From the NCBI GenBank assembly GCA_029959295.1, contig JASCOH010000003.1, positions 186,001-250,000 on the forward strand: a stretch of DNA of 64,000 bases, written 5' to 3'. Shown piece after piece: positions 1 through 64,000 of this stretch (its first letter is position 1; each line of letters opens with the position of its first letter). The position numbers and the translations under genes were made by a program. A model generated the notes under the pieces. The model was not told the DNA's origin. It searched no databases and was given only the letters and a program-made list of their open reading frames with translations. Source of the stretch: Flavobacteriaceae bacterium PS02334 (GTDB lineage: Bacteria; Bacteroidota; Bacteroidia; Flavobacteriales; Flavobacteriaceae).

Positions 1-255
1 CGCCTTTAATTCAGAAATAGAACTCGAATTATCCACCACAATCGGCAAAGGTGCTTTTACAATTTCAAAAGTATTGCTTGTAATCTTTGGGTTAATTAGC
101 AAAAGCAAGATCCCGAAGATGGAAAAGAAGCGAAGAAACGCTAAAAGAAGATTTATTTTTGATTTATTCTTAGCCCGGAAAAAATATTGAAAAAACGACA
201 AACCTCCTGCTATTAGTACTGAAAGTAAGATTAATAGGATTGTGTTTGTTGTCAT
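1..255 (-). CDS. Membrane-anchored vWA-domain protein, N-terminal fragment (runs off left edge)
   Basis: The frame starts at ATG 255 and stays open to base 1, giving the first 85 residues only. Two hydrophobic segments (about residues 5-25 and 37-57) anchor it in the membrane. Directly after comes PIVVDNSSSI (71-80), which has the D-x-S-x-S spacing of a vWA metal-ion-dependent adhesion site (D75, S77, S79). Membrane proteins of this build, with a vWA domain after two N-terminal helices, are common in Flavobacteriaceae. The rest of the domain lies outside the window, so no specific role can be given. It is on the same strand as the small membrane gene and fabG to its right. Confidence 0.7.
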   Translation of the reverse strand, partial: MTTNTILLILLSVLIAGGLSFFQYFFRAKNKSKINLLLAFLRFFSIFGILLLLINPKITSNTFEIVKAPLPIVVDNSSSISELKA

Positions 256-305
256 TTTTTGTTTTTAGAAATTTTGAACCATTAAGTTATTAAGAAAGTT
301 TAAGT

Positions 306-488
306 TCACTTATATTTTTTTCTCTTTGTTACAGCATAAATTAATATCGATAAAGCTAGAAGAAATAATCCATAAGTTACCATTACTTGACCAGTAATAA
401 AACCTATTTCAAATTTCCCATAAATAAAAAATATACCAATAAAGATTATAATTATCGCACATATCCCAATTCCCTTACTATTTTTCAT
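306..488 (-). CDS. Small two-helix membrane protein, unknown function
   Basis: The protein has 60 residues when started at ATG 488 (MKNSKGIGIC...). It has two hydrophobic stretches (about 5-22 and 30-51) and a basic tail (KRKKYK), the layout of a small inner-membrane protein with a cytoplasmic C-terminus. The frame can be extended upstream to 527, but that start would lie in the conserved end of the structured intergenic repeat at 527-669, so the internal ATG is preferred. No family is recognised. It lies between the vWA protein and fabG on the same strand. Confidence 0.5.
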   Translation of the reverse strand: MKNSKGIGICAIIIIFIGIFFIYGKFEIGFITGQVMVTYGLFLLALSILIYAVTKRKKYK

Positions 489-526
489 AATATTATTTGA
501 GGTTTCTAAATCTACAATCAAAGTCA

Positions 527-669
527 TAGCCCCGATTGAAGCGGAAATCCTTTCATTAAAAAAATCTATTTTTTCTTGGCGTGAAAGAGCGACCGGAGTA
601 AGCTCCTTTCACGCCTTAGAAAAAAAGTTTTTTTGATGAAAGATTGCAGAGAAAAGCGGGAAAAGCTCC
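527..669 (+). repeat. Structured intergenic repeat, copy 1 (TAGCCCCGAT ... AGCGGGAA type)
   Basis: The element starts with TAGCCCCGAT (527-536) and ends with AGCGGGAAAAGCTCC (655-669). It folds as nested inverted repeats. The outer arms are CTTTCATTAAAAAAA (550-564) and TTTTTTTGATGAAAG (628-642), with one mismatch. The inner arms are a perfect 10-bp pair, GGCGTGAAAG (578-587) and CTTTCACGCC (606-615). The same end sequences, in the same order around a different GC-rich hairpin, recur at 28451-28532 on the opposite strand. It does not code for protein. Confidence 0.65.
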
Positions 670-746
670 TTAAAAAATTTATGATTTTAGAGTTATGATT
701 TATGAACAATTATTGTCAGCAGAAATCTTAAATCTTAAATCAAAAA

Positions 747-1493
747 TTACGTAAGCATCCCTCCGTCCACGTTCATGACTTGTCCTGTGATGTACGCGCT
801 CATGTCTGAAGCCAAGAAAAGACAGGCGTTTGCAACGTCTTCTGTTGTGCCGCCACGTTTCAACGGAATTCCGTCTCTCCAGCCTTGAACTACGTCGTCG
901 TTTAATTTTGCGGTCATTTCTGTCTCGATAAATCCTGGCGCGATGGCGTTACAACGGATGTTTCTTGAACCTAACTCTAACGCTACCGATTTTGTAAAAC
1001 CAATAACACCAGCTTTTGATGCTGCATAATTTGTTTGTCCGGCGTTTCCTTTCACTCCGACAACTGAACTCATATTGATGATTGAACCTTTGCGATTTTT
1101 CAGCATTGTTTTTTGAACGGCTTTGGTCATATTGAAAACCGATTTTAGGTTTACATTGATTACCGTGTCAAAATCTTCTTCAGAAATACGCATCAAAAGG
1201 TTGTCTTTTGTGATTCCGGCGTTGTTAATCAAGATATCGATGGTTCCGAAAGTCGCGATTACGTCGTCAACTAATTTTTGTGCTTCGTTAAAGTCTGCTG
1301 CGTTTGACTGGTAGCCTTTTGCTTGAACGCCAAGTGCCGTCAATTCGTCTTCCAATACTTTTGCGGCTTCAGCAGATGAACTGTATGTGAATGCCACGTT
1401 TGCTCCGTGTTTTGCAAAAACTTCAGCGATTCCTCGTCCGATTCCTCGACTCGCGCCTGTGATAATCGCTGTTTTTCCTTCTAATAATTTCAT
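747..1493 (-). CDS. fabG: 3-oxoacyl-[acyl-carrier-protein] reductase FabG
   Basis: This cytoplasmic short-chain dehydrogenase reduces 3-oxoacyl-ACP with NADPH in the type II fatty acid elongation cycle. Its 248 residues match the family length. The Rossmann motif TGASRGIG is at 12-19, NNAG at 90-93, and the structural Asn in VNLKS at about 114. The catalytic set is S143 (in MSS), Y156 and K160 (YAASK), and the C-terminal ITGQVMNVDGG is typical. The start at 1493 follows a -7 element at 1527-1534 at a sensible distance. No other fab gene is adjacent. A general SDR with another substrate cannot be excluded, but the sequence agrees closely with FabG. Confidence 0.93.
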   Translation of the reverse strand: MKLLEGKTAIITGASRGIGRGIAEVFAKHGANVAFTYSSSAEAAKVLEDELTALGVQAKGYQSNAADFNEAQKLVDDVIATFGTIDILINNAGITKDNLLMRISEEDFDTVINVNLKSVFNMTKAVQKTMLKNRKGSIINMSSVVGVKGNAGQTNYAASKAGVIGFTKSVALELGSRNIRCNAIAPGFIETEMTAKLNDDVVQGWRDGIPLKRGGTTEDVANACLFLASDMSAYITGQVMNVDGGMLT

Positions 1494-1526
1494 TCTATTT
1501 AATTTAGTTTGCTCTTGTTAGGTTGA

Positions 1527-1534
1527 CAAATATA
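1527..1534 (-). promoter_or_regulatory. -7 promoter element for fabG
   Basis: The minus strand reads TATATTTG, a perfect match to the Bacteroidota -7 consensus TAnnTTTG, 34 bases before the fabG start codon. No convincing TTG box was fixed upstream. Confidence 0.5.
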
Positions 1535-1565
1535 AGAATTCAATTGCAATGAAATAACGTATAAT

Positions 1566-2888
1566 TTAATCTTTCACGAATTTATTTATCCTTTTGTCCC
1601 AAGCGGAACTATAAATTGCGATGATCATAAAAACTAATAGAATATAGTTGTACCAAGCATTTGAAATTAAGTCGGTTAGCGCTAATTTTCCTTTGGCAAA
1701 ACTTAAAATAAGCAAAACTTGTGCGCCATAAGGCAAAATTCCTTGAATTACACAACTGAAAACGTCTAAAATTGTAGCGACTTTCTTTGGACTTAGTTCA
1801 AATTCATCGCTGATTTCTTTAGCAATTTTTCCAGTAATTACAATGGAAACGGTGTTGTTTGCAATGGCCATATTTGTGATTCCGACCAGAGCTCCGATTC
1901 CCATTTGAGCAGATTTTTTGTTCTTTATTTTTGATTTTATTTTATACAAAACATAATCGATTCCGCCCGCTTTTTGGACTAATGTTGCCAAACCGCCTGT
2001 TAACATTGATAGTAAGAAAATATCGGTCATGCTTAAAAAACCTTCGTAGATTTTCTGCGTAAATTGTAAAAGTGTAAAATCATTTCCGAAGAACCCGATA
2101 ATTCCAGCTACCAAAATTCCGATTAATAAGGTCGTGAAAACATTTACACCGATTACGGCTAGAACTATGACCAAAATATAAGGTAGAATTGACAGCAATT
2201 GATAGTCGCCTTTTTCAATGACAACAGAACTTACCTCTGTATTAAATCCTAAATATGCCAACAATAAAATCGTGATAATTGCCGCCGGAAGTGCGATGAA
2301 CAAATTGACTTTAAACTTGTCACGCATTTCACAACCAAGCGATTGCGTTGCAGCAATTGTGGTGTCTGAAATAATAGAAAGATTGTCGCCAAGCATAGAA
2401 CCGCCTAATAATGAACCTGCAATTAACGGCATTGACGCGCCGCTCTTATCGGCTAAACTGATTGCGATTGGTCCCAAAGCAACGATTGAACCTACGGAAG
2501 TTCCCGTGGCAGTTGATAAAAACGAAGCAATCAGAAAAATTCCTAGTGGAAAATATTCTGGATCAATATTATTTATTCCCAAATTCACTACAGAATCAAC
2601 GGCTCCCATTGCTTGCGTTACCGTTGCAAAAGCACCTGAAAATAAATAAATCAGACACATTGTAATGATTTGGCTGTTGCCACAACCTTCAATTAACGTA
2701 TCTACTTTAGATTCTGTGGATTGCTTGAAAATCATAAATGCCACGATAATTCCAAGTACGACGGCAATTGGCGATGGCAAAGCATAAAAATCATTCAGAA
2801 GTATTCCAGCTCCCAAAAAGGTAAAAATAAAAACGAAAAAAGGAATTAGGGCAAATGCATTGCCTTGAATTTTAAGATGTTTCATCAT
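1566..2888 (-). CDS. NhaC-family transporter, probable methionine transporter (MetT-like)
   Basis: This is a 440-residue polytopic membrane protein with about eleven hydrophobic segments and the glycine/serine-rich re-entrant motifs of the Na+/H+ antiporter NhaC superfamily (for example GTSVGSIVALGP near 128-139 and GGSMLGDNLSIISD near 162-175). Members of this superfamily are annotated as Na+/H+ antiporters. One branch, MetT, was predicted to import methionine because it sits in SAM-riboswitch regulons. The leader here (2974-3042) has the core of a SAM-type riboswitch and the -7 element lies just before it. On that basis sodium-coupled methionine uptake is the better inference, while the family assignment itself is firm. 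It appears to be a single-gene unit between fabG and the Ter locus. Confidence 0.8.
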   Translation of the reverse strand: MMKHLKIQGNAFALIPFFVFIFTFLGAGILLNDFYALPSPIAVVLGIIVAFMIFKQSTESKVDTLIEGCGNSQIITMCLIYLFSGAFATVTQAMGAVDSVVNLGINNIDPEYFPLGIFLIASFLSTATGTSVGSIVALGPIAISLADKSGASMPLIAGSLLGGSMLGDNLSIISDTTIAATQSLGCEMRDKFKVNLFIALPAAIITILLLAYLGFNTEVSSVVIEKGDYQLLSILPYILVIVLAVIGVNVFTTLLIGILVAGIIGFFGNDFTLLQFTQKIYEGFLSMTDIFLLSMLTGGLATLVQKAGGIDYVLYKIKSKIKNKKSAQMGIGALVGITNMAIANNTVSIVITGKIAKEISDEFELSPKKVATILDVFSCVIQGILPYGAQVLLILSFAKGKLALTDLISNAWYNYILLVFMIIAIYSSAWDKRINKFVKD

Positions 2889-2973
2889 CGATTTGCTTAA
2901 AAATTAATAAAGCTCACGACGAAAAGCTAACCGAAAAGAAATTGTGAAAACAACATTTTTTCCAAAGGATTTG

Positions 2974-3042
2974 GCTTATCGTTTTAGCACCTTGCTTGTT
3001 GTTGCAGGTTGCTATCTCTTTTATGAGATTCGTGATAACAAA
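2974..3042 (-). promoter_or_regulatory. SAM-riboswitch-like leader of the NhaC-family gene
   Basis: Read on the minus strand, a closing helix TTATC (3038-3034) pairs with GATAA (2980-2976). Inside it is a short hairpin (ATCTC/GAGAT), then AGCAACCTGC, an 8-base loop and GCAAGGTGCTAA. The AGCAACCTGC...GCAAGGTGCTAA core is the hallmark of the SAM-I/SAM-IV family (P3 and the joining strand). The 5' hairpin is far shorter than the usual SAM-I P2, so this may be a variant aptamer. The TSS predicted from 3045-3052 falls at its 5' end. A CCAAA/TTTGG hairpin follows and could be part of the expression platform. Confidence 0.65.
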
Positions 3043-3044
3043 TG

Positions 3045-3052
3045 CAAAGATA
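3045..3052 (-). promoter_or_regulatory. -7 promoter element before the riboswitch
   Basis: The minus strand reads TATCTTTG, matching TAnnTTTG. Transcription would start about 5-8 bases on, exactly at the 5' edge of the riboswitch closing stem. Confidence 0.55.
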
Positions 3053-3135
3053 GATCTTATGTTGAATTTAATTTAATCAGAATGCTATTTTTATGAATAA
3101 TCAATAACAATTGAAATAAAACTACAACTCTCATA

Positions 3136-3178
3136 AAAAAAACACGACTCTGTTAAATTATCAGCAGAGTCGTTTTAA
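3136..3178 (-). terminator. Rho-independent terminator of the Ter operon (after TerC)
   Basis: A perfect 9-bp stem, ACGACTCTG (3144-3152) with CAGAGTCGT (3165-3173), is followed on the minus strand by eight T residues after GTG. It lies 18 bases past the TerC stop codon and separates the Ter locus from the NhaC transcript. Confidence 0.85.
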
Positions 3179-3195
3179 AATTTATGTAAAAAATA

Positions 3196-4206
3196 TTATT
3201 TTGTCTCTTCTACTTCTTCTTTATCAGGAAATAACATTGACAAAACTACAGAAAGCACTAAAATACCTCCAATTACAATCAATGAATAAATTGAATCAAT
3301 ATGGTAAAATGGAGCAATAATCATCTTAACTCCAATGAAAGCAAGGATAATTGCCAGACCATATTTCAATTTGCTGAACAAGTGGATGAAGTTATCTAAC
3401 AAGAAAAATAAAGCTCTTAGACCTAAAATCGCAAAGATATTTGAAGTGTAAAGAATAAATGGATCATTTGAAATTGCAAAAATCGCTGGAATTGAATCTA
3501 CTGCAAAAAGCAAATCGGTGAACTCAATTACAGCCACAACAACCAATAAAGGCGTTGCTAATTTCTTTCCGTTTTCGATCGTAAAGAATTTATCGCCGTC
3601 ATAATTTTCGCTTACTTTGAAGAATCTTTTTACCAATCTTGCACCGCGCGTGTCGCTGAAATCCTCGTCTTCATCTTCATCTCCGGCTGACCAAGATTTG
3701 ATTCCTGCATAAACCAAGAACAATCCGAAAAGCGTCATGATAATGTTGATATCATACTTAAATCCTTCGATTCCGGCTAATCCTAGAAGCTTGTTCAAGT
3801 ACGTCAATTCAATTAAAAATGCGCCTGAAAAGATAAAAATCGCTCTTAAAACCAAAGCTCCGATGATTCCCCAAAACAATACTTTGTGTTTGCTAGAATT
3901 GGCTACATCAAAGAATTTGAAGACTAAAATGAATACGAATAAGTTATCTACAGAAAGTGCTTTTTCAATCCAATAAGCCGATTGGAATTCGTAAAACTTT
4001 GTTGGGCCGATAAAATAATAGACAAATCCACTGAAAATCATCGACAAGCTTATCCAAACAACTGACCAAGTAATCGCTTCTTTGTTAGAAACAACATGGC
4101 TGTTTTTGTTGAAAACTCCTAAATCCAAGAGTAACATAACAATGATTACAACCGCAAACGTCGCGATTAATCCGGGATGATTGATTAAAGTATCTACTTT
4201 TTCCAT
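3196..4206 (-). CDS. terC: TerC family integral membrane protein
   Basis: This is a 336-residue protein with seven to nine hydrophobic segments and the TerC/Alx signatures: ALSVDNLFVF (83-92), FTDLLFAVDSIPA (229-241) and SNIFAILGLRALFFLL (255-270). The acidic residues in these helices are the conserved, presumably metal-binding, positions. A charged cytoplasmic loop carries a run of Asp/Glu at about 176-182. TerC proteins act in metal (Mn) homeostasis or as the membrane hub of tellurite and stress resistance complexes. It is the last gene of the Ter locus, 30 bases after the kinase, and is followed by a strong terminator. The Alx/YkoY branch cannot be separated from TerC by eye, but the context favours TerC. 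Confidence 0.9.
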   Translation of the reverse strand: MEKVDTLINHPGLIATFAVVIIVMLLLDLGVFNKNSHVVSNKEAITWSVVWISLSMIFSGFVYYFIGPTKFYEFQSAYWIEKALSVDNLFVFILVFKFFDVANSSKHKVLFWGIIGALVLRAIFIFSGAFLIELTYLNKLLGLAGIEGFKYDINIIMTLFGLFLVYAGIKSWSAGDEDEDEDFSDTRGARLVKRFFKVSENYDGDKFFTIENGKKLATPLLVVVAVIEFTDLLFAVDSIPAIFAISNDPFILYTSNIFAILGLRALFFLLDNFIHLFSKLKYGLAIILAFIGVKMIIAPFYHIDSIYSLIVIGGILVLSVVLSMLFPDKEEVEETK

Positions 4207-4236
4207 TATTTATAAAAAATTAAAATTGATTACTGA

Positions 4237-5754
4237 TTATTCTTTTTGGTTTGTAATTGTAAAAAGCGCCACTCTTCCGCCTTCTTCTGCTGAAAGCAAT
4301 ATTTTTTTACCGTTTGTAATTTCTGTTTTACCGTTTATGGGAACTTCAATTCCTTCCGTAAGGTCTTTTACAGACTTGCCATTTTGGTTGACAAAGAACC
4401 ATTTATTTTCTTCAAATACAAAATTTCCGACAGGGATTTTTTCCATTTCCGTAAGTCTTTCATTATTGATTACATTTTTATTCGAATGCCACGAATGAAG
4501 CGTCTGATTTTCAAAAATCATCAGCCTGTGATTTTCTGGTTTCCAGACTGAAGGCTGAAATTGATAATAAAAATCCGCCATCGGAAGTGACTTTTGATAA
4601 TAGGTGCCGCAAAAAGGACATTTTGGTTCTGGCGTATTGTCAAATACATAAAATTGCTGGTCACAACTTTTGTTGCTACAAGGAATTGTCAAATCTATGG
4701 TTTTCAAAAGTGCTTGTTCCCAAACTTCAGCCACAGGACGTGACATCGGATGATGCAAACCTGAAATAAAAGCTTCGTCAAAAAGCTTTTTCAAATGCGG
4801 TCCCGTAATGGAATAAGGCATTTTTGAAATATCAGCCCAAGGCAAATCCCACTTTGATACTTGATTTAATTTTGGACGGTTCGAAAAATCTTCCGGATGT
4901 TCTATAAATAATGCTTTTTCTCCCATCGAAAGCAAATCGTCAATCTCCGTTTCTAAATTGTGAACTTTTCCACCTTTCAATGGATGTCTGTGAAGCAAAA
5001 ACATATAAATCAAAACGGGCAAAGCATGTAAATCGGTAAGTCGGTTTGGCAATTTTCGATTGGCATCATTTTTATTCAAATGCTTTGTAGACAAGACTTC
5101 AGGAGCAATAAATTCAGCAGTTCCAATAACATCAGCCGGATAAAGTCCTGGAACGACCAATCCGTCCAAGTCAATGATTACGGCAGATTTTTCAATCGGG
5201 TCGATCAAAACATTATTATAAGACAAATCAGAATGTGCCAATCCCATCGCGTGCATTTTTTTCACGCCTCGGGTAATGTTCACGCAGATTTTCAAATAAT
5301 CAAGCCAATTTCCCAATTCAGATTTTGCCAAACGAAGCGGAAACATCGTATTTCTAAACTTGGCTCCGGCAAACCATTTTCCATTTTTTTCTTTGCCCTG
5401 GATCAATTCGCCTGACTCCTGCCCTTTTTTGAAAAAAAATTTCTCTTTATAAATCGGAACAATAATTCCAGTCAAGCCGTTATGCTCAATTATATCTTCT
5501 GGCCAGCGGAAAACTTCATTCAAGAAATAATCAGAAGCTTCCTTATTTTTAATTTGTGGAAGATAATAATTCGTGATTTTCAGCAAGCGCTGTTTTTGAC
5601 TTTCGTCTAATTTATCCCTGTAAATCGCTACGACATATTTTCGGTCAGGACTGAAATAAACGTCTTTCAATCCGCCTTTCATCGGCTCGCCGTTGTCAAT
5701 AAATTGGTAGGATTTATAGCGGTCATTAACCGACCAAACCGTTATTGTTTTCAT
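4237..5754 (-). CDS. Protein kinase of the TerY-P triad, with zinc ribbon and FHA-like tail
   Basis: A Ser/Thr-type kinase fold spans about residues 30-350. The catalytic loop reads HSDLSYNN (174-181), so D176 and N181 are kept but the usual HRD arginine is Ser. The DFG motif is DLDG (195-198), and GTAEFIAPE (211-219) is the APE segment. The usual VAIK position reads VAIY, so ATP anchoring may differ. A four-Cys zinc ribbon follows (C359, C364, C379, C382). The last ~90 residues look like a beta-rich FHA-type module, although this is inferred from pattern only. Kinases of this type occur with TerY vWA and PP2C proteins in Ter systems. It starts 9 bases after the phosphatase stop, so the two are surely co-transcribed. 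Confidence 0.85.
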   Translation of the reverse strand: MKTITVWSVNDRYKSYQFIDNGEPMKGGLKDVYFSPDRKYVVAIYRDKLDESQKQRLLKITNYYLPQIKNKEASDYFLNEVFRWPEDIIEHNGLTGIIVPIYKEKFFFKKGQESGELIQGKEKNGKWFAGAKFRNTMFPLRLAKSELGNWLDYLKICVNITRGVKKMHAMGLAHSDLSYNNVLIDPIEKSAVIIDLDGLVVPGLYPADVIGTAEFIAPEVLSTKHLNKNDANRKLPNRLTDLHALPVLIYMFLLHRHPLKGGKVHNLETEIDDLLSMGEKALFIEHPEDFSNRPKLNQVSKWDLPWADISKMPYSITGPHLKKLFDEAFISGLHHPMSRPVAEVWEQALLKTIDLTIPCSNKSCDQQFYVFDNTPEPKCPFCGTYYQKSLPMADFYYQFQPSVWKPENHRLMIFENQTLHSWHSNKNVINNERLTEMEKIPVGNFVFEENKWFFVNQNGKSVKDLTEGIEVPINGKTEITNGKKILLSAEEGGRVALFTITNQKE

Positions 5755-5763
5755 CGGAAATTA

Positions 5764-7152
5764 TTAATAAATTATAGCTAAAGTTCTGTCGTCGTGGTTT
5801 CCTGGACTCCAGAAATTCATCCATTGCGAAAGTTGAGAAGCAGTTTCTTCGTTTCTATTTTCAAGATTTACGGCAAAATTATCGTCGTTTTTACCTTTTA
5901 AATCTTCTACAAAAGCATTCCACTTTTCAATTTTTTTTAGGTTGGCTTCCACTTCAAATTTTGGATCGTAAATTCCATCCGTCATCAAAAACAGAAAAGA
6001 AAAATCTTCGACAATTTCAAAATTAAAACGGGAATCAAAATTTTCATCTTCAAAAATTTCGGGCATTGTGATAAAACGTGTTCCGCCACCAAATTCTCCG
6101 ACATCGATTTTATTCATCAAATCAACTGAAGTTTGGTCTTTATTCACAACGCCAATCGGGCAATCGCCGACACCAAAAGTCAAAATTGCATATCCAAAAT
6201 CAAACTTTTTCAGAAGCGTAAAAATTAAAGTGGCGTGAAAATCTTTTAAACCATTTTCTGTTTTAGCAGCAAAATCTTGAATTTCTTGATGGGCAAATTT
6301 CGAAGCTTTTAGAAATTCATTCTTAATTTCGGCTAAAGTTTTCCCGTTATTTTTATACTCTAAAATCTCCTTATCAAAATTGGAAGCTGTATTTTCATCA
6401 AAATAATTCTGAAAAAAATCAGCAACCGCTTTACAAGCAATTTCAGCACCTTTTCTACCTAAAATAGCAGAACCGGCTCCGTCAGAAACAGCAATCAAGC
6501 TCCAATTATTTTCAGAAAAATGCTTGATTGTGTAATCATCATCGCGAAAACTTCCTTTATTGGCGTGAGAACGTCCTCTTTTTGAAGCAACTAAAACCGT
6601 TTTTTCTTCCAAAGAATAAATTTCAGCCACATCATCTTTTTTCCAATATAAATCTTCAGAATTGGAAGGAATATTTTTCCAAAGTGATTTCGGGTCAGGA
6701 TTGAAAATTATGGAAAGTGTTTTTTCGTAAAACTTATTTTCGTCGTCTTCATTTATCTTATAAAAAAGCGAAAATTTTAATTGTCCACTTTCGGTAGCAA
6801 TTCCTGAAATTTTATTTTCTTCGGAATTATATTCAAGTCCGAATTTTTCAAGTCCTTTGATGGAAATTGTATTCAAATCAGAAAGGTCAAGTTCATCAAA
6901 ATCTAAGGAAGCCGTGTATTCTTTCCCAACAGTTCCGTTTGGAAAAAATACCTGCTGGTTTTGAATATCCAACTTTCTGTTCATCAATTCCCAATCTTTT
7001 GCCATCTGTTTCTGAAGTTCTTGAATTAATTTGACCTTGTCTATATTTTCTTTTTTCGAAACAAATTCTTGAAAAGCTTGTTCGTTTTTGGGCGAAATCG
7101 CAACCGCTTTTAAAGCCAAAAGCTGTTGGATGTATTTTTCAGTTTCAGTCAT
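5764..7152 (-). CDS. PP2C-type protein phosphatase with N-terminal Ig-like domain
   Basis: The 462 residues hold a PP2C domain in the C-terminal ~270. RGRSHANKGSFRDDD (192-206) and AVSDGAGSA (221-229, metal-binding D224) open it, LMTDGIYD comes late, and the metal-site DD is at 454-455. The first ~45 residues are helical. Residues about 70-135 (VGKEYTASL ... GLEKFGLEYN ... KISGIATESGQLKFSLFY) follow the rhythm of a putative Ig/cadherin-like (He_PIG) domain, which is unusual in a protein with no signal peptide. The ATG overlaps the stop of the upstream vWA gene by one base. It should reverse the phosphorylation made by the adjacent kinase, as proposed for TerY-P triads. Confidence 0.85.
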   Translation of the reverse strand: MTETEKYIQQLLALKAVAISPKNEQAFQEFVSKKENIDKVKLIQELQKQMAKDWELMNRKLDIQNQQVFFPNGTVGKEYTASLDFDELDLSDLNTISIKGLEKFGLEYNSEENKISGIATESGQLKFSLFYKINEDDENKFYEKTLSIIFNPDPKSLWKNIPSNSEDLYWKKDDVAEIYSLEEKTVLVASKRGRSHANKGSFRDDDYTIKHFSENNWSLIAVSDGAGSAILGRKGAEIACKAVADFFQNYFDENTASNFDKEILEYKNNGKTLAEIKNEFLKASKFAHQEIQDFAAKTENGLKDFHATLIFTLLKKFDFGYAILTFGVGDCPIGVVNKDQTSVDLMNKIDVGEFGGGTRFITMPEIFEDENFDSRFNFEIVEDFSFLFLMTDGIYDPKFEVEANLKKIEKWNAFVEDLKGKNDDNFAVNLENRNEETASQLSQWMNFWSPGNHDDRTLAIIY

Positions 7153-8204
7153 TAGCCTTGCGTCCTGTTGACATCAAAACCGCCTCCACCTGTTCCATAT
7201 TCTCCCGTATTTCCGCACCACGGACAAGTGTTTTTTGCCTCAAAACCCACACAGTGAATTTTTCCGCAAGTACAAACAGCCAACCCATATTGATTTCCAC
7301 AGCAAGGACAAGCCGGAGCTCCAAGAAGTTCCTCGCTATTGACGTGGCTTTGGCTATTGGAATCATCGCCCAAATCAAAATAAGAATTATCAACTGGAAA
7401 AGCGCCAACCAAATTATACGATTTTGAATTCAAATCAACTCCTGCATAAATCGAGGACGAAAAAGTCCTTCGGTATTTCATCAGATAAGGTCGTTTTGTA
7501 TTTTGGCATTTCGCTGCTAAAACAGCAAAATTATCATCAACAACTGGTTTTGGCGGTTCGTTTTTGGTCAGATCAATTTTTGAAATGGTGTCGCCGTCAA
7601 TTTTCGCCAATTCAAATCCGTTAGCATTATTTTCAACACTGACACTGCTGGTTTTTATTGAATCTGTAACCCATCTGAAAAAATCTTTATACGATTGTGG
7701 CGTAGTATTTTTGAAGAGCAAAACGGTATCCGTCAGTTCGCCTAAAATTCTTGTATCGGCTTCATCTCCGAAGGAAATGGCAATCATATTTGCGGTACGT
7801 TGCCAGTTTTGTTTCCATTCGGCAATCGCTGATTTTGTATCATCGGTTGGAACTCCGTCTGTAAAAAGAAAGACAATCGGTTTCCAATCGCCTTTTTGTT
7901 CATACGTAGTTTTTACAATATTTTGGCGCAATTCATACATCAAATGACCGAGACCTTTGCTCAAAGAAGTACCGCTTCCGATTGGAAATTTCGGCGGATA
8001 AAAACTCACCAATTCCTGCAATGGAACCAATGTTTTAGGCTGTCCGGCAAAAACAATAATGGAAACCCAAACTGTTTCTAAAGCATAAGGATCGGTTTTT
8101 AAAGCCTGAATAATAGTGGAAAGTCCTTCTTCAACTTGCTGAATCGGCTCGCCAACCATTGATTCTGAAACGTCTATCAAAAAATATATCGGAAGTCTTC
8201 TCAT
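7152..8204 (-). CDS. TerY-type vWA protein with C-terminal TerY-C zinc ribbon
   Basis: The N-terminal 200 residues form a vWA domain with a complete MIDAS: D11-x-S13-x-S15, T79 in GSGTS and D116 in FTDG. The C-terminal 55 residues contain eight Cys (C299, C301, C302, C311, C313, C318, C327, C330), a double zinc ribbon as in the TerY-C domain. The tail GTGGGGF is flexible. The protein is cytoplasmic. In Ter systems such proteins are scaffold or sensor partners of the kinase and phosphatase encoded next. It overlaps the genes on both sides by one base (TAATG-type junctions), so the triad is translationally coupled. Its N-terminus is clearly paralogous to the next TerY gene (both begin MRRLP). 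Confidence 0.88.
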   Translation of the reverse strand: MRRLPIYFLIDVSESMVGEPIQQVEEGLSTIIQALKTDPYALETVWVSIIVFAGQPKTLVPLQELVSFYPPKFPIGSGTSLSKGLGHLMYELRQNIVKTTYEQKGDWKPIVFLFTDGVPTDDTKSAIAEWKQNWQRTANMIAISFGDEADTRILGELTDTVLLFKNTTPQSYKDFFRWVTDSIKTSSVSVENNANGFELAKIDGDTISKIDLTKNEPPKPVVDDNFAVLAAKCQNTKRPYLMKYRRTFSSSIYAGVDLNSKSYNLVGAFPVDNSYFDLGDDSNSQSHVNSEELLGAPACPCCGNQYGLAVCTCGKIHCVGFEAKNTCPWCGNTGEYGTGGGGFDVNRTQG

Positions 8205-8839
8205 TATATTACGATTGTTATTTCGTCTGGTGGCGGTGGCAATGAAACGCTTTCTCCTGTTCCCTGACTTTTATTTCCTTGTTCGATTGTTTCTGAAACC
8301 CATTTGAAAAAAGTTTTCAATGTCTGGCTGTCGGCGGCATCGAGATGAACGACATTATCTGTTAATTCCTTCAGCATCATGTCATTAGCCAAATGACCTG
8401 CTGCACAACCTACTACGGCTCCAAAATTCAAAGCTTTAATTTCAGGAACTTTTTCTCTATACAATTGAATATCAGAAGGTTTTCCGTCGGTAATTAAAAA
8501 CAATAATGGTTTCCAATCACCTTTTTGTGTTTCTGAGCCTTTGATTACGTCTTGTTTTACTTTTTGAATTACAAAATCCAAACCAGCTCCGGTATTTGTC
8601 GGGCCACTTTGAGGACACGTAATTTCTGGAAGTTGAAAGGTTACCAATTCTGTCAAAGGCACAATTTCCCTTACTTCTCTATCAAAAGTGATGATGCTGA
8701 TCCATAAGGAATCCAAGGCTTGCGGGTCTGAACGCAATGTGCTGATCATCCCACTCAAAGCATTATTTAATGCCTGAATAGGTTCGCCATACATTGACCC
8801 AGAAGTGTCCAATAAAAAATATACTGGGAGCCTTCTCAT
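8204..8839 (-). CDS. terY: TerY-type vWA domain protein
   Basis: This is a single vWA domain of 211 residues with the MIDAS set D11, S13, S15 (DTSGS), T81 or T83 (SGPTNTGAG) and D118 (ITDG), followed by a short Ser/Pro tail. Length and motifs match TerY. It is the one-domain paralogue of the following TerY-C protein: they share MRRLP, the QKGDWKP stretch before the ITDG/FTDG strand, and the spacing of all motifs. The two vWA proteins probably form a pair on which kinase and phosphatase act. The start abuts the upstream 134-aa gene (8840) with no gap. Confidence 0.9.
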   Translation of the reverse strand: MRRLPVYFLLDTSGSMYGEPIQALNNALSGMISTLRSDPQALDSLWISIITFDREVREIVPLTELVTFQLPEITCPQSGPTNTGAGLDFVIQKVKQDVIKGSETQKGDWKPLLFLITDGKPSDIQLYREKVPEIKALNFGAVVGCAAGHLANDMMLKELTDNVVHLDAADSQTLKTFFKWVSETIEQGNKSQGTGESVSLPPPPDEITIVI

Positions 8840-9244
8840 TTATCTTGGAATGTTATAAGTTGGATTTTCATCGCTTTGATTTGCCGAATACATCGCATTT
8901 ATGTTATAAGTCGAAGTATCTGCATCAGGATCATTTTGAATCAAATCGCTCAAAACAGCTTGCGTAACATCTTTTCCTCCAGATAATTGATGGTACATCG
9001 AACCAATCGTATAAATCGGTCCCCACGGAAATCCCCACCATCCAAACAAGGCATTTACGCCGACGTGCTTATAAGAATATTTAAATTTTCCTTCATAAGG
9101 TCTAATAAAATAGATAGAAGACGCTCTTTTCAAAGTCATAACTACAAAAGAAACTGTATATGGAAAATATACAAATTCTGCTCCTTGGCTTACAAGCTCT
9201 TTAATTTGAGCTACACTTAAACCTTCAATATTTTTGATCTGCAT
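8840..9244 (-). CDS. 134-residue Ter-locus protein with GWWGFPWG motif, unknown function
   Basis: This small protein has no recognised family. A predicted helix (4-22) is followed by alternating hydrophobic strands, KYSYKHVG, and a striking aromatic motif GWWGFPWGP (68-76) with YTIGSMYHQL after it. The C-terminal 40 residues are polar and repeat Asn/Tyr words (TYNI twice). The Trp/Gly/Pro motif resembles membrane-interfacial hairpins seen in uncharacterised proteins carrying GWWGxPWG, so it may touch the membrane. It lies between TerZ and TerY with gaps of 6 and 0 bases, which makes it a bona fide component of the Ter operon. Confidence 0.7.
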   Translation of the reverse strand: MQIKNIEGLSVAQIKELVSQGAEFVYFPYTVSFVVMTLKRASSIYFIRPYEGKFKYSYKHVGVNALFGWWGFPWGPIYTIGSMYHQLSGGKDVTQAVLSDLIQNDPDADTSTYNINAMYSANQSDENPTYNIPR

Positions 9245-9250
9245 CTTTGA

Positions 9251-9910
9251 TTAAAGATACGATTTTACAATCTTGTGAATAGTTTGGCCTAAGAAAGTAT
9301 CGTCAGTTGGATCTCCAATTGCGCTGAATTTCCACTCGTCATTTCTCTTGTATAATTTTGCCATAATAATTGACTGTTTTCCAGCATATTGCTGTTCAGC
9401 AGATACATTATACGAAGCAAAAACAGAATTCACTCGCGTTGGAGTTCCTTCATACATTCTGATTTTTGCATACGGAATTTGAGAAAAATCTTCTCTTCCT
9501 GCATTATTTAAAAAGAAGAAAATTTGAGAAACATTTGGATTGATTCTAGAAAGATCTACCGTAATAATTTCATTATCAATTCCGTCATCGCCACCTTTAT
9601 CTCCTTCTAAATCATCTCCTGTGTGTTTCATCGCGTTATCAGAAGTCAGCAATTTCCCTTTTGGAAGTCCAAATTGATTCAAAATCTCTACCTTATATAA
9701 AGGAGAATACAAATGATCACAAATTGAATTATTGTTATCGATAAGAACGCAACTTAAGTCAAGGTCAATGTTTTGGACGTTTTTAGTCAATCCGAAAAAG
9801 CCTTTAGTTTCAATTGCACCCCAGTTTACACCGATGCAAAAGTTTGTCAATTTGTCTCCGTTATCTTTTCGAAGATCAATTTTTTGTCCTTTAGTAAGGT
9901 TAATTGCCAT
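9251..9910 (-). CDS. terZ: TerZ-like TerD-family Ca-binding stress protein (copy 2)
   Basis: The 219 residues start with MAINLTKGQKIDL, as all four TerD-family members here do. The conserved core is present: GVNWGAIETKGFFG (27-40), DLDLSCVL (49-56), HTGDDLEGD (96-104), and the acidic GGDDGIDNE (106-114) that forms a Ca site in TerD proteins. An insertion at about 66-90 (HLYSPLYKVEILNQ) replaces the short FRKLKS loop found in the other TerZ copy. YEGTPTRVNSVFA and YKRNDEWKFSAIG are shared with that copy, marking a TerZ pair. It is cytoplasmic. It follows the second TerD gene, repeating the TerD-TerZ order seen upstream in the operon. Confidence 0.88.
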   Translation of the reverse strand: MAINLTKGQKIDLRKDNGDKLTNFCIGVNWGAIETKGFFGLTKNVQNIDLDLSCVLIDNNNSICDHLYSPLYKVEILNQFGLPKGKLLTSDNAMKHTGDDLEGDKGGDDGIDNEIITVDLSRINPNVSQIFFFLNNAGREDFSQIPYAKIRMYEGTPTRVNSVFASYNVSAEQQYAGKQSIIMAKLYKRNDEWKFSAIGDPTDDTFLGQTIHKIVKSYL

Positions 9911-9939
9911 AATGATTTGTTTTTGGTTGGTTAATTTGA

Positions 9940-10491
9940 TTAGTTGTATTTTGTCAAGAAATCTTGCAAACCGCCTTTCATTCCTGAACCTACAGCTTCA
10001 AATTTCCATTCATTATTTCTTTTGTAAATTCTTCCGAATTCAACGGCGGTTTCAATTGAGAAATCTTCGTCTAATTCATATTTTACCAATTCTGTGTTTG
10101 AACTATCGATAATTCTAATGAAAGAATTTCTTATTTGCCCAAAATTTTGTCTTCTTGTATCCGCTTGGTGAATCGTCACGACGAAACAAATTTCTACCGC
10201 ATCAGCTGAAATTTTTGATAAATCAACCGTAATTTGTTCGTCATCGCCATCACCAGCTCCAGTTAAATTATCTCCGGTGTGAATTACAGAATCATCTGGC
10301 GATTTTGTATTGTTGTAATACACAAAATGATTGTCGCTCAAGATTTTTCCGTTTGCTCCAACGATAAAAACAGAAGCATCTAAATCAAATGCTTCGCCAG
10401 TGGCGCTAGAATTGCTATCCCAACCTAAACCAACTGTAAATTTTGGTGCGTCAATTGCCTGACGTTGTCCTTTTTCTAAATTAATTGCCAT
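9940..10491 (-). CDS. terD: TerD family Ca-binding stress protein (copy 2)
   Basis: This 183-residue protein carries every TerD hallmark: KFTVGLGWD (17-25), FDLDASVF (35-42), HTGDNLTGAGDGDDE (71-85) for calcium binding, NFGQIRNSFIRI, and a C-terminal GRIYKRNNEWKFEAVG. It is very close (roughly three quarters identical by eye) to the TerD at 13206-13760. TerD proteins bind Ca and are thought to act at the membrane with TerC in resistance to tellurite, phage or other stress. Its start overlaps the stop of the unknown upstream gene by one base, so translation is coupled. Confidence 0.92.
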   Translation of the reverse strand: MAINLEKGQRQAIDAPKFTVGLGWDSNSSATGEAFDLDASVFIVGANGKILSDNHFVYYNNTKSPDDSVIHTGDNLTGAGDGDDEQITVDLSKISADAVEICFVVTIHQADTRRQNFGQIRNSFIRIIDSSNTELVKYELDEDFSIETAVEFGRIYKRNNEWKFEAVGSGMKGGLQDFLTKYN

Positions 10492-11468
10492 TATTTTGAA
10501 TTAATATTTATGTTTAACATTGCTTTTAAAATATTGGTCTGTTCGTCCACATTTTGTAAATCATTCAAGAATTCAACGTCTGAAATTTTTTCGGCATAAC
10601 TTTGTAAAACAGCTTCTACATCTTTTGAAATCTGTGTTTTCAAATTTAATTGCTGTTCTTTCAGCTTGTTATTTTTTTCTTGTAAATCTTCTATAATTTG
10701 TGTCTTTACAGACTTATTTTTTGATAAATCGATTCCTCTGATATTTTCGTTATTTAAAAAATATAAAGATTTTTCATTGACATTGAAAATAAATTTATCG
10801 TTAGAATCTATGAATTCATACACTTCTGCGATTTCATTTTGGCACTTAATTCCACAAGCAAATTTTATTCTAAACCTATGAATATTAAGCCTTCCCAATA
10901 ATTTTCGTTCCACTTTTACAAATTGATTTGAATAAATCGGATCATCATCATGATGGTTTATTTGTTCAAATTTTTCGTTGTTTATTTCTCTGTAGAATTC
11001 GGAACATCTCCTTGATGAAAACTCCGTAATTTCATTCCAATGAAAATTTATTTTTTCATCAAAAGCGAAAATCTTGTACAACTCTTCAATTTTCAAAGAA
11101 AGATTTTTAGCGTGACTGAAAGCTACATCGGAAAAGACGCCAGTATCAATTTCAAGCTTTAATTTCCTGATAAAGTCGTCATTAATATAAATTTCATCCG
11201 ATAGCAAAAGATAGCTTTGCTCCTTTGCTTTCTTCAATTTTTGGAACAATTCAATAAGCGTTTTCGTGTATTGAATGTGAAATAAATCAAGCTTGTTTAT
11301 GTCAAGATTTTTATTGTTTTCAAAAAGATTATGGATGACTTTTGTGCGTATCAAAACCGCAATGAGAACTGGATGATTAAAAAAATTACCTAAAATTTTT
11401 AATGTCTGAAGCTTCTTTTTGCTGTCATTGATTATCTGATTGAACATTTCATCATCTTCCTGATGCAT
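10491..11468 (-). CDS. 325-residue unknown protein of the Ter operon
   Basis: No family is recognised. The protein is soluble and mostly helical. The N-terminal ~130 residues are Lys/Glu/Leu-rich helices, the middle (about 180-245) is more beta-like (KVERKLLGRLNIHRFRIKF, then FACGIKC with two Cys three residues apart), and the last 70 residues form a coiled coil (EKNNKLKEQQLNLK). It starts 18 bases after TelA ends and overlaps the next TerD gene by one base, so it belongs to the operon. TelA is also a long helical protein, and a partner role with it is possible but not shown. AT content matches its neighbours. Confidence 0.7.
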   Translation of the reverse strand: MHQEDDEMFNQIINDSKKKLQTLKILGNFFNHPVLIAVLIRTKVIHNLFENNKNLDINKLDLFHIQYTKTLIELFQKLKKAKEQSYLLLSDEIYINDDFIRKLKLEIDTGVFSDVAFSHAKNLSLKIEELYKIFAFDEKINFHWNEITEFSSRRCSEFYREINNEKFEQINHHDDDPIYSNQFVKVERKLLGRLNIHRFRIKFACGIKCQNEIAEVYEFIDSNDKFIFNVNEKSLYFLNNENIRGIDLSKNKSVKTQIIEDLQEKNNKLKEQQLNLKTQISKDVEAVLQSYAEKISDVEFLNDLQNVDEQTNILKAMLNININSK

Positions 11469-11486
11469 CTAAATTTCTCCTTCTCC

Positions 11487-12575
11487 TTAATTTATAACTC
11501 CTTTTTTCAATTCTGCTTCCAAACTTTGAAGTCCGGCATCCAACTGTCTTCTTGTTTCGGTACCTTGCTCGTGAATTTGCTTCACTTCTGTCAAAGTATC
11601 GATTAGCGACTTTGTTGTCATTTTCAAAGTTTCCAATGAAACGATTGTGTTTTCGTTTTCTTTAGCCACTTCAATACTATTCATTTTCAGCATTTCAGCA
11701 TTTTTCTGCAAGATGGTATTCGTTGTTTCCGAAACTCTTCTTTGCACTTCGATATTTTGTTTTTGTCTTTGCAAAGCAACCGCCAACGTCAATTGATTTT
11801 TCCAAACTGGCATTGTTGTTGTTAAGATTGACTGTGCTTTTTCAGCTATTGAAGTGTTATTATTTTGAACTACACGAATTTGTGCTAAAGATTGCAACAT
11901 AATAAAACGCACAATTTTCATATCAGCAAGACGTTTGTCCAATCTGTTGATGAAAGTTCTCTTGTCAGAAATCTGGTAATCTTGATAATTTGCTGGATTT
12001 GCTTCCATCACCGCCAATTCTTCATTCAGTTCTTTAAAACGGATTTGTCCAGCGATAATGTGCTTTTCCATTTCTTTAATAAGGTTCACATTTCCTTCAA
12101 ACATCGTTTGCAAAGAAGCGTTATCTTTCACTGAATTGATCATTCCGGCCTTCACTTTATTGCTGATTTTATCTACGTTTACCGTGATTTTATCATACTG
12201 TTGGAACAATTTTTTCACATCAGTTACTAATTTTCCAAGAAGTGGAATTTTAGACAAAAAACGTTTCGCCGGACTTTGGTTCAATTGGTCAACATCAACA
12301 TAATTTAATTCCGTCAACAGGTCGTTGATTAATGTTCCAACTTCACCAGAATTGTAGGTTCTGACATTTGTCAAAAATACATCACTCTGTTTTGCAATTG
12401 AATTCTGAATTTCAGCTCCAAAATTCAAGATTGAATTCGAATCATTCTCATTCAATTGTGTTGAAAGTGATTTATAATTACTTAAATCTGATTCTGTTGC
12501 ATTAGCCAAATTCACATTTCCGTCCTTATCAATCAAACCGTTTTGCTCTTGAACAATCACTTGGTTATTTTCCAT
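11487..12575 (-). CDS. telA: TelA-family toxic anion resistance protein
   Basis: This is a 362-residue, soluble, almost wholly helical protein of the TelA/KlaA family. Typical signatures are LNYVDVDQL and FLSKIPLLGKLV (helix-break region, about 106-118), and the conserved TTMPVWKNQLTLAV block near 254-267, followed by long heptad helices to the end. The length agrees with the family. Members are linked to tellurite and other toxic-anion tolerance and often sit in Ter loci, but their chemistry is unknown. The N-terminal ~60 residues are polar and Asn-rich. It is tightly packed between TerZ (12 bases upstream) and the 325-aa unknown (18 bases downstream). Confidence 0.9.
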   Translation of the reverse strand: MENNQVIVQEQNGLIDKDGNVNLANATESDLSNYKSLSTQLNENDSNSILNFGAEIQNSIAKQSDVFLTNVRTYNSGEVGTLINDLLTELNYVDVDQLNQSPAKRFLSKIPLLGKLVTDVKKLFQQYDKITVNVDKISNKVKAGMINSVKDNASLQTMFEGNVNLIKEMEKHIIAGQIRFKELNEELAVMEANPANYQDYQISDKRTFINRLDKRLADMKIVRFIMLQSLAQIRVVQNNNTSIAEKAQSILTTTMPVWKNQLTLAVALQRQKQNIEVQRRVSETTNTILQKNAEMLKMNSIEVAKENENTIVSLETLKMTTKSLIDTLTEVKQIHEQGTETRRQLDAGLQSLEAELKKGVIN

Positions 12576-12587
12576 TTTCTATTTTAT

Positions 12588-13199
12588 TTATAGATGATTT
12601 TGTTGAATTGTCACAACCGTTTCTTCTAATTTTCTATCTTTAGTTGGAGCTCCAACAGCGCTGAATTTCCATTCTCCGTTTCTTTTATAGAAAACCCCCA
12701 AAACCATCGAAACATTTCCTGCGAAATTCTTATCATTGGCAATATCATACTTTGCAAAAACTTCGTTTACACGAGTTGGAGTTCCTTCATAAATTCGAAT
12801 TGAAGCAAACGGAATGTCTTTAAAATCCTGACCTCTAAAGCTATTGATAAAGAAAGCCACGTGACTTGCATTAGGATTCAATTGACCCAAATCTAAAGTA
12901 ATTACCTCATTATCAAGTCCGTCATCGCCATTTAAATCTCCAGTCAAATCATCGCCACTATGTTTGATAGCGCCATCATTTGATTTCAACTTGCGGAAAC
13001 TTACCGTGTCAATATTGTTTTTATTTTCGTCGTAAACAGCACAACTTGCATCCAAATCTACAGGTTCTTTAGTTACGCCTCCGAAAAAACCTTTTTTCTC
13101 GATTGCACCCCAATTAATTCCCACACAGATGTTTTGAAGTTTTGAACCATTGCTCTTTTCAAGATTGATTCTTTGTCCTTTTTCTAAATTAATTGCCAT
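12588..13199 (-). CDS. terZ: TerZ-like TerD-family Ca-binding stress protein (copy 1)
   Basis: The 203 residues show GINWGAIEKKGFFGG (27-41), VDLDASCAVYD (47-57), FRKLKSNDGAIKHSGDDLTGD (68-88) and the acidic NGDDGLDNE (90-98). FRKL...SGDDLTGD and the later NSFRGQDF match TerZ rather than TerD. The C-terminus (YKRNGEWKFSAVG) is the conserved TerD-fold strand. It is predicted to be cytoplasmic and to bind Ca. With the TerD gene 6 bases upstream it forms the first of two TerD-TerZ pairs in this operon. The other pair lies after TelA and the unknown 325-aa gene. Confidence 0.9.
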   Translation of the reverse strand: MAINLEKGQRINLEKSNGSKLQNICVGINWGAIEKKGFFGGVTKEPVDLDASCAVYDENKNNIDTVSFRKLKSNDGAIKHSGDDLTGDLNGDDGLDNEVITLDLGQLNPNASHVAFFINSFRGQDFKDIPFASIRIYEGTPTRVNEVFAKYDIANDKNFAGNVSMVLGVFYKRNGEWKFSAVGAPTKDRKLEETVVTIQQNHL

Positions 13200-13205
13200 T
13201 TTTTA

Positions 13206-13760
13206 TTAATTGTATTTGTTTAAATAATCTTGCAAACCGCCTTTCATGCCTACTCCAACCGCTTCAAATTTCCACTCATTGTTTCTTTTGTAAATTCTTC
13301 CGAATTCTACAGCCGTTTCAATAGAGAAATCTTCTTCAAGCTCATATTTTACAAGCTCAGAATTATTTGAAGAATCTAAAATCCTAACGAATGAATTTCT
13401 AACTTGGCCAAAGTTTTGCTTTCTATCTTCAGCATCATGAATCGTTACCACAATACAGATTTCAGAAGTTCTTGGGTCAATTTTAGACAAATCCACTAAG
13501 ATCTGCTCATCGTCTCCATCGCCATCTCCTGTCAAGTTATCGCCTGTGTGTTCAACGGCTTCGTCTGGAGATTTCAAATTATTATAAAAAACAAAATGCT
13601 CGTCAGAAAGAATCTTTTTGTTCTCTCCCATGATAAAAACCGAAGCATCTAAATCGAATGAAGCTCCTGTGGAGGAAGCGTTTGTGTCCCAACCTAAACC
13701 AATTGTAAATTTAGGAGCATTTAAAGTTTCACGTTGTCCTTTTTGCAAGTTTATAGCCAT
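13206..13760 (-). CDS. terD: TerD family Ca-binding stress protein (copy 1)
   Basis: The 184 residues carry the complete TerD core: GLGWD (21-25), FDLDASVF (35-42), HTGDNLTGDGDGDDE (71-85) and NFGQVRNSFVRI. The start codon lies inside the end of the upstream phosphoribosyltransferase gene. The two frames overlap by 32 bases in different phases, so the first ten TerD codons also encode the last residues of the transferase. The MAINL start is fixed by the identical N-terminus of the other three family members. It is near-identical in layout to the 9940-10491 copy. Confidence 0.92.
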   Translation of the reverse strand: MAINLQKGQRETLNAPKFTIGLGWDTNASSTGASFDLDASVFIMGENKKILSDEHFVFYNNLKSPDEAVEHTGDNLTGDGDGDDEQILVDLSKIDPRTSEICIVVTIHDAEDRKQNFGQVRNSFVRILDSSNNSELVKYELEEDFSIETAVEFGRIYKRNNEWKFEAVGVGMKGGLQDYLNKYN

Positions 13761-14574
13761 AATCTGCTGTTTTTTTATTTATTGATTGTAAATTTTGTTT
13801 GTATTCTTCTATTGTATGATAATTATTGCTGACCGCTAAATCAAACAAAGTTTCAATTCTGTGTTGCGGAATCGACTGCAATAACAATATCAAATCGTTG
13901 ACATCAAGTCTCAAAATATATTTGACAATTCGTGTATTGTATTCAAAAGTACTTTGATTAATCAATGAGATAATATGACTTACATCCTTGACATAAAAGT
14001 AGTTAAAATGATTTTCAATATTTGGATGAATGTTTTTATTTAACAATTCAGCAAAATATACGAAGACAAAATGGCCTTGCACTTTATATTCGTCTAAAAT
14101 CTTTTTTACTATAAATTCGTGGCTTCCTGTAATTTTTATGTCATCCATAAAAATACAAAGTTTTCCGTCAACAATATTTTTATCGATATAATAAGTATCG
14201 TTTGAAATCATCTTCACTCTTTCGGCATAATCTAAAGCGCCATAATCAGCAACATAGGTCTGATTTCTATAGATTTTTGATTCTTTCAGTGCTTTTTTAT
14301 CATTCTCAAATAAGAATTTATTCATAAGCGTTTTGAAATAAAAACTCAAGCAATTAGAAGCCGTAGGAATTGCCAAATACGGACTTGGCAGAATTACGAT
14401 TTCTTCGTGTTGCAAGATTAAATCTGCGTGTTCACTGATAAATCCTTCGAATAATTGTTCTGCAAATTTTTTGGCAATGGCGTTATCACCAAACTTAAAT
14501 TTGCTGTAATCGGCTTCTGAGAACGGACAATTATCTTTATCAGTAACTTTATGTAAGCTGTAATTTGTATTCAT
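13729..14574 (-). CDS. Phosphoribosyltransferase-fold protein of the Ter locus
   Basis: The 281 residues include the PRPP-binding loop pattern at 142-153 (FMDDIKITGSHE), which corresponds to the hydrophobic-DD-x-x-x-TG(A/S)(T/H) motif of type I phosphoribosyltransferases. EEIVILPSPYLAIPTAS (57-73) supplies the earlier strand and turn. A conserved Tyr/Arg segment, YVADYGALDYAERV (107-120), lies before the PRPP loop. Proteins of this type are found next to HAD phosphatases in Ter systems and are proposed to make a nucleoside-like metabolite. The substrate is unknown. The last 32 bases overlap the TerD start. Only two Cys are present and there is no signal peptide, so it should be cytoplasmic. 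Confidence 0.8.
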   Translation of the reverse strand: MNTNYSLHKVTDKDNCPFSEADYSKFKFGDNAIAKKFAEQLFEGFISEHADLILQHEEIVILPSPYLAIPTASNCLSFYFKTLMNKFLFENDKKALKESKIYRNQTYVADYGALDYAERVKMISNDTYYIDKNIVDGKLCIFMDDIKITGSHEFIVKKILDEYKVQGHFVFVYFAELLNKNIHPNIENHFNYFYVKDVSHIISLINQSTFEYNTRIVKYILRLDVNDLILLLQSIPQHRIETLFDLAVSNNYHTIEEYKQNLQSINKKTADYGYKLAKRTT

Positions 14575-14582
14575 AAACTAAT

Positions 14583-15245
14583 TTAAACAATTAGATGGGC
14601 ATCAAATCCGAATTTTTTTGCACCATCATAATCTGAATTTCTGTTGTCACCAACGTGGATTATTTCGTTTTTTGCAATGTCACTGATTTTCACAATTTCA
14701 TCGTAAGTCAATTGATAAATTAGATTGTTCGGCTTTGAAACTCCGGCTTCATCAGAATAAATTTGGAACGAAAAAAAATCTTCCATTCCATAATGCGTCA
14801 TAATTTTCTTCAGCGTTCGTCCTTTGATAAAAGCCGTATTGCTTAAAATATTCATCGTCTTTCCTTCTTTGTAAAGATTTTCAAGCGTCTGAGGCAGTTT
14901 GTCGTCAAGCAATAATGGTTTGTGTTTCATCAACAAATCTTCGGTCAAATCATAAAAAGTGCTGAACTGCTCCATTTCGATTTTTTCGAGATCTACGGAT
15001 AACGCGTCTAAAATTAAGAAATATATTTCAAGAGTATCGAAGTTTTTTCCTACTCTTTCGTTAATATAATTGGTGAGGACGTCAAATTTTCGAATAACCG
15101 CATTTACTTCGTCCATAGGTTTCTCAATTTTAAAGAAGTCTTTGAACAAACGGTTTCTTTCCTGCTTAAATTCGGGATTGGATCTGATAAGTGTGAGCCA
15201 CAAATCAAATGAGATATGCTTATAATTGTAGAGTTTCTGTATCAA
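14583..15245 (-). CDS. HAD-superfamily hydrolase of the Ter locus
   Basis: The 220 residues show the HAD motifs: I, FDLWLTLI (13-20, nucleophile D14, with D/W/T spacing); II, LSNTAF; III, the Lys of SKPNN; IV, GDNRNSDYDGAKKFG (199-213). A helical cap lies between motifs I and II (about 25-120). Length and motif order agree with phosphatases of the C1-cap class. It is the first gene of the Ter operon and starts about 90 bases after the predicted promoter. With the downstream phosphoribosyltransferase it resembles the biosynthetic side-module of Ter systems, in which the phosphatase would trim a phosphorylated sugar or nucleotide product. Confidence 0.85.
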   Translation of the reverse strand: MIQKLYNYKHISFDLWLTLIRSNPEFKQERNRLFKDFFKIEKPMDEVNAVIRKFDVLTNYINERVGKNFDTLEIYFLILDALSVDLEKIEMEQFSTFYDLTEDLLMKHKPLLLDDKLPQTLENLYKEGKTMNILSNTAFIKGRTLKKIMTHYGMEDFFSFQIYSDEAGVSKPNNLIYQLTYDEIVKISDIAKNEIIHVGDNRNSDYDGAKKFGFDAHLIV

Positions 15246-15337
15246 TTCTTTTAATTTGCTAAAAATCGGCCTTGTAAATTACTTCGCTGACATTATTTAT
15301 AGCTTAAAGTTTAAGGCGTCGACAATAATTATAATTG

Positions 15338-15368
15338 TAAATATAAAATTTTAAATGAATTTTAGCAA
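15338..15368 (-). promoter_or_regulatory. Promoter of the 14-gene Ter operon
   Basis: On the minus strand TTG (15368-15366) is followed after 20 bases by TATATTTA (15345-15338). This fits the Bacteroidota pattern TTG-N(17-23)-TAnnTTTG with one mismatch in the last base. It is the only promoter-like site upstream of the HAD gene, and the gaps inside the operon are at most 30 bases. One long transcript is therefore likely. Confidence 0.5.
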
Positions 15369-15420
15369 TCTTGTTTAAAAAATTTAATAAATTAATAAAG
15401 GATGTAGTTTTTTGTTCAAA

Positions 15421-16299
15421 TTATTGCACTTCTGGCATAATCACATAACTATCATCTTCTGGAACTTTTGGAAATTCCTTCTTTCTCCAGCGTTCTTTGG
15501 CTACTTCTAATTTTTCATTGCTGGAAGAGACAAAATTCCAATAAATGTAACGCTCTTCCGGCAAAGGCTGACCACCAAAAAGGATAACGTGCGTATTTGG
15601 CATCAAGGTCATTGAACACGCATCTTCCAATTTTGAAACCAGCATATTTCCTTTTTCCACGTGATTTTCGCACGCTTGAATAGCGCCTTCGACTACGCAA
15701 ATTCCGATTTCTCCAAACAACTGACCTTCAGTATGCAAAAGATATTCATCTTCAGTTTTAATTTCAACCATAAACAAATCCGAATGAACCGGAACCGGCG
15801 ACTCTTTTCCATAACCTTTTCCTGCAACTAAAGTAAAATCAGTCGTTCCGTCCTTCCATCTTGGCAAATCATTTCGGTCAAAATGATGAAATTCTGGATT
15901 CATATCTTCTTTTTCTTTTGGCAAGGCAACCCAAATTTGGTAACCGTGCACGTCGTGAGTTGAACCATCTCGAAGCTCAACCGGAGTTCGTTCTGTATGC
16001 GTCACGCCGTTTCCTGCAATCATCCAATTCACAGAGCCTGGAGCGATTTTTTGTTCGGTTCCAAGGCTGTCTTTGTGCATAATTTCTCCTTCCAATAAAA
16101 AAGTCAAAGTTGCCAAACCAATATGCGGATGCTGGCCAACGTCCATATAATGTTCAGGTCCCATTTTTGCGGGTCCCATGTGGTCGATAAAAATAAACGG
16201 TCCGACCATTCTCTTCTTGCGAAACGGCAATAATCTTCCGACTAAAAAATCTCCGATATCGCGTGGTCTTTCTTCTATTATTAGGTCTATGTTTGACAT
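15421..16299 (-). CDS. Pirin family protein
   Basis: Started at ATG 16299 (MSNIDLIIEERPRDIG), the protein has 292 residues, the usual pirin length. A start at 16335 would add 12 residues not typical of the family. It is a bicupin. The N-terminal cupin holds FIFIDHMGP, HPHIGLATLTFLLEGEI and HTERTP, which contain the conserved metal-binding His and Glu positions. The C-terminal cupin is shorter and weaker. Pirins are iron-binding cytoplasmic proteins, some with quercetinase activity. The physiological substrate is not predictable. It lies downstream of the DNA glycosylase gene on the same strand. A decayed pirin fragment also occurs at 41552-41805. Confidence 0.88.
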   Translation of the reverse strand: MSNIDLIIEERPRDIGDFLVGRLLPFRKKRMVGPFIFIDHMGPAKMGPEHYMDVGQHPHIGLATLTFLLEGEIMHKDSLGTEQKIAPGSVNWMIAGNGVTHTERTPVELRDGSTHDVHGYQIWVALPKEKEDMNPEFHHFDRNDLPRWKDGTTDFTLVAGKGYGKESPVPVHSDLFMVEIKTEDEYLLHTEGQLFGEIGICVVEGAIQACENHVEKGNMLVSKLEDACSMTLMPNTHVILFGGQPLPEERYIYWNFVSSSNEKLEVAKERWRKKEFPKVPEDDSYVIMPEVQ

Positions 16300-16363
16300 T
16301 TTCTTGGGTTTAAGGTTTTGGGCAAAAGGTTTCAAGTGCTTTGCGAGCAGTCTAAATTACGAA

Positions 16364-16849
16364 TTATTTTAATGCTTCCATAATTGCTTCCCATTCCTCT
16401 AATTTTTGCAGAAAACTCTTGGAAGCGTTTGCTCCGCTTGGCGATGGAAGAATTGTATATTTTAAATCTGATTTTCTTCCAACATATTTATCGTAGTAAT
16501 TTGACGCATTTTTACTGGAGAAAAAGACGTGTTTTATATTTGGATATTTTTTATAGAAAGTTTTAAAATCATTAGGAACTTCATTTTTTATATTGCTGTC
16601 GAGGCTTCCAGTTCTTTCGCATAATTCTAAGACGTCCCAAAGAGCGATGTCATTTTCTAGTAACAACTGCTTTTTTTCAGCGAAAGTTTCTGGTAAAGGC
16701 TGGTCGAATAATGTGAAGAGTAATTTCCAGAAACTGTTTCCTTTGTTTCCATAATATTCTTGCAATTCCAAGGATTTTTCGCCTGGCATTGTCCCGAGGA
16801 TTAAGATTTTTGAATTTTCATTTACAAATGGTGGAAAAGCTTTTTTCAT
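16364..16849 (-). CDS. DNA-deoxyinosine/uracil glycosylase (UDG superfamily)
   Basis: The 161 residues have the UDG-superfamily motif 1 as LGTMPGEKSLELQEYYGNKGNSFW in sense (GTMPG at 19-23), and motif 2 as LPSPSGANA (134-142). This combination is typical of the hypoxanthine-DNA glycosylase (family 6 / MUG-like) branch, which removes deaminated bases as the first step of base excision repair. An Asn in motif 1 follows the family (KGNSFW). The next frame ends 29 bases before it on the same strand. The precise base preference (hypoxanthine or uracil) is inference. Confidence 0.82.
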   Translation of the reverse strand: MKKAFPPFVNENSKILILGTMPGEKSLELQEYYGNKGNSFWKLLFTLFDQPLPETFAEKKQLLLENDIALWDVLELCERTGSLDSNIKNEVPNDFKTFYKKYPNIKHVFFSSKNASNYYDKYVGRKSDLKYTILPSPSGANASKSFLQKLEEWEAIMEALK

Positions 16850-16934
16850 ATTTTAAAGATAAATATTCTGTTTTTCTAACACAAAGAAACGCAAAGGTTT
16901 TTCGCAGAGAGATTCACGAAGCCTTACTTTAAGA

Positions 16935-16970
16935 ACAAAAAAAAAGCCTCACAAAAAATTGCGAAGCTTT
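16935..16970 (-). terminator. Terminator of sucD
   Basis: On the minus strand AAGCTTCGCA pairs (with G-U pairs) with TGTGAGGCTT across a T-rich loop, followed by a run of nine T. It lies about 25 bases after the sucD stop. Confidence 0.75.
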
Positions 16971-16993
16971 CTATATTAATTCACAGGAAAAAA

Positions 16994-17866
16994 TTATCCC
17001 ATAATTTCTTTTACTTTTTTACCGATTTCTGCCGGAGAATCAACAACGTGGATTCCACATTCTCTCATGATACGTTTTTTAGCTTCTGCTGTATCGTCAG
17101 CACCACCAACAATTGCACCAGCGTGACCCATTGTTCTTCCTTTTGGAGCAGTTTCACCAGCAATAAATCCAACAACTGGCTTTCTGTTTCCGTCTTCTTT
17201 AACCCATTTTGCAGCGTCAGCTTCCAATTGTCCACCGATTTCACCAATCATGATGATACATTCTGTTTCCGGGTCGTTCATTAACAATTCAACAGCTTCT
17301 TTTGTAGTTGTTCCAATAATTGGATCTCCACCAATTCCGATTGCTGTTGTAATTCCCAAACCTTGTTTTACAACTTGATCCGCAGCTTCGTAAGTTAAAG
17401 TTCCTGATTTTGAAACGATACCAACATTACCTTTTTTGAAAACAAAACCTGGCATGATACCAACTTTAGCTTCACCCGGAGTAATTACACCTGGACAGTT
17501 TGGCCCGATTAAACGGCATTCTTTATTTTGGATATAAGCGTAAGCTTTGATCATATCTGCCACCGGAATTCCTTCAGTAATCGTGATGATTACTTTAATT
17601 CCAGCATCAGCAGCTTCCATAATTGCATCAGCAGCAAAAGCTGGCGGTACAAAAATGATTGTTGTGTCAGCACCAGCTTGGTCAACAGCATCTTTAACTG
17701 TGTTGAAAACCGGACGGTCTAAATGCGTAGTTCCACCTTTTCCTGGAGTTACTCCACCAACAACGTTTGTACCATATTCAATCATTTGAGAAGCGTGAAA
17801 AGTTCCTTCGCTTCCTGTAAAACCTTGAACAATTATTTTAGAATCTTTATTGACTAAAACGCTCAT
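16994..17866 (-). CDS. sucD: Succinyl-CoA synthetase alpha subunit
   Basis: The alpha subunit (290 residues) binds CoA and carries the phosphohistidine that relays phosphate between succinyl phosphate and ADP/GDP in the TCA cycle. The CoA-binding Rossmann portion begins [17 protein letters not shown] (9-25). [20 protein letters not shown] is the ligase signature, and the active-site His is H248 in [10 protein letters not shown]. The beta subunit sucC is not in the window. A -7 element lies at 17904-17911, so the gene is probably transcribed alone and ends at the terminator 16935-16970. Confidence 0.97.
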
Positions 17867-17903
17867 AATATATTTTTTAAATTTATTTTTTGAAATAGTG
17901 ATG

Positions 17904-17911
17904 CAAAAGTA
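17904..17911 (-). promoter_or_regulatory. -7 promoter element of sucD
   Basis: The minus strand reads TACTTTTG (TAnnTTTG), 38 bases before the sucD ATG, in the gap after the membrane protein gene. Confidence 0.5.
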
Positions 17912-17988
17912 AGGTTTTAAGGATAATATTTAAAGCCTTTTTATGAAAAATATAGGTCTGAAAACAAATTACTTTTCACATTCTTAAT

Positions 17989-19143
17989 TTATTGATATTG
18001 CTTCTTGTCTTCTGGACCATACGGATATTGATAAATATAGAAAGTTGCTTTAATATCTGGATTTCTAGCCTTAAATTTTTTAATTATTCCGAACAAAAAT
18101 CGCTCTTCAGGATAGGTAATGATGTTCATTTCTTGCAAAGACCAATTATTTACTTTTATGGCTTTCTGCTGTTTGCAATATTTGCTATGTTCGGAGAAAA
18201 AAGGATTGTATTCTATAGCTTTTTCTTCATTTTCAATACAAATTTCCAGCTTTTTCAACGTTCCAGAATAAAGATTAAACGACAGAAAATTGTCGTACCA
18301 GCCAATCATGCAGAAAAAAGGAAGGATTCCCAGATAGACAAAATGAATTTTATTGTATCCTTTTAATAAATCTGGGAAAGAAATATCATTGCCGTTTTCC
18401 TTATAAAAAAGAATAAACAGGAACAAAATCATGATAATATTCCAGGGCCAAACGATTGAATTATAGTTTAATCCGGTTGGAGAGATTAACAATAGGATGA
18501 AAATATGCATTCCGATAAGCAACAAGGCAAATAGTTTTCTTCGCTTAAAAAACAAAAGTCCGATTGCCGAAATAAATTCAATCAATCCCAAAGACAATCC
18601 GCTGTAATGAATAAAAAGATTGTTAATTGCATGATGTTCGAGTCCAAAGAAACGGTGCAAAATCATGTTTTCCCAAACGCTGTATAAAAAAGCGCCCGTA
18701 AGTTTGTGAAGCCCGCTGTGAAGATAGATTACAGCAATCAAAAAGGAAAAATAATTGATGAATTGTTTGTAATTATTACGATAGCAAAAGAAAAATACCA
18801 ATGTAATAAAATATTGATATTCATAAGGTTGCCATCTATTTTGATCTAAAAGGCAAGAACAAAATTCAACAATTAAAATAAATAAGACCACATGTTTATT
18901 AGGCCTAAAAATGATGAATGCCAATCCGACAATCGCTATCCAAAATAATCCCAAATGAATAAAATTCGGAATATTATCTAAAAATTTAAAAGGAGGCACC
19001 AACGGATATAACCGATCTGAATTCCAAAGATTATAGCTGAAGAATTTTGTGAATATCCAAAAAAGGCAGGTAATCTGAACAATTAACTGCCTTTTATCTT
19101 GAAAAATATTTTTTGTATCAAACTTAAATGCACCAAATTTCAT
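17989..19143 (-). CDS. Polytopic membrane protein, HTTM/DoxX-like
   Basis: This 384-residue protein has about ten hydrophobic segments in the first 270 residues and a soluble C-terminal tail of about 100. Aromatic and His residues cluster in LHSGLHKLTGAF...W (about 161-176). Together with the general layout this resembles HTTM (vitamin-K-carboxylase-like) or DoxX-type membrane proteins common in Flavobacteriia. The match is by pattern only. It starts 3 bases after the NTF2-like gene ends, so it is translated from the same message as that gene and the second LpxD-like gene. Confidence 0.6.
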   Translation of the reverse strand: MKFGAFKFDTKNIFQDKRQLIVQITCLFWIFTKFFSYNLWNSDRLYPLVPPFKFLDNIPNFIHLGLFWIAIVGLAFIIFRPNKHVVLFILIVEFCSCLLDQNRWQPYEYQYFITLVFFFCYRNNYKQFINYFSFLIAVIYLHSGLHKLTGAFLYSVWENMILHRFFGLEHHAINNLFIHYSGLSLGLIEFISAIGLLFFKRRKLFALLLIGMHIFILLLISPTGLNYNSIVWPWNIIMILFLFILFYKENGNDISFPDLLKGYNKIHFVYLGILPFFCMIGWYDNFLSFNLYSGTLKKLEICIENEEKAIEYNPFFSEHSKYCKQQKAIKVNNWSLQEMNIITYPEERFLFGIIKKFKARNPDIKATFYIYQYPYGPEDKKQYQ

Positions 19144-19146
19144 AAA

Positions 19147-19509
19147 TTAAGAAAGCTGGCTCATTTGAAATCCTCTGAATAGTTTATCGTCCTTGATCTC
19201 CCAAATCACCATAAAATGAGCCAAAAGCATTTCTTCTCTTGGATTTTCAAATGTTTTTACATAATGAGAATAGCGAACAGAAACTTGATTGTCTTCTTCT
19301 AAAATGTGGCTGATTCTGATTTTTGATCGCACATAAGCAATGCCCAATTCAGCCGACAAAGCTAAAATTTCAGCACGATTCATCTGAAGAAAGCCTTTAG
19401 TGCTATTCCAATCCAAAACTACTTCTGGATGTAAAAAAGCTTCTAGCGCATTCTGGTCGAGAAGCACATCTGATTTATAAAAATTCTGGACAATTTCTTT
19501 TGCAGTCAT
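19147..19509 (-). CDS. NTF2-like (SnoaL-type) small protein
   Basis: The 120 residues have the alpha-then-beta pattern of the NTF2 fold: two helices (MTAKEIVQNFYKSD and QNALEAFLHPEVVLDWN) followed by curved-sheet strands RISHILEEDNQVSVRYSHYVKTF and FMVIWEIKDDKLFRGFQMSQ. It has no signal peptide. Such proteins bind or convert small hydrophobic ligands, and nothing here fixes a substrate. Its start is one base from the stop of the LpxD-like gene, indicating translational coupling. Confidence 0.7.
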   Translation of the reverse strand: MTAKEIVQNFYKSDVLLDQNALEAFLHPEVVLDWNSTKGFLQMNRAEILALSAELGIAYVRSKIRISHILEEDNQVSVRYSHYVKTFENPREEMLLAHFMVIWEIKDDKLFRGFQMSQLS

Positions 19510-19510
19510 C

Positions 19511-20440
19511 TTATTTCAGTTTGTTTAGAATATCTGGAATCCTTTTAATATTGGCCAATTGCTTTAATTTTTCACGAGATTCTTCAATTGGAGTCCCAAA
19601 GTAAGTCTTCCCTCCTTCAATTGATTTTGTAATTCCCGTTTGTCCTAAAACAACTGCTTTTTCACCAATTGTAATCCCGCTTGTGGTTCCTACTTGTCCC
19701 CAAAGCGTCACTTCATCTTCAATAATTACACAACCCGCGATTCCGGTTTGTGCAGCAATTAAGCATTTTTTTCCGATTACGGTATCGTGTCCAACATGAA
19801 CTTGGTTGTCAATTTTTGTTCCTTCTCCAATCGTTGTATCGCCAGTAACGCCTTTATCAATGGTGCAGAGCGCTCCAATTCCAACATTATTTTCGATTAC
19901 AACTCTTCCACCAGAAATTAATTGATCGAAACCCGATTCTCTTTTTTTATAGTAAAAAGCGTCGGCTCCTAAAATAGTTCCGGCATGAATAATCACATTA
20001 TCGCCAATAACTGTATTGTCATAAATAGAAACATTGGAGTGAATAATGCAATTTTTGCCAATTTTCACATTGTTTCCAACAAAACAATTAGGCTGGATAA
20101 AAGTATCTTCTCCAATTTCAGCACTCAAAGAAATCGAAACATTCGTGCCTTGAAATGGCCTGAAATGTCTCGTCAATTTATTAAAATCCCGGAAAGGATC
20201 ATCAGAAATCAAAAGCGCTTTTCCGTCAGGGCAATCTACATTTTTATTGATCAAAATAATGGTCGCAGCAGAATTTAAAGCTTTGTCATAATATTTTGGA
20301 TGGTCAACAAAAACAATATCTCCATGCTCCACGACATGAATTTCGTTCATGCCAAAAACTTGGAAATTTGCATCGCCAACAAACTCGCAATCGATTAAGT
20401 CAGCAATTTCTTTGAGCGTATGTATTTTTGGGAACTTCAT
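19511..20440 (-). CDS. Second LpxD-like UDP-3-O-acylglucosamine N-acyltransferase
   Basis: This is a 309-residue left-handed beta-helix protein with an LpxD-type N-terminal domain (about 1-100) and hexapeptide repeats (about 103-290). It keeps [10 protein letters not shown] (210-219), in which H218 aligns with the catalytic His of LpxD, and [13 protein letters not shown] matches the family's [12 protein letters not shown]. It is shorter than the canonical LpxD at 23380 (347 aa) and differs in the substrate-facing GADAFYY segment (159-164; GSDGFGF in LpxD). A paralogue with altered acyl or sugar specificity is likely. It lies after efp and is coupled to the NTF2-like gene. Confidence 0.8.
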
Positions 20441-20461
20441 ATAATTAATTAGAAAATGTGA

Positions 20462-20523
20462 AAATTAGATAATTAGATAACGCACAAGATAGTGAACTTT
20501 CTAATTATCTAATTATCTAATTT
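20462..20523. repeat. AT-only 19-bp perfect inverted repeat downstream of efp
   Basis: The left arm spans 20462-20480 and the right arm 20505-20523, around a 24-base loop. Each arm is built from two units of TTAGATAA/TTATCTAA. The stem contains only two G-C pairs, so it is unlike the other terminators in the window. Confidence 0.7.
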
Positions 20524-20536
20524 ATGAATTGTCTAA

Positions 20537-21103
20537 TTACTCCTTAACACGCTCCATGTAAGAACCTGAAGCAGTATCGATTTTAATTTTATCACCTTCG
20601 TTGATGAACAAAGGCACGTTTACTGTTGCTCCTGTTTCGACAGTTGCTGGTTTTGTAGCGTTAGTTGAAGTATTCCCTTTAACTCCTGGTTCAGAATAAG
20701 TTACTTCTAAAATTACAGAAGCTGGCATGTCCACAGATAACGGCGCATCTGTTTCTGCATTGATAATCACTTTAACCGTTGTTCCTTCTTTCAATAAGTC
20801 TGGAGCATCAAGGATTGCTTTGTTCAGTTGGATTTGCTCGTAAGATTCTGTATGCATGAAGTTATACAAATCACCTTCCGCATATAAGTACTGAAACTCA
20901 TGCGTTTCAACACGAACTTCATCAATTTTGTGTCCAGCAGAAAAAGTATTGTCTAAAACTTTTCCGTTTGTCAAGCTTTTTAATTTTGTTCTTACGAAAG
21001 CTGGACCTTTTCCTGGTTTCACGTGTAAGAATTCGATAATTTTATAAATATCGTGATTGAATTTGATACATAATCCGTTTCTAATATCTGAAGTACTTGC
21101 CAT
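20537..21103 (-). CDS. efp: Translation elongation factor P
   Basis: EF-P (188 residues) enters the ribosomal E site to rescue polyproline-stalled ribosomes. The KOW-like domain I holds VKPGKGPAFVRTKLKSL, with K32 at the tip of the loop where many bacteria modify the lysine. The OB domains II and III follow (FMHTESYEQIQL; the terminal IKIDTASGSYMERVKE is diagnostic). No modification enzyme (epmA/earP-like) is visible in the window. It lies directly after lpxA on the same strand, an order that ties lipid A genes to translation in many Bacteroidota. Confidence 0.97.
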   Translation of the reverse strand: MASTSDIRNGLCIKFNHDIYKIIEFLHVKPGKGPAFVRTKLKSLTNGKVLDNTFSAGHKIDEVRVETHEFQYLYAEGDLYNFMHTESYEQIQLNKAILDAPDLLKEGTTVKVIINAETDAPLSVDMPASVILEVTYSEPGVKGNTSTNATKPATVETGATVNVPLFINEGDKIKIDTASGSYMERVKE

Positions 21104-21202
21104 TTTATTTTTTGTTTATTCGTTGAAATTGTTCAACTATTTGTTTGTTAATTGTTTAAATCTTATCGAGCATTCTAGAAGCTTTTGCCTAATTATTTTT
21201 GA

Positions 21203-21988
21203 CTAGTAAATTCCAGTATACCCTTTCATTACGCCTCGCGATGAATTTCTGATAAATTGAATGATTTCATCTCTTTCTGGAGTTGCTTCCATTTCTGCTT
21301 CGATGATTCCCAAAGCTTGAGTCGTATTGTAATTTTTCTGGTATAAGATTCTGTAAATTTCTTGAATCTCACGGATTTTCTCTGTCGTAAATCCTCTTCT
21401 TCTCAATCCTACAGAATTAATTCCTACGTAAGATAAAGGTTCTTTTGCCGCTTTTGTAAAAGGAGGCACATCTTTTCTCAACAAAGAGCCGCCAGAAATC
21501 ATGGCGTGGTCTCCAACGCTGATAAATTGGTGGACTGCAGAAAGACCTCCAATAATCGCGTAATTTCCAATAGTAACGTGCCCTCCTAAAAGTACGCCGT
21601 TGACGATGATTGCGTTATTGCCGACGTGGCAATCGTGCGCAATGTGAGCTGTTGCCATAATCAGACAATTGCTGCCGATCACAGTCTGGCCTGAAGCCAC
21701 TGTTCCTCTATTCACGGTTACGCACTCTCTGATCGTTGTATTGTCGCCAATAATTGCCAAAGAATCTTCTCCACCAAATTTCAAATCCTGTGGCACTGCA
21801 GAAATTACAGCTCCAGGAAATATATTGCAGTTTTTCCCGATTCTCGCTCCCTCCATAATCGTCACGTTGGATCCGATCCAAGTTCCGTCGCCAATCACAA
21901 CGTTATTGTGAATGGTCGTGAACGGTTCGATTACAACATTTTTAGCGATTTTTGCACCTGGATGAACGTATGCTAACGGTTGATTCAT
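21203..21988 (-). CDS. lpxA: UDP-N-acetylglucosamine acyltransferase LpxA
   Basis: LpxA adds the 3-hydroxyacyl chain from acyl-ACP to UDP-GlcNAc, the first step of lipid A synthesis. The 261 residues form a hexapeptide-repeat beta-helix (about 10-190) and a C-terminal helical domain (IREIQEIYRILYQKNYN). The catalytic His is H118 in AHIAHDCHVG, the position of E. coli H125. The start is 10 bases after the lpxC/fabZ stop, within a clear operon lpxD-lpxC/fabZ-lpxA-efp. Confidence 0.97.
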   Translation of the reverse strand: MNQPLAYVHPGAKIAKNVVIEPFTTIHNNVVIGDGTWIGSNVTIMEGARIGKNCNIFPGAVISAVPQDLKFGGEDSLAIIGDNTTIRECVTVNRGTVASGQTVIGSNCLIMATAHIAHDCHVGNNAIIVNGVLLGGHVTIGNYAIIGGLSAVHQFISVGDHAMISGGSLLRKDVPPFTKAAKEPLSYVGINSVGLRRRGFTTEKIREIQEIYRILYQKNYNTTQALGIIEAEMEATPERDEIIQFIRNSSRGVMKGYTGIY

Positions 21989-21998
21989 AAATTTCTTT

Positions 21999-23387
21999 TT
22001 AGTTAATTTTAGCGATTTGCGCCATTAATTCTGCTTCAGCCACTAATTTTCCGTTAGCATAAGCATTCGCTTGCATGTGACAGATTCCTCTTCTGATCGG
22101 AGAAATCAGGTTGCATTTAAAAGTCAACGTGTCGCCAGGCAAAACTTTATGCTTGAACTTCACATTGTCGATTTTCATAAAATAAGTAAGGTAATTTTCA
22201 GGATCAGGAACAGAGCTCAAAATAAGAATTCCGCCCGATTGTGCCATTGCTTCCACAATGATAACTCCAGGCATTACAGGCGCTCCAGGAAAATGTCCTA
22301 CGAAGAAACTTTCGTTCATCGTCACGTTTTTCATTCCCACAACATGCGTATCTGACATTTCAATAATTCTGTCGATAAACAAAAATGGCGGCCTGTGAGG
22401 CAAAATGCTCATGATCTTGTGAATATCCATCAGAGGTTCTTGATTCAAATCATAAACCGGAACCTGATTTCGCTGCTCAATCTTGATGATCTTAGACAAT
22501 TTCTTTGCAAATTGCGTATTTACGAAATGTCCAGGTTTGTTTGCGATTACTTTTCCTTTGATTCTTGTTCCGATCAAGGCCAAATCTCCAACAACGTCAA
22601 GCAATTTGTGGCGTGCTGCTTCATTTGGGTAATGCAAAGTCAGGTTGTCCAAAATTCCGTTTGGCTTCACTGATATTTTTTCTTTTCCAAAAGCCACTTT
22701 CAGGTTTTCCATCGTGCTTTCAGAAATTTCTTTGTCAACATAAACGATGGCATTATTCAAATCACCACCTTTAATCAGTCCGTTTTCTAATAAAGTTTCT
22801 AGTTCATGTAAAAAACTGAATGTTCTTGCATCAGCAATTTCTGACTTGAAATCAGAAATGCTTTTCATAGTAGCATTTTGGGTTCCGAGAACTTTTGTGC
22901 CAAAATCAACCATCGCAGTCACTTGATAATCATCCGCAGGCATTACTAGAATTTCACTTCCTGTAGCTTCGTCAGTATAAGAAATCACTTCTTTAACTAC
23001 ATAAACATTGCGTTCTGCTTCTTGGTCAACGATTCCTGCTTTTTCAATTGCTTCCACAAAAAACTTTGAAGAACCGTCCATAATCGGCGGTTCAGAAGCA
23101 TCTAATTCGATGATTACGTTATCCACATCACAACCAATGAAAGCTGCCAAAACGTGTTCAGATGTCTGGATTTTTACTCCTTTTTTCTCTAAATTAGTGC
23201 CTCGCTGTGTATTTACAACATAATTTGCATCGGCTTCAATAATTGGATGACCTTCTAAATCCACTCTTACAAAGGTAAAACCATTGTTTACCGGAGCAGG
23301 CTTGAACGTCATTTTTACTTCCTTTCCAGTATGAAGTCCGACCCCTGTCAAGGAAACTTCGTTCTGGATAGTTTTTTGCTTAACCAT
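21999..23387 (-). CDS. lpxC: Bifunctional LpxC deacetylase / FabZ dehydratase
   Basis: Two enzymes are fused in 462 residues. Residues 1-305 are LpxC, the zinc deacetylase of UDP-3-O-acyl-GlcNAc, with zinc ligands H78 (TSEHVLAA), H260 and D264 ([12 protein letters not shown]), and the base H287 (NKPGHFVN). Residues about 318-462 are FabZ, 3-hydroxyacyl-ACP dehydratase, with [10 protein letters not shown] at 331-340, H365 (VGHFPG) and E379 (IVEAMAQ). This fusion is characteristic of Bacteroidota and links lipid A commitment to fatty acid elongation. The start overlaps the end of lpxD by 8 bases. Confidence 0.97.
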
Positions 23388-24423
23388 TGTTTATGCTATT
23401 TTCGTTTGTTACTTGTTTTTTAAGCGCATCTAAATCAGATACAATTTTTGGGAGATTTTTGAAATGTACATATGATTTATTAAAATCAGTATATCCAAGA
23501 CTTGGCGTTCCTTGAACTGTATCTCCGTCTTTTAAACTTTTTGCAATTCCAGACTGCGCTTGGATTCTTACATTGTTACCAATTTTAAGATGTCCTGCAA
23601 TTCCGACTTGTCCTCCGATTATACATCCTGAACCAATTTTTGTAGAACCAGCGATTCCAGTTTGTGCTGCAATAACTGTATTTTCTCCAATTTCTACATT
23701 GTGTGCAATCTGAATTTGGTTGTCAAGCTTCACTCCTTTTTTGATTACTGTTGAACCTAAAGTGGCGCGGTCAATCGTTGTGCAAGAACCTATATCTACG
23801 TTATCTTCAATAATTACATTTCCGATTTGCGGCACTTTGCTGTAAATTCCTTCCTCATTTGGCACAAATCCAAAACCATCTGAACCAATAATTGACCCAG
23901 AATGAACTACGCAATTTTTGCCAATCACTGTTTCTGAATAAATTCGTGCTCCTGCAAAAATGATTGTATTGTCTCCGATGATGACATTGTCACCTACAAA
24001 ACTATTTGGATAAATCTTCACGTTTTCGCCAATTGTGACGTTTTTTCCAAGGTAACAGAAGCTTCCCAAATAAAGGTTTTCTCCATAAGTCACTCCTTCA
24101 GAAATAACCGACGGCTGTTCGATTCCAGACTTCATCAGTTTGACCTGATTGTAATATTCCAGTAATTTTGAAAATGATTTGTAGGCGTCTTCCACTTTGA
24201 TAAGCGTAGTCGTTATTGGCGATTCAGGTGTAAACGTAGCGTTTACAATCGTAATCGTTGCTTGAGTCGAATAAATGTAATTTAGGTATTTTGGATTTGC
24301 CAAAAATGTCAGCGATCCTTCGGAACCTTCTTCGATCTTCGATAATTTAAAAACTTCGGCATTTGGATTCCCAACTACTTCCCCTTCTAAAATACCTGCT
24401 ATTTGTTCTGCTGTGAATTTCAT
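23380..24423 (-). CDS. lpxD: UDP-3-O-(3-hydroxyacyl)glucosamine N-acyltransferase LpxD
   Basis: LpxD adds the second hydroxyacyl chain in lipid A synthesis. Its 347 residues comprise the N-terminal uridine-binding domain (1-100), a hexapeptide helix (about 105-320) and a short C-terminal helix. [14 protein letters not shown] (233-246) places the catalytic H241, and GSDGFGFVP (180-188) and [12 protein letters not shown] (216-227) are family signatures. It is the first lpx gene of the operon, 30 bases after the HD hydrolase gene. A divergent paralogue is encoded at 19511-20440. Confidence 0.96.
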
Positions 24424-24453
24424 CTTGACAAAAATATAAAAATTTGAATTTAT

Positions 24454-25692
24454 TTATGAATTTTCCGCAAGTACTTTTGGAAAACAGATAAAATATTTAG
24501 TTACGGGCTTTGAAAGTGCCTTTAAATTTAATTGATCGGAAGCTTCCACAACGTCTTCAATCGTTTTGTCTTTCTTTAAAATCTTGATGGGTTCGGCATC
24601 TTTATTATAAGCTTGGTTTTTAATTTTTCCTTTAAAAATAAAATAAGCGGCTTCGTCTTTTGAAATTCCGAAGAAATTGGTAAGCTTTGATTTTAAATCT
24701 TCTACGTCTTCCGTTGTATATTTTTCGCTGTTTAATTTGATCTTCAACAAATCTCTATTGATGATCATCTTGCTCAATGTTTTTAATATAAAATCATCAT
24801 TGTTCTGCCAAGATTTTAAAGCTGAAATAATATCTGAATCGTCCAGCTGTGAAAATTTGTCTAAAGTAGCATCGTCGAAGTTTTCAAGTTCTACCTTATT
24901 ATGTAGAAAAAACGACAAAGGTTCACTGCAAGGCAGATTAATTCCTTTTTGAGTCAATTCTTTGGCACGCTTTAAAGTCTTGGTAAGGATTAATTCCGCT
25001 ACCAAACTTGTTTTATGCAAATAAGCCTGCCAATACATCAATCTTCTGGCCATCAAAAATTTCTCTACCGAATAAATTCCTTTTTCTTCAATGACCAATA
25101 AATCATCGACCACATTCATCATCTGGATCAATCGTTCAGAATTTATATTTCCTTCGGCAACACCTGAATAAAAACTGTCTCGTTTTAGATAATCCATGCG
25201 ATCCATATCTAATTGGCTCGAAATCAATTGCAACATGAATTTTCTATGATATTCTCCTTTGAAAACTTTTATTGCTAAAGTCAGTTTTCCGTCGAATTCA
25301 GCGTTTAATTTATCCATAAAAAGCAAGGAAATTGCTTCGTGGTTTACATTTTCCACAATGCTGTGTTCCATCGCGTGCGAAAATGGCCCGTGACCAATGT
25401 CGTGCAAAAGAATTGCAATGTATAAAGCTTTTTCTTCTTCACTAGAAATTTCAGTTCCTTTAAAACGCAATACTTCGATGGCTTTCTGCATGATGTGCAT
25501 GCAACCCAAAGCGTGATGAAACCTGGTATGATGCGCACCAGGATAGACAAGATAAGAAAGTCCCATTTGAGAAATTCGGCGCAATCTTTGAAAGTACGGA
25601 TGCTGAATCAAGTCATACAACAAGGTGTCAGGAATGGTTATAAATCCGTAAATCGGGTCGTTAAATAATTTTAATTTATTGGTATGGCTCAC
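24454..25692 (-). CDS. HD-domain phosphohydrolase (dGTPase/SAMHD1-like)
   Basis: The 412 residues carry an HD domain: HTRFHHALG (55-63), ILLHDIGHGPFSHAMEH (94-110) with the H97-D98 doublet, then a later Asp in LDMDRMDYLKRDSF. This arrangement with RLRRISQMG before it matches the SAMHD1/dGTPase-like branch (COG1078), which hydrolyses dNTPs or related nucleotides. The C-terminal ~150 residues are helical and Lys-rich. Its promoter element is at 25712-25719, and lpxD starts 30 bases downstream, so it may lead the lipid A operon. Confidence 0.85.
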   Translation of the reverse strand: MSHTNKLKLFNDPIYGFITIPDTLLYDLIQHPYFQRLRRISQMGLSYLVYPGAHHTRFHHALGCMHIMQKAIEVLRFKGTEISSEEEKALYIAILLHDIGHGPFSHAMEHSIVENVNHEAISLLFMDKLNAEFDGKLTLAIKVFKGEYHRKFMLQLISSQLDMDRMDYLKRDSFYSGVAEGNINSERLIQMMNVVDDLLVIEEKGIYSVEKFLMARRLMYWQAYLHKTSLVAELILTKTLKRAKELTQKGINLPCSEPLSFFLHNKVELENFDDATLDKFSQLDDSDIISALKSWQNNDDFILKTLSKMIINRDLLKIKLNSEKYTTEDVEDLKSKLTNFFGISKDEAAYFIFKGKIKNQAYNKDAEPIKILKKDKTIEDVVEASDQLNLKALSKPVTKYFICFPKVLAENS

Positions 25693-25711
25693 TATTTCTA
25701 AAATTGGAGTA

Positions 25712-25719
25712 CAAATATA
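25712..25719 (-). promoter_or_regulatory. -7 promoter element of the HD gene / lpx operon
   Basis: The minus strand reads TATATTTG, a perfect TAnnTTTG, 20 bases before the HD gene start. No other such element was seen before lpxA, so it may serve the whole lpx-efp string. Confidence 0.5.
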
Positions 25720-25860
25720 AGGAAGTTAGTCGCTTTTTGTTTAAAAACATTCAATTAACAGTCGTTGTGATTTGCAGTTAAATTCCAGTTAATTGATTTT
25801 ATTAATAGCTAAATATCGTGATTTATGACGTAAATTTAAGTAAACCAAAAATTTAATACT

Positions 25861-26181
25861 ATGAAAAATTTATTTATGGCAATAGCTTTCTTCGGATTTG
25901 CCGGAATTGCTTCTGCCCAAACAGATATAGGCGACGAAATTGAAAACAATCAAGACAAAATTCAACAAGAACCGCCAAGAGATACCCAGCGAAGAGTTGA
26001 AAATGCTTCAAAAGTAGATGCTACAAAAAGACAAAGTGAATCAGAAATTGATGCTGAAAAAGAATCAAAAGATAAAGGGCAATCTAAAAATTACACAAAA
26101 GTAGATCCGAATAAGATTGCACCGCTAAATACTGACACCACACGTGGCGTAAAGCCCGTTAAAAAACCAAGAAATAAATAA
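25861..26181 (+). CDS. Small secreted, charged protein of unknown function
   Basis: The 106 residues begin with a clear signal peptide (MKNLFMAIAFFGFAGIASA, cleavage before Q20). The mature part is almost free of hydrophobic residues and rich in Lys, Asp, Glu and Gln, so it is probably disordered. It is periplasmic or exported. No family is recognised. A strong terminator follows 22 bases after the stop. The neighbouring 26272 gene encodes another disordered hydrophilic protein, so the two may be stress-related, but that is only inference. Confidence 0.65.
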   Translation: MKNLFMAIAFFGFAGIASAQTDIGDEIENNQDKIQQEPPRDTQRRVENASKVDATKRQSESEIDAEKESKDKGQSKNYTKVDPNKIAPLNTDTTRGVKPVKKPRNK

Positions 26182-26203
26182 TTTTTTATTTAGAGTATTG
26201 AAG

Positions 26204-26238
26204 AAAAAGGTTTCCTAGTAGTTCAGGAAACCTTTTTT
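26204..26238 (+). terminator. Terminator after the small secreted protein
   Basis: AAAGGTTTCCT pairs with AGGAAACCTTT over an 8-base loop and is followed by a T tract. Confidence 0.85.
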
Positions 26239-26271
26239 AAATTAAAATCAATCAACCAAAAACCTGCAATT

Positions 26272-26604
26272 ATGAATCATTACAACAGAGAAGACAAGCC
26301 TAGAGATATTAATCCGAAGGAAGTCAACAGAAAAGAGGAGGCCAAAGACCTAAAGGCGCAAGAAAAAATTAATATCAAGGAAAGCGGACTTGGCAGAGAT
26401 CAAGGGCAAACTCCCGCAGATGAGCATGTGGAAGGAATTTCACAAATTGATAAAGGCACTAAAAAATTGCATACAGAAAATCAGATCGCTGAAGAAAAAT
26501 ATGACTTGAATTCAAAAGAAATTCCTGACGAAGACAATCGCGATAAAGGTGACAGCACTGAAGATTGGAATGCGCAAAACAACCGAAGCGGAAGACATAA
26601 ATAA
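26272..26604 (+). CDS. Hydrophilic disordered protein, unknown function
   Basis: This 110-residue protein has no hydrophobic segment and no signal peptide. It is very rich in Asp, Glu, Lys, Asn and Gln. Local words such as DRD/DNRDKGD and GLGRDQGQTP resemble general stress or dehydration-type proteins of Bacteroidota, but no family is recognised. It stands alone between a terminator and the small lipoprotein gene. Coding is supported by an uninterrupted frame with normal codon use in an otherwise AT-rich gap. Confidence 0.55.
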   Translation: MNHYNREDKPRDINPKEVNRKEEAKDLKAQEKINIKESGLGRDQGQTPADEHVEGISQIDKGTKKLHTENQIAEEKYDLNSKEIPDEDNRDKGDSTEDWNAQNNRSGRHK

Positions 26605-26701
26605 TTAGACAAGTCTTAAATTTTATAAAAATTCATTATTTAAATATAAAATTTTCTAGATGATTTTTTCGATTTTTGGAAAGAACAAAAACCAAATCGA
26701 C

Positions 26702-26854
26702 ATGAAAAAATCTATTAAATTTATTCCGTATTTATTGTTTATGCTGGGCGCTTTTTTAGCTTCTTGCGAACATTGTGACGAAGGAGATTCAGATAATCAG
26801 GCCGTTTATCAAGAACAAAACTTGAAAAATTCTGATGGAAAAGTTGTAGAATAA
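26702..26854 (+). CDS. Small lipoprotein, 50 residues
   Basis: Started at ATG 26702 (MKKSIKFIPYLLFMLGAFLASCEHC), it has a signal sequence ending in the lipobox LASC with C22 as the lipidated residue, and a 28-residue acidic mature part containing a second Cys. An upstream in-frame start at 26660 would bury the signal peptide, so the internal ATG is used. It is exported and probably anchored in the membrane. The bidirectional terminator at 26871-26908 follows immediately. Function unknown. Confidence 0.6.
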   Translation: MKKSIKFIPYLLFMLGAFLASCEHCDEGDSDNQAVYQEQNLKNSDGKVVE

Positions 26855-26870
26855 CCTGCTTAGTGCAAAG

Positions 26871-26908
26871 AAAAAGCTCTTTTATTAAATTTTAAAAGAG
26901 CTTTTTTT
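26871..26908. terminator. Bidirectional terminator
   Basis: AAAAGCTCTTTT and AAAAGAGCTTTT pair over a short AT loop, with T tracts on both strands. It serves the lipoprotein gene on the plus strand and the AlkB gene on the minus strand. Confidence 0.85.
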
Positions 26909-26922
26909 GTGTTTAAGAACCA

Positions 26923-27546
26923 CTAAATTTTTCGATTGACTCTTCTGAAAGTCAGATTAATTCTTGGTAAAATAACTTTCGCCGTTTTCGGAATCTGATG
27001 TTCCCAAAAAGTCTGCGTAGTTCCAGCCATCAGCAAAAATGAACCATGATTTAAGGGAATTTCTAATTTCAAATCTTTTCGAGTTTTATGGCGAAGCCGA
27101 AACGGACGCGTTTCTCCAAAACTGACCGAACCGATAATCTGATTTTCTCCAAAATTTTCTGTCCTGTCGCTGTGCCAGCCTACTCCATCATTGCCATTTC
27201 TATACAAATTCAATAAAACGCTATTGTAAGAAACTTGAGATTCTGCTTCTATTTTTCTCCTGATTGCATTCAAATCTTCAGTTAATTCAGGCGTTTGTGG
27301 CAAAGCGCCAGCATTTTGAGAATCTTCATGCCAGCTGATCATTCTCGGGACTTTGAAAGTATTTCCATAAATTTCCCAATCAGCTTCCTTCCAAGGCGTT
27401 GTGTTTAAAAAAGCAGTGTAATAATAGTCAGATTCTTCCTTATCAAAGAAGTTTTCATACAAAACCAAGTCGGTATCAGGCAAGTCAAAAACAGTCACAG
27501 AAGATTTTCCAGAAGTAAATAATTCTGTATCGTCAAATAAATTCAT
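26923..27546 (-). CDS. AlkB-like 2-oxoglutarate/Fe(II) dioxygenase
   Basis: This 207-residue protein of the AlkB family would remove alkyl groups from DNA or RNA by oxidative demethylation. The Fe ligands are H125 and D127 (GWHSD) and H183 (WEHQIPK). The 2-oxoglutarate-binding arginines are R195 and R201 (RINLTFR). NLYRNGNDGVGWHSD and IGSVSFGETRPFRLRHK are typical of the short bacterial AlkB type. It is transcribed towards the bidirectional terminator and stands alone. Confidence 0.9.
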   Translation of the reverse strand: MNLFDDTELFTSGKSSVTVFDLPDTDLVLYENFFDKEESDYYYTAFLNTTPWKEADWEIYGNTFKVPRMISWHEDSQNAGALPQTPELTEDLNAIRRKIEAESQVSYNSVLLNLYRNGNDGVGWHSDRTENFGENQIIGSVSFGETRPFRLRHKTRKDLKLEIPLNHGSFLLMAGTTQTFWEHQIPKTAKVILPRINLTFRRVNRKI

Positions 27547-27610
27547 GGTATTCCGAGATTTTTAAGGGAGAATAGTATAACGTAAAAATCGCCAAAATAT
27601 TTGATTTTTA

Positions 27611-27646
27611 CAAAGAAAAAGAGCTTGACATTTTACTGACAAGCTC
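27611..27646 (-). terminator. Terminator of the 83-residue protein gene
   Basis: A 7-bp stem, GAGCTTG (27621-27627) with CAAGCTC (27640-27646), is followed on the minus strand by TTTTTCTTT. Confidence 0.75.
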
Positions 27647-27675
27647 ATTAATTTTAAGATTTTTTGATGATGATT

Positions 27676-27927
27676 TTAGCTTCCAGGAGTTACGTCTGTG
27701 ATAACTCTTGGCTCAGGGGTTCTCAAAGATGATCTTGTAAAAGGATGCGCGCGGTAATCCACATGGTCTTCCTCTAACGATTTTTCATACATCTTTCTTG
27801 CTTTTTCATTGAATTCTTCCGATTCCAAATACTTTAAGTTTTGCATATTGTTGAAGGCAACAGTCGAGCTTCCGCCATACCATAATACTCCATTCCCTTC
27901 ATCAATTGGCCTGTTGTTTGTGTCCAC
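27676..27927 (-). CDS. Short hydrophilic protein, paralogue of 28059-28319
   Basis: This 83-residue soluble protein contains NNMQNLKYLESEEFNEKA (about 26-43) and ends DYRAHPFTRSSLRTPEPR...DVTPGS. Its neighbour encodes the matching words HNKQNLKDLNSEAFSSKG and EYKSHSVSKTSVRDRIPK...DTG, at similar spacing. The two are clearly paralogous. No signal peptide or membrane segment is present. The family is not recognised. Each gene has its own terminator. Confidence 0.65.
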   Translation of the reverse strand: MDTNNRPIDEGNGVLWYGGSSTVAFNNMQNLKYLESEEFNEKARKMYEKSLEEDHVDYRAHPFTRSSLRTPEPRVITDVTPGS

Positions 27928-28024
27928 GATTACAGAAATTTAAGTTAAACAATAATTCTTTACCCAAATATACAAAAAAATCTTAAAACTTCTGTAATTC
28001 AATCAATTAAAATCATTTATCAAC

Positions 28025-28052
28025 AAAAAAGCTTATCAAATTGATAAGCTTT
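28025..28052 (-). terminator. Terminator of the 86-residue protein gene
   Basis: AAAGCTTATCAA and TTGATAAGCTTT form a near-continuous palindrome, followed on the minus strand by six T. Confidence 0.75.
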
Positions 28053-28058
28053 CTGCAA

Positions 28059-28319
28059 TTATTGTTCTGGATTAATTCCAGTATCTGTTTTCGGAATTCT
28101 GTCTCTAACGGAAGTTTTCGAAACGCTGTGGCTTTTATATTCCACTGTTTCATCTTCATTACCATTACTTTTTTCTTCTGTCCCTTTTGATGAAAATGCT
28201 TCCGAATTCAAGTCTTTCAAATTCTGCTTATTGTGAAATTCCAGCGTGCTGTCTTTTGAAAAATCTGGTTCGTCGTTTGACTTGATGTCCTTGTCGCGGT
28301 GGTCTTGATTCGTTGCCAT
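28059..28319 (-). CDS. Short hydrophilic protein, paralogue of 27676-27927
   Basis: Started at ATG 28319 (MATNQDHRDKDIKSND), it has 86 residues. An upstream ATG at 28349 would add ten residues of no clear meaning. The core STLEFHNKQNLKDLNSEAF (about 24-42) matches STVAFNNMQNLKYLESEEF in the neighbour. The centre is Glu/Asn-rich and probably disordered. It is soluble. The family is unknown. Confidence 0.62.
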   Translation of the reverse strand: MATNQDHRDKDIKSNDEPDFSKDSTLEFHNKQNLKDLNSEAFSSKGTEEKSNGNEDETVEYKSHSVSKTSVRDRIPKTDTGINPEQ

Positions 28320-28450
28320 AATTTTATATTTTAGTTGTTTGTAATACAATTATAAAGTTATTTCACTTATTATTAAATTGTATTATAGCATTTTGAAAAT
28401 TAATTATAAGATTTTTCATGAGCGGATAATCCAGTAATTTATCAGCAAAA

Positions 28451-28532
28451 GCAATTCCCGCTGAAGCCACTCGCTTTGCGCCAGCTTTTGTTGGCTGGCG
28501 CAAGAGCTCAAACAATGGCATCATCGGGGCTA
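28451..28532 (-). repeat. Structured intergenic repeat, copy 2
   Basis: On the minus strand it starts TAGCCCCGAT (28532-28523) and ends AGCGGGAATTGC (28462-28451). Between them is a perfect 8-bp hairpin, GCGCCAGC (28478-28485) with GCTGGCGC (28494-28501), extendable by TT/AA. The ends match those of the element at 527-669, while the hairpin differs in sequence. It occupies most of the 400-base gap before porX. The rest of that gap shows nothing else I can name. Confidence 0.65.
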
Positions 28533-28746
28533 GTTAGCAATCCATTTGAATTTTTGCAAACGTCAGTCCCAATCTTTGTCGATAAACTTTGCCTATAATT
28601 AAATTTCCTTTCTAATCGCGAAAAATCTATAAAACAGTAGAAATCTGTGTTCAATCAAACAGATTTTTTTTACATAAATTTTAAGAGATTAGAATTGCAA
28701 AAGTGTTAAATTGCATGCCAATAGATGAGATAAAACTTCCAAAAAA

Positions 28747-30300
28747 ATGGACCAGATAAAAATACTTTGGGTTGATGACGAAATTGATTTGCTCAAGCCA
28801 CACATCCTTTTCTTAGAGAAAAAAAACTATAATGTAACTACTTCAAACAATGGCCGTGATGCGATTGACATCTTTGAAGAACAAAATTTCGATATCGTAT
28901 TTTTAGATGAAAATATGCCTGGAATGAGCGGTTTGGAAACGCTTTCTGAGATGAAAGAAAAAAAATCTTCAGTTCCGGTAATCATGATCACCAAAAGTGA
29001 GGAAGAATATATCATGGAAGAAGCAATCGGTTCAAAAATTGCAGATTATTTGATAAAACCTGTGAATCCGAATCAGATTTTATTGAGCTTGAAGAAAAAT
29101 CTAGACCACACAAGATTGGTTTCTGAAAAAACTACGTTAGACTACCAAAAAGAATTCCGCAAGATTTCAATGGAGCTTTCGATGGTAAATTCTTATGAAG
29201 ACTGGATCGAATTATACAAAAAACTATTGCACTGGGAACTCGAATTAGAAAATATCGACGACCAGAGTATGTTCGAAATTCTAGAATCTCAAAAAGTAGA
29301 AGCCAATTCACAATTCGGGAAATTTATCGAAAGAAACTACGAAGATTGGTACCAGCCAAAAACAGAAAAACCAGTTTTATCACACACACTTTTCAAGGAA
29401 TTAGTAGTTCCAGAATTGAAGAAAAAAGACCGTCCGGTTTTGTTTGTCGTGATTGACAACCTGCGCTACGACCAATGGAAAGCTTTCGAAAGCGTGGTAA
29501 ACAACCATTACAAATTAGAAAAAGAAACACCTTATTACGCCATTCTTCCAACAGCAACGCAATATGCAAGAAATGCAATTTTCTCAGGATTGACGCCTTT
29601 GGAAATGGAGAAAAAATATCCGCAATATTGGAAAAATGACGTAGAAGATGGCGGAAAAAACTTGTTTGAAGCCGAATTTTTAACCGAACAATTGCGTCGC
29701 TTGGGAATGAATCTGAAGCAAGATTATTTCAAAATCACCAATTTTGCAGCAGGAAAAAAATTGGTTGAGAATTTCAAGACTTTGAAAAACAACGACTTGG
29801 TTACGATAGTTTACAATTTCGTCGACATGCTTTCACACGCAAAAACTGAAATGGACGTTGTTAAAGAATTGGCTTCCAATGATAAAGCGTATCGTTCGCT
29901 GACTTTAAGCTGGTTTAAAAACTCACCTCTTTTGGAAATTATCCAGCAGGCACAGCAAATGGGCTTCCGTTTGATTTTAACGACAGATCACGGAACTATA
30001 AACGTGAAAAATCCATCAAAAGTTATTGGCGACAGAAACACTAGCTTGAATTTACGTTACAAAACAGGACGAAGCTTGACTTATGAAGACAAAGACGTTT
30101 ATGCCGTAAAAGATCCAAAAAGTATCCAATTGCCTGCCATAAATATGAGCAGTTCTTATATTTTTGCAAAAAATGATTATTTCTTGGCTTATGTCAATAA
30201 TTACAATCATTATGTCAGTTATTACCGAAATACTTACCAACACGGAGGAATTTCACTAGAAGAAATGATCATTCCGTTTTTAGTATTCAATCCAAAATAA
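28747..30300 (+). CDS. porX: PorX: response regulator with PglZ domain (type IX secretion regulator)
   Basis: The 517 residues form an N-terminal receiver (1-120) with D10/D11, phospho-acceptor D54 (FLDENMPG), T82 and K104. A helical linker follows, then a C-terminal PglZ/alkaline-phosphatase-type domain with VIDNLRYDQW (D237 region), PTATQYARNAIFSG (nucleophile T271), VYNFVDMLSH (355-364) and TTDHGT (412-417). This two-domain build is PorX, which with the kinase PorY and a sigma factor controls the type IX secretion system. The PglZ part acts as a nucleotide phosphodiesterase in characterised examples. tsaE follows after 13 bases. The window also encodes a likely type IX cargo at 32885. Confidence 0.93.
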   Translation: MDQIKILWVDDEIDLLKPHILFLEKKNYNVTTSNNGRDAIDIFEEQNFDIVFLDENMPGMSGLETLSEMKEKKSSVPVIMITKSEEEYIMEEAIGSKIADYLIKPVNPNQILLSLKKNLDHTRLVSEKTTLDYQKEFRKISMELSMVNSYEDWIELYKKLLHWELELENIDDQSMFEILESQKVEANSQFGKFIERNYEDWYQPKTEKPVLSHTLFKELVVPELKKKDRPVLFVVIDNLRYDQWKAFESVVNNHYKLEKETPYYAILPTATQYARNAIFSGLTPLEMEKKYPQYWKNDVEDGGKNLFEAEFLTEQLRRLGMNLKQDYFKITNFAAGKKLVENFKTLKNNDLVTIVYNFVDMLSHAKTEMDVVKELASNDKAYRSLTLSWFKNSPLLEIIQQAQQMGFRLILTTDHGTINVKNPSKVIGDRNTSLNLRYKTGRSLTYEDKDVYAVKDPKSIQLPAINMSSSYIFAKNDYFLAYVNNYNHYVSYYRNTYQHGGISLEEMIIPFLVFNPK

Positions 30301-30313
30301 GATTTTTTTTAGA

Positions 30314-30721
30314 ATGGAAATACAATTTACGCTTGACGAAATCAATCAGGCTGCTCAAAAAGTAATTGCTCAAAATCCGAACAAAGTCATCCTTTTCCAT
30401 GGAGAAATGGGTGCCGGAAAAACAACATTTATCAAAGCATTATCAAAGGCGCTGGGAGTTTCTGAGGCAACTTCCAGCCCTACTTTTTCCCTTGTCAACG
30501 AATATCAAACTGCCAACGGCGATTTGGTGTATCATTTTGACGTTTACCGCTTGAAAAATGAATCTGAGGCTTATGACATGGGCATCGACGAGTATTTATA
30601 TTCTGGAGAATGGTGTTTTATTGAATGGGCAGAAAAAATTCCGAGTCTGATTCCGTCAGAACATTCTACAATTACTTTAAAAGTAATTAAAGACGGAACT
30701 CGAAAGCTAATTCTGAAGTAG
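30314..30721 (+). CDS. tsaE: tRNA threonylcarbamoyladenosine biosynthesis ATPase TsaE
   Basis: TsaE (135 residues) works with TsaB/TsaD to place threonylcarbamoyl on A37 of ANN-decoding tRNAs. The Walker A motif GEMGAGKTT is at 30-38. SSPTFSLVNEY, HFDVYRL and FIEWAEKI are family landmarks (the last two carry catalytic or ATP-binding residues). Length is typical. It starts 13 bases after porX and is likely co-transcribed, an order often seen in Flavobacteriaceae. Confidence 0.95.
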   Translation: MEIQFTLDEINQAAQKVIAQNPNKVILFHGEMGAGKTTFIKALSKALGVSEATSSPTFSLVNEYQTANGDLVYHFDVYRLKNESEAYDMGIDEYLYSGEWCFIEWAEKIPSLIPSEHSTITLKVIKDGTRKLILK

Positions 30722-30809
30722 TTTTATTATTTGTAAATACCGCCAAGAATTTATTGCAACCTCATAAGTTTTTCATAAATTAGTCCATTAATTTTCACAG
30801 CATTCCGTT

Positions 30810-32003
30810 ATGTCATTTACACCTTTTACGAAACAGCAGCTGATGCCGCAAGAAGAGAAACTGGAAATACAGCGCCAGAAAAGCGATCTGTATATTGGAA
30901 TTCCAAAGGAAACTTCTTATCAAGAGCGAAGAATCTGCCTGACGCCAGATGCTGTAAATTCGCTGACTTCACACGGACACCGCGTTCTAATTGAAGCCGG
31001 AGCTGGTGAAAGTTCTAGTTATACTGACAAAGAATATAGTGACGCTGGCGCGGAAATTACGCAGGATACTAAAAAAGTCTTTCAGTGTCCGATGCTTTTA
31101 AAAGTGGAACCTTTGACCATTGCCGAAATTGAATTGCTGAACGATAGTTCACTGGTAATTTCAGCTTTACAGATAAAAACGCGCAAGAAAGAATATTTTG
31201 AGGCGCTTACGAAGAAAAAAATTACAGCTTTAGCTTTTGAATTTATAAAAGATGATGACGGCTCTTATCCTGCCGTAAAATCTTTGAGTGAAATCGCCGG
31301 AACCGGATCAATTTTAATCGCAGCCGAATTAATGATCAATAACCAGTTTGGAAAAGGATTATTATTCGGAAATATTACAGGCGTTCCTCCTACTGAAGTC
31401 GTAATTATCGGCGCAGGAACTGTAGCTGAATTCGCTGCAAGAACCGCAATCGGATTAGGCGCAAACGTAAAAGTTTTTGACAATTCAATTACGAAATTAA
31501 GAAGGCTACAAAATAATTTAAACCAAAGAATTTTCACTTCAACCGTTCAGCCGAAGTCACTTTTAAAAGCTTTGAGAAGATGCGATGTGGCAATTGGCGC
31601 GATGCGAGGCAAAGATCGCTGTCCGGTTATGGTTACTGAAACCATGGTAGAGCATATGAAAAAAGGCGCAGTGATTGTCGATGTCAGCATCGATACGGGA
31701 GGCTGTTTTGAAACATCAGAAGTCACCACGCACGAAAAACCTACCTTTATAAAGAATAACGTAATTCATTATTGCGTTCCTAATATTCCTTCCAGATATT
31801 CAAAAACGGCATCCCTTTCTATCAGCAATATTATTACGCCTTATTTATTGCAGATTGCCGAAGATGGCGGCATTGAAAGTGCCATTCGTTGCAACAAAGG
31901 CTTGAAAAATGGCGTTTATCTTTACCACGGAATTTTAACCAATCAATCCATCGGCGAATGGTTTAATTTGCCAGGCAGAGACATCAATTTAATTGTTTTT
32001 TAG
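30810..32003 (+). CDS. ald: Alanine dehydrogenase-like protein, catalytic His replaced
   Basis: The 397 residues follow the alanine dehydrogenase fold. They show IGIPKETSYQERR (29-41), LLKVEP (96-101, with substrate Lys K98), the NAD-binding GAGTVAEF (201-208) and VDVSIDTGGCFE with the conserved Asp. Alanine dehydrogenases interconvert L-alanine and pyruvate. In characterised enzymes a His lies in the F-x-L-H-L-A segment, but here the equivalent stretch reads SALQIKT with Q121. There is also an N-terminal extension of about 24 residues. Both features suggest a diverged substrate or mechanism. The gene has an 88-base gap from tsaE. Confidence 0.82.
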   Translation: MSFTPFTKQQLMPQEEKLEIQRQKSDLYIGIPKETSYQERRICLTPDAVNSLTSHGHRVLIEAGAGESSSYTDKEYSDAGAEITQDTKKVFQCPMLLKVEPLTIAEIELLNDSSLVISALQIKTRKKEYFEALTKKKITALAFEFIKDDDGSYPAVKSLSEIAGTGSILIAAELMINNQFGKGLLFGNITGVPPTEVVIIGAGTVAEFAARTAIGLGANVKVFDNSITKLRRLQNNLNQRIFTSTVQPKSLLKALRRCDVAIGAMRGKDRCPVMVTETMVEHMKKGAVIVDVSIDTGGCFETSEVTTHEKPTFIKNNVIHYCVPNIPSRYSKTASLSISNIITPYLLQIAEDGGIESAIRCNKGLKNGVYLYHGILTNQSIGEWFNLPGRDINLIVF

Positions 32004-32006
32004 TAC

Positions 32007-32014
32007 TATCTTTG
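32007..32014 (+). promoter_or_regulatory. -7 promoter element before the DUF4258 gene
   Basis: TATCTTTG matches TAnnTTTG. It lies 19 bases before the ATG and just after the ald stop codon. Confidence 0.45.
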
Positions 32015-32032
32015 CGCCAAAATAAAATTTAA

Positions 32033-32419
32033 ATGAAGTTTTCATACCGTTTAGCTTACTATTTGGGTGGCTTGTTGCTAGGAACAGTTTTCGTAGTCTA
32101 TTTTCTTGGAGCTAAAGCCGAATCTAGAAATGTAAGTTTTTGCTACCTTCCTAATTGTCGTGTTTTGCAGGATTTACGAAGCAAGCCGTTAGAAATTTCA
32201 GATAGCGCAAAAGTAATTCTGAACGAAAATTGGGCTACTATTGAAGATGTAAAAAAGTGCATGGAGTTTGGAGATGTAGATTTTTCAATAAGCAATAAAC
32301 CTTTTAAAAGCGGAAAAATATATTTCATCGAAGGCAAAAACACTAAAGGTGAGCCAATTATCGTTTCAATGATAAACTACAACGATAAGGTGATTTTAAA
32401 TAACATAAAAAAAGAATAA
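32033..32419 (+). CDS. DUF4258 domain-containing membrane-anchored protein
   Basis: The 128 residues begin with one N-terminal helix (about 7-27) and continue into a small domain with KVILNENWATIEDVKKCMEFGDVDF and KIYFIEGKNTKGEPIIVSM, the pattern of DUF4258. Two Cys (YLPNC and FCYLP) lie just outside the membrane. The role is unknown. It precedes tRNA-Val on the same strand, with the tRNA promoter starting 19 bases after its stop. Confidence 0.7.
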   Translation: MKFSYRLAYYLGGLLLGTVFVVYFLGAKAESRNVSFCYLPNCRVLQDLRSKPLEISDSAKVILNENWATIEDVKKCMEFGDVDFSISNKPFKSGKIYFIEGKNTKGEPIIVSMINYNDKVILNNIKKE

Positions 32420-32437
32420 AAATTTTAGTAAAAAGCC

Positions 32438-32467
32438 TTGCAAATACAAATACTTAGTGTATATTTG
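32438..32467 (+). promoter_or_regulatory. tRNA-Val promoter
   Basis: TTG (32438-32440) followed after 19 bases by TATATTTG (32460-32467) is a complete Bacteroidota promoter, with the tRNA starting 12 bases later. It is the best match to the TTG-N(17-23)-TAnnTTTG consensus in the window. Confidence 0.75.
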
Positions 32468-32479
32468 CACTCGAAATAA

Positions 32480-32554
32480 GGGCGATTAGCTCAGCTGGTT
32501 CAGAGCACCTCGTTTACACCGAGGGGGTCGGGGGTTCGAACCCCTCATCGCCCA
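32480..32554 (+). tRNA. tRNA-Val (anticodon UAC)
   Basis: The 75-nt sequence folds into a complete cloverleaf. The acceptor arms are GGGCGAT and ATCGCCC with discriminator A. The anticodon stem CCTCG/CGAGG encloses TTTACAC (anticodon TAC at 32515-32517), and the T arm GGGGGTTCGAACCCCT is standard. CCA is not encoded. A terminator (AGAGGGA ... TCCCTCT, T run) follows. Confidence 0.97.
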
Positions 32555-32557
32555 CTT

Positions 32558-32591
32558 AGAGGGATTACCGAAAGGTTTTCCCTCTTTTTTT
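32558..32591 (+). terminator. Terminator of tRNA-Val
   Basis: AGAGGGA pairs with TCCCTCT across a 14-base loop, followed by seven T. Confidence 0.85.
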
Positions 32592-32884
32592 GTATATAAT
32601 ATTTCCTTTCTTCCATTATTGGCATTTCTAAAATCTCAAAGGCTTTCCCTTGATTTGCACTGATTCTTTCTATTGCAACTGTAAAGTTTAAAATGTAATC
32701 ACTGTTGGCATATCCAAAAAATCTTCACTAGAAAAAACGAACTTATAGGATAAATCTACGTATTTCATCAACTTGGCATCGTTTATACATCTGAGTAGCT
32801 TTTTATATTTTTTTTAATTAGTTTTGAAAATTAATGGAATAATTTTCTTACTTATAACAAAAGTTTACTTAGAAAAAACTATTT
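32592..32884. other. AT-rich gap without recognised genes
   Basis: Between the tRNA terminator and the surface protein gene I see only AT-rich DNA. No convincing promoter box, small gene or repeat stands out. The leader of the surface protein must start here, but its promoter is not obvious. Confidence 0.5.
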
Positions 32885-35800
32885 ATGAAAACAAAAATTA
32901 CTTTGCTATGCCTTTTGGCATTTTTATTTTGTATTCCGAAGGCTGTCGCACAGTGCAATACTGGAGCAAGAAATCCTTCTCAGGCTTACACGCCTATTTA
33001 CGATGGTAATGAACGTATCATTCACGAGGGTTCCCATCCTGGAGAATACATGGTGGTAAATACATTTTCGACGGCTACTATTTATAAATTTGCAAGTTCT
33101 TTGCCAACAGATTATATTACCATTACAGATGCTAATGGATGGCAGATATTTGCAAGCGGCTTAAATGGCTCGAATGGATTAAACTTTACGCCACCTTATC
33201 CTCAGGCAGTGCGCTTTTACATTCATGCCAATGCACAGTGCGAGAGCAACCCTTTTTCAAACAGAACCCGATATTTAAAAACTACAACAGTAACTTATCC
33301 GTGTGATTCGCCAAGCAATATAGCGGTTTCGAACATCACCTCAAACTCGGCTAAAGTGACGTGGAATGCTCCGATTATCGGATTTAATTCCTCGTATGAC
33401 GTTTATGTAAACACTACAGGAATTAACCCAGTTTCAAATACAAATCCTACCGCAGAGTCAGCAGGATATAATGAAGCGCAATTATCAGGATTAAATTCAG
33501 GGACGACCTATTATTACTGGGTTCGAACTGAATGTACAGCCAATGCGGGAATTTGGGTTCCTGCAGGAACTTTCACGACCAATCCGTTTTCAAACTGCAA
33601 TGGCGCTCCTTATGGATTGCATCCGGAAAATACTTTTACTGTAACCTGCAATGGAACTGTTCAGCAAATTGCAACTGATGCCTATCCGGGAGAATATTCA
33701 AACGTTTATGTTAGCAGCAATAAGCAATACACATTCAGCAGTTCGGTAGCTACTGACTTTATCACTATTACCGACCCGACAGGAGCTACCGTATATACTT
33801 CGGGACAGTCGCCTTTAGTTTGGATTAATAATTCTAATTGGTCAACTGTAAGATATTATCTGCACAGTAATTCTTCTTGTGGTACTGCCGCTTCTCCAAG
33901 AATCAGATCGATCAAATGTGGCGGAGATGTTGTTGGCGGATGTACAGACGGAGAGCTTCATCCAGAAGCTACATTTACACCTTCCTGCACAGGATCGTTG
34001 GAATTGATTGCTAATAACAGTTATGCAGGAGAATACTCTAATGTCAATGTAACTGCAAACAAGGAATATACTTTTTCAAGTTCTGCCAATAGCGATTTTG
34101 TAACCATTGTAAATCCTGCCGGAAATGTTGTACTTGCCAATGGTGAAGCTCCATTAATTTGGAATTCGGGTTCGACATCTGGTATTGTTAAATACTTTTT
34201 GCATAGCAATTCGAATTGTGGAACGCAAAACATAAACAGACAACGCTATATCAAATGTAGCAATGCTCCAGTGGAAAGCTGCGGTGTGCCAAGTGCCCTA
34301 TCAGTTTCAAACATTACTTCAAATTCAAGCCGATTAACTTGGAATGCACCTGCGACAGCACCTGCTTCCTATGACCTTTATATTATCACGACCAATACCG
34401 CTCCTGTTGCCAATACTACGGCTACGGTAAACAGTACAACTGCCGGAGTAGGTGTTTTAAGCGGATTGGCGGCTTCTACAACTTATTACTACTGGATTCG
34501 CTCGAACTGTGGCGCTACAAAAAGTGCTTGGGTATCTGGAGGAAGTTTTACTACAATTGCCGCATTAAACTGCAATGGTGCTTCTAACGGATTATATCCT
34601 AATGCTACTTTTACGCCTTCATGCACAGGAAATGCAGAGCAAATAGTTGCTGACGCCTATGCGGGTGAATATTCCAATGTTAATGTAGTGGCAAATAAGC
34701 AATATACGTTTACGAGTTCAATTGCAACAGACTATCTTACAATTACAAATGCTACGGGAACCGTAGTTTTGGCAAGCGGACTGACGCCTTTAAGCTGGGC
34801 CTCTGGTTCTACATCAGGTGTCGTGAGATATCACTTGAATGCCAATGCAAACTGTGGAGCTCAGAATTCACTAAGAATACGTTCAATTAAATGTATAGAT
34901 GCTCCGGCTGGAAGTTGCGGTGTGCCAAGTGCATTATCAGTTTCAAACATTACTTCAAATTCAAGCCGATTAACTTGGAATGCGCCTGCGACAGCACCTG
35001 CTTCCTACGACCTTTATATTATCACGACCAATACCGCTCCTGTTGCCAATACTACGGCTACGGTAAACAGTACAACTGCCGGAGTTGGAGTTTTAAGCGG
35101 ATTAGCGGCTTCTACCACTTACTACTACTGGATTCGCTCAAACTGTGGCGCTACAAAAAGTGCTTGGGTATCTGGAGGAAGTTTTACTACAATTGCCGCT
35201 TTAAACTGCAATGGTGCTTCTAACGGATTGTATCCTAATGCTACCTTTACTCCCACATGTACAGGAAATGCAGAGCAAATAGTTGCTGACGCCTATGCGG
35301 GTGAATATTCTAATGTAAATGTAGTGGCAAATAAGCAATATACCTTTACGAGTTCAATTGCAACAGACTACCTTACAATTACAAATGCTTCGGGAACAGT
35401 AGTTTTGGCAAGTGGACTGACGCCTTTAATCTGGGCTTCTGGTTCTACATCGGGAGTCGTGAGATACCATTTGAATGCCAATGCAAACTGTGGAGCTCAG
35501 AATACGCTCAGAATAAGATCTATTAAATGTGTAGATGCTCCTGTTTCTACTTGCGGCCTGCCTTCTGGATTTGCAGTTTCAAACATTACTTCAAATTCAT
35601 GCCGATTGACTTGGACGGCACCTGCTGTTGCTCCTTCTTATTATGATATTCATGCCAGTACGACAAATGCAGCTCCAGTTGCTAGTACTCCTGGCAGAAC
35701 ATCAAGTACTACCGCTGATTTGCCAGCATTGGGATTTTTGAACCCGTCTACGACTTATTATTACTGGGTACGCTCAGTATGCGGTTCTGTCAAAGGTGCA

Positions 35801-36439
35801 TGGGTTTATGGCGGAAGTTTTACTACAAATGCATCGCTAGTATGTAACGGTGCTAACCGTGGATTGTTTCCTGAAGATAGAATTGAACATAACAATACAG
35901 GGAATACACAGCCTGTTGCCATGAACACATCGGCAGGAATATATTCTAACATGATTGTACTGCCGAACAAGAGATACACGTTTACAAGTTCAGTAACTAC
36001 CGATTATCTTACAATTACTAACGAAGCTGGGACATTAGTTCTAGCAAGTGGCGTAACGCCTTTAAATTGGACTTCGGGCGCAAACGAAGCAGTTGTGAGA
36101 TTCTATGTGCATATTGATTCAAACTGTAATTCAGATGATAATCTGTCGAGAACGACATCGGCCAGAAGCGCTACTTTAGGCATTGACGAGAATATTGCCG
36201 GTAACCAATTGAAAATATATCCAAATCCAAGTGCCGGACAATTCACTGTCGATACGGGAGATATTATTGCTGATGGGATTTCTATTATCGATAACTTAGG
36301 AAGAATTATTAGTACGCACAAACCTCACGAGGTAAAGACAACATTAGCAATTGACAATTTTTCTGATGGTATTTATTATATAAAAATTAATTATCAAAAT
36401 AAGAATGTTACCAAGAAACTGGTTGTTAAGAAGAACTAA
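32885..36439 (+). CDS. Large surface protein: fibronectin-III repeats and type IX sorting domain
   Basis: The 1184 residues have a signal peptide (MKTKITLLCLLAFLFCIPKAVA) and an array of modules. A beta-rich domain with Y.GEY(S/M)N...V and (Y/R)YTF.S(S/A) alternates with fibronectin-type-III domains (TSNSxRLTWNAP ... TTYYYW(I/V)RS). The C-terminus (about 1105-1184) is a type A sorting domain (LKIYPNPSAGQF, then SDGIYYIKI, ending in KKLVVKKN), so it is a cell-surface or secreted cargo of the type IX secretion system. Two consecutive 212-residue units are nearly identical in DNA. It is likely an adhesin or matrix component. It ends at a strong terminator. Confidence 0.88.
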   Translation: MKTKITLLCLLAFLFCIPKAVAQCNTGARNPSQAYTPIYDGNERIIHEGSHPGEYMVVNTFSTATIYKFASSLPTDYITITDANGWQIFASGLNGSNGLNFTPPYPQAVRFYIHANAQCESNPFSNRTRYLKTTTVTYPCDSPSNIAVSNITSNSAKVTWNAPIIGFNSSYDVYVNTTGINPVSNTNPTAESAGYNEAQLSGLNSGTTYYYWVRTECTANAGIWVPAGTFTTNPFSNCNGAPYGLHPENTFTVTCNGTVQQIATDAYPGEYSNVYVSSNKQYTFSSSVATDFITITDPTGATVYTSGQSPLVWINNSNWSTVRYYLHSNSSCGTAASPRIRSIKCGGDVVGGCTDGELHPEATFTPSCTGSLELIANNSYAGEYSNVNVTANKEYTFSSSANSDFVTIVNPAGNVVLANGEAPLIWNSGSTSGIVKYFLHSNSNCGTQNINRQRYIKCSNAPVESCGVPSALSVSNITSNSSRLTWNAPATAPASYDLYIITTNTAPVANTTATVNSTTAGVGVLSGLAASTTYYYWIRSNCGATKSAWVSGGSFTTIAALNCNGASNGLYPNATFTPSCTGNAEQIVADAYAGEYSNVNVVANKQYTFTSSIATDYLTITNATGTVVLASGLTPLSWASGSTSGVVRYHLNANANCGAQNSLRIRSIKCIDAPAGSCGVPSALSVSNITSNSSRLTWNAPATAPASYDLYIITTNTAPVANTTATVNSTTAGVGVLSGLAASTTYYYWIRSNCGATKSAWVSGGSFTTIAALNCNGASNGLYPNATFTPTCTGNAEQIVADAYAGEYSNVNVVANKQYTFTSSIATDYLTITNASGTVVLASGLTPLIWASGSTSGVVRYHLNANANCGAQNTLRIRSIKCVDAPVSTCGLPSGFAVSNITSNSCRLTWTAPAVAPSYYDIHASTTNAAPVASTPGRTSSTTADLPALGFLNPSTTYYYWVRSVCGSVKGAWVYGGSFTTNASLVCNGANRGLFPEDRIEHNNTGNTQPVAMNTSAGIYSNMIVLPNKRYTFTSSVTTDYLTITNEAGTLVLASGVTPLNWTSGANEAVVRFYVHIDSNCNSDDNLSRTTSARSATLGIDENIAGNQLKIYPNPSAGQFTVDTGDIIADGISIIDNLGRIISTHKPHEVKTTLAIDNFSDGIYYIKINYQNKNVTKKLVVKKN
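34280..35551 (+). repeat. 636-bp tandem duplication inside the surface protein
   Basis: The unit 34280-34915 is repeated at 34916-35551 with the same frame, beginning at a TGCGG that codes for a Cys-Gly pair. Long stretches are identical in DNA (for example the CGACAGCACCTGCTTCCTA segments), with scattered differences, some of them synonymous. A third, diverged unit starts at 35552. Each unit encodes 212 residues. Confidence 0.85.
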
Positions 36440-36472
36440 TTTCATGGCAATTATTTAAGCTTAATTCTGCAG

Positions 36473-36499
36473 AAAAACCCCGCTAAATGCGGGGTTTTT
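36473..36499 (+). terminator. Terminator of the surface protein gene
   Basis: AAAAACCCCGC pairs with GCGGGGTTTTT over a 5-base loop. Confidence 0.9.
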
Positions 36500-36713
36500 A
36501 CTATTTTGAGCAGGTTTGATTTTCAAGACCATTGCAGACCGTAGTACAAAATACCTTGTGTCATTGGCAAATTTTTCTTCCTTGATTCATATTTAAAAAT
36601 AAAATTTGATCTTCAGCAAAGTTTGCAAGATAAATTTAGGATATCAAGGCTTTTATTTTATCATAATTACTTACATTTACCTCCCATTTTTTTTAATCAT
36701 AACCCCTGTCTTT

Positions 36714-38861
36714 ATGTTAAATTGCAACCGTTTAGCAACTTTCCTGATCATTTTCTTTATTACCTCCCCTATTTATTGCCAAAATAAAACAATTGATTCC
36801 TTAGAAATAATATTAGCTAATCCCAAAATTAGCGACACAGTACGCATCAATACAATTATTGAGGGTATGGACAACACAGTCATGCTGAGCAAAGCTCACG
36901 TAGCATTCTACAATCAATTATTTCCTATATTTACTAAAGGGCTGGCAACGCCTAAACTCAACCCAAAAATAAAGCAAAAATACCAGTATGCTGCTGGTGT
37001 ATACTACTACAATACTGCAAAAAAAGAAACAAAAGAAGGCAACAAAAATGCGCCGGCACACTTTGATGAAGCTATAAAATATTGGAAAGACTCTAAAGAC
37101 TATAAGGCAATGGCAATTGCGCTGGTTGGAAAAGGGACTTACTATCGCCATATTGCCGATTGGCCCAAAACGTTCAAATACTTTTTTGAAGCATTAAAAT
37201 ATTACGAAAGCATTAATAATGAATCTGGAATATCAAATGTAAATACGGAAATAGGAACTGCTTGTTTGGCCCAGCAAGACTGGGAAAAAGCTATTTTGCA
37301 TCTGAAAAAAGCACTGCCCTATTTTGCAGTTCCAGAGACAGAATTACATAGATCGGACAGGCATAGCTTAGCGGTAATTTATAACAATATAGGCACAGCT
37401 TACAATCGTCTTAAAAACTTTCCTGAAGCCCACAAGAATTTTCTGAAAGCGCACAGCTATATCAAACAAAATAAAGATCCGCAATCAGAATCGATGGTTT
37501 TAGTGCAATTGGCTCAATCCTCTAGTGATTTGGGAAACTTAGCTGAGTCGGAAGATTATTTAAAAAGAGCCTTAGATTTATGTAATGATGATACTTCAAG
37601 ACAAGCAGTATATGGCAACGCTGCACGCATCAATTACAAAAATAAAAAATATGATAAAGCGGCTGAGTATGGTGAATTGAGCTATGGCTTGGCAAAAAAA
37701 AATAAAAGCATCAATTCGCAGTCGGGCATCACCTCTTTGCTATACAAAATTTATAAAGAAAGCGGACAATATGAAAAAGCATTAAAAATGTATGAAGCAA
37801 ACATCGTAATAAAAGATTCTACAAATTTAGATGCCTCAAAAAACGAATTGGCGCAACAAGAACTAAAATATAAATTTGAGAAAAAAGAACTGCAACAAAA
37901 AATAATCCAGCAAAAGAAATTAGCGGCAGTTACCCTTGAGCAGCAGAAGAAAGTTACAGCCGTTAAGCTTGAAGCCCAAAAGAAAACGGCTCTTGAAACC
38001 TCAAAAAACAAATTGGCCCGCCAGCAATTAGTATATGATTTTGAGAAAAAACAGCTGAACCAAAAACTAATTCAGGGAAAGAAAGTAACGGCCATCAAAC
38101 TAGATGCTGAAAAGAAAACGGCAGCTAAAAACAACTGGCTAATTGCAGTTTCATCCCTATTCCTGCTGTCTCTGCTTGGTGTTTATTTCTATTACCGAAA
38201 CAATAAGCAAAAACAAGCCATCAATGTCTTAGAAAAAAACCAAATCAAGCAAAAGCTGCTTATCACCCAGATGAACCCGCATTTTATATTCAATTCGGTA
38301 CAAAACATCAGAAGCCTTATTAACAATAAGCAGAACGACGAAGCGGTAGATTATCTGGGTAAATTTTCAAAACTGACCCGACAAATCCTTGAAAACTCCA
38401 ACGAAAACTACATATCGCTGAAAGAAGAACTAGAAATGATTGAAAACTATCTTTCTATCCAGCAGTTGCTCTATGAAAACAAATTTAAATTTACTATCCT
38501 AGTGGAAGAAGGTATTGATAGCGAATCGATATTTTTGCCGCCGATGTTAGCGCAGCCATTTATTGAAAACGCCATCAAGCACGGATTGAGCAACACATTG
38601 GAAAATGGAAAAATTGCTGTTCATTTCTATCTAAAAGAAAACAAATTATTTTTTGAAGTAACGGATAATGGTAAAGGTTTTGGCAATGGCACGCAGTTAA
38701 GCAATCACAAATCGCTAGCGATGACTATTACTAAAGAACGCTTGGTTTCTTACACCAAAAACAAAGATTTTATCGTGCAGACCGATAATCTAATCAAGCC
38801 AGACGGAACGATTGAAGGTGCAAAAGTTGTGTTTGAAATTCCTTATATTTACGAAAATTAA
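36714..38861 (+). CDS. TPR sensor histidine kinase (LytS/YpdA type)
   Basis: Started at ATG 36714 (MLNCNRLATFLIIFF...), the protein has 715 residues. An upstream start at 36606 would add a 36-residue segment ahead of the signal sequence. It has a signal peptide, then TPR-like helical repeats (AIYNNIGTAYNRLKNFPEAHKN), a Lys/Gln-rich coiled coil, one membrane helix (LIAVSSLFLLSLLGVYFYY), and a His_kinase domain with QMNPHFIFNSVQNI (phospho-His). The HATPase part reads QPFIENAIKHG and DNGKGFGNG. The sensor is periplasmic and the kinase cytoplasmic. A 55-residue coiled-coil segment is duplicated (SKNELAQQELKYKFEKK / SKNKLARQQLVYDFEKK, period 165 bases). The partner regulator follows after 9 bases. 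Confidence 0.9.
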   Translation: MLNCNRLATFLIIFFITSPIYCQNKTIDSLEIILANPKISDTVRINTIIEGMDNTVMLSKAHVAFYNQLFPIFTKGLATPKLNPKIKQKYQYAAGVYYYNTAKKETKEGNKNAPAHFDEAIKYWKDSKDYKAMAIALVGKGTYYRHIADWPKTFKYFFEALKYYESINNESGISNVNTEIGTACLAQQDWEKAILHLKKALPYFAVPETELHRSDRHSLAVIYNNIGTAYNRLKNFPEAHKNFLKAHSYIKQNKDPQSESMVLVQLAQSSSDLGNLAESEDYLKRALDLCNDDTSRQAVYGNAARINYKNKKYDKAAEYGELSYGLAKKNKSINSQSGITSLLYKIYKESGQYEKALKMYEANIVIKDSTNLDASKNELAQQELKYKFEKKELQQKIIQQKKLAAVTLEQQKKVTAVKLEAQKKTALETSKNKLARQQLVYDFEKKQLNQKLIQGKKVTAIKLDAEKKTAAKNNWLIAVSSLFLLSLLGVYFYYRNNKQKQAINVLEKNQIKQKLLITQMNPHFIFNSVQNIRSLINNKQNDEAVDYLGKFSKLTRQILENSNENYISLKEELEMIENYLSIQQLLYENKFKFTILVEEGIDSESIFLPPMLAQPFIENAIKHGLSNTLENGKIAVHFYLKENKLFFEVTDNGKGFGNGTQLSNHKSLAMTITKERLVSYTKNKDFIVQTDNLIKPDGTIEGAKVVFEIPYIYEN

Positions 38862-38870
38862 TTACCAAAT

Positions 38871-39620
38871 ATGCTGCGAGCCATAGTCATTGACGACATC
38901 GAAAAAATCAGAAAAGAAAATATTGCGATCATCCAATCCGCTTGTCCAACTATTTCAATCATTGGACAAGCAGATTCTGTAGCTTCTGGAGTAAAATTGA
39001 TCAAACAGCTGACACCTGATTTAATTTTTCTGGATGTAGAAATGCCCGATGGTACTGGTTTTGATTTGCTTCAAAAATTTGATACTATATCTTTTAAAGT
39101 AATTTTTATTACTGGCTATGAAGACTTTGCCATCAGAGCTTTTCGTTTTTCGGCTATTGATTATTTATTGAAGCCACTTGATAGCAAAGAATTGGCGGAA
39201 GCCGTTAAAAAAGCCGAAGAATCAATGACTAAAGAAGTTTTAGACCTGAAACTTCACAACTTATTTTCTAATCTCGAACGCCCTAAAAACCTTCAAAAGC
39301 TTATTCTTAAAACTGCCGACAAGATTTACTCCATCAATATTCAGGACATCGTAAACTGTGAATCAGATGGAAACTATACTACATTTCATTTTGTCAATGC
39401 GCCAAAACTGGTTGTTTCAACCAATTTAAAAGAATATGAAAGTTTATTGAGCCCGCACAATTTTTTTAGAACTCACAGATCACATTTGATAAACATGGCT
39501 TACTTTGATCATTTTATCAGATCGGAAGGCGGCAATACCATTATCATGAAAAACAAAACTGCTGTGCCGCTCTCGGTCCGCAAAAAAGAAGAGTTTATGA
39601 TATTGCTTGATAATTTTTAA
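38871..39620 (+). CDS. LytTR-type response regulator
   Basis: The 249 residues have a receiver domain with the phospho-acceptor Asp in FLDVEMPDG (about D55) and KPLD at the switch, followed by a LytTR DNA-binding domain (VNCESDGNYTTFHF, EYESLLSPHNFFRTHRSHLINM). It is the direct partner of the upstream TPR kinase, 9 bases away. Together they form the Bacteroidota version of a LytS/LytR-type system. Targets are not visible in the sequence. The neighbouring surface protein is a possible one, but that is inference. Confidence 0.93.
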   Translation: MLRAIVIDDIEKIRKENIAIIQSACPTISIIGQADSVASGVKLIKQLTPDLIFLDVEMPDGTGFDLLQKFDTISFKVIFITGYEDFAIRAFRFSAIDYLLKPLDSKELAEAVKKAEESMTKEVLDLKLHNLFSNLERPKNLQKLILKTADKIYSINIQDIVNCESDGNYTTFHFVNAPKLVVSTNLKEYESLLSPHNFFRTHRSHLINMAYFDHFIRSEGGNTIIMKNKTAVPLSVRKKEEFMILLDNF

Positions 39621-39879
39621 GCAGCAAAAATAGTGCTGCAATTTCTATTCATTACCGTGGCCGTGTTGAATATGAACTGACCCTTTTAAGCTCCAATATG
39701 CCTGCAATTGCATGATTGGGGGGCAAAGCTCAAAGATGTCCATTTAGGAATTTCGTCAACCTTAATACCTTAAAAATAAGCATTTTGTACATATATAAGG
39801 ATAACATGGAATTTAACCTTACTCCTGCTTTCATCAAATTTTTGGTGAAGACAATTTCGCTTTTTTATTTTATATTAAT
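39621..39879. other. Gap without recognised genes
   Basis: A weak hairpin, GCAGCA with TGCTGC (from 39621), may end the regulator message. I see nothing else that I can support before the convergent glycosyltransferase gene. Confidence 0.4.
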
Positions 39880-41400
39880 CTAATTTGTAGCCTGGCTTAT
39901 TTCAGCTTTAAGTCTTTGGTCAATATCAACTTTTGGATTTCTAAAAACAAAGATTGTCGTTTTATATTCTCTTGCCAATGGTTCGGCTAATGAGTCGGCT
40001 ACAAAAGCGGTTTCAAAAAACGGACTTGTTTCTTCCAATTCATGTTTGCTTCCTGCGGCATCTTTAACCCGTATAAGATTAATTGTCCTTTTATTAAAAT
40101 CAAACCAGTTGATATAATCTGCATTAAAAGTAACGGCCTTTATATTTTTGTTTTTTACATAATAATTGATCGCTCCTGCCTGCCCATAATTATCACATAA
40201 AACAATTGTCTTTTCATCGTCTGGCAGCTTATTGTATGCCTTCTCTACTTTGTTCGCCAATTCTTTCCATCCTAGCATATCTGCGAAATCTTGAGGCAAC
40301 TGATGATTTTTACCATCCTCCCATTGCAATAAGCCAGCTTCTTTATAAATACTTCTGTATTCTAAGATATATGCTGGGTCTTTCATTGAGAAAATTAAAT
40401 TAAACAATAAAATATAAGAAAGCACTGGCAGTATTATAAAGATAGGCTTAACATATTTTCTCCAGCCGAAATTTATAAGATTTCCAAAGTAAACTGATCC
40501 AAAAGCAATATAAACAAGATAAAGGCCAATAGCGTAATATCCTTTTGCTTTTAAATAAACAAATGTGAAGAGGGTGAAGAAAAAGCTAAAAAAGAAAACG
40601 CTGTATTTTCGGAATGGCGCATAAAACAAAAACGCATATAAAGACGCAATTATTACTGGTAACGCGCCAATAAAAAAGAACAGCTGTTCCTTTAAAAAAT
40701 CCAGGCGATTAACATGTATTAATTGAGTGGCGGTCAATTCTTCTAAATGATGAAAAACAGGATAATTATTATGGTGTTGCCATAAAAGATTTGGAAGAAT
40801 TACAATCAGGCCAAGCAATAAAGCACCATAAAAGTGTTTTTGAATAAAAAGTTTTCGGTGTTCGGATAATAAAATGGCAGGGAAAATTCCAATAACCAAA
40901 AAGACAATATTGTACTTGTTGAGAAAACCTATCGCGAAAACCAAGCTTGCGAAGTATAGCCATTTTGATTTTTGCGTCTGTATGTATTTAACGAGTATAA
41001 AATAAAAAAGCGACCAGCACAATACATCAAATGAATTGGGCTGAAAAAGAAGGTTGAGACGGAGAAGAAATGAAAATGATACACAAGTTGCACTTAGTAC
41101 CAAAGCATATAAATTGCCTTTTAATGCCGATACAATTTCCCAGACTACCACAATTGTCAGGGCGCCGAATAAAGCAGGAAAAAATCGTATCCAAAATACA
41201 GAGTTGCCTAAAAGTTTAATGATGTAGGCAATCCATGAAGTCACTGGAGGTACAGACTGAAAGCCCCAGGCAAGATGCTCAGCTTGGTCAAGATGTAAAT
41301 ATTCATCTCTTTGTAATTCGTAAAAGGGATTATACAGGAGGTATTGTAAAATAAATTTTAGAAGAATAAATCCAAGTAAAATTAAGGCCTCTTTTTTCAT
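39880..41400 (-). CDS. GT39/ArnT-like membrane glycosyltransferase
   Basis: The 506 residues have about twelve hydrophobic segments and the luminal acidic motif typical of PMT/ArnT-type enzymes near the N-terminus: RDEYLHLDQAEHLAWGF (31-47). This is followed by a P-rich loop (SVPPVTSWIAYI). Such enzymes transfer sugars from lipid-linked donors to lipids or proteins at the outer face of the membrane. The last ~130 residues are soluble, a common extension. It is convergent with the LytTR regulator and stands alone. The substrate cannot be told. Confidence 0.8.
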   Translation of the reverse strand: MKKEALILLGFILLKFILQYLLYNPFYELQRDEYLHLDQAEHLAWGFQSVPPVTSWIAYIIKLLGNSVFWIRFFPALFGALTIVVVWEIVSALKGNLYALVLSATCVSFSFLLRLNLLFQPNSFDVLCWSLFYFILVKYIQTQKSKWLYFASLVFAIGFLNKYNIVFLVIGIFPAILLSEHRKLFIQKHFYGALLLGLIVILPNLLWQHHNNYPVFHHLEELTATQLIHVNRLDFLKEQLFFFIGALPVIIASLYAFLFYAPFRKYSVFFFSFFFTLFTFVYLKAKGYYAIGLYLVYIAFGSVYFGNLINFGWRKYVKPIFIILPVLSYILLFNLIFSMKDPAYILEYRSIYKEAGLLQWEDGKNHQLPQDFADMLGWKELANKVEKAYNKLPDDEKTIVLCDNYGQAGAINYYVKNKNIKAVTFNADYINWFDFNKRTINLIRVKDAAGSKHELEETSPFFETAFVADSLAEPLAREYKTTIFVFRNPKVDIDQRLKAEISQATN

Positions 41401-41551
41401 TAACTATAATAGTTTTGTCTCCACAAGACCAAAGTCGAGATGGTGAAGTTTGCCTTATCAAAAAACATTAAGCATTAACTTCTTAAATGTTTATGGCTGT
41501 GCCAAATATACTATTTCATTTATTATAATTTATACAAGAAATGTAATTGGT

Positions 41552-41805
41552 GATTTTGCCTAACTAAACAACGGCGAAATTCAGTTTGAGGCATTGCACA
41601 AGGATACTTATTTTGTATTGCATGCTGGACAACCGCATAATGTTTCTGTATACATCACGGACCTTTTGTAGCAGATTCGATAGAAGATCTTGCAAAATTG
41701 TACAGAGAATTTCGACAAGGAGAATTTCCCCATCTCAAAATCTGCCTGATAAACAGAAAATCACTTATGTATAAAAATAAGACTTTTCAATTTTACATAA
41801 ATTAA
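41552..41805 (+). pseudogene. Decayed pirin C-terminal fragment
   Basis: One frame from 41570 reads NGEIQFEALHKDTYFVLHAGQPHNVSVYI up to TDLL and a stop; shifted by one base from 41659 it continues GPFVADSIEDLAKLYREFRQGEFPHL. Joined, these match the pirin C-terminus (GQPxNEPVxxxGPFVxxxxxE.....Y..G.F). A stop also precedes the first frame. It is therefore a frameshifted remnant and not a gene. The short frame beginning with ATG 41586 is out of phase with this homology. Confidence 0.65.
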
Positions 41806-41908
41806 TATCTCAGCAATCACACATCTCAGAATTAATTAGTCTCATTACAAATACCTTAGCATTCATCCGACGGATTTGTTTATGTTGTACATTTGAAAAA
41901 ATAACAAC

Positions 41909-41942
41909 AGGCAAAAGCCTATTCTTAAGATTTGCTTAAGAA
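41909..41942. promoter_or_regulatory. Adjacent inverted repeats upstream of the ApbE operon
   Basis: AGGC-AAAA-GCCT (41909-41920) is followed by TTCTTAAG-N5-CTTAAGAA (41922-41942), a perfect 8-bp pair. They lie 37-70 bases before a -7 element (TATTTTTG, 41979-41986) and about 60 bases before the first gene. This suits a protein-binding site or the end of an upstream message. Confidence 0.45.
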
Positions 41943-41978
41943 ACAATTATAGTCAAAATTAAAGCTTTAAGAATTCGT

Positions 41979-41986
41979 TATTTTTG
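41979..41986 (+). promoter_or_regulatory. -7 promoter element of the ApbE/DUF3570 operon
   Basis: TATTTTTG fits TAnnTTTG and lies 17 bases before the thioredoxin-like gene's ATG. Confidence 0.5.
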
Positions 41987-42003
41987 AATAAAATAATCAT
42001 ATC

Positions 42004-42438
42004 ATGAAAACATTTTTTCTCTTGCTATCGATGGCAATGGCTCCGGCAGCATTTTCCCAAGACTGGAAAAATTTCGAGGAGGCAAAAAACTTGGCTGCCA
42101 AAGAAAACAAGAATATAATACTGGTATTTTCCGGCTCAGACTGGTGCGCTCCATGCATCAAGCTAGACAAATCGATTTGGCAATCAGAAGATTTTAAGTC
42201 AGAAGCCAAAAAAGAATGGGTTTTAGTAAAAGCTGATTTCCCAAAGAAAAAAGGCCATGAGCTTCCAGCGGCTCTACAGGAACAGAACAAATCGCTGGCA
42301 GAAAAATACAACAAGGATGGATTCTTTCCTCTCGTAGTCGTACTAGACAAAAATGGCAAGGCTATAGGAAAGACTGGATTCAAAAATGTCAGCCCTAAAG
42401 AATACATCGCCTTATTGCATTCACTAGAAAAAAAATAA
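42004..42438 (+). CDS. Secreted thioredoxin-like protein (CxxC)
   Basis: The 144 residues have a signal peptide (MKTFFLLLSMAMAPAAFS) and a thioredoxin fold with the active-site pair in SGSDWCAPCIKLD (C48-A-P-C51). The rest resembles DUF255/thioredoxin_7 proteins (SAEKYNKDGFFPLVVVLDKNGKAIGKTGF). It would work in the periplasm on disulfides or cytochrome/flavoprotein assembly. Its stop is immediately followed by the ApbE start, so it leads a six-gene operon with the flavin transferase, DUF4266 lipoprotein and DUF3570 protein. Confidence 0.88.
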   Translation: MKTFFLLLSMAMAPAAFSQDWKNFEEAKNLAAKENKNIILVFSGSDWCAPCIKLDKSIWQSEDFKSEAKKEWVLVKADFPKKKGHELPAALQEQNKSLAEKYNKDGFFPLVVVLDKNGKAIGKTGFKNVSPKEYIALLHSLEKK

Positions 42439-43419
42439 ATGAAAAAGCTGCTGTTTTTTTTATTTGCAATTTCATTTGCTGGCCACGGACAGATTGTCCA
42501 TAAAAGAAAATTGTGGATGCTCGGGAGCCCTTACGAAGTTACGGTAGTGGCAAATGACACCATTCAGGGAAATCTATATATTGACATGGCCATTGCAGAG
42601 ACAAAACGCATTGAAAACCAAATTTCTGACTGGATTCCTACAACCCCGATTTCAACCATAAATAAAAATGCAGGAATCAAGCCTATAAAAGTAGACGATG
42701 AAGTTTTTGGATTAGTAGAAAGGGCGCTGAAAATTTCACAGATTACGGAAGGTGCTTTTGACATTTCGTATGCATCAATGGACAAAATCTGGAAATTTGA
42801 CGGAAGCATGAAAGAAATGCCGACACCGGAAGCTATCAAAAAATCAGTTGCTAAAATCGGTTACAAGAAAGTCATACTCGATCCAAAAGAAAAAACAATA
42901 TTTCTGAAAGAGGAAGGAATGAAGCTGGGACTTGGCGGTATCGGCCAGGGATATATTGCAGACAAGGTAAAAGAATTGCTTTTTTCAAAAGGATGCAAAT
43001 CAGGAATAATAAACGTTTCCGGAGACATCAATGCCTGGGGAAAACAGCCTGACGGAAAGCCTTGGTCTGTGGGAATCGTAAACCCGATGAATAAAAACAA
43101 GGTGTTTGCCACTTTTCCGCTAGAAGACAGCTCGGTCGAAACATCTGGGAGCTACGAAAAATATGTGACCTTTAATGGAAAGCGCTATTCGCACATCATC
43201 GACCCAAGAACTGGTTATCCCGCAACGGGAATCGTGAGCGTATCGGTCTTTGCTAAGCAGACTGAAGTCGCAGATGCCCTGGCAACAGGAATTTTTGTAC
43301 TGGGAGTCGAAGTCGGCCTGGACCTTGCCAACCAAATCAAGGGAATTGGCTGCATCATTGTCGATGACAAGGGCGCCGTGCATGCTTCAAAAAATATAGA
43401 CATCAAAAAATACCAATAA
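42439..43419 (+). CDS. apbE: FAD:protein FMN transferase ApbE
   Basis: ApbE attaches FMN through a phosphoester bond to Ser/Thr of exported proteins. The 326 residues include a signal peptide (MKKLLFFLFAISFAGHGQ), GLGGIGQGYIADK (164-176), the VSGD segment (193-196), ETSGSYEKY (234-242), HIIDPRTGYP (252-261) and ADALATGIFVLG (278-289), all landmarks of the family. It acts in the periplasm. The gene abuts both neighbours with no gap. The DUF3570 product downstream carries a candidate target motif, SGAS. Confidence 0.93.
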   Translation: MKKLLFFLFAISFAGHGQIVHKRKLWMLGSPYEVTVVANDTIQGNLYIDMAIAETKRIENQISDWIPTTPISTINKNAGIKPIKVDDEVFGLVERALKISQITEGAFDISYASMDKIWKFDGSMKEMPTPEAIKKSVAKIGYKKVILDPKEKTIFLKEEGMKLGLGGIGQGYIADKVKELLFSKGCKSGIINVSGDINAWGKQPDGKPWSVGIVNPMNKNKVFATFPLEDSSVETSGSYEKYVTFNGKRYSHIIDPRTGYPATGIVSVSVFAKQTEVADALATGIFVLGVEVGLDLANQIKGIGCIIVDDKGAVHASKNIDIKKYQ

Positions 43420-43629
43420 ATGAAAAAGCTACTGCTATTAGGAATTACGATTCTAGCGCTGCACTCTTGCAGTTCGGTAAAAGAATATGAAAAAGAGAAA
43501 ATAAATGATCCCGACATGAAGCTTTCTGCAAGGCCTGAAGAACGGTTTGAAACCAACTTTCAGGTTTACCGTGAAGCTTCCTCTGGTGCCAACGGCGGAA
43601 AAACCGGAGGCGGATGCGGATGCAACTAA
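43420..43629 (+). CDS. DUF4266 lipoprotein
   Basis: The 69 residues have a lipoprotein signal (MKKLLLLGITILALHSC, C17 lipidated). The mature part is short and charged, with PDMKLSARPEERFETNFQVYREAS, and ends in a Gly/Cys tail, GGGCGCN, the typical end of DUF4266 proteins. The function is unknown. The tail Cys pair could bind metal or carry thiols. It always seems to travel with ApbE and DUF3570, as here (zero gap to apbE, 36 bases to DUF3570). Confidence 0.8.
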   Translation: MKKLLLLGITILALHSCSSVKEYEKEKINDPDMKLSARPEERFETNFQVYREASSGANGGKTGGGCGCN

Positions 43630-43665
43630 TATAATAATCTGCAAAACAATCAATTCATTACAAAA

Positions 43666-44982
43666 ATGAAAAAAGCTATCGCACTATTATCTTTCCTTTC
43701 GGGATTTGCCTCTTTTGCGCAAGAACAGGATTCGACAGATGTTGCCTTCAAGAAAAGGGTTCTTGAAACAACAGAAGTAGATTTCCTCATGAGCTATTAC
43801 AAGCAGGACGGCTCGCATTCGGCCGTTTCTGGCGGAAAGGGAATGGAGGAACTTACTGACCTTACGCCTACCATCGTCGTGGCAATGCCCTTGAATGACG
43901 ACGATGTGCTGACTGTGGATGTTGGTCTTTCCGCCTATTCTTCTGCTTCTTCAGGAAACATAAATCCGTTTGACAGCGCCACGCCCAGCCCTTGGCAGGC
44001 AAGCTCTGGAGCATCAGCAAAGGATATGTGGGTCGGCATGACTGCTAATTATTCCCACAGTTCTGACGACAGAAATACCATCTGGAATGGCCATGTTTCT
44101 GGATCTGCGGAATATGACTATACTTCGATAGGATTCGGTGGCGGATTGACGAAACTATTCAACGACAAGAATACGGAGGTAGGAATTTCAGCCAATGTCT
44201 ATCTCGACACCTGGAGCCCGATCTATCCAAAAGAACTTCAGGATTTTGCTGACAATGGAAATACCCTCAACGGAGGCATATTCAATAATTTCACAATTAT
44301 GGGAAATACAGATTACAATCCAAAAAATTTCAAGTTCCATCAAGACAAGAACCGAAATTCATATGCCTTGTCATTGAGTTTTTCGCAAGTAATCAATAAA
44401 AAACTGCAGGCTTCTCTTTTCATGGATGTTCTCCACCAACAGGGACTTCTGTCGACGCCTTACCAGAGAGTTTATTTCGCTGACGTAGCAGATTCCTTTA
44501 TCAATGAATTCCAGCTGGCTGACGATATCGAACGCTTGCCTGACACGCGTTTCAAACTGCCTATTGGAGCAAGGCTGAATTATTATATTGACGAAACATT
44601 TGTATTGCGTACCTATTACCGATTTTATACCGACAACTGGGGCATCCAGTCGCACACGGCCAATTTTGAATTGCCGATCAAGCTGACAGACCGCTTTACT
44701 GTGTTCCCGATGTACCGCTACTATACGCAAACGGCATCAAAATATTTCGCCCCGCATGAAGCGCACCTGTCGACAGAGCAATATTATACTTCTGATTATG
44801 ATCTGTCTTCGTTCGACGCCCACCAATATGGTTTCGGAATAAATTATACCGATATTTTCACGGGAGCTAAAATTTGGAAATTTGGAATAAAAAATATTGA
44901 TTTCAGGTTTAACCACTATACAAGAAGCGACGGTCTCGACGCCAATATATTTTCATTCGGGATCAAGTTCATACAGCAATAA
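43666..44982 (+). CDS. DUF3570 outer-membrane beta-barrel protein
   Basis: The 438 residues have a signal peptide (MKKAIALLSFLSGFASFA) and many alternating amphipathic strands ending in aromatic residues (for example SFGIKFIQQ at the C-terminus), the layout of a beta-barrel. DUF3570 proteins are outer membrane proteins of unknown role. At 113-117 the sequence SSGAS sits after a Pro/Trp-rich loop. It resembles the (S/T)GA(S/T) sites flavinylated by ApbE, although the usual preceding Asp is not adjacent. Asp/Asn-rich periplasmic loops follow. It is operonic with apbE. Confidence 0.82.
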   Translation: MKKAIALLSFLSGFASFAQEQDSTDVAFKKRVLETTEVDFLMSYYKQDGSHSAVSGGKGMEELTDLTPTIVVAMPLNDDDVLTVDVGLSAYSSASSGNINPFDSATPSPWQASSGASAKDMWVGMTANYSHSSDDRNTIWNGHVSGSAEYDYTSIGFGGGLTKLFNDKNTEVGISANVYLDTWSPIYPKELQDFADNGNTLNGGIFNNFTIMGNTDYNPKNFKFHQDKNRNSYALSLSFSQVINKKLQASLFMDVLHQQGLLSTPYQRVYFADVADSFINEFQLADDIERLPDTRFKLPIGARLNYYIDETFVLRTYYRFYTDNWGIQSHTANFELPIKLTDRFTVFPMYRYYTQTASKYFAPHEAHLSTEQYYTSDYDLSSFDAHQYGFGINYTDIFTGAKIWKFGIKNIDFRFNHYTRSDGLDANIFSFGIKFIQQ

Positions 44983-44994
44983 AATTTACATATC

Positions 44995-45447
44995 ATGAAT
45001 CAAGCGCATTATCATCTGGCATTAAACCACCTGCCCATAATCATTCCTATGATAGGATTGCTGGTTCTCATCGGAGGTTTCCTAACTCAATCTGAAATTG
45101 TCAAGCGAACGGCCTGCCTGATTTTTGTCCTCGGGGCATTGGTCACGATACCTGCTATTGGTACAGGAGAAGGTGCGGAAGAAGCTGTGGAAAACATAAC
45201 AGGCATCTCTGAAATCACTATCCACGAACACGAAGAAACGGCAGAAACATTTGCGCTTCTCTCTTATATTTTAGGCATAGCTGCCTTAACTGCATTCTGG
45301 TTGAGCTGGAAGAAAAGCCGTTTTGCAAGATATGTGGCTCATGTCTTGATTGCTTACAGCGCAGTAGTAATTTATTTTGCAGTACAGACAGGAAATTCTG
45401 GAGGCAGGATAAGGCATCCTGAAATAATTGCAGAAAATGCAACCTAA
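44995..45447 (+). CDS. Small membrane protein (DUF2231-like)
   Basis: The 150 residues have four hydrophobic segments. The first follows HYHLALNHLPIIIPMIG, in which the conserved His-rich entrance resembles DUF2231 proteins. HEHEETAE (about 75-82) forms a His/Glu cluster between helices 2 and 3 that could bind heme or metal. It could be a quinone- or heme-linked membrane partner of the ApbE/DUF3570 system, but this is inferred from context. It starts 12 bases after the DUF3570 stop. Confidence 0.65.
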   Translation: MNQAHYHLALNHLPIIIPMIGLLVLIGGFLTQSEIVKRTACLIFVLGALVTIPAIGTGEGAEEAVENITGISEITIHEHEETAETFALLSYILGIAALTAFWLSWKKSRFARYVAHVLIAYSAVVIYFAVQTGNSGGRIRHPEIIAENAT

Positions 45448-45458
45448 ATCCTGAATTC

Positions 45459-46148
45459 ATGGAACTTGAAAATCATTATGTACACCGAAGTGGCTGGCTC
45501 AGGGCAGCAGTGCTTGGAGCCAACGACGGAATATTGTCTACAGCAAGCCTTGTCATTGGAATTGCCGCGGCAAGTGATACCAGAAGTCCCATCCTGCTCG
45601 CGGCGGTAGCAGGAATTGTTGCAGGAGCATTTTCTATGGCCGCTGGCGAATATGTCTCGGTAAGTTCCCAGTCTGACGTAGAGAAAGCAGACCTCTCAAG
45701 AGAAAAGAAAGAGCTTGAAGTGATGCCGGATATAGAATTGCAGGAACTTGCCAAAATTTACAGAAAGCGGGGACTGGATGAAAAATTAGCACTGGAAGTA
45801 GCCGCGCAGCTGACTGCACATGATGCCTTGGGCGCGCATGCAAGAGACGAACTCGGTATCAACGAGATTACCCAGGCGAGGCCGATGCAGGCTGCGTTTG
45901 CATCGGCAATGTCCTTTCTTGCCGGTGGCCTGCTCCCGCTTCTCGTGTCCCTATTTGCCCCCATGAAATATATGCTTGCTTTTCAATATTCCTTCGCTAT
46001 ACTTTTTCTAGCTTGTTCAGGAGCATTGGCCGCCAAGGCAGGAGGTTCGAAGCTTTTGGCATCAGTGCTTCGCATCTGCATTTGGGGAACAGTGGCGATG
46101 TGCGCTTCTGGATTGGTAGGCTATTTATTCGGAGTTCAAACCTCTTAA
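45459..46148 (+). CDS. VIT1/CCC1-family metal transporter
   Basis: The 229 residues contain the VIT1/CCC1 signatures GANDGILSTASLVIGIAAA (about 19-37) in helix 1 and AVAGIVAGAFSMAAGEYVSVSSQSD (helix 2 plus loop, about 48-72). A cytoplasmic acidic helical region (KKELEVMPDIELQEL) serves as the metal-binding domain. Family members move Fe or Mn out of the cytosol. It is the last gene of the operon, 11 bases after the DUF2231-like gene, and the G+C-rich codon choice noted for the cluster is strongest here. Confidence 0.88.
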   Translation: MELENHYVHRSGWLRAAVLGANDGILSTASLVIGIAAASDTRSPILLAAVAGIVAGAFSMAAGEYVSVSSQSDVEKADLSREKKELEVMPDIELQELAKIYRKRGLDEKLALEVAAQLTAHDALGAHARDELGINEITQARPMQAAFASAMSFLAGGLLPLLVSLFAPMKYMLAFQYSFAILFLACSGALAAKAGGSKLLASVLRICIWGTVAMCASGLVGYLFGVQTS

Positions 46149-46245
46149 ATTTAAGCAGAAAGTATCAAAGGAAAAATTAGCCATTGGCTGTTAGAAGTTC
46201 TGAACTTATGAAATAATACTAAAGAGATTTTGGTGTTATTTATTA

Positions 46246-46293
46246 CTAAAAAAGCTTTCCAGATACTAAAATTTAGCATCTGGAAAGCTTTTT
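46246..46293. terminator. Bidirectional terminator between VIT1-like and AhpD-like genes
   Basis: AAAAAGCTTTCCAGAT pairs with ATCTGGAAAGCTTTTT over a short AT loop (CTAAAATTTAG also pairs). There are T tracts on both sides. Confidence 0.85.
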
Positions 46294-46309
46294 ACTTTTT
46301 TACAGCAAC

Positions 46310-46849
46310 TTATAATTTCGCCGCTGCAGGAAAATCTACAGGAATTTTAGTATTGGCAAAAACATAGTTGGTAAAGCTTCTTAAAGCAATCAATGCAGCC
46401 AGCTCAACCAAAGCTTTTTCGTCATAACCTACTTCAAAAAAGCGGTTTAAATCAGATTCGTCTGCCGTGCCTTTGTTTGATACTATAGATTTTGCTAATA
46501 AAATTACGGCATTTAATTTTGCATCGTTGTAAACTCCCTTGCGGATGGCGATGGTATCTTCCTCGCTGAAACCCCTCATCTTTCCTATCATTGTGTGCGC
46601 CGCAAGACAGTAATCACAATTGTTGATTTGTGAAACGATGAGGTTGATGGCTTCTCTCTCTTTTGCAGAATAAGAAGAATCATGAGAGAGCGTAGTTTCA
46701 GTATCTAGCATTGCTTTTAAGGAAGCTGATGAATAGCCAATTGTGGCATAAAGATTCGGGATTTTTCCCATTTTTGCTGCTACAGCTTCTAAAATTGTTT
46801 GTGAAGCTTGGCTTAAGTTTTCCTTTTCAGGAACAAGAATTGTTTTCAT
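46310..46849 (-). CDS. AhpD-like carboxymuconolactone decarboxylase family protein
   Basis: The 179 residues have the redox motif NNCDYCLAAHTMIG, C78-x-x-C81-x-x-x-H85, of AhpD-type alkylhydroperoxidases. The helical fold is typical of the CMD family. The protein is cytoplasmic. It probably removes peroxides or reactive aldehydes. It is the last gene of a three-gene string AraC, DUF417, AhpD-like, with a 13-base gap to DUF417, and its message ends at the bidirectional terminator. Confidence 0.88.
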   Translation of the reverse strand: MKTILVPEKENLSQASQTILEAVAAKMGKIPNLYATIGYSSASLKAMLDTETTLSHDSSYSAKEREAINLIVSQINNCDYCLAAHTMIGKMRGFSEEDTIAIRKGVYNDAKLNAVILLAKSIVSNKGTADESDLNRFFEVGYDEKALVELAALIALRSFTNYVFANTKIPVDFPAAAKL

Positions 46850-46862
46850 GATATTTGTTGTA

Positions 46863-47453
46863 TTAATTGTTTAGTGAAATAATTATTTTTTTTGAAGAAT
46901 CTGAAGCAATGATCAGGCCTGTAGCCATCATGATTACATCTTTTATTACTAATCGGCCGGCACCGGAAAGAAACGGAAATCCATAAAATTTAGTTGCGAA
47001 ATCGCCTCCAAGATTTGGCACATAAGCTTCTGGTGTTGTAATCAGAAAAGACAGAGTTACCAATGACATTGAAAAAGTCAGAAGGCCTCCTATGACACCT
47101 ATTTTTGGAAGAAAAATACCCAGTAAGTTCAGTAATCCGATTGAAACAATAACAATTCCCAATAGTATTGAAAAAGTGTAAGTACCGTTTTCTTCGTGCC
47201 ATGCAATATTTTTAGCGACTTCTTGCCCTTCAGGATTTTTGTATTGCTGGTATTCAGGCGCTTCCTTACTGTAGAAAAAACTCATGAGCGGACTATTAGC
47301 CACAAAAGGAACTATTCCGTCTGCCTCATATTGATAGGCTTTCAGCCCTCCAATCCAAATCATTACGATTGCAACTGAAATTCTGATAAGATTGATAAAT
47401 TGTAGCTGGGTGTTTGCAAGCCAATAAACGCCTGCTGATAAAAATCGTTTCAT
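46863..47453 (-). CDS. DUF417 (YkgB/RclC-like) membrane protein
   Basis: Started at ATG 47453 (MKRFLSAGVYWLANTQ), it has 196 residues and four to five membrane helices. A start at 47483 adds ten residues unlike the family. IWIGGLKAYQYEADGIVPFVANSP is the DUF417 signature. In E. coli the equivalent (RclC) is part of the reactive chlorine response controlled by an AraC-type regulator. Here an AraC-type gene and an AhpD-like gene flank it in the same order and orientation. Confidence 0.85.
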   Translation of the reverse strand: MKRFLSAGVYWLANTQLQFINLIRISVAIVMIWIGGLKAYQYEADGIVPFVANSPLMSFFYSKEAPEYQQYKNPEGQEVAKNIAWHEENGTYTFSILLGIVIVSIGLLNLLGIFLPKIGVIGGLLTFSMSLVTLSFLITTPEAYVPNLGGDFATKFYGFPFLSGAGRLVIKDVIMMATGLIIASDSSKKIIISLNN

Positions 47454-47527
47454 AAAAAAAGTTTTTCTTATTTGATGAAACAAAGTTACTGCGATGGCTA
47501 TCCTCTAGAAATGGACAAAAAAGGATA

Positions 47528-48385
47528 TTACTTGGACAAATATGCTATCTGTGAAATACCGCCCTTATTCCTAAACGCTTGCGGGGAAATCTGGGTATAT
47601 TTTTTAAAAAAGCGACTGAAATAATATTCATCGTTGAATTGAAGCTGGTAAGCTATTTCTTTGATGCTTAAAGTAGTCAGGTGCAGCATCTTTTTTGCTT
47701 CTAGAATTAACCGATCTTGGATTAATTGCGAAGGCGTCTTTCCAAAATATTTGATTGTTTTCTTTGTGAGCGTGTTTGGCGAAATAGCAAGAAGTGCCGC
47801 ATAATCATTTGGCTTGTGAAGCGTCAAGTATTTTTCATCAAGCAGCTGTCGAAATTGCTCCATCTTTTCATCCTTCGAGATTGTTACAGCTTCCTTTTCT
47901 AGGCTTTTTAATTTAAAAGTGCTGCATTTTGCCAAAACTACCTGCAAATATGACTTTAATACCATTTCTGAAGAATCAGAACCTGTAAGTTCTTCTTCCA
48001 GCCTATTTAATAATTGATGAAAATCGTCATGCTGTTGCTGTGAGAGCATTACAGAGGGTTCCAGATAGATATTGTTGAAAAGAAGTCCGTTGCAGGCTAC
48101 TTCTTCACGGTGTATTTCAATGCAGTAAAAATCGCCATGAAATTTCAGGAGCGTATATTCAAGATTCTTTTGCTGTTCAATAAATATAGTCTGCAAGGGC
48201 GTAGAGAAAAGTATGATCGGGCCAGAAAATTGAAACGAAGCAAAATCAGCATGATAAATGCCTTCGCCGCTGTGAATTAAAATTAGGGTATATTCTGACA
48301 GCTGAATTGGAAGATCCAAAGAGTAATTTTCACTTTTTTCAATACCGATAAGACATTCGCCCTTTTCTCCAAAAATACTATTCAT
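47528..48385 (-). CDS. AraC-family transcriptional regulator
   Basis: The 285 residues have an N-terminal cupin-like sensor (about 1-120) and a C-terminal double HTH (about 190-275). DNA-binding landmarks are LAISPNTLTKKTIKYFGKTP and IAYQLQFNDEYYFSRFFKKYTQISPQAFR. It probably controls itself and the DUF417/AhpD genes that follow on the same strand. By analogy with RclR it could sense oxidants. Cys residues are present in the N-terminal domain, but no specific redox pair can be assigned. Confidence 0.88.
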   Translation of the reverse strand: MNSIFGEKGECLIGIEKSENYSLDLPIQLSEYTLILIHSGEGIYHADFASFQFSGPIILFSTPLQTIFIEQQKNLEYTLLKFHGDFYCIEIHREEVACNGLLFNNIYLEPSVMLSQQQHDDFHQLLNRLEEELTGSDSSEMVLKSYLQVVLAKCSTFKLKSLEKEAVTISKDEKMEQFRQLLDEKYLTLHKPNDYAALLAISPNTLTKKTIKYFGKTPSQLIQDRLILEAKKMLHLTTLSIKEIAYQLQFNDEYYFSRFFKKYTQISPQAFRNKGGISQIAYLSK

Positions 48386-48483
48386 AATTTTTCGCTGGCT
48401 TCATTTTTCATAAAATCATCAAAATTAGGCTTTAAATGGATTCCATGAAACAATAAGGAATTTTATTTCAAGATATATTATAA

Positions 48484-48513
48484 TTAAAAAAGAGAGCTTA
48501 TAGCCCTCTTTCG
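48484..48513 (-). terminator. Terminator of the DUF2147 gene
   Basis: On the minus strand AAAGAG...CTCTTT with GGCTATAAG in the loop is followed by a T tract. Confidence 0.7.
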
Positions 48514-48951
48514 TTATTCTTTTACTCTCGTCCAATATTGCGTTCTTCCCAGCAAAGAAAATCCGACATAGCCACGAACTTTGAGTTTATTTTCATTTTC
48601 TAAGCTTATGACGCATTTGTATTCTTTACCGCTTTTAGGATCTAAAATTTTGCCTCCATCCCACTCGTCGTCATTTTTGGTCAAGCCATTAATGATTACC
48701 ATTCCTTTAATTGGCTTGTTCTTTTTGTCGCCTTTGCATTCTTCACAAACTTTATCTTCTTTACCTTTTTCTAGAATTTGGAGTATCTTACCGTAGATTT
48801 TACCATTGCTTTCATAAATCTCTACGATAGATTTCGCCGCTCCGGTGTCGTCGTCAATTGTTTTCCATTTGCCTAGAACCTTTGTCTGCGAACTCACATT
48901 TTGTATTGTCGCCATCAGAAACAGAACACTGTAAACTATTACCTTTTTCAT
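48514..48951 (-). CDS. Secreted DUF2147 protein
   Basis: The 145 residues have a signal peptide (MKKVIVYSVLFLMATIQNVSS) and a lipocalin-like DUF2147 domain: GKWKTIDDDTGAAKSIVEIYE, GMVIINGLTK, DPKSGKEYKCVISLE and a final GYVGFSLLGRTQYWTRV. Two Cys lie close together (VCEECKGDKK). DUF2147 proteins are periplasmic or outer-membrane-associated in Bacteroidota, with no known role. It stands alone with its own terminator. Confidence 0.85.
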   Translation of the reverse strand: MKKVIVYSVLFLMATIQNVSSQTKVLGKWKTIDDDTGAAKSIVEIYESNGKIYGKILQILEKGKEDKVCEECKGDKKNKPIKGMVIINGLTKNDDEWDGGKILDPKSGKEYKCVISLENENKLKVRGYVGFSLLGRTQYWTRVKE

Positions 48952-49080
48952 TTAAGAGATATTTAAATTGCTAATAATGCTTTTATACTTGGATTCCATA
49001 TAAAGTTAATAAATTGATTATCAAATCAGACACCAAGCCTAAATTTTTAAATAGAATTAACACTCAAAAAAATTACCCAT

Positions 49081-49109
49081 AAAAAAAGGAACCGTTTAAA
49101 GTTCCTTTA
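49081..49109 (-). terminator. Terminator of the glutathione peroxidase gene
   Basis: AAAGGAAC pairs with GTTCCTTT; seven T residues follow on the minus strand. Confidence 0.75.
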
Positions 49110-49116
49110 CTATAAT

Positions 49117-49707
49117 TTAAGCTTTTAGCCAATCCACAATTTCTGGATCAGTCGGCAACGTCTTTGGAGAAACTACTTTTACCAATTCTCCTTTTTCATT
49201 GATCAGATATTTTTGGAAATTCCATTCTACTTCTGAATCTTGCAGCCCATTTTTAGATTTTTCAGTAAGGAATTTATACACTTCGCTCATGTCGTCGCCT
49301 TTTACAGAAATCTTTTCCATCATCGGGAAAGTCACGCCGTAATTCTTTTGGCAGAAAGCTCCGATTTCTTCATTAGTTCCTGGTTCTTGCGAAGCGAAAT
49401 TGTTAGCAGGAAATCCTACGATTACAAAATTCTTGTCTTTGTATTGGTCATAAATCGCTTGCAAATCTTTATACTGCGGTGTTAATCCGCATTTTGATGC
49501 CGTGTTTACCACTAAGATTTTCTTTCCTTTCAAAGAAGCGAAATCAAAATCTTTTCCTTCTAAATCTTTTACCTTAAACTGGTAGATATTTTCTTTTGCC
49601 ATAGTTTTGTTTTTTTCTGCAGACGATTTTGCCGTTTTATTTTGCGCTTGGTTCTGCTGGCAGGCAAAACAGCTGATAAATGCAAATGCCAATACTAATT
49701 TTTTCAT
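49117..49707 (-). CDS. Glutathione peroxidase-family lipoprotein
   Basis: The 196 residues include an N-terminal lipoprotein signal (MKKLVLAFAFISCFACQ; C13 or C16 is the lipidated Cys) and a thioredoxin-fold peroxidase. The peroxidatic Cys is C73 in NTASKCGLTPQY. GFPANNFASQEPGT (98-111, with Q107) and the later WNFQKYL complete the Cys-Gln-Trp-Asn site. Most such bacterial enzymes use thioredoxin rather than glutathione. Export with a lipid anchor is less usual. It has a short gap and its own terminator. Confidence 0.88.
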   Translation of the reverse strand: MKKLVLAFAFISCFACQQNQAQNKTAKSSAEKNKTMAKENIYQFKVKDLEGKDFDFASLKGKKILVVNTASKCGLTPQYKDLQAIYDQYKDKNFVIVGFPANNFASQEPGTNEEIGAFCQKNYGVTFPMMEKISVKGDDMSEVYKFLTEKSKNGLQDSEVEWNFQKYLINEKGELVKVVSPKTLPTDPEIVDWLKA

Positions 49708-49769
49708 CTTTTAAATTTTTATAAAATTAAATATTAGCTTCGGAATTCCGTTTAAACTTTTGTTAAATA

Positions 49770-49803
49770 AAAAGCCCATAATCGTTTAAATTATGGGCTT
49801 AAT
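49770..49803 (-). terminator. Terminator of the cytochrome c biogenesis gene
   Basis: AAGCCCATAAT pairs with ATTATGGGCTT over a 6-base loop. Confidence 0.8.
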
Positions 49804-49819
49804 TTTATGATAAAATCTT

Positions 49820-52800
49820 TTAGCTTCTCAAATATTTCTTTTGCTTAACGTAAGCTAATGCTGAAATCAATGCGACAATTGCTATAGAAACAAAGACGAA
49901 GTTTGGCGTTACCACTTTTTCACCGCTTGCGTAAGAGTGCAATCCGGTCAAGTAGAAATTTACTCCAAAATAAGTCATCATGATAGAATAAAAAGCGAAT
50001 ACGCTGAATACATTGAAAATCCAAGTTCCTCTTAAACCTGGTACCAATCTGGCGTGAATTACGAAAGCATAAACCATGATGCTGATCAAAGCCCAAGTTT
50101 CTTTTGGATCCCAGCCCCAGTAGCGTCCCCAGCTTTCATTTGCCCATTGGCCTCCTAAAAAGTTTCCAATCGTCAGCATTACCAAGCCTACAGTTAACGA
50201 CAATTCTGTAATATATGTAATTTCTTTAATACTTAATTCTAATTTCTTGCTGTTGTTTTTATTAGCAAAAATCATCAGAATTAAAGATACTAATCCTAAA
50301 ATCATACCTAAAGTAAACGGTCCATAACTCGCTACAATTACTGCAACGTGAATCATTAACCAATACGAATTCAAAACCGGCTGCAAGTTTGCAATCGCCG
50401 GATCCATCCAGTTCCAATGCGCAATCATCAAGATCATGGAAGCCACGAATGCTGTCGAAGCTACCGTCAATTGTGACTGTCTTCCGAAAGCCAACCCGAA
50501 GAACATGGTTGCCCAGCCTACATAAATCATCGATTCATAAGCGTCACTCCAAGGCGCGTGCCCTGAAATATACCATCTGGCAATCAGTCCTGCCGTGTGA
50601 AATACGAATAAAATTCCGATTAAAACATGAAAGCCTTTTACCGTAATATTAATCCATTTTCTGTTATTGAAAATCTTCATAATTGTAAACAAAAGCATGA
50701 AAACGCCTGCCATCATATACAAATAATAAAGCTTTTTAAAGACATCATATTTGTTGTATAAAATCTCTGAATTGATCTTATCTTCACTCGGACGAACCGC
50801 TTTTCCGTATTTCTTTTGGAAGGTATTCAAGCCTTCAATAAATTGGTCTGCCGCTTTGTAGCCGCCAGTTTTTCTAGCTTCCTGCAAAGAATACATATAA
50901 GCCGGAAGCACATTTTTCATATACGTAGAATCGGCTCCGGTTACGCCAGTTTCATTAAGCTCCAAATAAGAAACCCACTTGTTTGCTTTGTGATAAGGAA
51001 CTGGGAAAATCTTCAAAATCTTACCGCTCAAAGCTGCGTTTAAAAGCAATACTTTTTTATCAGCCTCGATAAAATCTTTTTGGAATTGATTCGGAACCGC
51101 AGCTTTAAACGCTTCATCCAAATAAGGAGACAATTTATAATTTCCTTGTTCGTCAAAAAAGCTGATAAACGAAACATATTCTGCCTTTAAATCAACGCCC
51201 AAAATCTTATGCAGGCTGTCATTGTGTTTCTTCAAATAAATGAAAGGCACGTTGAACCAAACTTCTGGATATTGTGACATTGACAAAAATACTTGATCCG
51301 AATTGTATCCTTTATAATGGTCGCTTTTGCTTACTTTACGGAGCAATTCTGAAGAAAAAGTATTGATTGGCTTCATTCTTCCGCCTTCGTCCTGAATGAT
51401 TGTCCTGCCAAATTTTGCCGCATGTTCAGGATTCACTTCAATGATTTTCAAAAGCGAATCCACTTGTTTTTCTGTAGGCAAAACTCTTTTTAACGGAGCC
51501 GCAGTTGATTTGCTGTGATTGTGTCCGGGCGCTGAATGGTCATGGTCGTGAACTTCTTGCGCAAAACCGCCAATACTTAAGAATAAAGCTAAAATCGTAA
51601 TCAATTTCGCTTTTTTAGCTTTCACTTTATCTAACATTTTTTTCACTTCTCCGAATCTTGAGTTTTTGTCAAACATAATTGCCATAAGGCCGATGTATAA
51701 AAGGAAATATCCGATGTAAGTAATCCAAGTTCCCCAGAAATCGTGGTTTACAGATAGCGCCGTAATGTCTGGCTCATACGTTTCTCTCAAATGTTCGTTG
51801 CTGTAATCATATGAAGCTTGGAAAAAACGGTAACCGCCATAATCCAATACATTATTCATGAAAATTTCATAGTCGAAAGGCTTTTGATCTTCTACTGTAA
51901 TTTTACTTCTAAAAGCAGAGAAATTCTTTAAAGTTCCAGGGTATTTTTCGGCAATAAAGTCGTTAAGCTTGATTTTGAAAGGCAATGTGTATACTTTGCT
52001 TCCGTAAAATAAAGTGTATTCTAAATTCCCTAGTTTGAAAGATTGCGGTTCGCCCAATTTTCCTTTTGAACCCATTAGCGTTACATCTTGCGATTTTCCT
52101 TCCGCTTTGATGGTTACAATTAAGGCATCATCAGACGTTTTATCTTTGTAGTCATTGTTCGATTCATAAGCTACTTTTCCTTTAATCGCAGGATCAGGGA
52201 AAACGAATTGCGCACCTCCAACATTATATAACGAACGGAACATCAAATTTTGCACAGAATCTTTGACAACCAAACCTTGCAATTTGTCGGCCATTCGCAT
52301 ATATTCCCCACCAAACGGAGCTTCCAAAGTATAAGCATCGCCAGTTTTAGTGACGTTTACCGCACCAGCCGTTTTCTTGTTGAAAGCAAAAAGCACGTTG
52401 TGGATATTTTGCACTTCACCTTCCTTTAGATAATGCTCGTGACGTGTTCCGCCACCAGATTCTACCATTTTCAGGTAAGTCGTTCCGTTGGCATCTTCCT
52501 TGATGGTTTCCTTGGCATTCATTACAAATTCCTTAAAAACAACCTCATACGGAATATCTCCGAATTTATCTTTTATAGAAAAATCATTGTTTACGGCAGG
52601 TGAAAGAAGCAATTCCTTCTCTTCTACTCGGCGTTTCATTTCCCCTTTATATTCGCCATCCACAAAAACATTCAGGAACGTTTTTTCAGAATAAATTTGA
52701 TTTTCTGACTGACCTTCAGCAATCGACATCATGCCCTCATAGCTGATATAACGTGTCCAAAATGCGCCAATCAAAATAAAAATAAAGGAAATATGAATCA

Positions 52801-53038
52801 GCAAAGTGGTCCATTTTTCCTTTTTATGTAATTTATATCTTTTTATGTTTCCAAGAAAATTGATTAGAAAAAACAACATTATGGCTTCAAACCACCAACT
52901 GTTGTAAATCAAAATTCGAGCGGTATCAGTGTTGTAGGCGTCTTCTACAAAGGTTCCGATTCCCATCGATATTGCGAAAACGATGAATAAAACAGCCATT
53001 AAGCGAGTGGAAAACAGGAAGGAAAAAATCTTATCCAT
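49820..53038 (-). CDS. Fused ResB/CcsA cytochrome c biogenesis protein
   Basis: Started at ATG 53038 (MDKIFSFLFSTRL), it has 1072 residues. The frame opens further to 53101, but a -7 promoter (53070-53077) lies inside that extension, so it is untranslated. The N-terminal ~500 residues are ResB/Ccs1-like (four helices with a large periplasmic domain). A His-rich linker (HDHDHSAPGHNH, about 495-506) follows, and the C-terminus is CcsA, with the WWD heme-handling motif WGRYWGWDPKETWA (about 969-982). It moves heme to apocytochromes c in the periplasm (system II). Fusions like this occur in Bacteroidota. Confidence 0.88.
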   Translation of the reverse strand: MDKIFSFLFSTRLMAVLFIVFAISMGIGTFVEDAYNTDTARILIYNSWWFEAIMLFFLINFLGNIKRYKLHKKEKWTTLLIHISFIFILIGAFWTRYISYEGMMSIAEGQSENQIYSEKTFLNVFVDGEYKGEMKRRVEEKELLLSPAVNNDFSIKDKFGDIPYEVVFKEFVMNAKETIKEDANGTTYLKMVESGGGTRHEHYLKEGEVQNIHNVLFAFNKKTAGAVNVTKTGDAYTLEAPFGGEYMRMADKLQGLVVKDSVQNLMFRSLYNVGGAQFVFPDPAIKGKVAYESNNDYKDKTSDDALIVTIKAEGKSQDVTLMGSKGKLGEPQSFKLGNLEYTLFYGSKVYTLPFKIKLNDFIAEKYPGTLKNFSAFRSKITVEDQKPFDYEIFMNNVLDYGGYRFFQASYDYSNEHLRETYEPDITALSVNHDFWGTWITYIGYFLLYIGLMAIMFDKNSRFGEVKKMLDKVKAKKAKLITILALFLSIGGFAQEVHDHDHSAPGHNHSKSTAAPLKRVLPTEKQVDSLLKIIEVNPEHAAKFGRTIIQDEGGRMKPINTFSSELLRKVSKSDHYKGYNSDQVFLSMSQYPEVWFNVPFIYLKKHNDSLHKILGVDLKAEYVSFISFFDEQGNYKLSPYLDEAFKAAVPNQFQKDFIEADKKVLLLNAALSGKILKIFPVPYHKANKWVSYLELNETGVTGADSTYMKNVLPAYMYSLQEARKTGGYKAADQFIEGLNTFQKKYGKAVRPSEDKINSEILYNKYDVFKKLYYLYMMAGVFMLLFTIMKIFNNRKWINITVKGFHVLIGILFVFHTAGLIARWYISGHAPWSDAYESMIYVGWATMFFGLAFGRQSQLTVASTAFVASMILMIAHWNWMDPAIANLQPVLNSYWLMIHVAVIVASYGPFTLGMILGLVSLILMIFANKNNSKKLELSIKEITYITELSLTVGLVMLTIGNFLGGQWANESWGRYWGWDPKETWALISIMVYAFVIHARLVPGLRGTWIFNVFSVFAFYSIMMTYFGVNFYLTGLHSYASGEKVVTPNFVFVSIAIVALISALAYVKQKKYLRS

Positions 53039-53069
53039 GAGAGTGGAATTACATAGTTTAAAAGTACGG

Positions 53070-53077
53070 CAAAAGTA
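53070..53077 (-). promoter_or_regulatory. -7 promoter element of the cytochrome c biogenesis gene
   Basis: The minus strand reads TACTTTTG (TAnnTTTG), about 32 bases before the preferred start at 53038. It decides against the longer frame. Confidence 0.45.
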
Positions 53078-53323
53078 AGCAAAAATGTTTGAACGAATCA
53101 TTAATGATTATCCCGCCTTTTGGTAAATCCTTGTTAATTTTTTCTAAATATTTTGAAACATTATCATTAGAGATTGTCATTTTTTGTAAATTATAGCTGT
53201 AACTGCTTCAAGAATTACATTTTACAAGAAGCGAAAAGTCTTATATGAACTTCCAGAATCTGGATTACATTTTATACAAAACAGTAATCCTAATAATTCA
53301 TAAGTAATTCCTAAATTAGCGCC

Positions 53324-54088
53324 ATGATTAAAGTAACCGTTATCGGCTCAGGAAATGTTGCGCAGCATCTGATTCAGGCTTTTAAAAATAGCAATGAAAT
53401 TGAGCTGTCGCAAGTTTTTTCAAGAGAAATTGAAACTATTTCGCATCTCCTTGACCGTTCAAAAATCACGAATGACTGGCAAGCGCTTTCAAAATCAGAT
53501 ATTTATGTAATTGCTGTTTCTGATAGCGCCATTGCGGAAGTTTCTTCAAAACTGCCTTTCAAAAATAGATTTGTTGTGCACACTTCGGGAAGCGTTCCTT
53601 TGGAAGAACTGGATTCTAAAAACCGACGCGGTGTTTTTTATCCGTTGCAAACTTTTACAAAGAATAAAGAAGTAGATTTTTCAATAATCCCGACTTGTCT
53701 TGAAAGTGAATTCGACGATGATTATACTATTTTGGAAGACTTGGCGGAAGCCATAAAAAGCAAGCATTACTTGATCAGTTCGAGCCAAAGAAAGTCGCTT
53801 CACGTTGCCGCAGTTTTTGTGAATAATTTCACGAATCACATGTATCAAATTGGGAAAGATATTTGCGGAGAACACCAGCTTCCGTTTGAAATATTAAAAC
53901 CTTTGATTGCTGAAACAGCCAATAAAGTGCAAAGCCTCTCGCCTCTTGAGGCGCAAACCGGACCAGCCAAAAGGCACGACCAGAATACGATTGACGCACA
54001 TTTAGCGTTACTTACAGACATAAATCAAAAAGAAATTTATAAAATACTAACACAATCCATTCAACATTCTCATGTCAAAAAGTTATAA
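53324..54088 (+). CDS. Rossmann-fold DUF2520 protein
   Basis: The 254 residues begin IKVTVIGSGNVAQHLIQAF, a dinucleotide-binding motif (about 2-20). HTSGSVPLEEL and GVFYPLQTFTK follow, the latter typical of the F420/NADP-oxidoreductase-like and DUF2520 combination. The C-terminal half is helical. It is likely a cytoplasmic reductase of unknown substrate. It overlaps the KdsC-like gene by 17 bases and opens a tightly packed housekeeping cluster. Confidence 0.85.
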   Translation: MIKVTVIGSGNVAQHLIQAFKNSNEIELSQVFSREIETISHLLDRSKITNDWQALSKSDIYVIAVSDSAIAEVSSKLPFKNRFVVHTSGSVPLEELDSKNRRGVFYPLQTFTKNKEVDFSIIPTCLESEFDDDYTILEDLAEAIKSKHYLISSSQRKSLHVAAVFVNNFTNHMYQIGKDICGEHQLPFEILKPLIAETANKVQSLSPLEAQTGPAKRHDQNTIDAHLALLTDINQKEIYKILTQSIQHSHVKKL

Positions 54089-54599
54089 GGAAATCATGAA
54101 CGACATCACCACTTTTATTTTTGATGTCGATGGCGTTCTGACCGATAGTTCTGTTCATATTACGCCGACGGGCGAAATGCTTCGCGTGATGAATATCCGT
54201 GATGGTTTTGCCATGAAAGCAGCCATTGAAAGCGGTTATCACGTTTGCATTATTTCTGGAGGAAGCAATGAAGGCGTGCGAATTCGCTTGAAAAATCTTG
54301 GAATTAAAGATATTCATTTGGCTTGTCCTGATAAAGTGGAAAAATTTAAAGAATATACTGAATTGTACAATATCAAGCCAGAACAAGTGCTATATATGGG
54401 CGACGACATTCCAGATTATCACGTGATGAAATTGGTCGGATTGCCAACTTGTCCGCAAGACGCAAGCCCTGAAATTAAAGGAATCAGCAACTATATTTCA
54501 CACAAAAATGGCGGTCGTGGCGCAGTTCGCGATGTGATCGAGCAGGTCATGAAAGTGCAAGGAAAATGGATGGAATATTTTGATGGAAAACACGATTAG
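54072..54599 (+). CDS. kdsC: KdsC-like HAD phosphatase
   Basis: The 175 residues show HAD motif I as FIFDVDGVLTDSS (D18, D20), a small or absent cap, and late YMGDDIPDYHVMK. These agree with the KdsC family, which dephosphorylates KDO 8-phosphate in LPS inner-core synthesis. The ATG lies inside the end of the DUF2520 gene (17-base overlap). A partner kdsA/kdsB is not in the window, so the substrate is assigned by family only. Confidence 0.82.
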   Translation: MSKSYKEIMNDITTFIFDVDGVLTDSSVHITPTGEMLRVMNIRDGFAMKAAIESGYHVCIISGGSNEGVRIRLKNLGIKDIHLACPDKVEKFKEYTELYNIKPEQVLYMGDDIPDYHVMKLVGLPTCPQDASPEIKGISNYISHKNGGRGAVRDVIEQVMKVQGKWMEYFDGKHD

Positions 54600-54751
54600 A
54601 ATTATAAGTTATAAATTATGAGTTATGAGTTTTGCTCTCTGGGCTTACTTTCTACTCTTGAATTCGTAATTTATAACTCAATTCTCACTTTTAATTTCTC
54701 ACTTCTAAATTCGCAATCCGAATCATAAATTATAATTCATAACTAAAAAGA

Positions 54752-55678
54752 ATGGCTTTTTTAAAACTGATACGCTTCCAAAATCTCATCATGCTGGCAA
54801 TCATGCAGCTTGTTTTTCGCTATGGATTTTTAGCATTGCAGGAAATTCCTTTGGCACTAAACGATTGGCAGTACTTGATTTTAGTACTTTCAACGGTTTG
54901 CATCGCTGCGGGCGGTTATTTAATCAACAATATTTTCGACAAAGCAACTGACGAAATAAACAAGCCTGATGATGTTGTTGTCGGCAAAAGTATTTCTGAA
55001 GCAATGGCTTACAATATTTACATGGCATTAAACATAATTGGTGTCGGAGCCGGATTTTACCTTTCAAATGTCATCGAAAGACCAGGATTTTCGCTTTTAT
55101 TTATAGTTATTTCAGGAACGCTTTATTTGTATGCTTCGGGACTAAAACAAACTTTATTGGTCGGAAATATTATCGTCGCTTTATTACTTTCTCTAAGCAT
55201 AATTATCATTGGTATTTTTGATTTATTGCCAACGATAAATCCAGATAACCAAGCCGGAATGGGCTTGCTTTTCAAGATATTATTAGATTATGCAGTTTTT
55301 GCTTTTATTATAAATTTCATCAGGGAAATAGTTAAAGATTTAGAAGATGTAAATGGTGATTACAATCAAGGAATGAATACGTTACCAATTTCATTGGGAG
55401 TTGCAAGAACTGTAAAAGTAGTTTTCGGATTAAGCTTTATTCCGTTGGGATTGATTATTTATTATGTCAATGAAAATTTATTTTCTAACAATCTATATTA
55501 TGCTACGATTTATGGATTACTCTTGATTCTAGGGCCATTATTGTATTTTACGATTAAGATATTCTCAGCTAAGAATCAGAAAGATTTCAATCACTTGAGT
55601 AAAGTCTTGAAAATCGTGATTTTCTTCGGAATTCTCTCTATCGCAGTTATCAATTTCAATATAAAATATGCTTACTAA
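54752..55678 (+). CDS. UbiA-family prenyltransferase
   Basis: The 308 residues carry about eight membrane helices and the two Asp-rich prenyl-diphosphate motifs: NNIFDKATDEINKPD (about 67-81) and REIVKDLEDVNGDYNQG. This places it with membrane aromatic/glycerol prenyltransferases; Flavobacteriia members are often annotated as geranylgeranylglycerol-phosphate geranylgeranyltransferase. The acceptor cannot be told from sequence. It overlaps maf by 11 bases. Confidence 0.85.
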   Translation: MAFLKLIRFQNLIMLAIMQLVFRYGFLALQEIPLALNDWQYLILVLSTVCIAAGGYLINNIFDKATDEINKPDDVVVGKSISEAMAYNIYMALNIIGVGAGFYLSNVIERPGFSLLFIVISGTLYLYASGLKQTLLVGNIIVALLLSLSIIIIGIFDLLPTINPDNQAGMGLLFKILLDYAVFAFIINFIREIVKDLEDVNGDYNQGMNTLPISLGVARTVKVVFGLSFIPLGLIIYYVNENLFSNNLYYATIYGLLLILGPLLYFTIKIFSAKNQKDFNHLSKVLKIVIFFGILSIAVINFNIKYAY

Positions 55679-56258
55679 TTTAAAAGGATACACAATCATA
55701 TTAGCTTCTGGTTCGCCGAGAAGACAGCAGTTTTTCAAAGACATGCATTTGGATTTTGAAGTACGCTTGAAAGAAGTGGATGAAATTTTTCCAGATGATT
55801 TGAAAGCTTCAGAAATCACTGATTTTCTTGCAGTTTTAAAAGCAAATGCTTTTCAAGAAGAACTGAAATCAACTGATATTTTAGTGACCAGCGACACGAT
55901 TGTTTGGCATAATGGGAAAGCTTTGGGCAAGCCAAAAGATTATGACGATGCTTTTTATATCTTGAAATCTTTGTCAAATTCTACACATGAAGTTTTTACT
56001 TCCGTATGTTTTAAAACCAAGGATAAAATTGACATTATAAACGAAACTACAAAGGTAACTTTCAGCATTTTATCTGACGAAGCAATCGCTTATTATCTTG
56101 AAAACTTCAAGCCTTACGACAAAGCAGGCGCTTATGGAATTCAAGAATGGATTGGCCTTGTGGGAATCAGCAAAATTGAAGGTTCTTATTCAAATGTTGT
56201 CGGGCTTCCGGTGCAAAAAGTTTACGAATATTTTGCTAACTTTGGTAAAAACAGCTAA
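55668..56258 (+). CDS. maf: Maf-like nucleotide pyrophosphatase
   Basis: The 196 residues have the Maf landmarks ASGSPRRQQFF (13-23), LVTSDTIVWHNGKALGKPKD and the later YDKAGAYGIQEW. Maf proteins hydrolyse non-canonical or modified NTPs and were linked to septum inhibition. The protein is cytoplasmic. It overlaps the UbiA gene by 11 bases, and the MscS gene follows after 2 bases, so all are translated together. Confidence 0.93.
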   Translation: MLTNLKGYTIILASGSPRRQQFFKDMHLDFEVRLKEVDEIFPDDLKASEITDFLAVLKANAFQEELKSTDILVTSDTIVWHNGKALGKPKDYDDAFYILKSLSNSTHEVFTSVCFKTKDKIDIINETTKVTFSILSDEAIAYYLENFKPYDKAGAYGIQEWIGLVGISKIEGSYSNVVGLPVQKVYEYFANFGKNS

Positions 56259-56260
56259 AA

Positions 56261-56791
56261 ATGTCCTTTTTCCAAGATTATTACACTGAAATTATTACGA
56301 CAATAGTTTTACTGGTTTCTGTCATGGTAATTCGTTTTACAGTTTCAAAATTTGTAAAACGCTATGCAAAACATGCTGAAATAAGCGAACACCGAGCCGT
56401 TTTGATTAGCAAATACATAAATATTGCAATTACGATATTGACAATTGCTGGCGTTTTCATTATCTGGGGCGTAAAAACTAATGATATTTACAAAGTGCTT
56501 ACAGCAATTATCACTTTAGTCGGCGTTGCCTTTTTTGCGCAATGGTCGATTTTAAGCAATATCACTTCGGGAGTCATTTTGTTTTTTTCTTTTCCTTTCA
56601 GAATTGGAGACACGATTAGAATTCACGACAAAGACTTTCCGTTGGAAGCTGAAATTGATGATATTAAAGCTTTTCATACTTATTTAAGGACTAAAGAAGG
56701 CGAATTAGTTACTTATCCAAACAATCTTTTACTCCAAAAAGGCGTTTCAATTGTAAATATTCAAAAGGAAGAAAGAGAATTTACCGACTAA
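56261..56791 (+). CDS. Small MscS-family mechanosensitive channel
   Basis: The 176 residues have three membrane helices and the MscS core: FAQWSILSNITSGVILFFSFPFRIGDTIRI (about 90-119), with the pore-lining and beta-domain entry, then LRTKEGELVTYPNNLLLQKGVSI. The C-terminal alpha/beta domain is reduced. It releases solutes under hypo-osmotic stress. It is the last gene of the cluster that starts at DUF2520. Confidence 0.88.
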   Translation: MSFFQDYYTEIITTIVLLVSVMVIRFTVSKFVKRYAKHAEISEHRAVLISKYINIAITILTIAGVFIIWGVKTNDIYKVLTAIITLVGVAFFAQWSILSNITSGVILFFSFPFRIGDTIRIHDKDFPLEAEIDDIKAFHTYLRTKEGELVTYPNNLLLQKGVSIVNIQKEEREFTD

Positions 56792-56871
56792 ATTTAACAT
56801 TGCATTGGCGAATTCCAATGTATAGTATTTTGTAATTTCACGTAAAACGCTAACCAAACCACAAATTACAA

Positions 56872-58707
56872 ATGCTTAAAAAACTAAAAATCTTTTTAAT
56901 TCTTTTCACTATCTGCAGCTGTCAAATCATTTCAGCTCAAGAAAAGCCTGTTAAAAAAGATTCATTGCGTGGTTACCGAAGCATTGAAGCCTATTCGAAA
57001 AAGCGCGGTTTTACAAAATTTCTGCATAAATTAATCTTCAAATCTGTAGATTCAAAAAAACCTAAAAATAAAAAGAAGGATAAAGTTGTCCTTAAAGATT
57101 ATGGAAAGGTCGAAGGCAAAATCGTCAGAAATATTCACATCACGACTTTAGATCCTTTCGGATTTTCTGAAAAAGATTCAACTCGAAAAGCACGAAATGG
57201 TTTTGAGCGCTTTGGAAATAGAGTCCATATAAAATCTGCCAAACTGACTATTAAAAATCTGCTCTTGATAAAGAGAAACAAGCCTTTAGATTCCCTTTTG
57301 GTTAAAGAATCTGAGCGTTTGATCAGAAGCCAGCGTTATGTTCGCGCTGTTGATATTAGAACTGAAATAGCTTCCGCTGGCTCAGATTCTGTTGATGTTT
57401 ATATTCGAGTTTTAGATTCTTGGAGCCTTATTCCAAATGCTGCAGGTTCTACTTCTAGGACTACTTTTGAGCTTACGGAAAGAAACTTTTTAGGTTCTGG
57501 CCATGAATGGGACAACACCTATCGCCAGAGTTTTAATGATGGAAGAAGCGCATTCAGCACGAGATATACGGTGCCGAATATCATGAATACTTACATCAAA
57601 ACATCTTTGGCTTACAGCTATGATGCAGAAAGAAACATGTCAAAAAGCATAAATATTGATCGTCCGTTTTTCTCTCCTTTTGCAAAATGGGGTGCCGGAA
57701 TTTATGTTGCACAAGATTATAGAAGAGATTCACTGCCAGATAATATTGGAAAATTAGCCATCCAAAGCTATAAATTTGGTACGCAGGACGTTTGGGTGGG
57801 TAAATCATTGCAAATTTTTGAAGGCGATTCTGAAGAAGACAGAACCACGAATTTTATTACTTCCCTGCGATTTCTTCGTAAAAATTTTGTGGAACAACCG
57901 CAAACAGCTTATGATACTTTAAATTATTATTCCGATGAAAATTTCTTTTTAACCGGATTTGGAGTCAGTTCTAGAAAATACATTCAAGACAAATACCTTT
58001 TCAATTATGGAATTACAGAAGACGTTGCCATCGGAAAAGTGTATGCGCTGACATTGGGCTACCAAAATAAAAATCATATCAACAGGATGTATTTTGGTGG
58101 GCGTTTTGCTTACGGGCAATATTTTAAATGGGGCTATTTCAGTACCAATATAGAATACGGAACCTTCTTTCGTGGACCAATAACAGAGCAAACCACTTTT
58201 TCTTTAGAAGTAAATTATTTTACAAATCTTATCAATTTGGGAGAATGGAGAATTCGCCAATTTATTAAGCCCAGAGTCGTAATCGGAACCAATCGCTATG
58301 AAACTATTGCAGATCGAATTGATATAAATGAAGATAACGGAATTCCTGGTTTTAGAAGCTATTATTTAAGAGGAACAAAAAAGATGCAGCTCATGCTTCA
58401 AACGCAATCATATTCTCCTTGGAATTTGGGCGGTTTTCGTATCAATCCTTTTCTTAATGCTACAATCAGCATGATAAGCAACAATAATGACAACCTTTGG
58501 AAAGGAAAAGCCTATTCGCAAGTTGGAGTCGGAATTATGATCAGTAATGACTTTTTAGTCTTTAATAATTTTCAATTTTCGTTTTCATACTATCCTTCCA
58601 TCCCAGAAAGTGGAGATAATGTTATCCAAACTAACTCCTTGAAAAACAACGACTATACCTTGCCAAATTATGAATTTGGGAAGCCTGAAATCGTTCCTTA
58701 CAAATAA
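56872..58707 (+). CDS. Outer-membrane barrel protein with POTRA-like N-terminus
   Basis: The 611 residues begin with a signal peptide (MLKKLKIFLILFTICSCQIISA). The segment EGKIVRNIHITTLDPFGFSE (about 81-100) followed by NRPLDSLLVKESERLIRSQRYVRAVDI has the beta-alpha-alpha-beta rhythm of a POTRA-type domain, and the rest (about 170-611) is beta-strand-rich with aromatic ends. It resembles BamA/TamA relatives, although the BamA lid motif was not located. An 80-base gap separates it from the MscS gene. Confidence 0.72.
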   Translation: MLKKLKIFLILFTICSCQIISAQEKPVKKDSLRGYRSIEAYSKKRGFTKFLHKLIFKSVDSKKPKNKKKDKVVLKDYGKVEGKIVRNIHITTLDPFGFSEKDSTRKARNGFERFGNRVHIKSAKLTIKNLLLIKRNKPLDSLLVKESERLIRSQRYVRAVDIRTEIASAGSDSVDVYIRVLDSWSLIPNAAGSTSRTTFELTERNFLGSGHEWDNTYRQSFNDGRSAFSTRYTVPNIMNTYIKTSLAYSYDAERNMSKSINIDRPFFSPFAKWGAGIYVAQDYRRDSLPDNIGKLAIQSYKFGTQDVWVGKSLQIFEGDSEEDRTTNFITSLRFLRKNFVEQPQTAYDTLNYYSDENFFLTGFGVSSRKYIQDKYLFNYGITEDVAIGKVYALTLGYQNKNHINRMYFGGRFAYGQYFKWGYFSTNIEYGTFFRGPITEQTTFSLEVNYFTNLINLGEWRIRQFIKPRVVIGTNRYETIADRIDINEDNGIPGFRSYYLRGTKKMQLMLQTQSYSPWNLGGFRINPFLNATISMISNNNDNLWKGKAYSQVGVGIMISNDFLVFNNFQFSFSYYPSIPESGDNVIQTNSLKNNDYTLPNYEFGKPEIVPYK

Positions 58708-58769
58708 ATTAAATCAATTGGCACAGTTATTGGATTTTGCTTTTTCAAATAATACAAAAAAGCAAGATT

Positions 58770-59216
58770 ATGAAAACTCTAAAAATTTTATTAGCAGGAT
58801 TTGCAGTGATTTTGTCAAGTTCGCTTCAGGCACAAGTTTCGGTTAATGTCAACATCGGCGGGCGTCCAGATTGGGCTCCGGTCGCTTACACAGAAGCAAA
58901 TTATTATTATCTTCCTGATGTGGAAGCCTATTATGACGTGAGAGCTTCCAATTTTATTTATGCAAACAACGGAAGCTGGATTCATGCGAGAAGCTTACCT
59001 GCAAGATACAGAAGCTATGATTTATACAGCGGTCCGAAAGTAGTTTTGACAGATTATCGAGGCAACCGTCCTTACACCCACTTTAAAACACACAGAGTTA
59101 AATATTATCACGGCTACCGCGCACCGCAAACCGTAGTCGTTAGAGAAGTTCATCACAAAAAACATCATAAAACGCACAAGCCAGCCAAACATCACGGACA
59201 CCATCATAACCATTAA
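58770..59216 (+). CDS. Secreted protein with His-rich tail
   Basis: Started at ATG 58770 (MKTLKILLAGFAVILSSSLQAQ), it has 148 residues and a signal peptide. The centre is Tyr-rich (NYYYLPDVEAYYDVRASNF), and the last 25 residues are mostly His and Lys (HHKKHHKTHKPAKHHGHHHNH), a likely metal-binding or adhesive tail. It is exported. A family is not recognised beyond a general likeness to Bacteroidota secreted Tyr-rich proteins. It has a strong terminator at 59227-59252. Confidence 0.68.
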   Translation: MKTLKILLAGFAVILSSSLQAQVSVNVNIGGRPDWAPVAYTEANYYYLPDVEAYYDVRASNFIYANNGSWIHARSLPARYRSYDLYSGPKVVLTDYRGNRPYTHFKTHRVKYYHGYRAPQTVVVREVHHKKHHKTHKPAKHHGHHHNH

Positions 59217-59226
59217 AAAACACAGA

Positions 59227-59252
59227 AGAGAGCCAAGTAGGCTCTCTTTTTT
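59227..59252 (+). terminator. Terminator of the His-rich protein gene
   Basis: AGAGAGCC pairs with GGCTCTCT over a 5-base loop, with a T tract. Confidence 0.85.
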
Positions 59253-59294
59253 GTTAAAGTCAATCGCAAAAAAAGCAGCGCAAAGATTAATTAT

Positions 59295-59302
59295 TATATT
59301 TG
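59295..59302 (+). promoter_or_regulatory. -7 promoter element of the PIG-L operon
   Basis: TATATTTG matches TAnnTTTG 24 bases before ATG 59327. It would be inside the reading frame if the ATG at 59300 were used, so it sets the start. Confidence 0.5.
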
Positions 59303-59326
59303 AAGCTATTGTCTTATAAATTCAAA

Positions 59327-61843
59327 ATGATCTCAAAAACTGCTTTCCGAGCGCTATTTTTATTACTATTCTTCCAAGCCAGTTATGGCCAGCAACCGCA
59401 GAAACCGAATTCTGGCGAAATATACGAGCAAATTCAAAAACTCAATTTTTTAGGATCTGTTTTGTATGTAGCCGCGCATCCTGATGATGAAAATACCAAG
59501 CTGATTTCTTATTTTTCTAATGAAGTAAAAGCCCGAACAGCTTATCTTTCCTTGACTCGCGGTGATGGAGGACAAAATTTGATCGGTTCAGAACTTCGAG
59601 AATTATTAGGCGTTTTAAGAACGCAAGAATTATTAGCAGCCCGTAGAATTGACGGTGGCGAACAGCTTTTTTCGCGTGCCAATGATTTCGGATTTTCTAA
59701 AGAGCCAAACGAAACTTTTTCTATTTGGAACAAAAACGAAGTCTTGAGCGATGTTGTTGCTGCAATCCGAAAATTTCAGCCAGACGTAATTATAAATCGC
59801 TTTGACCACAGAAGTCCAGGAACCACGCACGGACATCATACCGCTTCAGCGATGTTGAGCGTGGAAGCTTTTGACTTGGCCGGAAATAAAAAAAGTTTTC
59901 CAGAACAGCTTTCAGAAACTGAAGTCTGGCAGCCGAAACGAATCTTTTTCAATACTTCTTGGTGGTTTTATGGTTCAGAAGAAAAATTTGAAAAAGCAGA
60001 CAAAAGCAAGATGATTGCTATAAATGCTGGAGTTTATTTCGGATTAAAAGGAAAAAGCAACGGTGAAATTGCTGCATTAAGCAGAAGCCAGCACAAATGC
60101 CAAGGTTTTGGAACTATGGGAACTCGCGGTGACGAGCCAGAATATCTTGAATTTTTAAAAGGCGATTTTCCAAAGGATAAAAATAATTTATTCGAAGGCA
60201 TAAATACGACTTGGTCGCGTGTAAAAGGTGGCGAAAAAATTGGTGCTATTTTAAATGAAATTGAGAAAAATTTCAACTTTAAAGATCCGTCTGTTCACTT
60301 GCCGAAGTTGATGGAAGCTTATGCTTTGGTTAATAAATTGGAAGACAGACATTGGAAAAATATCAAAAAGAAAGAACTTGAAAATATAATTATGGCTTCT
60401 GCTGGATTATTTTTAGAAGGAATTTCAACAGTTCAGAGTACCAATCCCGGAGGTGAATTTAGCTTGAAAATTGAAGCCGTAAATCGCAGCAGTCAAGAAA
60501 TTGAATTTGTAGATGCAATTTTTGTAAATAATCCTGAAAATGGAAAAATTACTGGACAAAAATTAGAAAAAAACAAGTCTTTTAAAGTAGATAAAACATT
60601 GAAAATTGCGCCAAACACGACTTATACTTCGCCTTATTGGCTGAACGAAAAAGGAACTTTGGGAATGTATGCCGTGAAAGACAAAGAAATGATCGGCAAA
60701 CCCGAAAGTAATCGCCTACAATTACAATGGAATTTAAAAATCTGCGGACAAAATTTTCAGATTTTTAAAGACATTGTTTACAAATTTTCTGATCCAGAAA
60801 AAGGAGAAATTTATCAGCCTTTTGAAATTTTGCCAGAAGCAACTGCTACAGTTTTAAACGACGTAACTATTTTTTCTGATTCAAAATCTAAACCTATTTC
60901 TATCAAAATTAAAGCAGGAAAAGCTGACCTAAAAGGAAAAATTAGTCTAAATATTCCGAAAGGCTGGACGGTTTCTCCTTCAGAAATTCCTTTTGAAATC
61001 GCAATGAAAAACGATGAAAAGTTAGTTTCTTTTGAAGTTACGCCTCCATCTTTTGAAAACAAAGGAATTATTGCGCCACAAATTACTTTGGAAGGACGAA
61101 ATTTTACGCAGAAATTAACCACAATTCAATACGATCATATTCCGAAACAAAGCGTTTTAATGCCTTCGGAAGCTTCTGTCGTGAGATTGGACATCAAAAA
61201 AGAAGGGCAAAATATTGGTTATGTGGAAGGCGCTGGCGATGAAATTCCGCAAAGTTTAAAACAAATCGGTTATGATGTAAGAATTATAAAACCTGAAGAA
61301 ATTACAGAAACTTCTCTTTCCGAATTTGACGCCATAGTAATGGGAATAAGGGCTTACAACGTAGTTTCTGATCTGCAATTCAAGCAGCGCTATCTTTTGG
61401 AATATGTAAAAAATGGCGGAAATCTGATTGTTCAATACAATACTTCCGGACGAAGAACTTTCAATGTTCCTGATCTTTCTCCTTATGAATTGAATATTTC
61501 AAATGACCGCGTGACCGATGAAAATGCTAAAGTTTCGTTTTTAGACGCAACACATCCGGTTTTAAATCATCCTAATAAAATAACTGATGCTGATTTTCAA
61601 GGCTGGTTTCAAGAGCGAGGATTGTATTTTCCTGATAAATGGGGAAAAGAATTTACGCCAATTTTGGGCATGAAAGATATTGGAGAAACTGAAAAACAAG
61701 GAAGCCTTTTGGTAGCAAAATATGGAAAAGGATATTATATTTACACAGGATTGAGCTTTTTTAGAGAATTGCCAGCAGGCGTTCCGGGAGCGTTCAAGCT
61801 TTTCACCAACCTGATTTCTATTGAAAAAAAGGATAAATCATAA
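59327..61843 (+). CDS. PIG-L family deacetylase with large C-terminal domains
   Basis: Started at ATG 59327 (MISKTAFRALFLLLFFQAS), it has 838 residues and a signal peptide. The PIG-L/LmbE deacetylase core is at about 40-290: the zinc motif HPDDENTK (51-58), an Arg/Asp/Gly loop TRGDGGQN, and the later GTTHGHHTASAM. The family removes acetyl groups from GlcNAc-type sugars. The C-terminal half looks like Ig-like strands followed by a Rossmann-like DUF (YVEGAGDEIPQSLKQIGYDVRII). It is probably periplasmic. It leads an operon with a 35-residue peptide and a sodium:solute symporter, so a deacetylated sugar or related compound may then be imported. Confidence 0.85.
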   Translation: MISKTAFRALFLLLFFQASYGQQPQKPNSGEIYEQIQKLNFLGSVLYVAAHPDDENTKLISYFSNEVKARTAYLSLTRGDGGQNLIGSELRELLGVLRTQELLAARRIDGGEQLFSRANDFGFSKEPNETFSIWNKNEVLSDVVAAIRKFQPDVIINRFDHRSPGTTHGHHTASAMLSVEAFDLAGNKKSFPEQLSETEVWQPKRIFFNTSWWFYGSEEKFEKADKSKMIAINAGVYFGLKGKSNGEIAALSRSQHKCQGFGTMGTRGDEPEYLEFLKGDFPKDKNNLFEGINTTWSRVKGGEKIGAILNEIEKNFNFKDPSVHLPKLMEAYALVNKLEDRHWKNIKKKELENIIMASAGLFLEGISTVQSTNPGGEFSLKIEAVNRSSQEIEFVDAIFVNNPENGKITGQKLEKNKSFKVDKTLKIAPNTTYTSPYWLNEKGTLGMYAVKDKEMIGKPESNRLQLQWNLKICGQNFQIFKDIVYKFSDPEKGEIYQPFEILPEATATVLNDVTIFSDSKSKPISIKIKAGKADLKGKISLNIPKGWTVSPSEIPFEIAMKNDEKLVSFEVTPPSFENKGIIAPQITLEGRNFTQKLTTIQYDHIPKQSVLMPSEASVVRLDIKKEGQNIGYVEGAGDEIPQSLKQIGYDVRIIKPEEITETSLSEFDAIVMGIRAYNVVSDLQFKQRYLLEYVKNGGNLIVQYNTSGRRTFNVPDLSPYELNISNDRVTDENAKVSFLDATHPVLNHPNKITDADFQGWFQERGLYFPDKWGKEFTPILGMKDIGETEKQGSLLVAKYGKGYYIYTGLSFFRELPAGVPGAFKLFTNLISIEKKDKS

Positions 61844-61847
61844 ACTG

Positions 61848-61955
61848 ATGGAAGAAAAAAAAATAAAAACTTGGAAGCGGAATTATACTTTAGTTCTGGT
61901 CGCCAACTTAGTATATATTCTTGTTTTTTATTTCATAATGCAATATTTTTCATAA
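61848..61955 (+). CDS. 35-residue membrane peptide linked to the symporter
   Basis: The reading frame gives MEEKKIKTWKRN followed by one membrane helix (about 13-33) and a stop at 61953-61955, immediately before the symporter ATG at 61956. It begins 4 bases after the PIG-L stop. Short single-helix proteins of this kind accompany several sodium:solute symporters (as YhdT/DUF997 or similar), so it is a candidate small subunit. It is below the usual size limit for automatic calls. Confidence 0.6.
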   Translation: MEEKKIKTWKRNYTLVLVANLVYILVFYFIMQYFS

Positions 61956-63680
61956 ATGCAGGCAATTGACTGGATCGTTTTAATTATTACGCTTTTTTTC
62001 ATCGTCTTTTATGGCGCTTGGAAAACCAAAGGCAGTAAAAATGTACAAGATTATATTTTAGGAAATAACGAAACGCCTTGGTATACCGTAGGAATTTCGG
62101 TTATGGCGACACAAGCCAGCGCCATCACATTTCTCTCAACGCCAGGACAGGCTTTCAATGACGGAATGGGATTTGTGCAGTTTTATTTTGGATTGCCACT
62201 GGCGATGATCATTATTTGTATCACTTTTATACCAATTTATCACCGTTTAAAAGTATATACGGTTTATGAATTTCTAGAGCAGCGTTTTGACCTAAAAACA
62301 CGTTCGCTTGCCGCCATATTATTTTTGGTGCAAAGAGGATTTTCTACCGGAATTACGATTTACGCTCCTGCAATTATTTTATCTTCAATTTTAGGATGGA
62401 ATTTAAATCTGATGAATATTGTCATCGGAATTTTAGTCATAATCTATACCATGACTGGCGGAACAAAGGCTGTAAATGTCACGCACAAACAGCAAATGTT
62501 CATTATTATGCTAGGAATGTTTATAGCGTTTTTTATCATATTAAATCTTCTTCCAGAGAATGTTTCTTTCAATAATGCGCTTCAAATTGCGGGTGTTAAT
62601 GACAAGATGAATATTCTAGATTTTTCGCTAGACAAGGAAAAAAGATATACGGTTTGGACTGGTTTGACTGGAGGTTTGTTTTTAGCCCTCTCCTATTTTG
62701 GTACAGATCAATCGCAAGCACAACGCTATTTATCTGGAAAATCGGTAAAGGAAAGCCAAATGGGATTGGTTTTCAACGCTTTGTTAAAAGTTCCGATGCA
62801 GTTTTTTATTCTTTTGGTCGGAATTATGGTTTACGTATTTTTCCAATTTCAATCTGTTCCGATTAATTTTAATCCGAATAGCAAAGCCAGTATTGAAAAA
62901 TCAATTTATGCCAATGATTATAAGAAATTGGAAGGTGAATTGGTCGAAATTGCTTCTGAAAAAAAGGAAGTTACTTTGGCTTATGTCAACCAGTTAAATA
63001 TTGAAACAGACAATAAAGTGCTGAAAAACAGAATAATTTCCTTAGGAGAAAAGGAAAAATCATTGCGTGAAAATGCAAAAGTTTTAATCAGTAAAGCCAA
63101 TAAGAAAAATAAAACTACAGACAGCGATTATGTTTTTATCCATTTTATAATTCACTATTTGCCAAAAGGTTTCATCGGACTTTTGCTAGCCGTAATTATT
63201 TGTGCCGCAATGTCTTCCACCGCTGCCGGAATTAATTCGCTTGCTTCAACGACTGTTATTGACATCTATAAAAGAAATTTAAAAGAAGAGAAATCGGAAA
63301 CCCATTATGTGCAAGCATCCAAAGGATTTACGTTGCTTTGGGGAATCATAGCAATATTGTTCGCTTGTTTCGGAACTCTTTTTGAAAACTTAATTCAATT
63401 TGTAAATATTATCGGATCAATTTTTTACGGAACTATCTTGGGAATTTTCTTAGTAGCATTTTATGTAAAATATGTAAAAGCACAAGCCGTATTTTGGGCA
63501 GCCGTTTTTAGCCAAATTGCCATCTTCATAATTTACTATTTTGCGATTTACATCTATCCTTCTGGCAAAGAAAAATTAAGCTATTTGTGGCTGAATTTCA
63601 TCGGAGTAATAATAACGATGATTGTCGCCACGACAATTCAATACATTAGAAATTCAGGCAAATTAAAAGAATCTGTTTAA
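61956..63680 (+). CDS. Sodium:solute symporter (SSS family)
   Basis: The 574 residues have about thirteen helices of the LeuT-fold SSS family. Landmarks are YILGNNETPWYTVGISVMATQASAITFLSTPGQ near the N-terminus, GGTKAVNVTHKQQM, GTDQSQAQRYLSGKS and AMSSTAAGINSLASTTVIDIY. A cytoplasmic insert of about 90 residues (about 305-395) between helices is coiled-coil-like. The family couples Na+ to sugars, amino acids or sialic-acid-type compounds. The PIG-L gene and small peptide upstream suggest a sugar-type substrate. A bidirectional terminator follows. Confidence 0.92.
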   Translation: MQAIDWIVLIITLFFIVFYGAWKTKGSKNVQDYILGNNETPWYTVGISVMATQASAITFLSTPGQAFNDGMGFVQFYFGLPLAMIIICITFIPIYHRLKVYTVYEFLEQRFDLKTRSLAAILFLVQRGFSTGITIYAPAIILSSILGWNLNLMNIVIGILVIIYTMTGGTKAVNVTHKQQMFIIMLGMFIAFFIILNLLPENVSFNNALQIAGVNDKMNILDFSLDKEKRYTVWTGLTGGLFLALSYFGTDQSQAQRYLSGKSVKESQMGLVFNALLKVPMQFFILLVGIMVYVFFQFQSVPINFNPNSKASIEKSIYANDYKKLEGELVEIASEKKEVTLAYVNQLNIETDNKVLKNRIISLGEKEKSLRENAKVLISKANKKNKTTDSDYVFIHFIIHYLPKGFIGLLLAVIICAAMSSTAAGINSLASTTVIDIYKRNLKEEKSETHYVQASKGFTLLWGIIAILFACFGTLFENLIQFVNIIGSIFYGTILGIFLVAFYVKYVKAQAVFWAAVFSQIAIFIIYYFAIYIYPSGKEKLSYLWLNFIGVIITMIVATTIQYIRNSGKLKESV

Positions 63681-63704
63681 TTTCATCATCTATTTTACAA
63701 ATAA

Positions 63705-63737
63705 AAAAGCCGATTGCAATTAACAATCGGCTTTTTT
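63705..63737. terminator. Bidirectional terminator after the symporter
   Basis: AAAAGCCGATTG pairs with CAATCGGCTTTT over a 7-base loop, with T tracts on both strands. It serves the symporter on the plus strand and the edge gene on the minus strand. Confidence 0.85.
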
Positions 63738-63755
63738 ATTAAGCATATTTTGGAA

Positions 63756-64000
63756 TTATTTTTTGTTCCATTCCGCGATGCTGTCCTTATTCATTTTCAC
63801 ATAATCAGCATTGTTTTCTTTTTCAGCACCTGCTAGAGATAATTTTGCAGTTTCAACAGCTCCTTTTTTATCACCTAATTTTGACTGGATCAAAGATTTT
63901 TGTCTTAAAATCCAAAATGGTGCATCACCTTTTGATTTCTCAACTGCTTTATTTACCCAAGTCAACGCCTTGTTCAAATCACCGTTTGATTGATAATAAT
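63756..64000 (-). CDS. C-terminal TPR part of a larger protein (runs off right edge)
   Basis: The frame is open from base 64000 to the stop at 63756 and has no proper start inside the window. Its last 80 residues form TPR-like helices (NGDLNKALTWVNKAVEKS, FWILRQKSLIQSKLGDKKGAVETAKLSL) ending ADYVKMNKDSIAEWNKK. In Flavobacteriia this ending is typical of DUF2911 proteins with C-terminal TPR, so that is the likely identity, but the DUF2911 part is not visible here. Confidence 0.55.
   Translation of the reverse strand, partial: YYQSNGDLNKALTWVNKAVEKSKGDAPFWILRQKSLIQSKLGDKKGAVETAKLSLAGAEKENNADYVKMNKDSIAEWNKK

What the first reader, a model, noticed from the sequence alone, without database searches (positions are those of the whole stretch)
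3136..15368. Fourteen-gene Ter locus with doubled TerD-TerZ pairs and two unrecognised subunits
One strand, with gaps of at most 30 bases and several overlaps, carries HAD, PRTase, TerD, TerZ, TelA, unknown-325, TerD, TerZ, unknown-134, TerY, TerY-C, PP2C, kinase and TerC. The TerY/PP2C/kinase triad and the link of Ter genes to PRTase/HAD genes are known from comparative genomics. The doubled TerD-TerZ pairs around TelA plus the 325-aa gene, and a PRTase/HAD-only biosynthetic arm (no ATP-grasp seen), are specific here. It could be a Ca- or metal-triggered phospho-signalling complex that makes a small nucleotide product.
Basis: partly seen in the sequence, partly recalled or inferred. Interest (0 to 1): 0.78.

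Follow-up and report, generated by a model that had tools for sequence, protein, structure and literature searches.

The report
Bacteroidota Ter operon with TelA partner
This is a real 14-gene bacterial stress-response (Ter) operon of a known kind, seen patchily across Bacteroidota, in which one of the two unrecognised proteins proves to be a conserved neighbour of TelA and the other an add-on to the phosphorylation module.

Summary
Fourteen consecutive minus-strand genes (3196-15245; largest gap 30 bp) encode HAD, PRTase_3, TerD, TerZ, TelA, U325, TerD, TerZ, U134, VWA (TerY), VWA+TerY_C, PP2C, kinase, TerC. A SAM riboswitch lies between TerC and the next gene.

It is a Bacteroidota form of the known Ter-dependent stress-response systems, made of two separable modules. 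Module 1: HAD-PRTase-TerD/TerZ-TelA-U325-TerC. U325 lies directly downstream of TelA in 77 of 80 loci and in 5 of 6 TelA-bearing genomes of a 295-genome class sample. Module 2: TerY-PP2C-kinase, in 37 of the 80 loci; U134 accompanies it in 21 of 37 and occurs in 0 of 43 loci without it.

U325 reaches no Pfam or NCBIfam cut-off; its model (pLDDT 86) is a long helical protein with a small beta domain. Mechanism stays inferred.

The parts
14583..15245 (-). HAD-family hydrolase; motif I is D-x-W instead of D-x-D
   Evidence: PF00702; D14 and W16 in 83 of 83 rows; also D-x-W in the 3 phage HADs looked at
13729..14574 (-). PRTase_3 phosphoribosyltransferase
   Evidence: PF15610 5e-83; D144-D145 and T149-G150 in 83 of 83 rows
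13206..13760 (-). TerD1 (TerD domain)
   Evidence: PF02342; tree position
12588..13199 (-). TerZ1 (TerD-domain paralog)
   Evidence: PF02342; tree
11487..12575 (-). TelA
   Evidence: PF05816 8e-93
10491..11468 (-). U325: conserved TelA-adjacent protein of no named family; helices 2-136, beta domain about 178-238, C-terminal helices 254-323
   Evidence: model
9940..10491 (-). TerD2 (TerD domain)
   Evidence: PF02342; tree
9251..9910 (-). TerZ2 (TerD-domain paralog, separate older clade from TerZ1)
   Evidence: PF02342; tree
8840..9244 (-). U134: add-on of the TerY module; core of about 100 aa shared with stand-alone copies plus a Ter-only tail ending YNIP[RV]
8204..8839 (-). TerY1, VWA protein
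   Evidence: PF00092; DxSxS motif in 72 of 72 rows
7152..8204 (-). VWA + TerY_C metal-binding domain
   Evidence: PF15616 9e-49; conserved cysteines in 38 rows
5764..7152 (-). PP2C phosphatase
   Evidence: PF13672
4237..5754 (-). Ser/Thr-type kinase with C-terminal Cys cluster; D176, N181, D195 conserved
   Evidence: PF00069
3196..4206 (-). TerC membrane protein
   Evidence: PF03741
2946..3043 (-). SAM-I/IV riboswitch between TerC and the NhaC-type gene: marks the 3' border, not part of the system
   Evidence: Rfam RF01725, 58.6 bits against 41.1

Best explanation
It is a Bacteroidota-type Ter stress-response operon. Shown: gene content, order, recurrence, modularity, conservation of catalytic residues. 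Inferred: the PRTase joins a base-like compound to PRPP and the HAD removes a phosphate or does a related step, giving a nucleoside-like ligand. TerD/TerZ proteins bind Ca or metal and/or that ligand. TelA and U325, two long cytoplasmic helical proteins, form a scaffold close to the membrane, with TerC as the metal-transporting membrane anchor. The TerY-PP2C-kinase module, a separate plug-in, sets the state of this assembly by reversible phosphorylation, and U134 tethers to that module through its C-terminal YNIP[RV] tail. The expected outcome is tolerance of envelope, oxyanion or phage stress. Confidence is about 0.95 that it is a Ter operon of this two-module build, 0.85 that U325 works with TelA, and 0.35 for the mechanism as a whole; the value below is for the whole statement.
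For: Families and order. U325 directly after TelA in 77 of 80 loci, with HAD, PRTase, TerD and TerZ also in 77 of 80. U325 and TelA coincide in the class sample, 5 of 5 and 5 of 6, 25-51 bp apart (hypergeometric 3e-10, not corrected for kinship). Pairwise distances correlate best for PRTase-HAD (0.97) and TelA-U325 (0.94), less for cross pairs (0.79-0.90). Module 2 sits on the same strand in 30 loci, convergent in 7 and absent in 43, and occurs without TelA/U325 in L115-L117, L127, L128. PRPP motif, PP2C metal residues, kinase D176/N181/D195 and VWA DxSxS are conserved. U134 tail: 23 of 23 Ter-linked copies, 0 of 7 stand-alone. U325 model is elongated and helical with no membrane segment. TerC as Mn exporter and metalation factor: PMC10550928, PMC12096827 (passages). 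Ter as signal synthesis + sensing + membrane response: PMC7824862 (passage).
Against: No phenotype, transcript or interaction data. HAD lacks the usual second Asp of motif I (D-x-W), so phosphatase activity is not assured. In 3 of 80 loci (L074, L080, L089, all Mucilaginibacter) U325 and a TerC gene stand without TelA nearby. G020 and G098 have TelA without U325, next to XpaC-like genes and no Ter genes. U134 is missing from 16 of 37 TerY-module loci. VIA-align shows no fold match above background. U325 is the fastest-evolving of four proteins compared (median identity 0.37), not typical of a catalytic core.
Confidence: 0.45

Rival explanations
1. An anti-phage defence system: the PRTase/HAD product is an alarm signal made on infection, and TerC/TelA/U325 are the effector at the membrane.
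For: TerY-P-like modules with an OB-fold kinase act as stand-alone antiphage systems, and TerY-P accompanies CoCoNuT restriction systems (PMC11090510, passages). Ter clusters are linked to phage inhibition (PMC7824862). Patchy distribution: TelA over cut-off in 4 of 60 relatives. Phages carry the HAD-PRTase pair (48 of 48 records shown in both lists), as expected if they answer or borrow the signal.
Against: No PADLOC model matched except weak kinase-only hits (10 of the 14 proteins scanned, U325 and U134 not among them). No nuclease or toxin-like gene in the operon. It lies among ordinary chromosomal genes, not an evident defence island (first 20 kb looked at).
Confidence: 0.25
2. A metal-homeostasis operon centred on TerC: Mn export and metalation of exported enzymes, with the rest as its regulatory apparatus.
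For: TerC proteins of B. subtilis export Mn and metalate exoenzymes with the Sec translocon (PMC10550928, PMC12096827, passages). TerC or a divergent TerC-family gene follows U325 or the kinase in most of the loci printed.
Against: In L115 the place after the kinase holds a PrsW-family protease with a GYF-like start, not TerC. Does not explain the PRTase/HAD arm.
Confidence: 0.2
3. Dedicated tellurite/oxyanion resistance.
For: Family names, and tellurite phenotypes of enterobacterial ter clusters (PMC9933665, passages).
Against: The paper itself places ter in general envelope-stress tolerance; the gene set (PRTase/HAD, TerY-P) exceeds the minimal resistance cluster.
Confidence: 0.08

Closest known systems
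Ter-dependent stress-response systems (Anantharaman, Iyer and Aravind 2012; not held; known here by recall and by citation in PMC7824862, PMC11090510, PMC9933665)
   Same: TerD-domain proteins, TerC, TelA, PRTase/HAD arm, TerY-P triad
   Different: U325 between TelA and TerD2, and U134 with its tail; whether that paper lists them could not be checked
Pedobacter xixiisoli locus L060
   Same: Identical order of all 14 genes, 48-87% identity per protein
   Different: Another family (Sphingobacteriaceae); no functional difference visible
Flavobacterium loci such as L035, L041, L049
   Same: Same 14 families in the same order
   Different: Extra TerD upstream of HAD and an extra VWA gene; small unnamed genes before TerY_C in L035 and L126
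TelA-XpaC pairs (PF05816 with PF10112-like neighbours)
   Same: A helical partner gene immediately beside TelA (L118, L119)
   Different: No Ter genes nearby; the partner is not related to U325 by profile comparison (hhalign probability 0.2%). PF10112 matches of the L119 partners are themselves below cut-off (E 0.005, 0.025)
TerY-P triads of CoCoNuT systems (PMC11090510, passages)
   Same: VWA + PP2C + kinase with a zinc-ribbon-like Cys cluster
   Different: No McrBC/CoCoNuT genes in this operon
Phage HAD-PRTase(-macrodomain) units, e.g. L139-L141
   Same: HAD directly before PRTase_3, both recognisably related (about 28-32% identity), D-x-W motif
   Different: No U325 in phages; macrodomain gene after PRTase in L141, and a phrog_335 'phosphatase' in L140 (L141's macrodomain protein is also phrog_335)

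Membership tests
Ter-dependent stress-response system | TerD-domain protein(s) | tested here: met
   Four PF02342 proteins above cut-off
Ter-dependent stress-response system | TerC membrane protein and/or TelA | tested here: met
   PF03741 and PF05816 above cut-off
Ter-dependent stress-response system | PRTase/HAD biosynthetic arm | tested here: met
   PF15610 and PF00702
Ter-dependent stress-response system | Function: stress-inducible tolerance | not testable with these tools
   No phenotype data
TerY-P triad | VWA (TerY) + PP2C + kinase in one operon | tested here: met
TerY-P triad | Kinase with C-terminal zinc ribbon | tested here: inconclusive
   C359, C364, C379, C382 conserved in 37 rows; no zinc-ribbon model scored
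ATP-grasp-containing Ter biosynthetic arm | ATPgrasp_Ter gene in the locus | tested here: not met
   Only a sub-threshold match on another contig of this genome; the model also rings in 13 of 14 control genomes, so it is unspecific
XpaC (PF10112), for U325 | Profile similarity | tested here: not met
   hhalign probability 0.2% against 3 XpaC-like proteins; PF10112 not among the 25 families shown of 31 at E up to 0.5
F-BAR fold, for U325 | Shared fold | tested here: inconclusive
Canonical HAD phosphatase | D-x-D motif I | tested here: not met
   D-x-W in 83 of 83 rows; D-x-W also in PDB 2om6
Known anti-phage systems (PADLOC 2023) | Match of operon proteins to system models | tested here: inconclusive
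   10 of 14 proteins scanned; only weak kinase matches

The most novel reading that the evidence does not exclude
U325 founds a new family of TelA partner that replaces XpaC in Bacteroidota and builds with TelA a BAR-like scaffold at the membrane. The scaffold is gated by the nucleoside-like product of a D-x-W HAD/PRTase pair, and large phages carry the same pair to imitate, flood or consume that signal.
Probability: 0.12. Interest if true: 0.8.

Novelty: new variant of a known kind. Interest (0 to 1): 0.42.

Why it matters
Ter systems have been known for decades without a mechanism. A conserved TelA neighbour present in 77 of 80 loci gives a concrete partner to pull down. The single-copy loci of Chryseobacterium (7 genes) give a minimal version to delete or reconstitute. 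The HAD-PRTase pair shared with phages that grow on laboratory E. coli K-12 gives a way to find the proposed metabolite. Annotating U325 and U134 would name two gene families that Pfam and NCBIfam lack.

Tried and rejected
Rejected: passengers by chance for U325 and U134. Rejected: duplication of a TerD-TerZ cassette. Rejected: U325 as XpaC. Rejected: NhaC gene as part of the operon (riboswitch). Weak Pfam matches of U325 members (FlgN in 7 of 28, best 4e-4; RhoGAP in 4) were taken as coiled-coil noise; no solved structure matched U325 or TelA by sequence below E 0.05.

Led nowhere: promoter and terminator scans; an empty insertion site, since the nearest NhaC and pirin relatives do not lie side by side in the relatives; viral contigs, plasmids and phages for U325; phages and plasmids for U134. 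A fold of U134 and the Foldseek pdb and viral searches for U325 never ran. VIA-align listed no clear relative of U325.

P values ignore kinship. Tree: the tool warned that long branches meet between the TerZ and TerD groups; nesting inside the TerD1/TerD2 clade is weakly supported (forks 86/0 and 93/78); the second TerZ clade has 88/85. By position, TerZ after U325 in Chryseobacterium, G040 and L062 falls in the TerZ1 clade. The key 2012 paper was not held, so nothing is claimed about what is absent from print (searches).
Full report
Observation. The 14 genes are present as described. Gaps are at most 30 bp, with 4 overlaps and one abutment among 13 junctions. The operon is bounded by 175 bp to pirin and by 307 bp with a SAM-I/IV riboswitch to an NhaC-type gene. 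The window lies in a 4.59-Mb genome in 69 contigs. The genome has six TerD-domain genes, four here and two in an unrelated cluster on contig C66.

Recurrence. An alignment of three U325 proteins found 233 relatives in GTDB genomes, the best 80 of which were kept: Flavobacterium, Chryseobacterium, Mucilaginibacter, Chitinophaga, Pedobacter, Edaphocola, Desertivirga and several MAGs. In 77 of 80, TelA is directly upstream on the same strand, and HAD, PRTase, TerD and TerZ are each present in 77. The exceptions L074, L080 and L089 (Mucilaginibacter) keep U325 and a TerC-family gene without TelA nearby. The commonest patterns are HAD-PRTase-TerD-TelA-U325-TerZ-TerC (25 loci) and the long form with TerY module and an extra TerD and VWA gene (17 loci). 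Exactly the window's order is found once, in Pedobacter xixiisoli.

Unbiased samples. Among 295 genomes of the class (own genome included), full-length U325 is in 5 and TelA over cut-off in 6; all 5 U325 genes lie 25-51 bp from a TelA match. A sixth U325 match (G192) is a 66-residue fragment at E 9e-4 and was not counted; three genomes with TelA matches below cut-off were not counted. In 60 nearer relatives, U325 is strong in 3 (plus one weak fragment, G002) and TelA over cut-off in 4. In 395 genomes of the phylum U325 is full-length in 15 (plus one weak fragment, G443), all of the same class or closer. TelA without U325 (G020, G098) sits beside XpaC-like genes and has no Ter genes nearby.

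Two modules. Of the 12 genomes with PRTase_3 over cut-off, 5 have the TelA-U325 form, 3 (G315, G231, G169) have HAD-PRTase-TerD with the TerY module and no TelA or U325, 1 (G079) has HAD-PRTase alone, and 3 have PRTase without these neighbours. TerY_C is in 8 of 295; G060 and G288 have TerD plus the TerY module without PRTase in the stretch fetched, and G237 was not fetched. Among the 80 loci the TerY module is on the same strand in 30, convergent in 7, absent in 43. The kinase, phosphatase and VWA residues expected for activity are conserved.

The paralogs. A tree of 93 TerD-domain proteins groups them mostly by position. The TerD2 copies form one clade (10 rows, 100/99) within the TerD1+TerD2 clade (34 rows, 100/98). 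TerZ2 copies form a clade with the TerZ found upstream of HAD elsewhere (11 rows, 100/99), apart from the TerZ1 clade (21 rows, 88/85). So the two TerD-TerZ pairs did not arise by copying one pair. The window's TerD1 is nearest to Pedobacter's (100/89), which suggests transfer between families.

U134. It occurs in 21 of 37 TerY-module loci and in none of the 43 others, either before the VWA gene or between VWA and TerY_C. In 7 relatives it stands alone. Ter-linked copies in the fetched loci end in YNIP[RV], 23 of 23 (two of them, L041 and L126, from one organism); stand-alone copies do not, 0 of 7. None of 16 members matches Pfam above background. I read the tail as a docking peptide; this is inference.

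The enzyme pair. The HAD keeps the nucleophile D14 and motifs II-IV but has W at the place of the second Asp, in 83 of 83 rows, in the three phage HADs and G079's, and in PDB 2om6. The PRTase keeps the PRPP motif. Both occur in phages: PRTase in 154 and HAD in 71 of 50,697 records. In all 48 records that appear in both 60-row lists, HAD lies just upstream of PRTase on the same strand; these are 41 distinct coordinate sets and mostly close relatives, so the number of independent cases is small. A phrog_335 gene, called macrodomain in one record and phosphatase in the other, follows in L141 and L140. TelA matches 101 phage records, and one annotated as tellurite resistance lies about 4 kb from the pair in L140. 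PMC7824862 (passage) had already described PRTase/HAD Ter modules in jumbo phages.

Mechanism. The best reading is a stress system with a signal-making pair, metal- or ligand-binding TerD proteins, a TelA-U325 scaffold, TerC in the membrane, and a phosphorylation switch as an optional module. The parts list and conservation are shown; every functional step is inferred from family knowledge and passages in the papers named.

Novelty. The system is a member of a known kind. U325 as the constant TelA neighbour and the tailed U134 are, as far as Pfam, NCBIfam, PHROGs and the papers searched go, unnamed. The decisive 2012 paper could not be read, so priority is open.

Noticed in passing
window 2946-3043 (-) and 1566-2888 (-): SAM-I/IV riboswitch 57 bp upstream of an NhaC-type transporter gene, which suggests a methionine-related transporter (inference).
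   Followed up: partly
window 524-667 (+): Flavo-1 RNA (Rfam RF01705, 59.2 bits), function unknown.
   Followed up: no
L007 (G000:C66:245000-264900), 9771-19885: Two more TerD-domain genes in a cluster with a tubulin-like protein (weak PF00091/PF13809), a 1289-aa protein with an actin/Hsp70-like ATPase motif (by eye), and an OmpA-like protein: a different TerD system.
   Followed up: partly
L139, L140, L141: HAD-PRTase_3 pair in large phages, among them phages of laboratory E. coli K-12, near anaerobic ribonucleotide reductase genes in L140 and L141.
   Followed up: partly
L074, L080, L089: Mucilaginibacter loci where U325 and a TerC-family gene stand without TelA in the fetched stretch; where the rest of the system lies was not traced.
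   Followed up: no
L035:14482-14733, L030:12937-13203, L115:8629-8895, L117:10158-10427, L128:10356-10613: A small (83-89 aa) conserved hydrophobic gene before TerY_C, with a sub-threshold YGGT match in L035; absent in the window.
   Followed up: no
L115:13398-14432, L030:17893-18948: A PrsW-family protease with a weak GYF-like start (L115) after the kinase, where TerC lies in other loci; a similar start is seen in L030.
   Followed up: no
phage records MG065639, MG065645, MG065656, MG065689: Records named Campylobacter phages have the length and gene positions of E. coli Justusliebigvirus-like phages; possible mislabelling.
   Followed up: no
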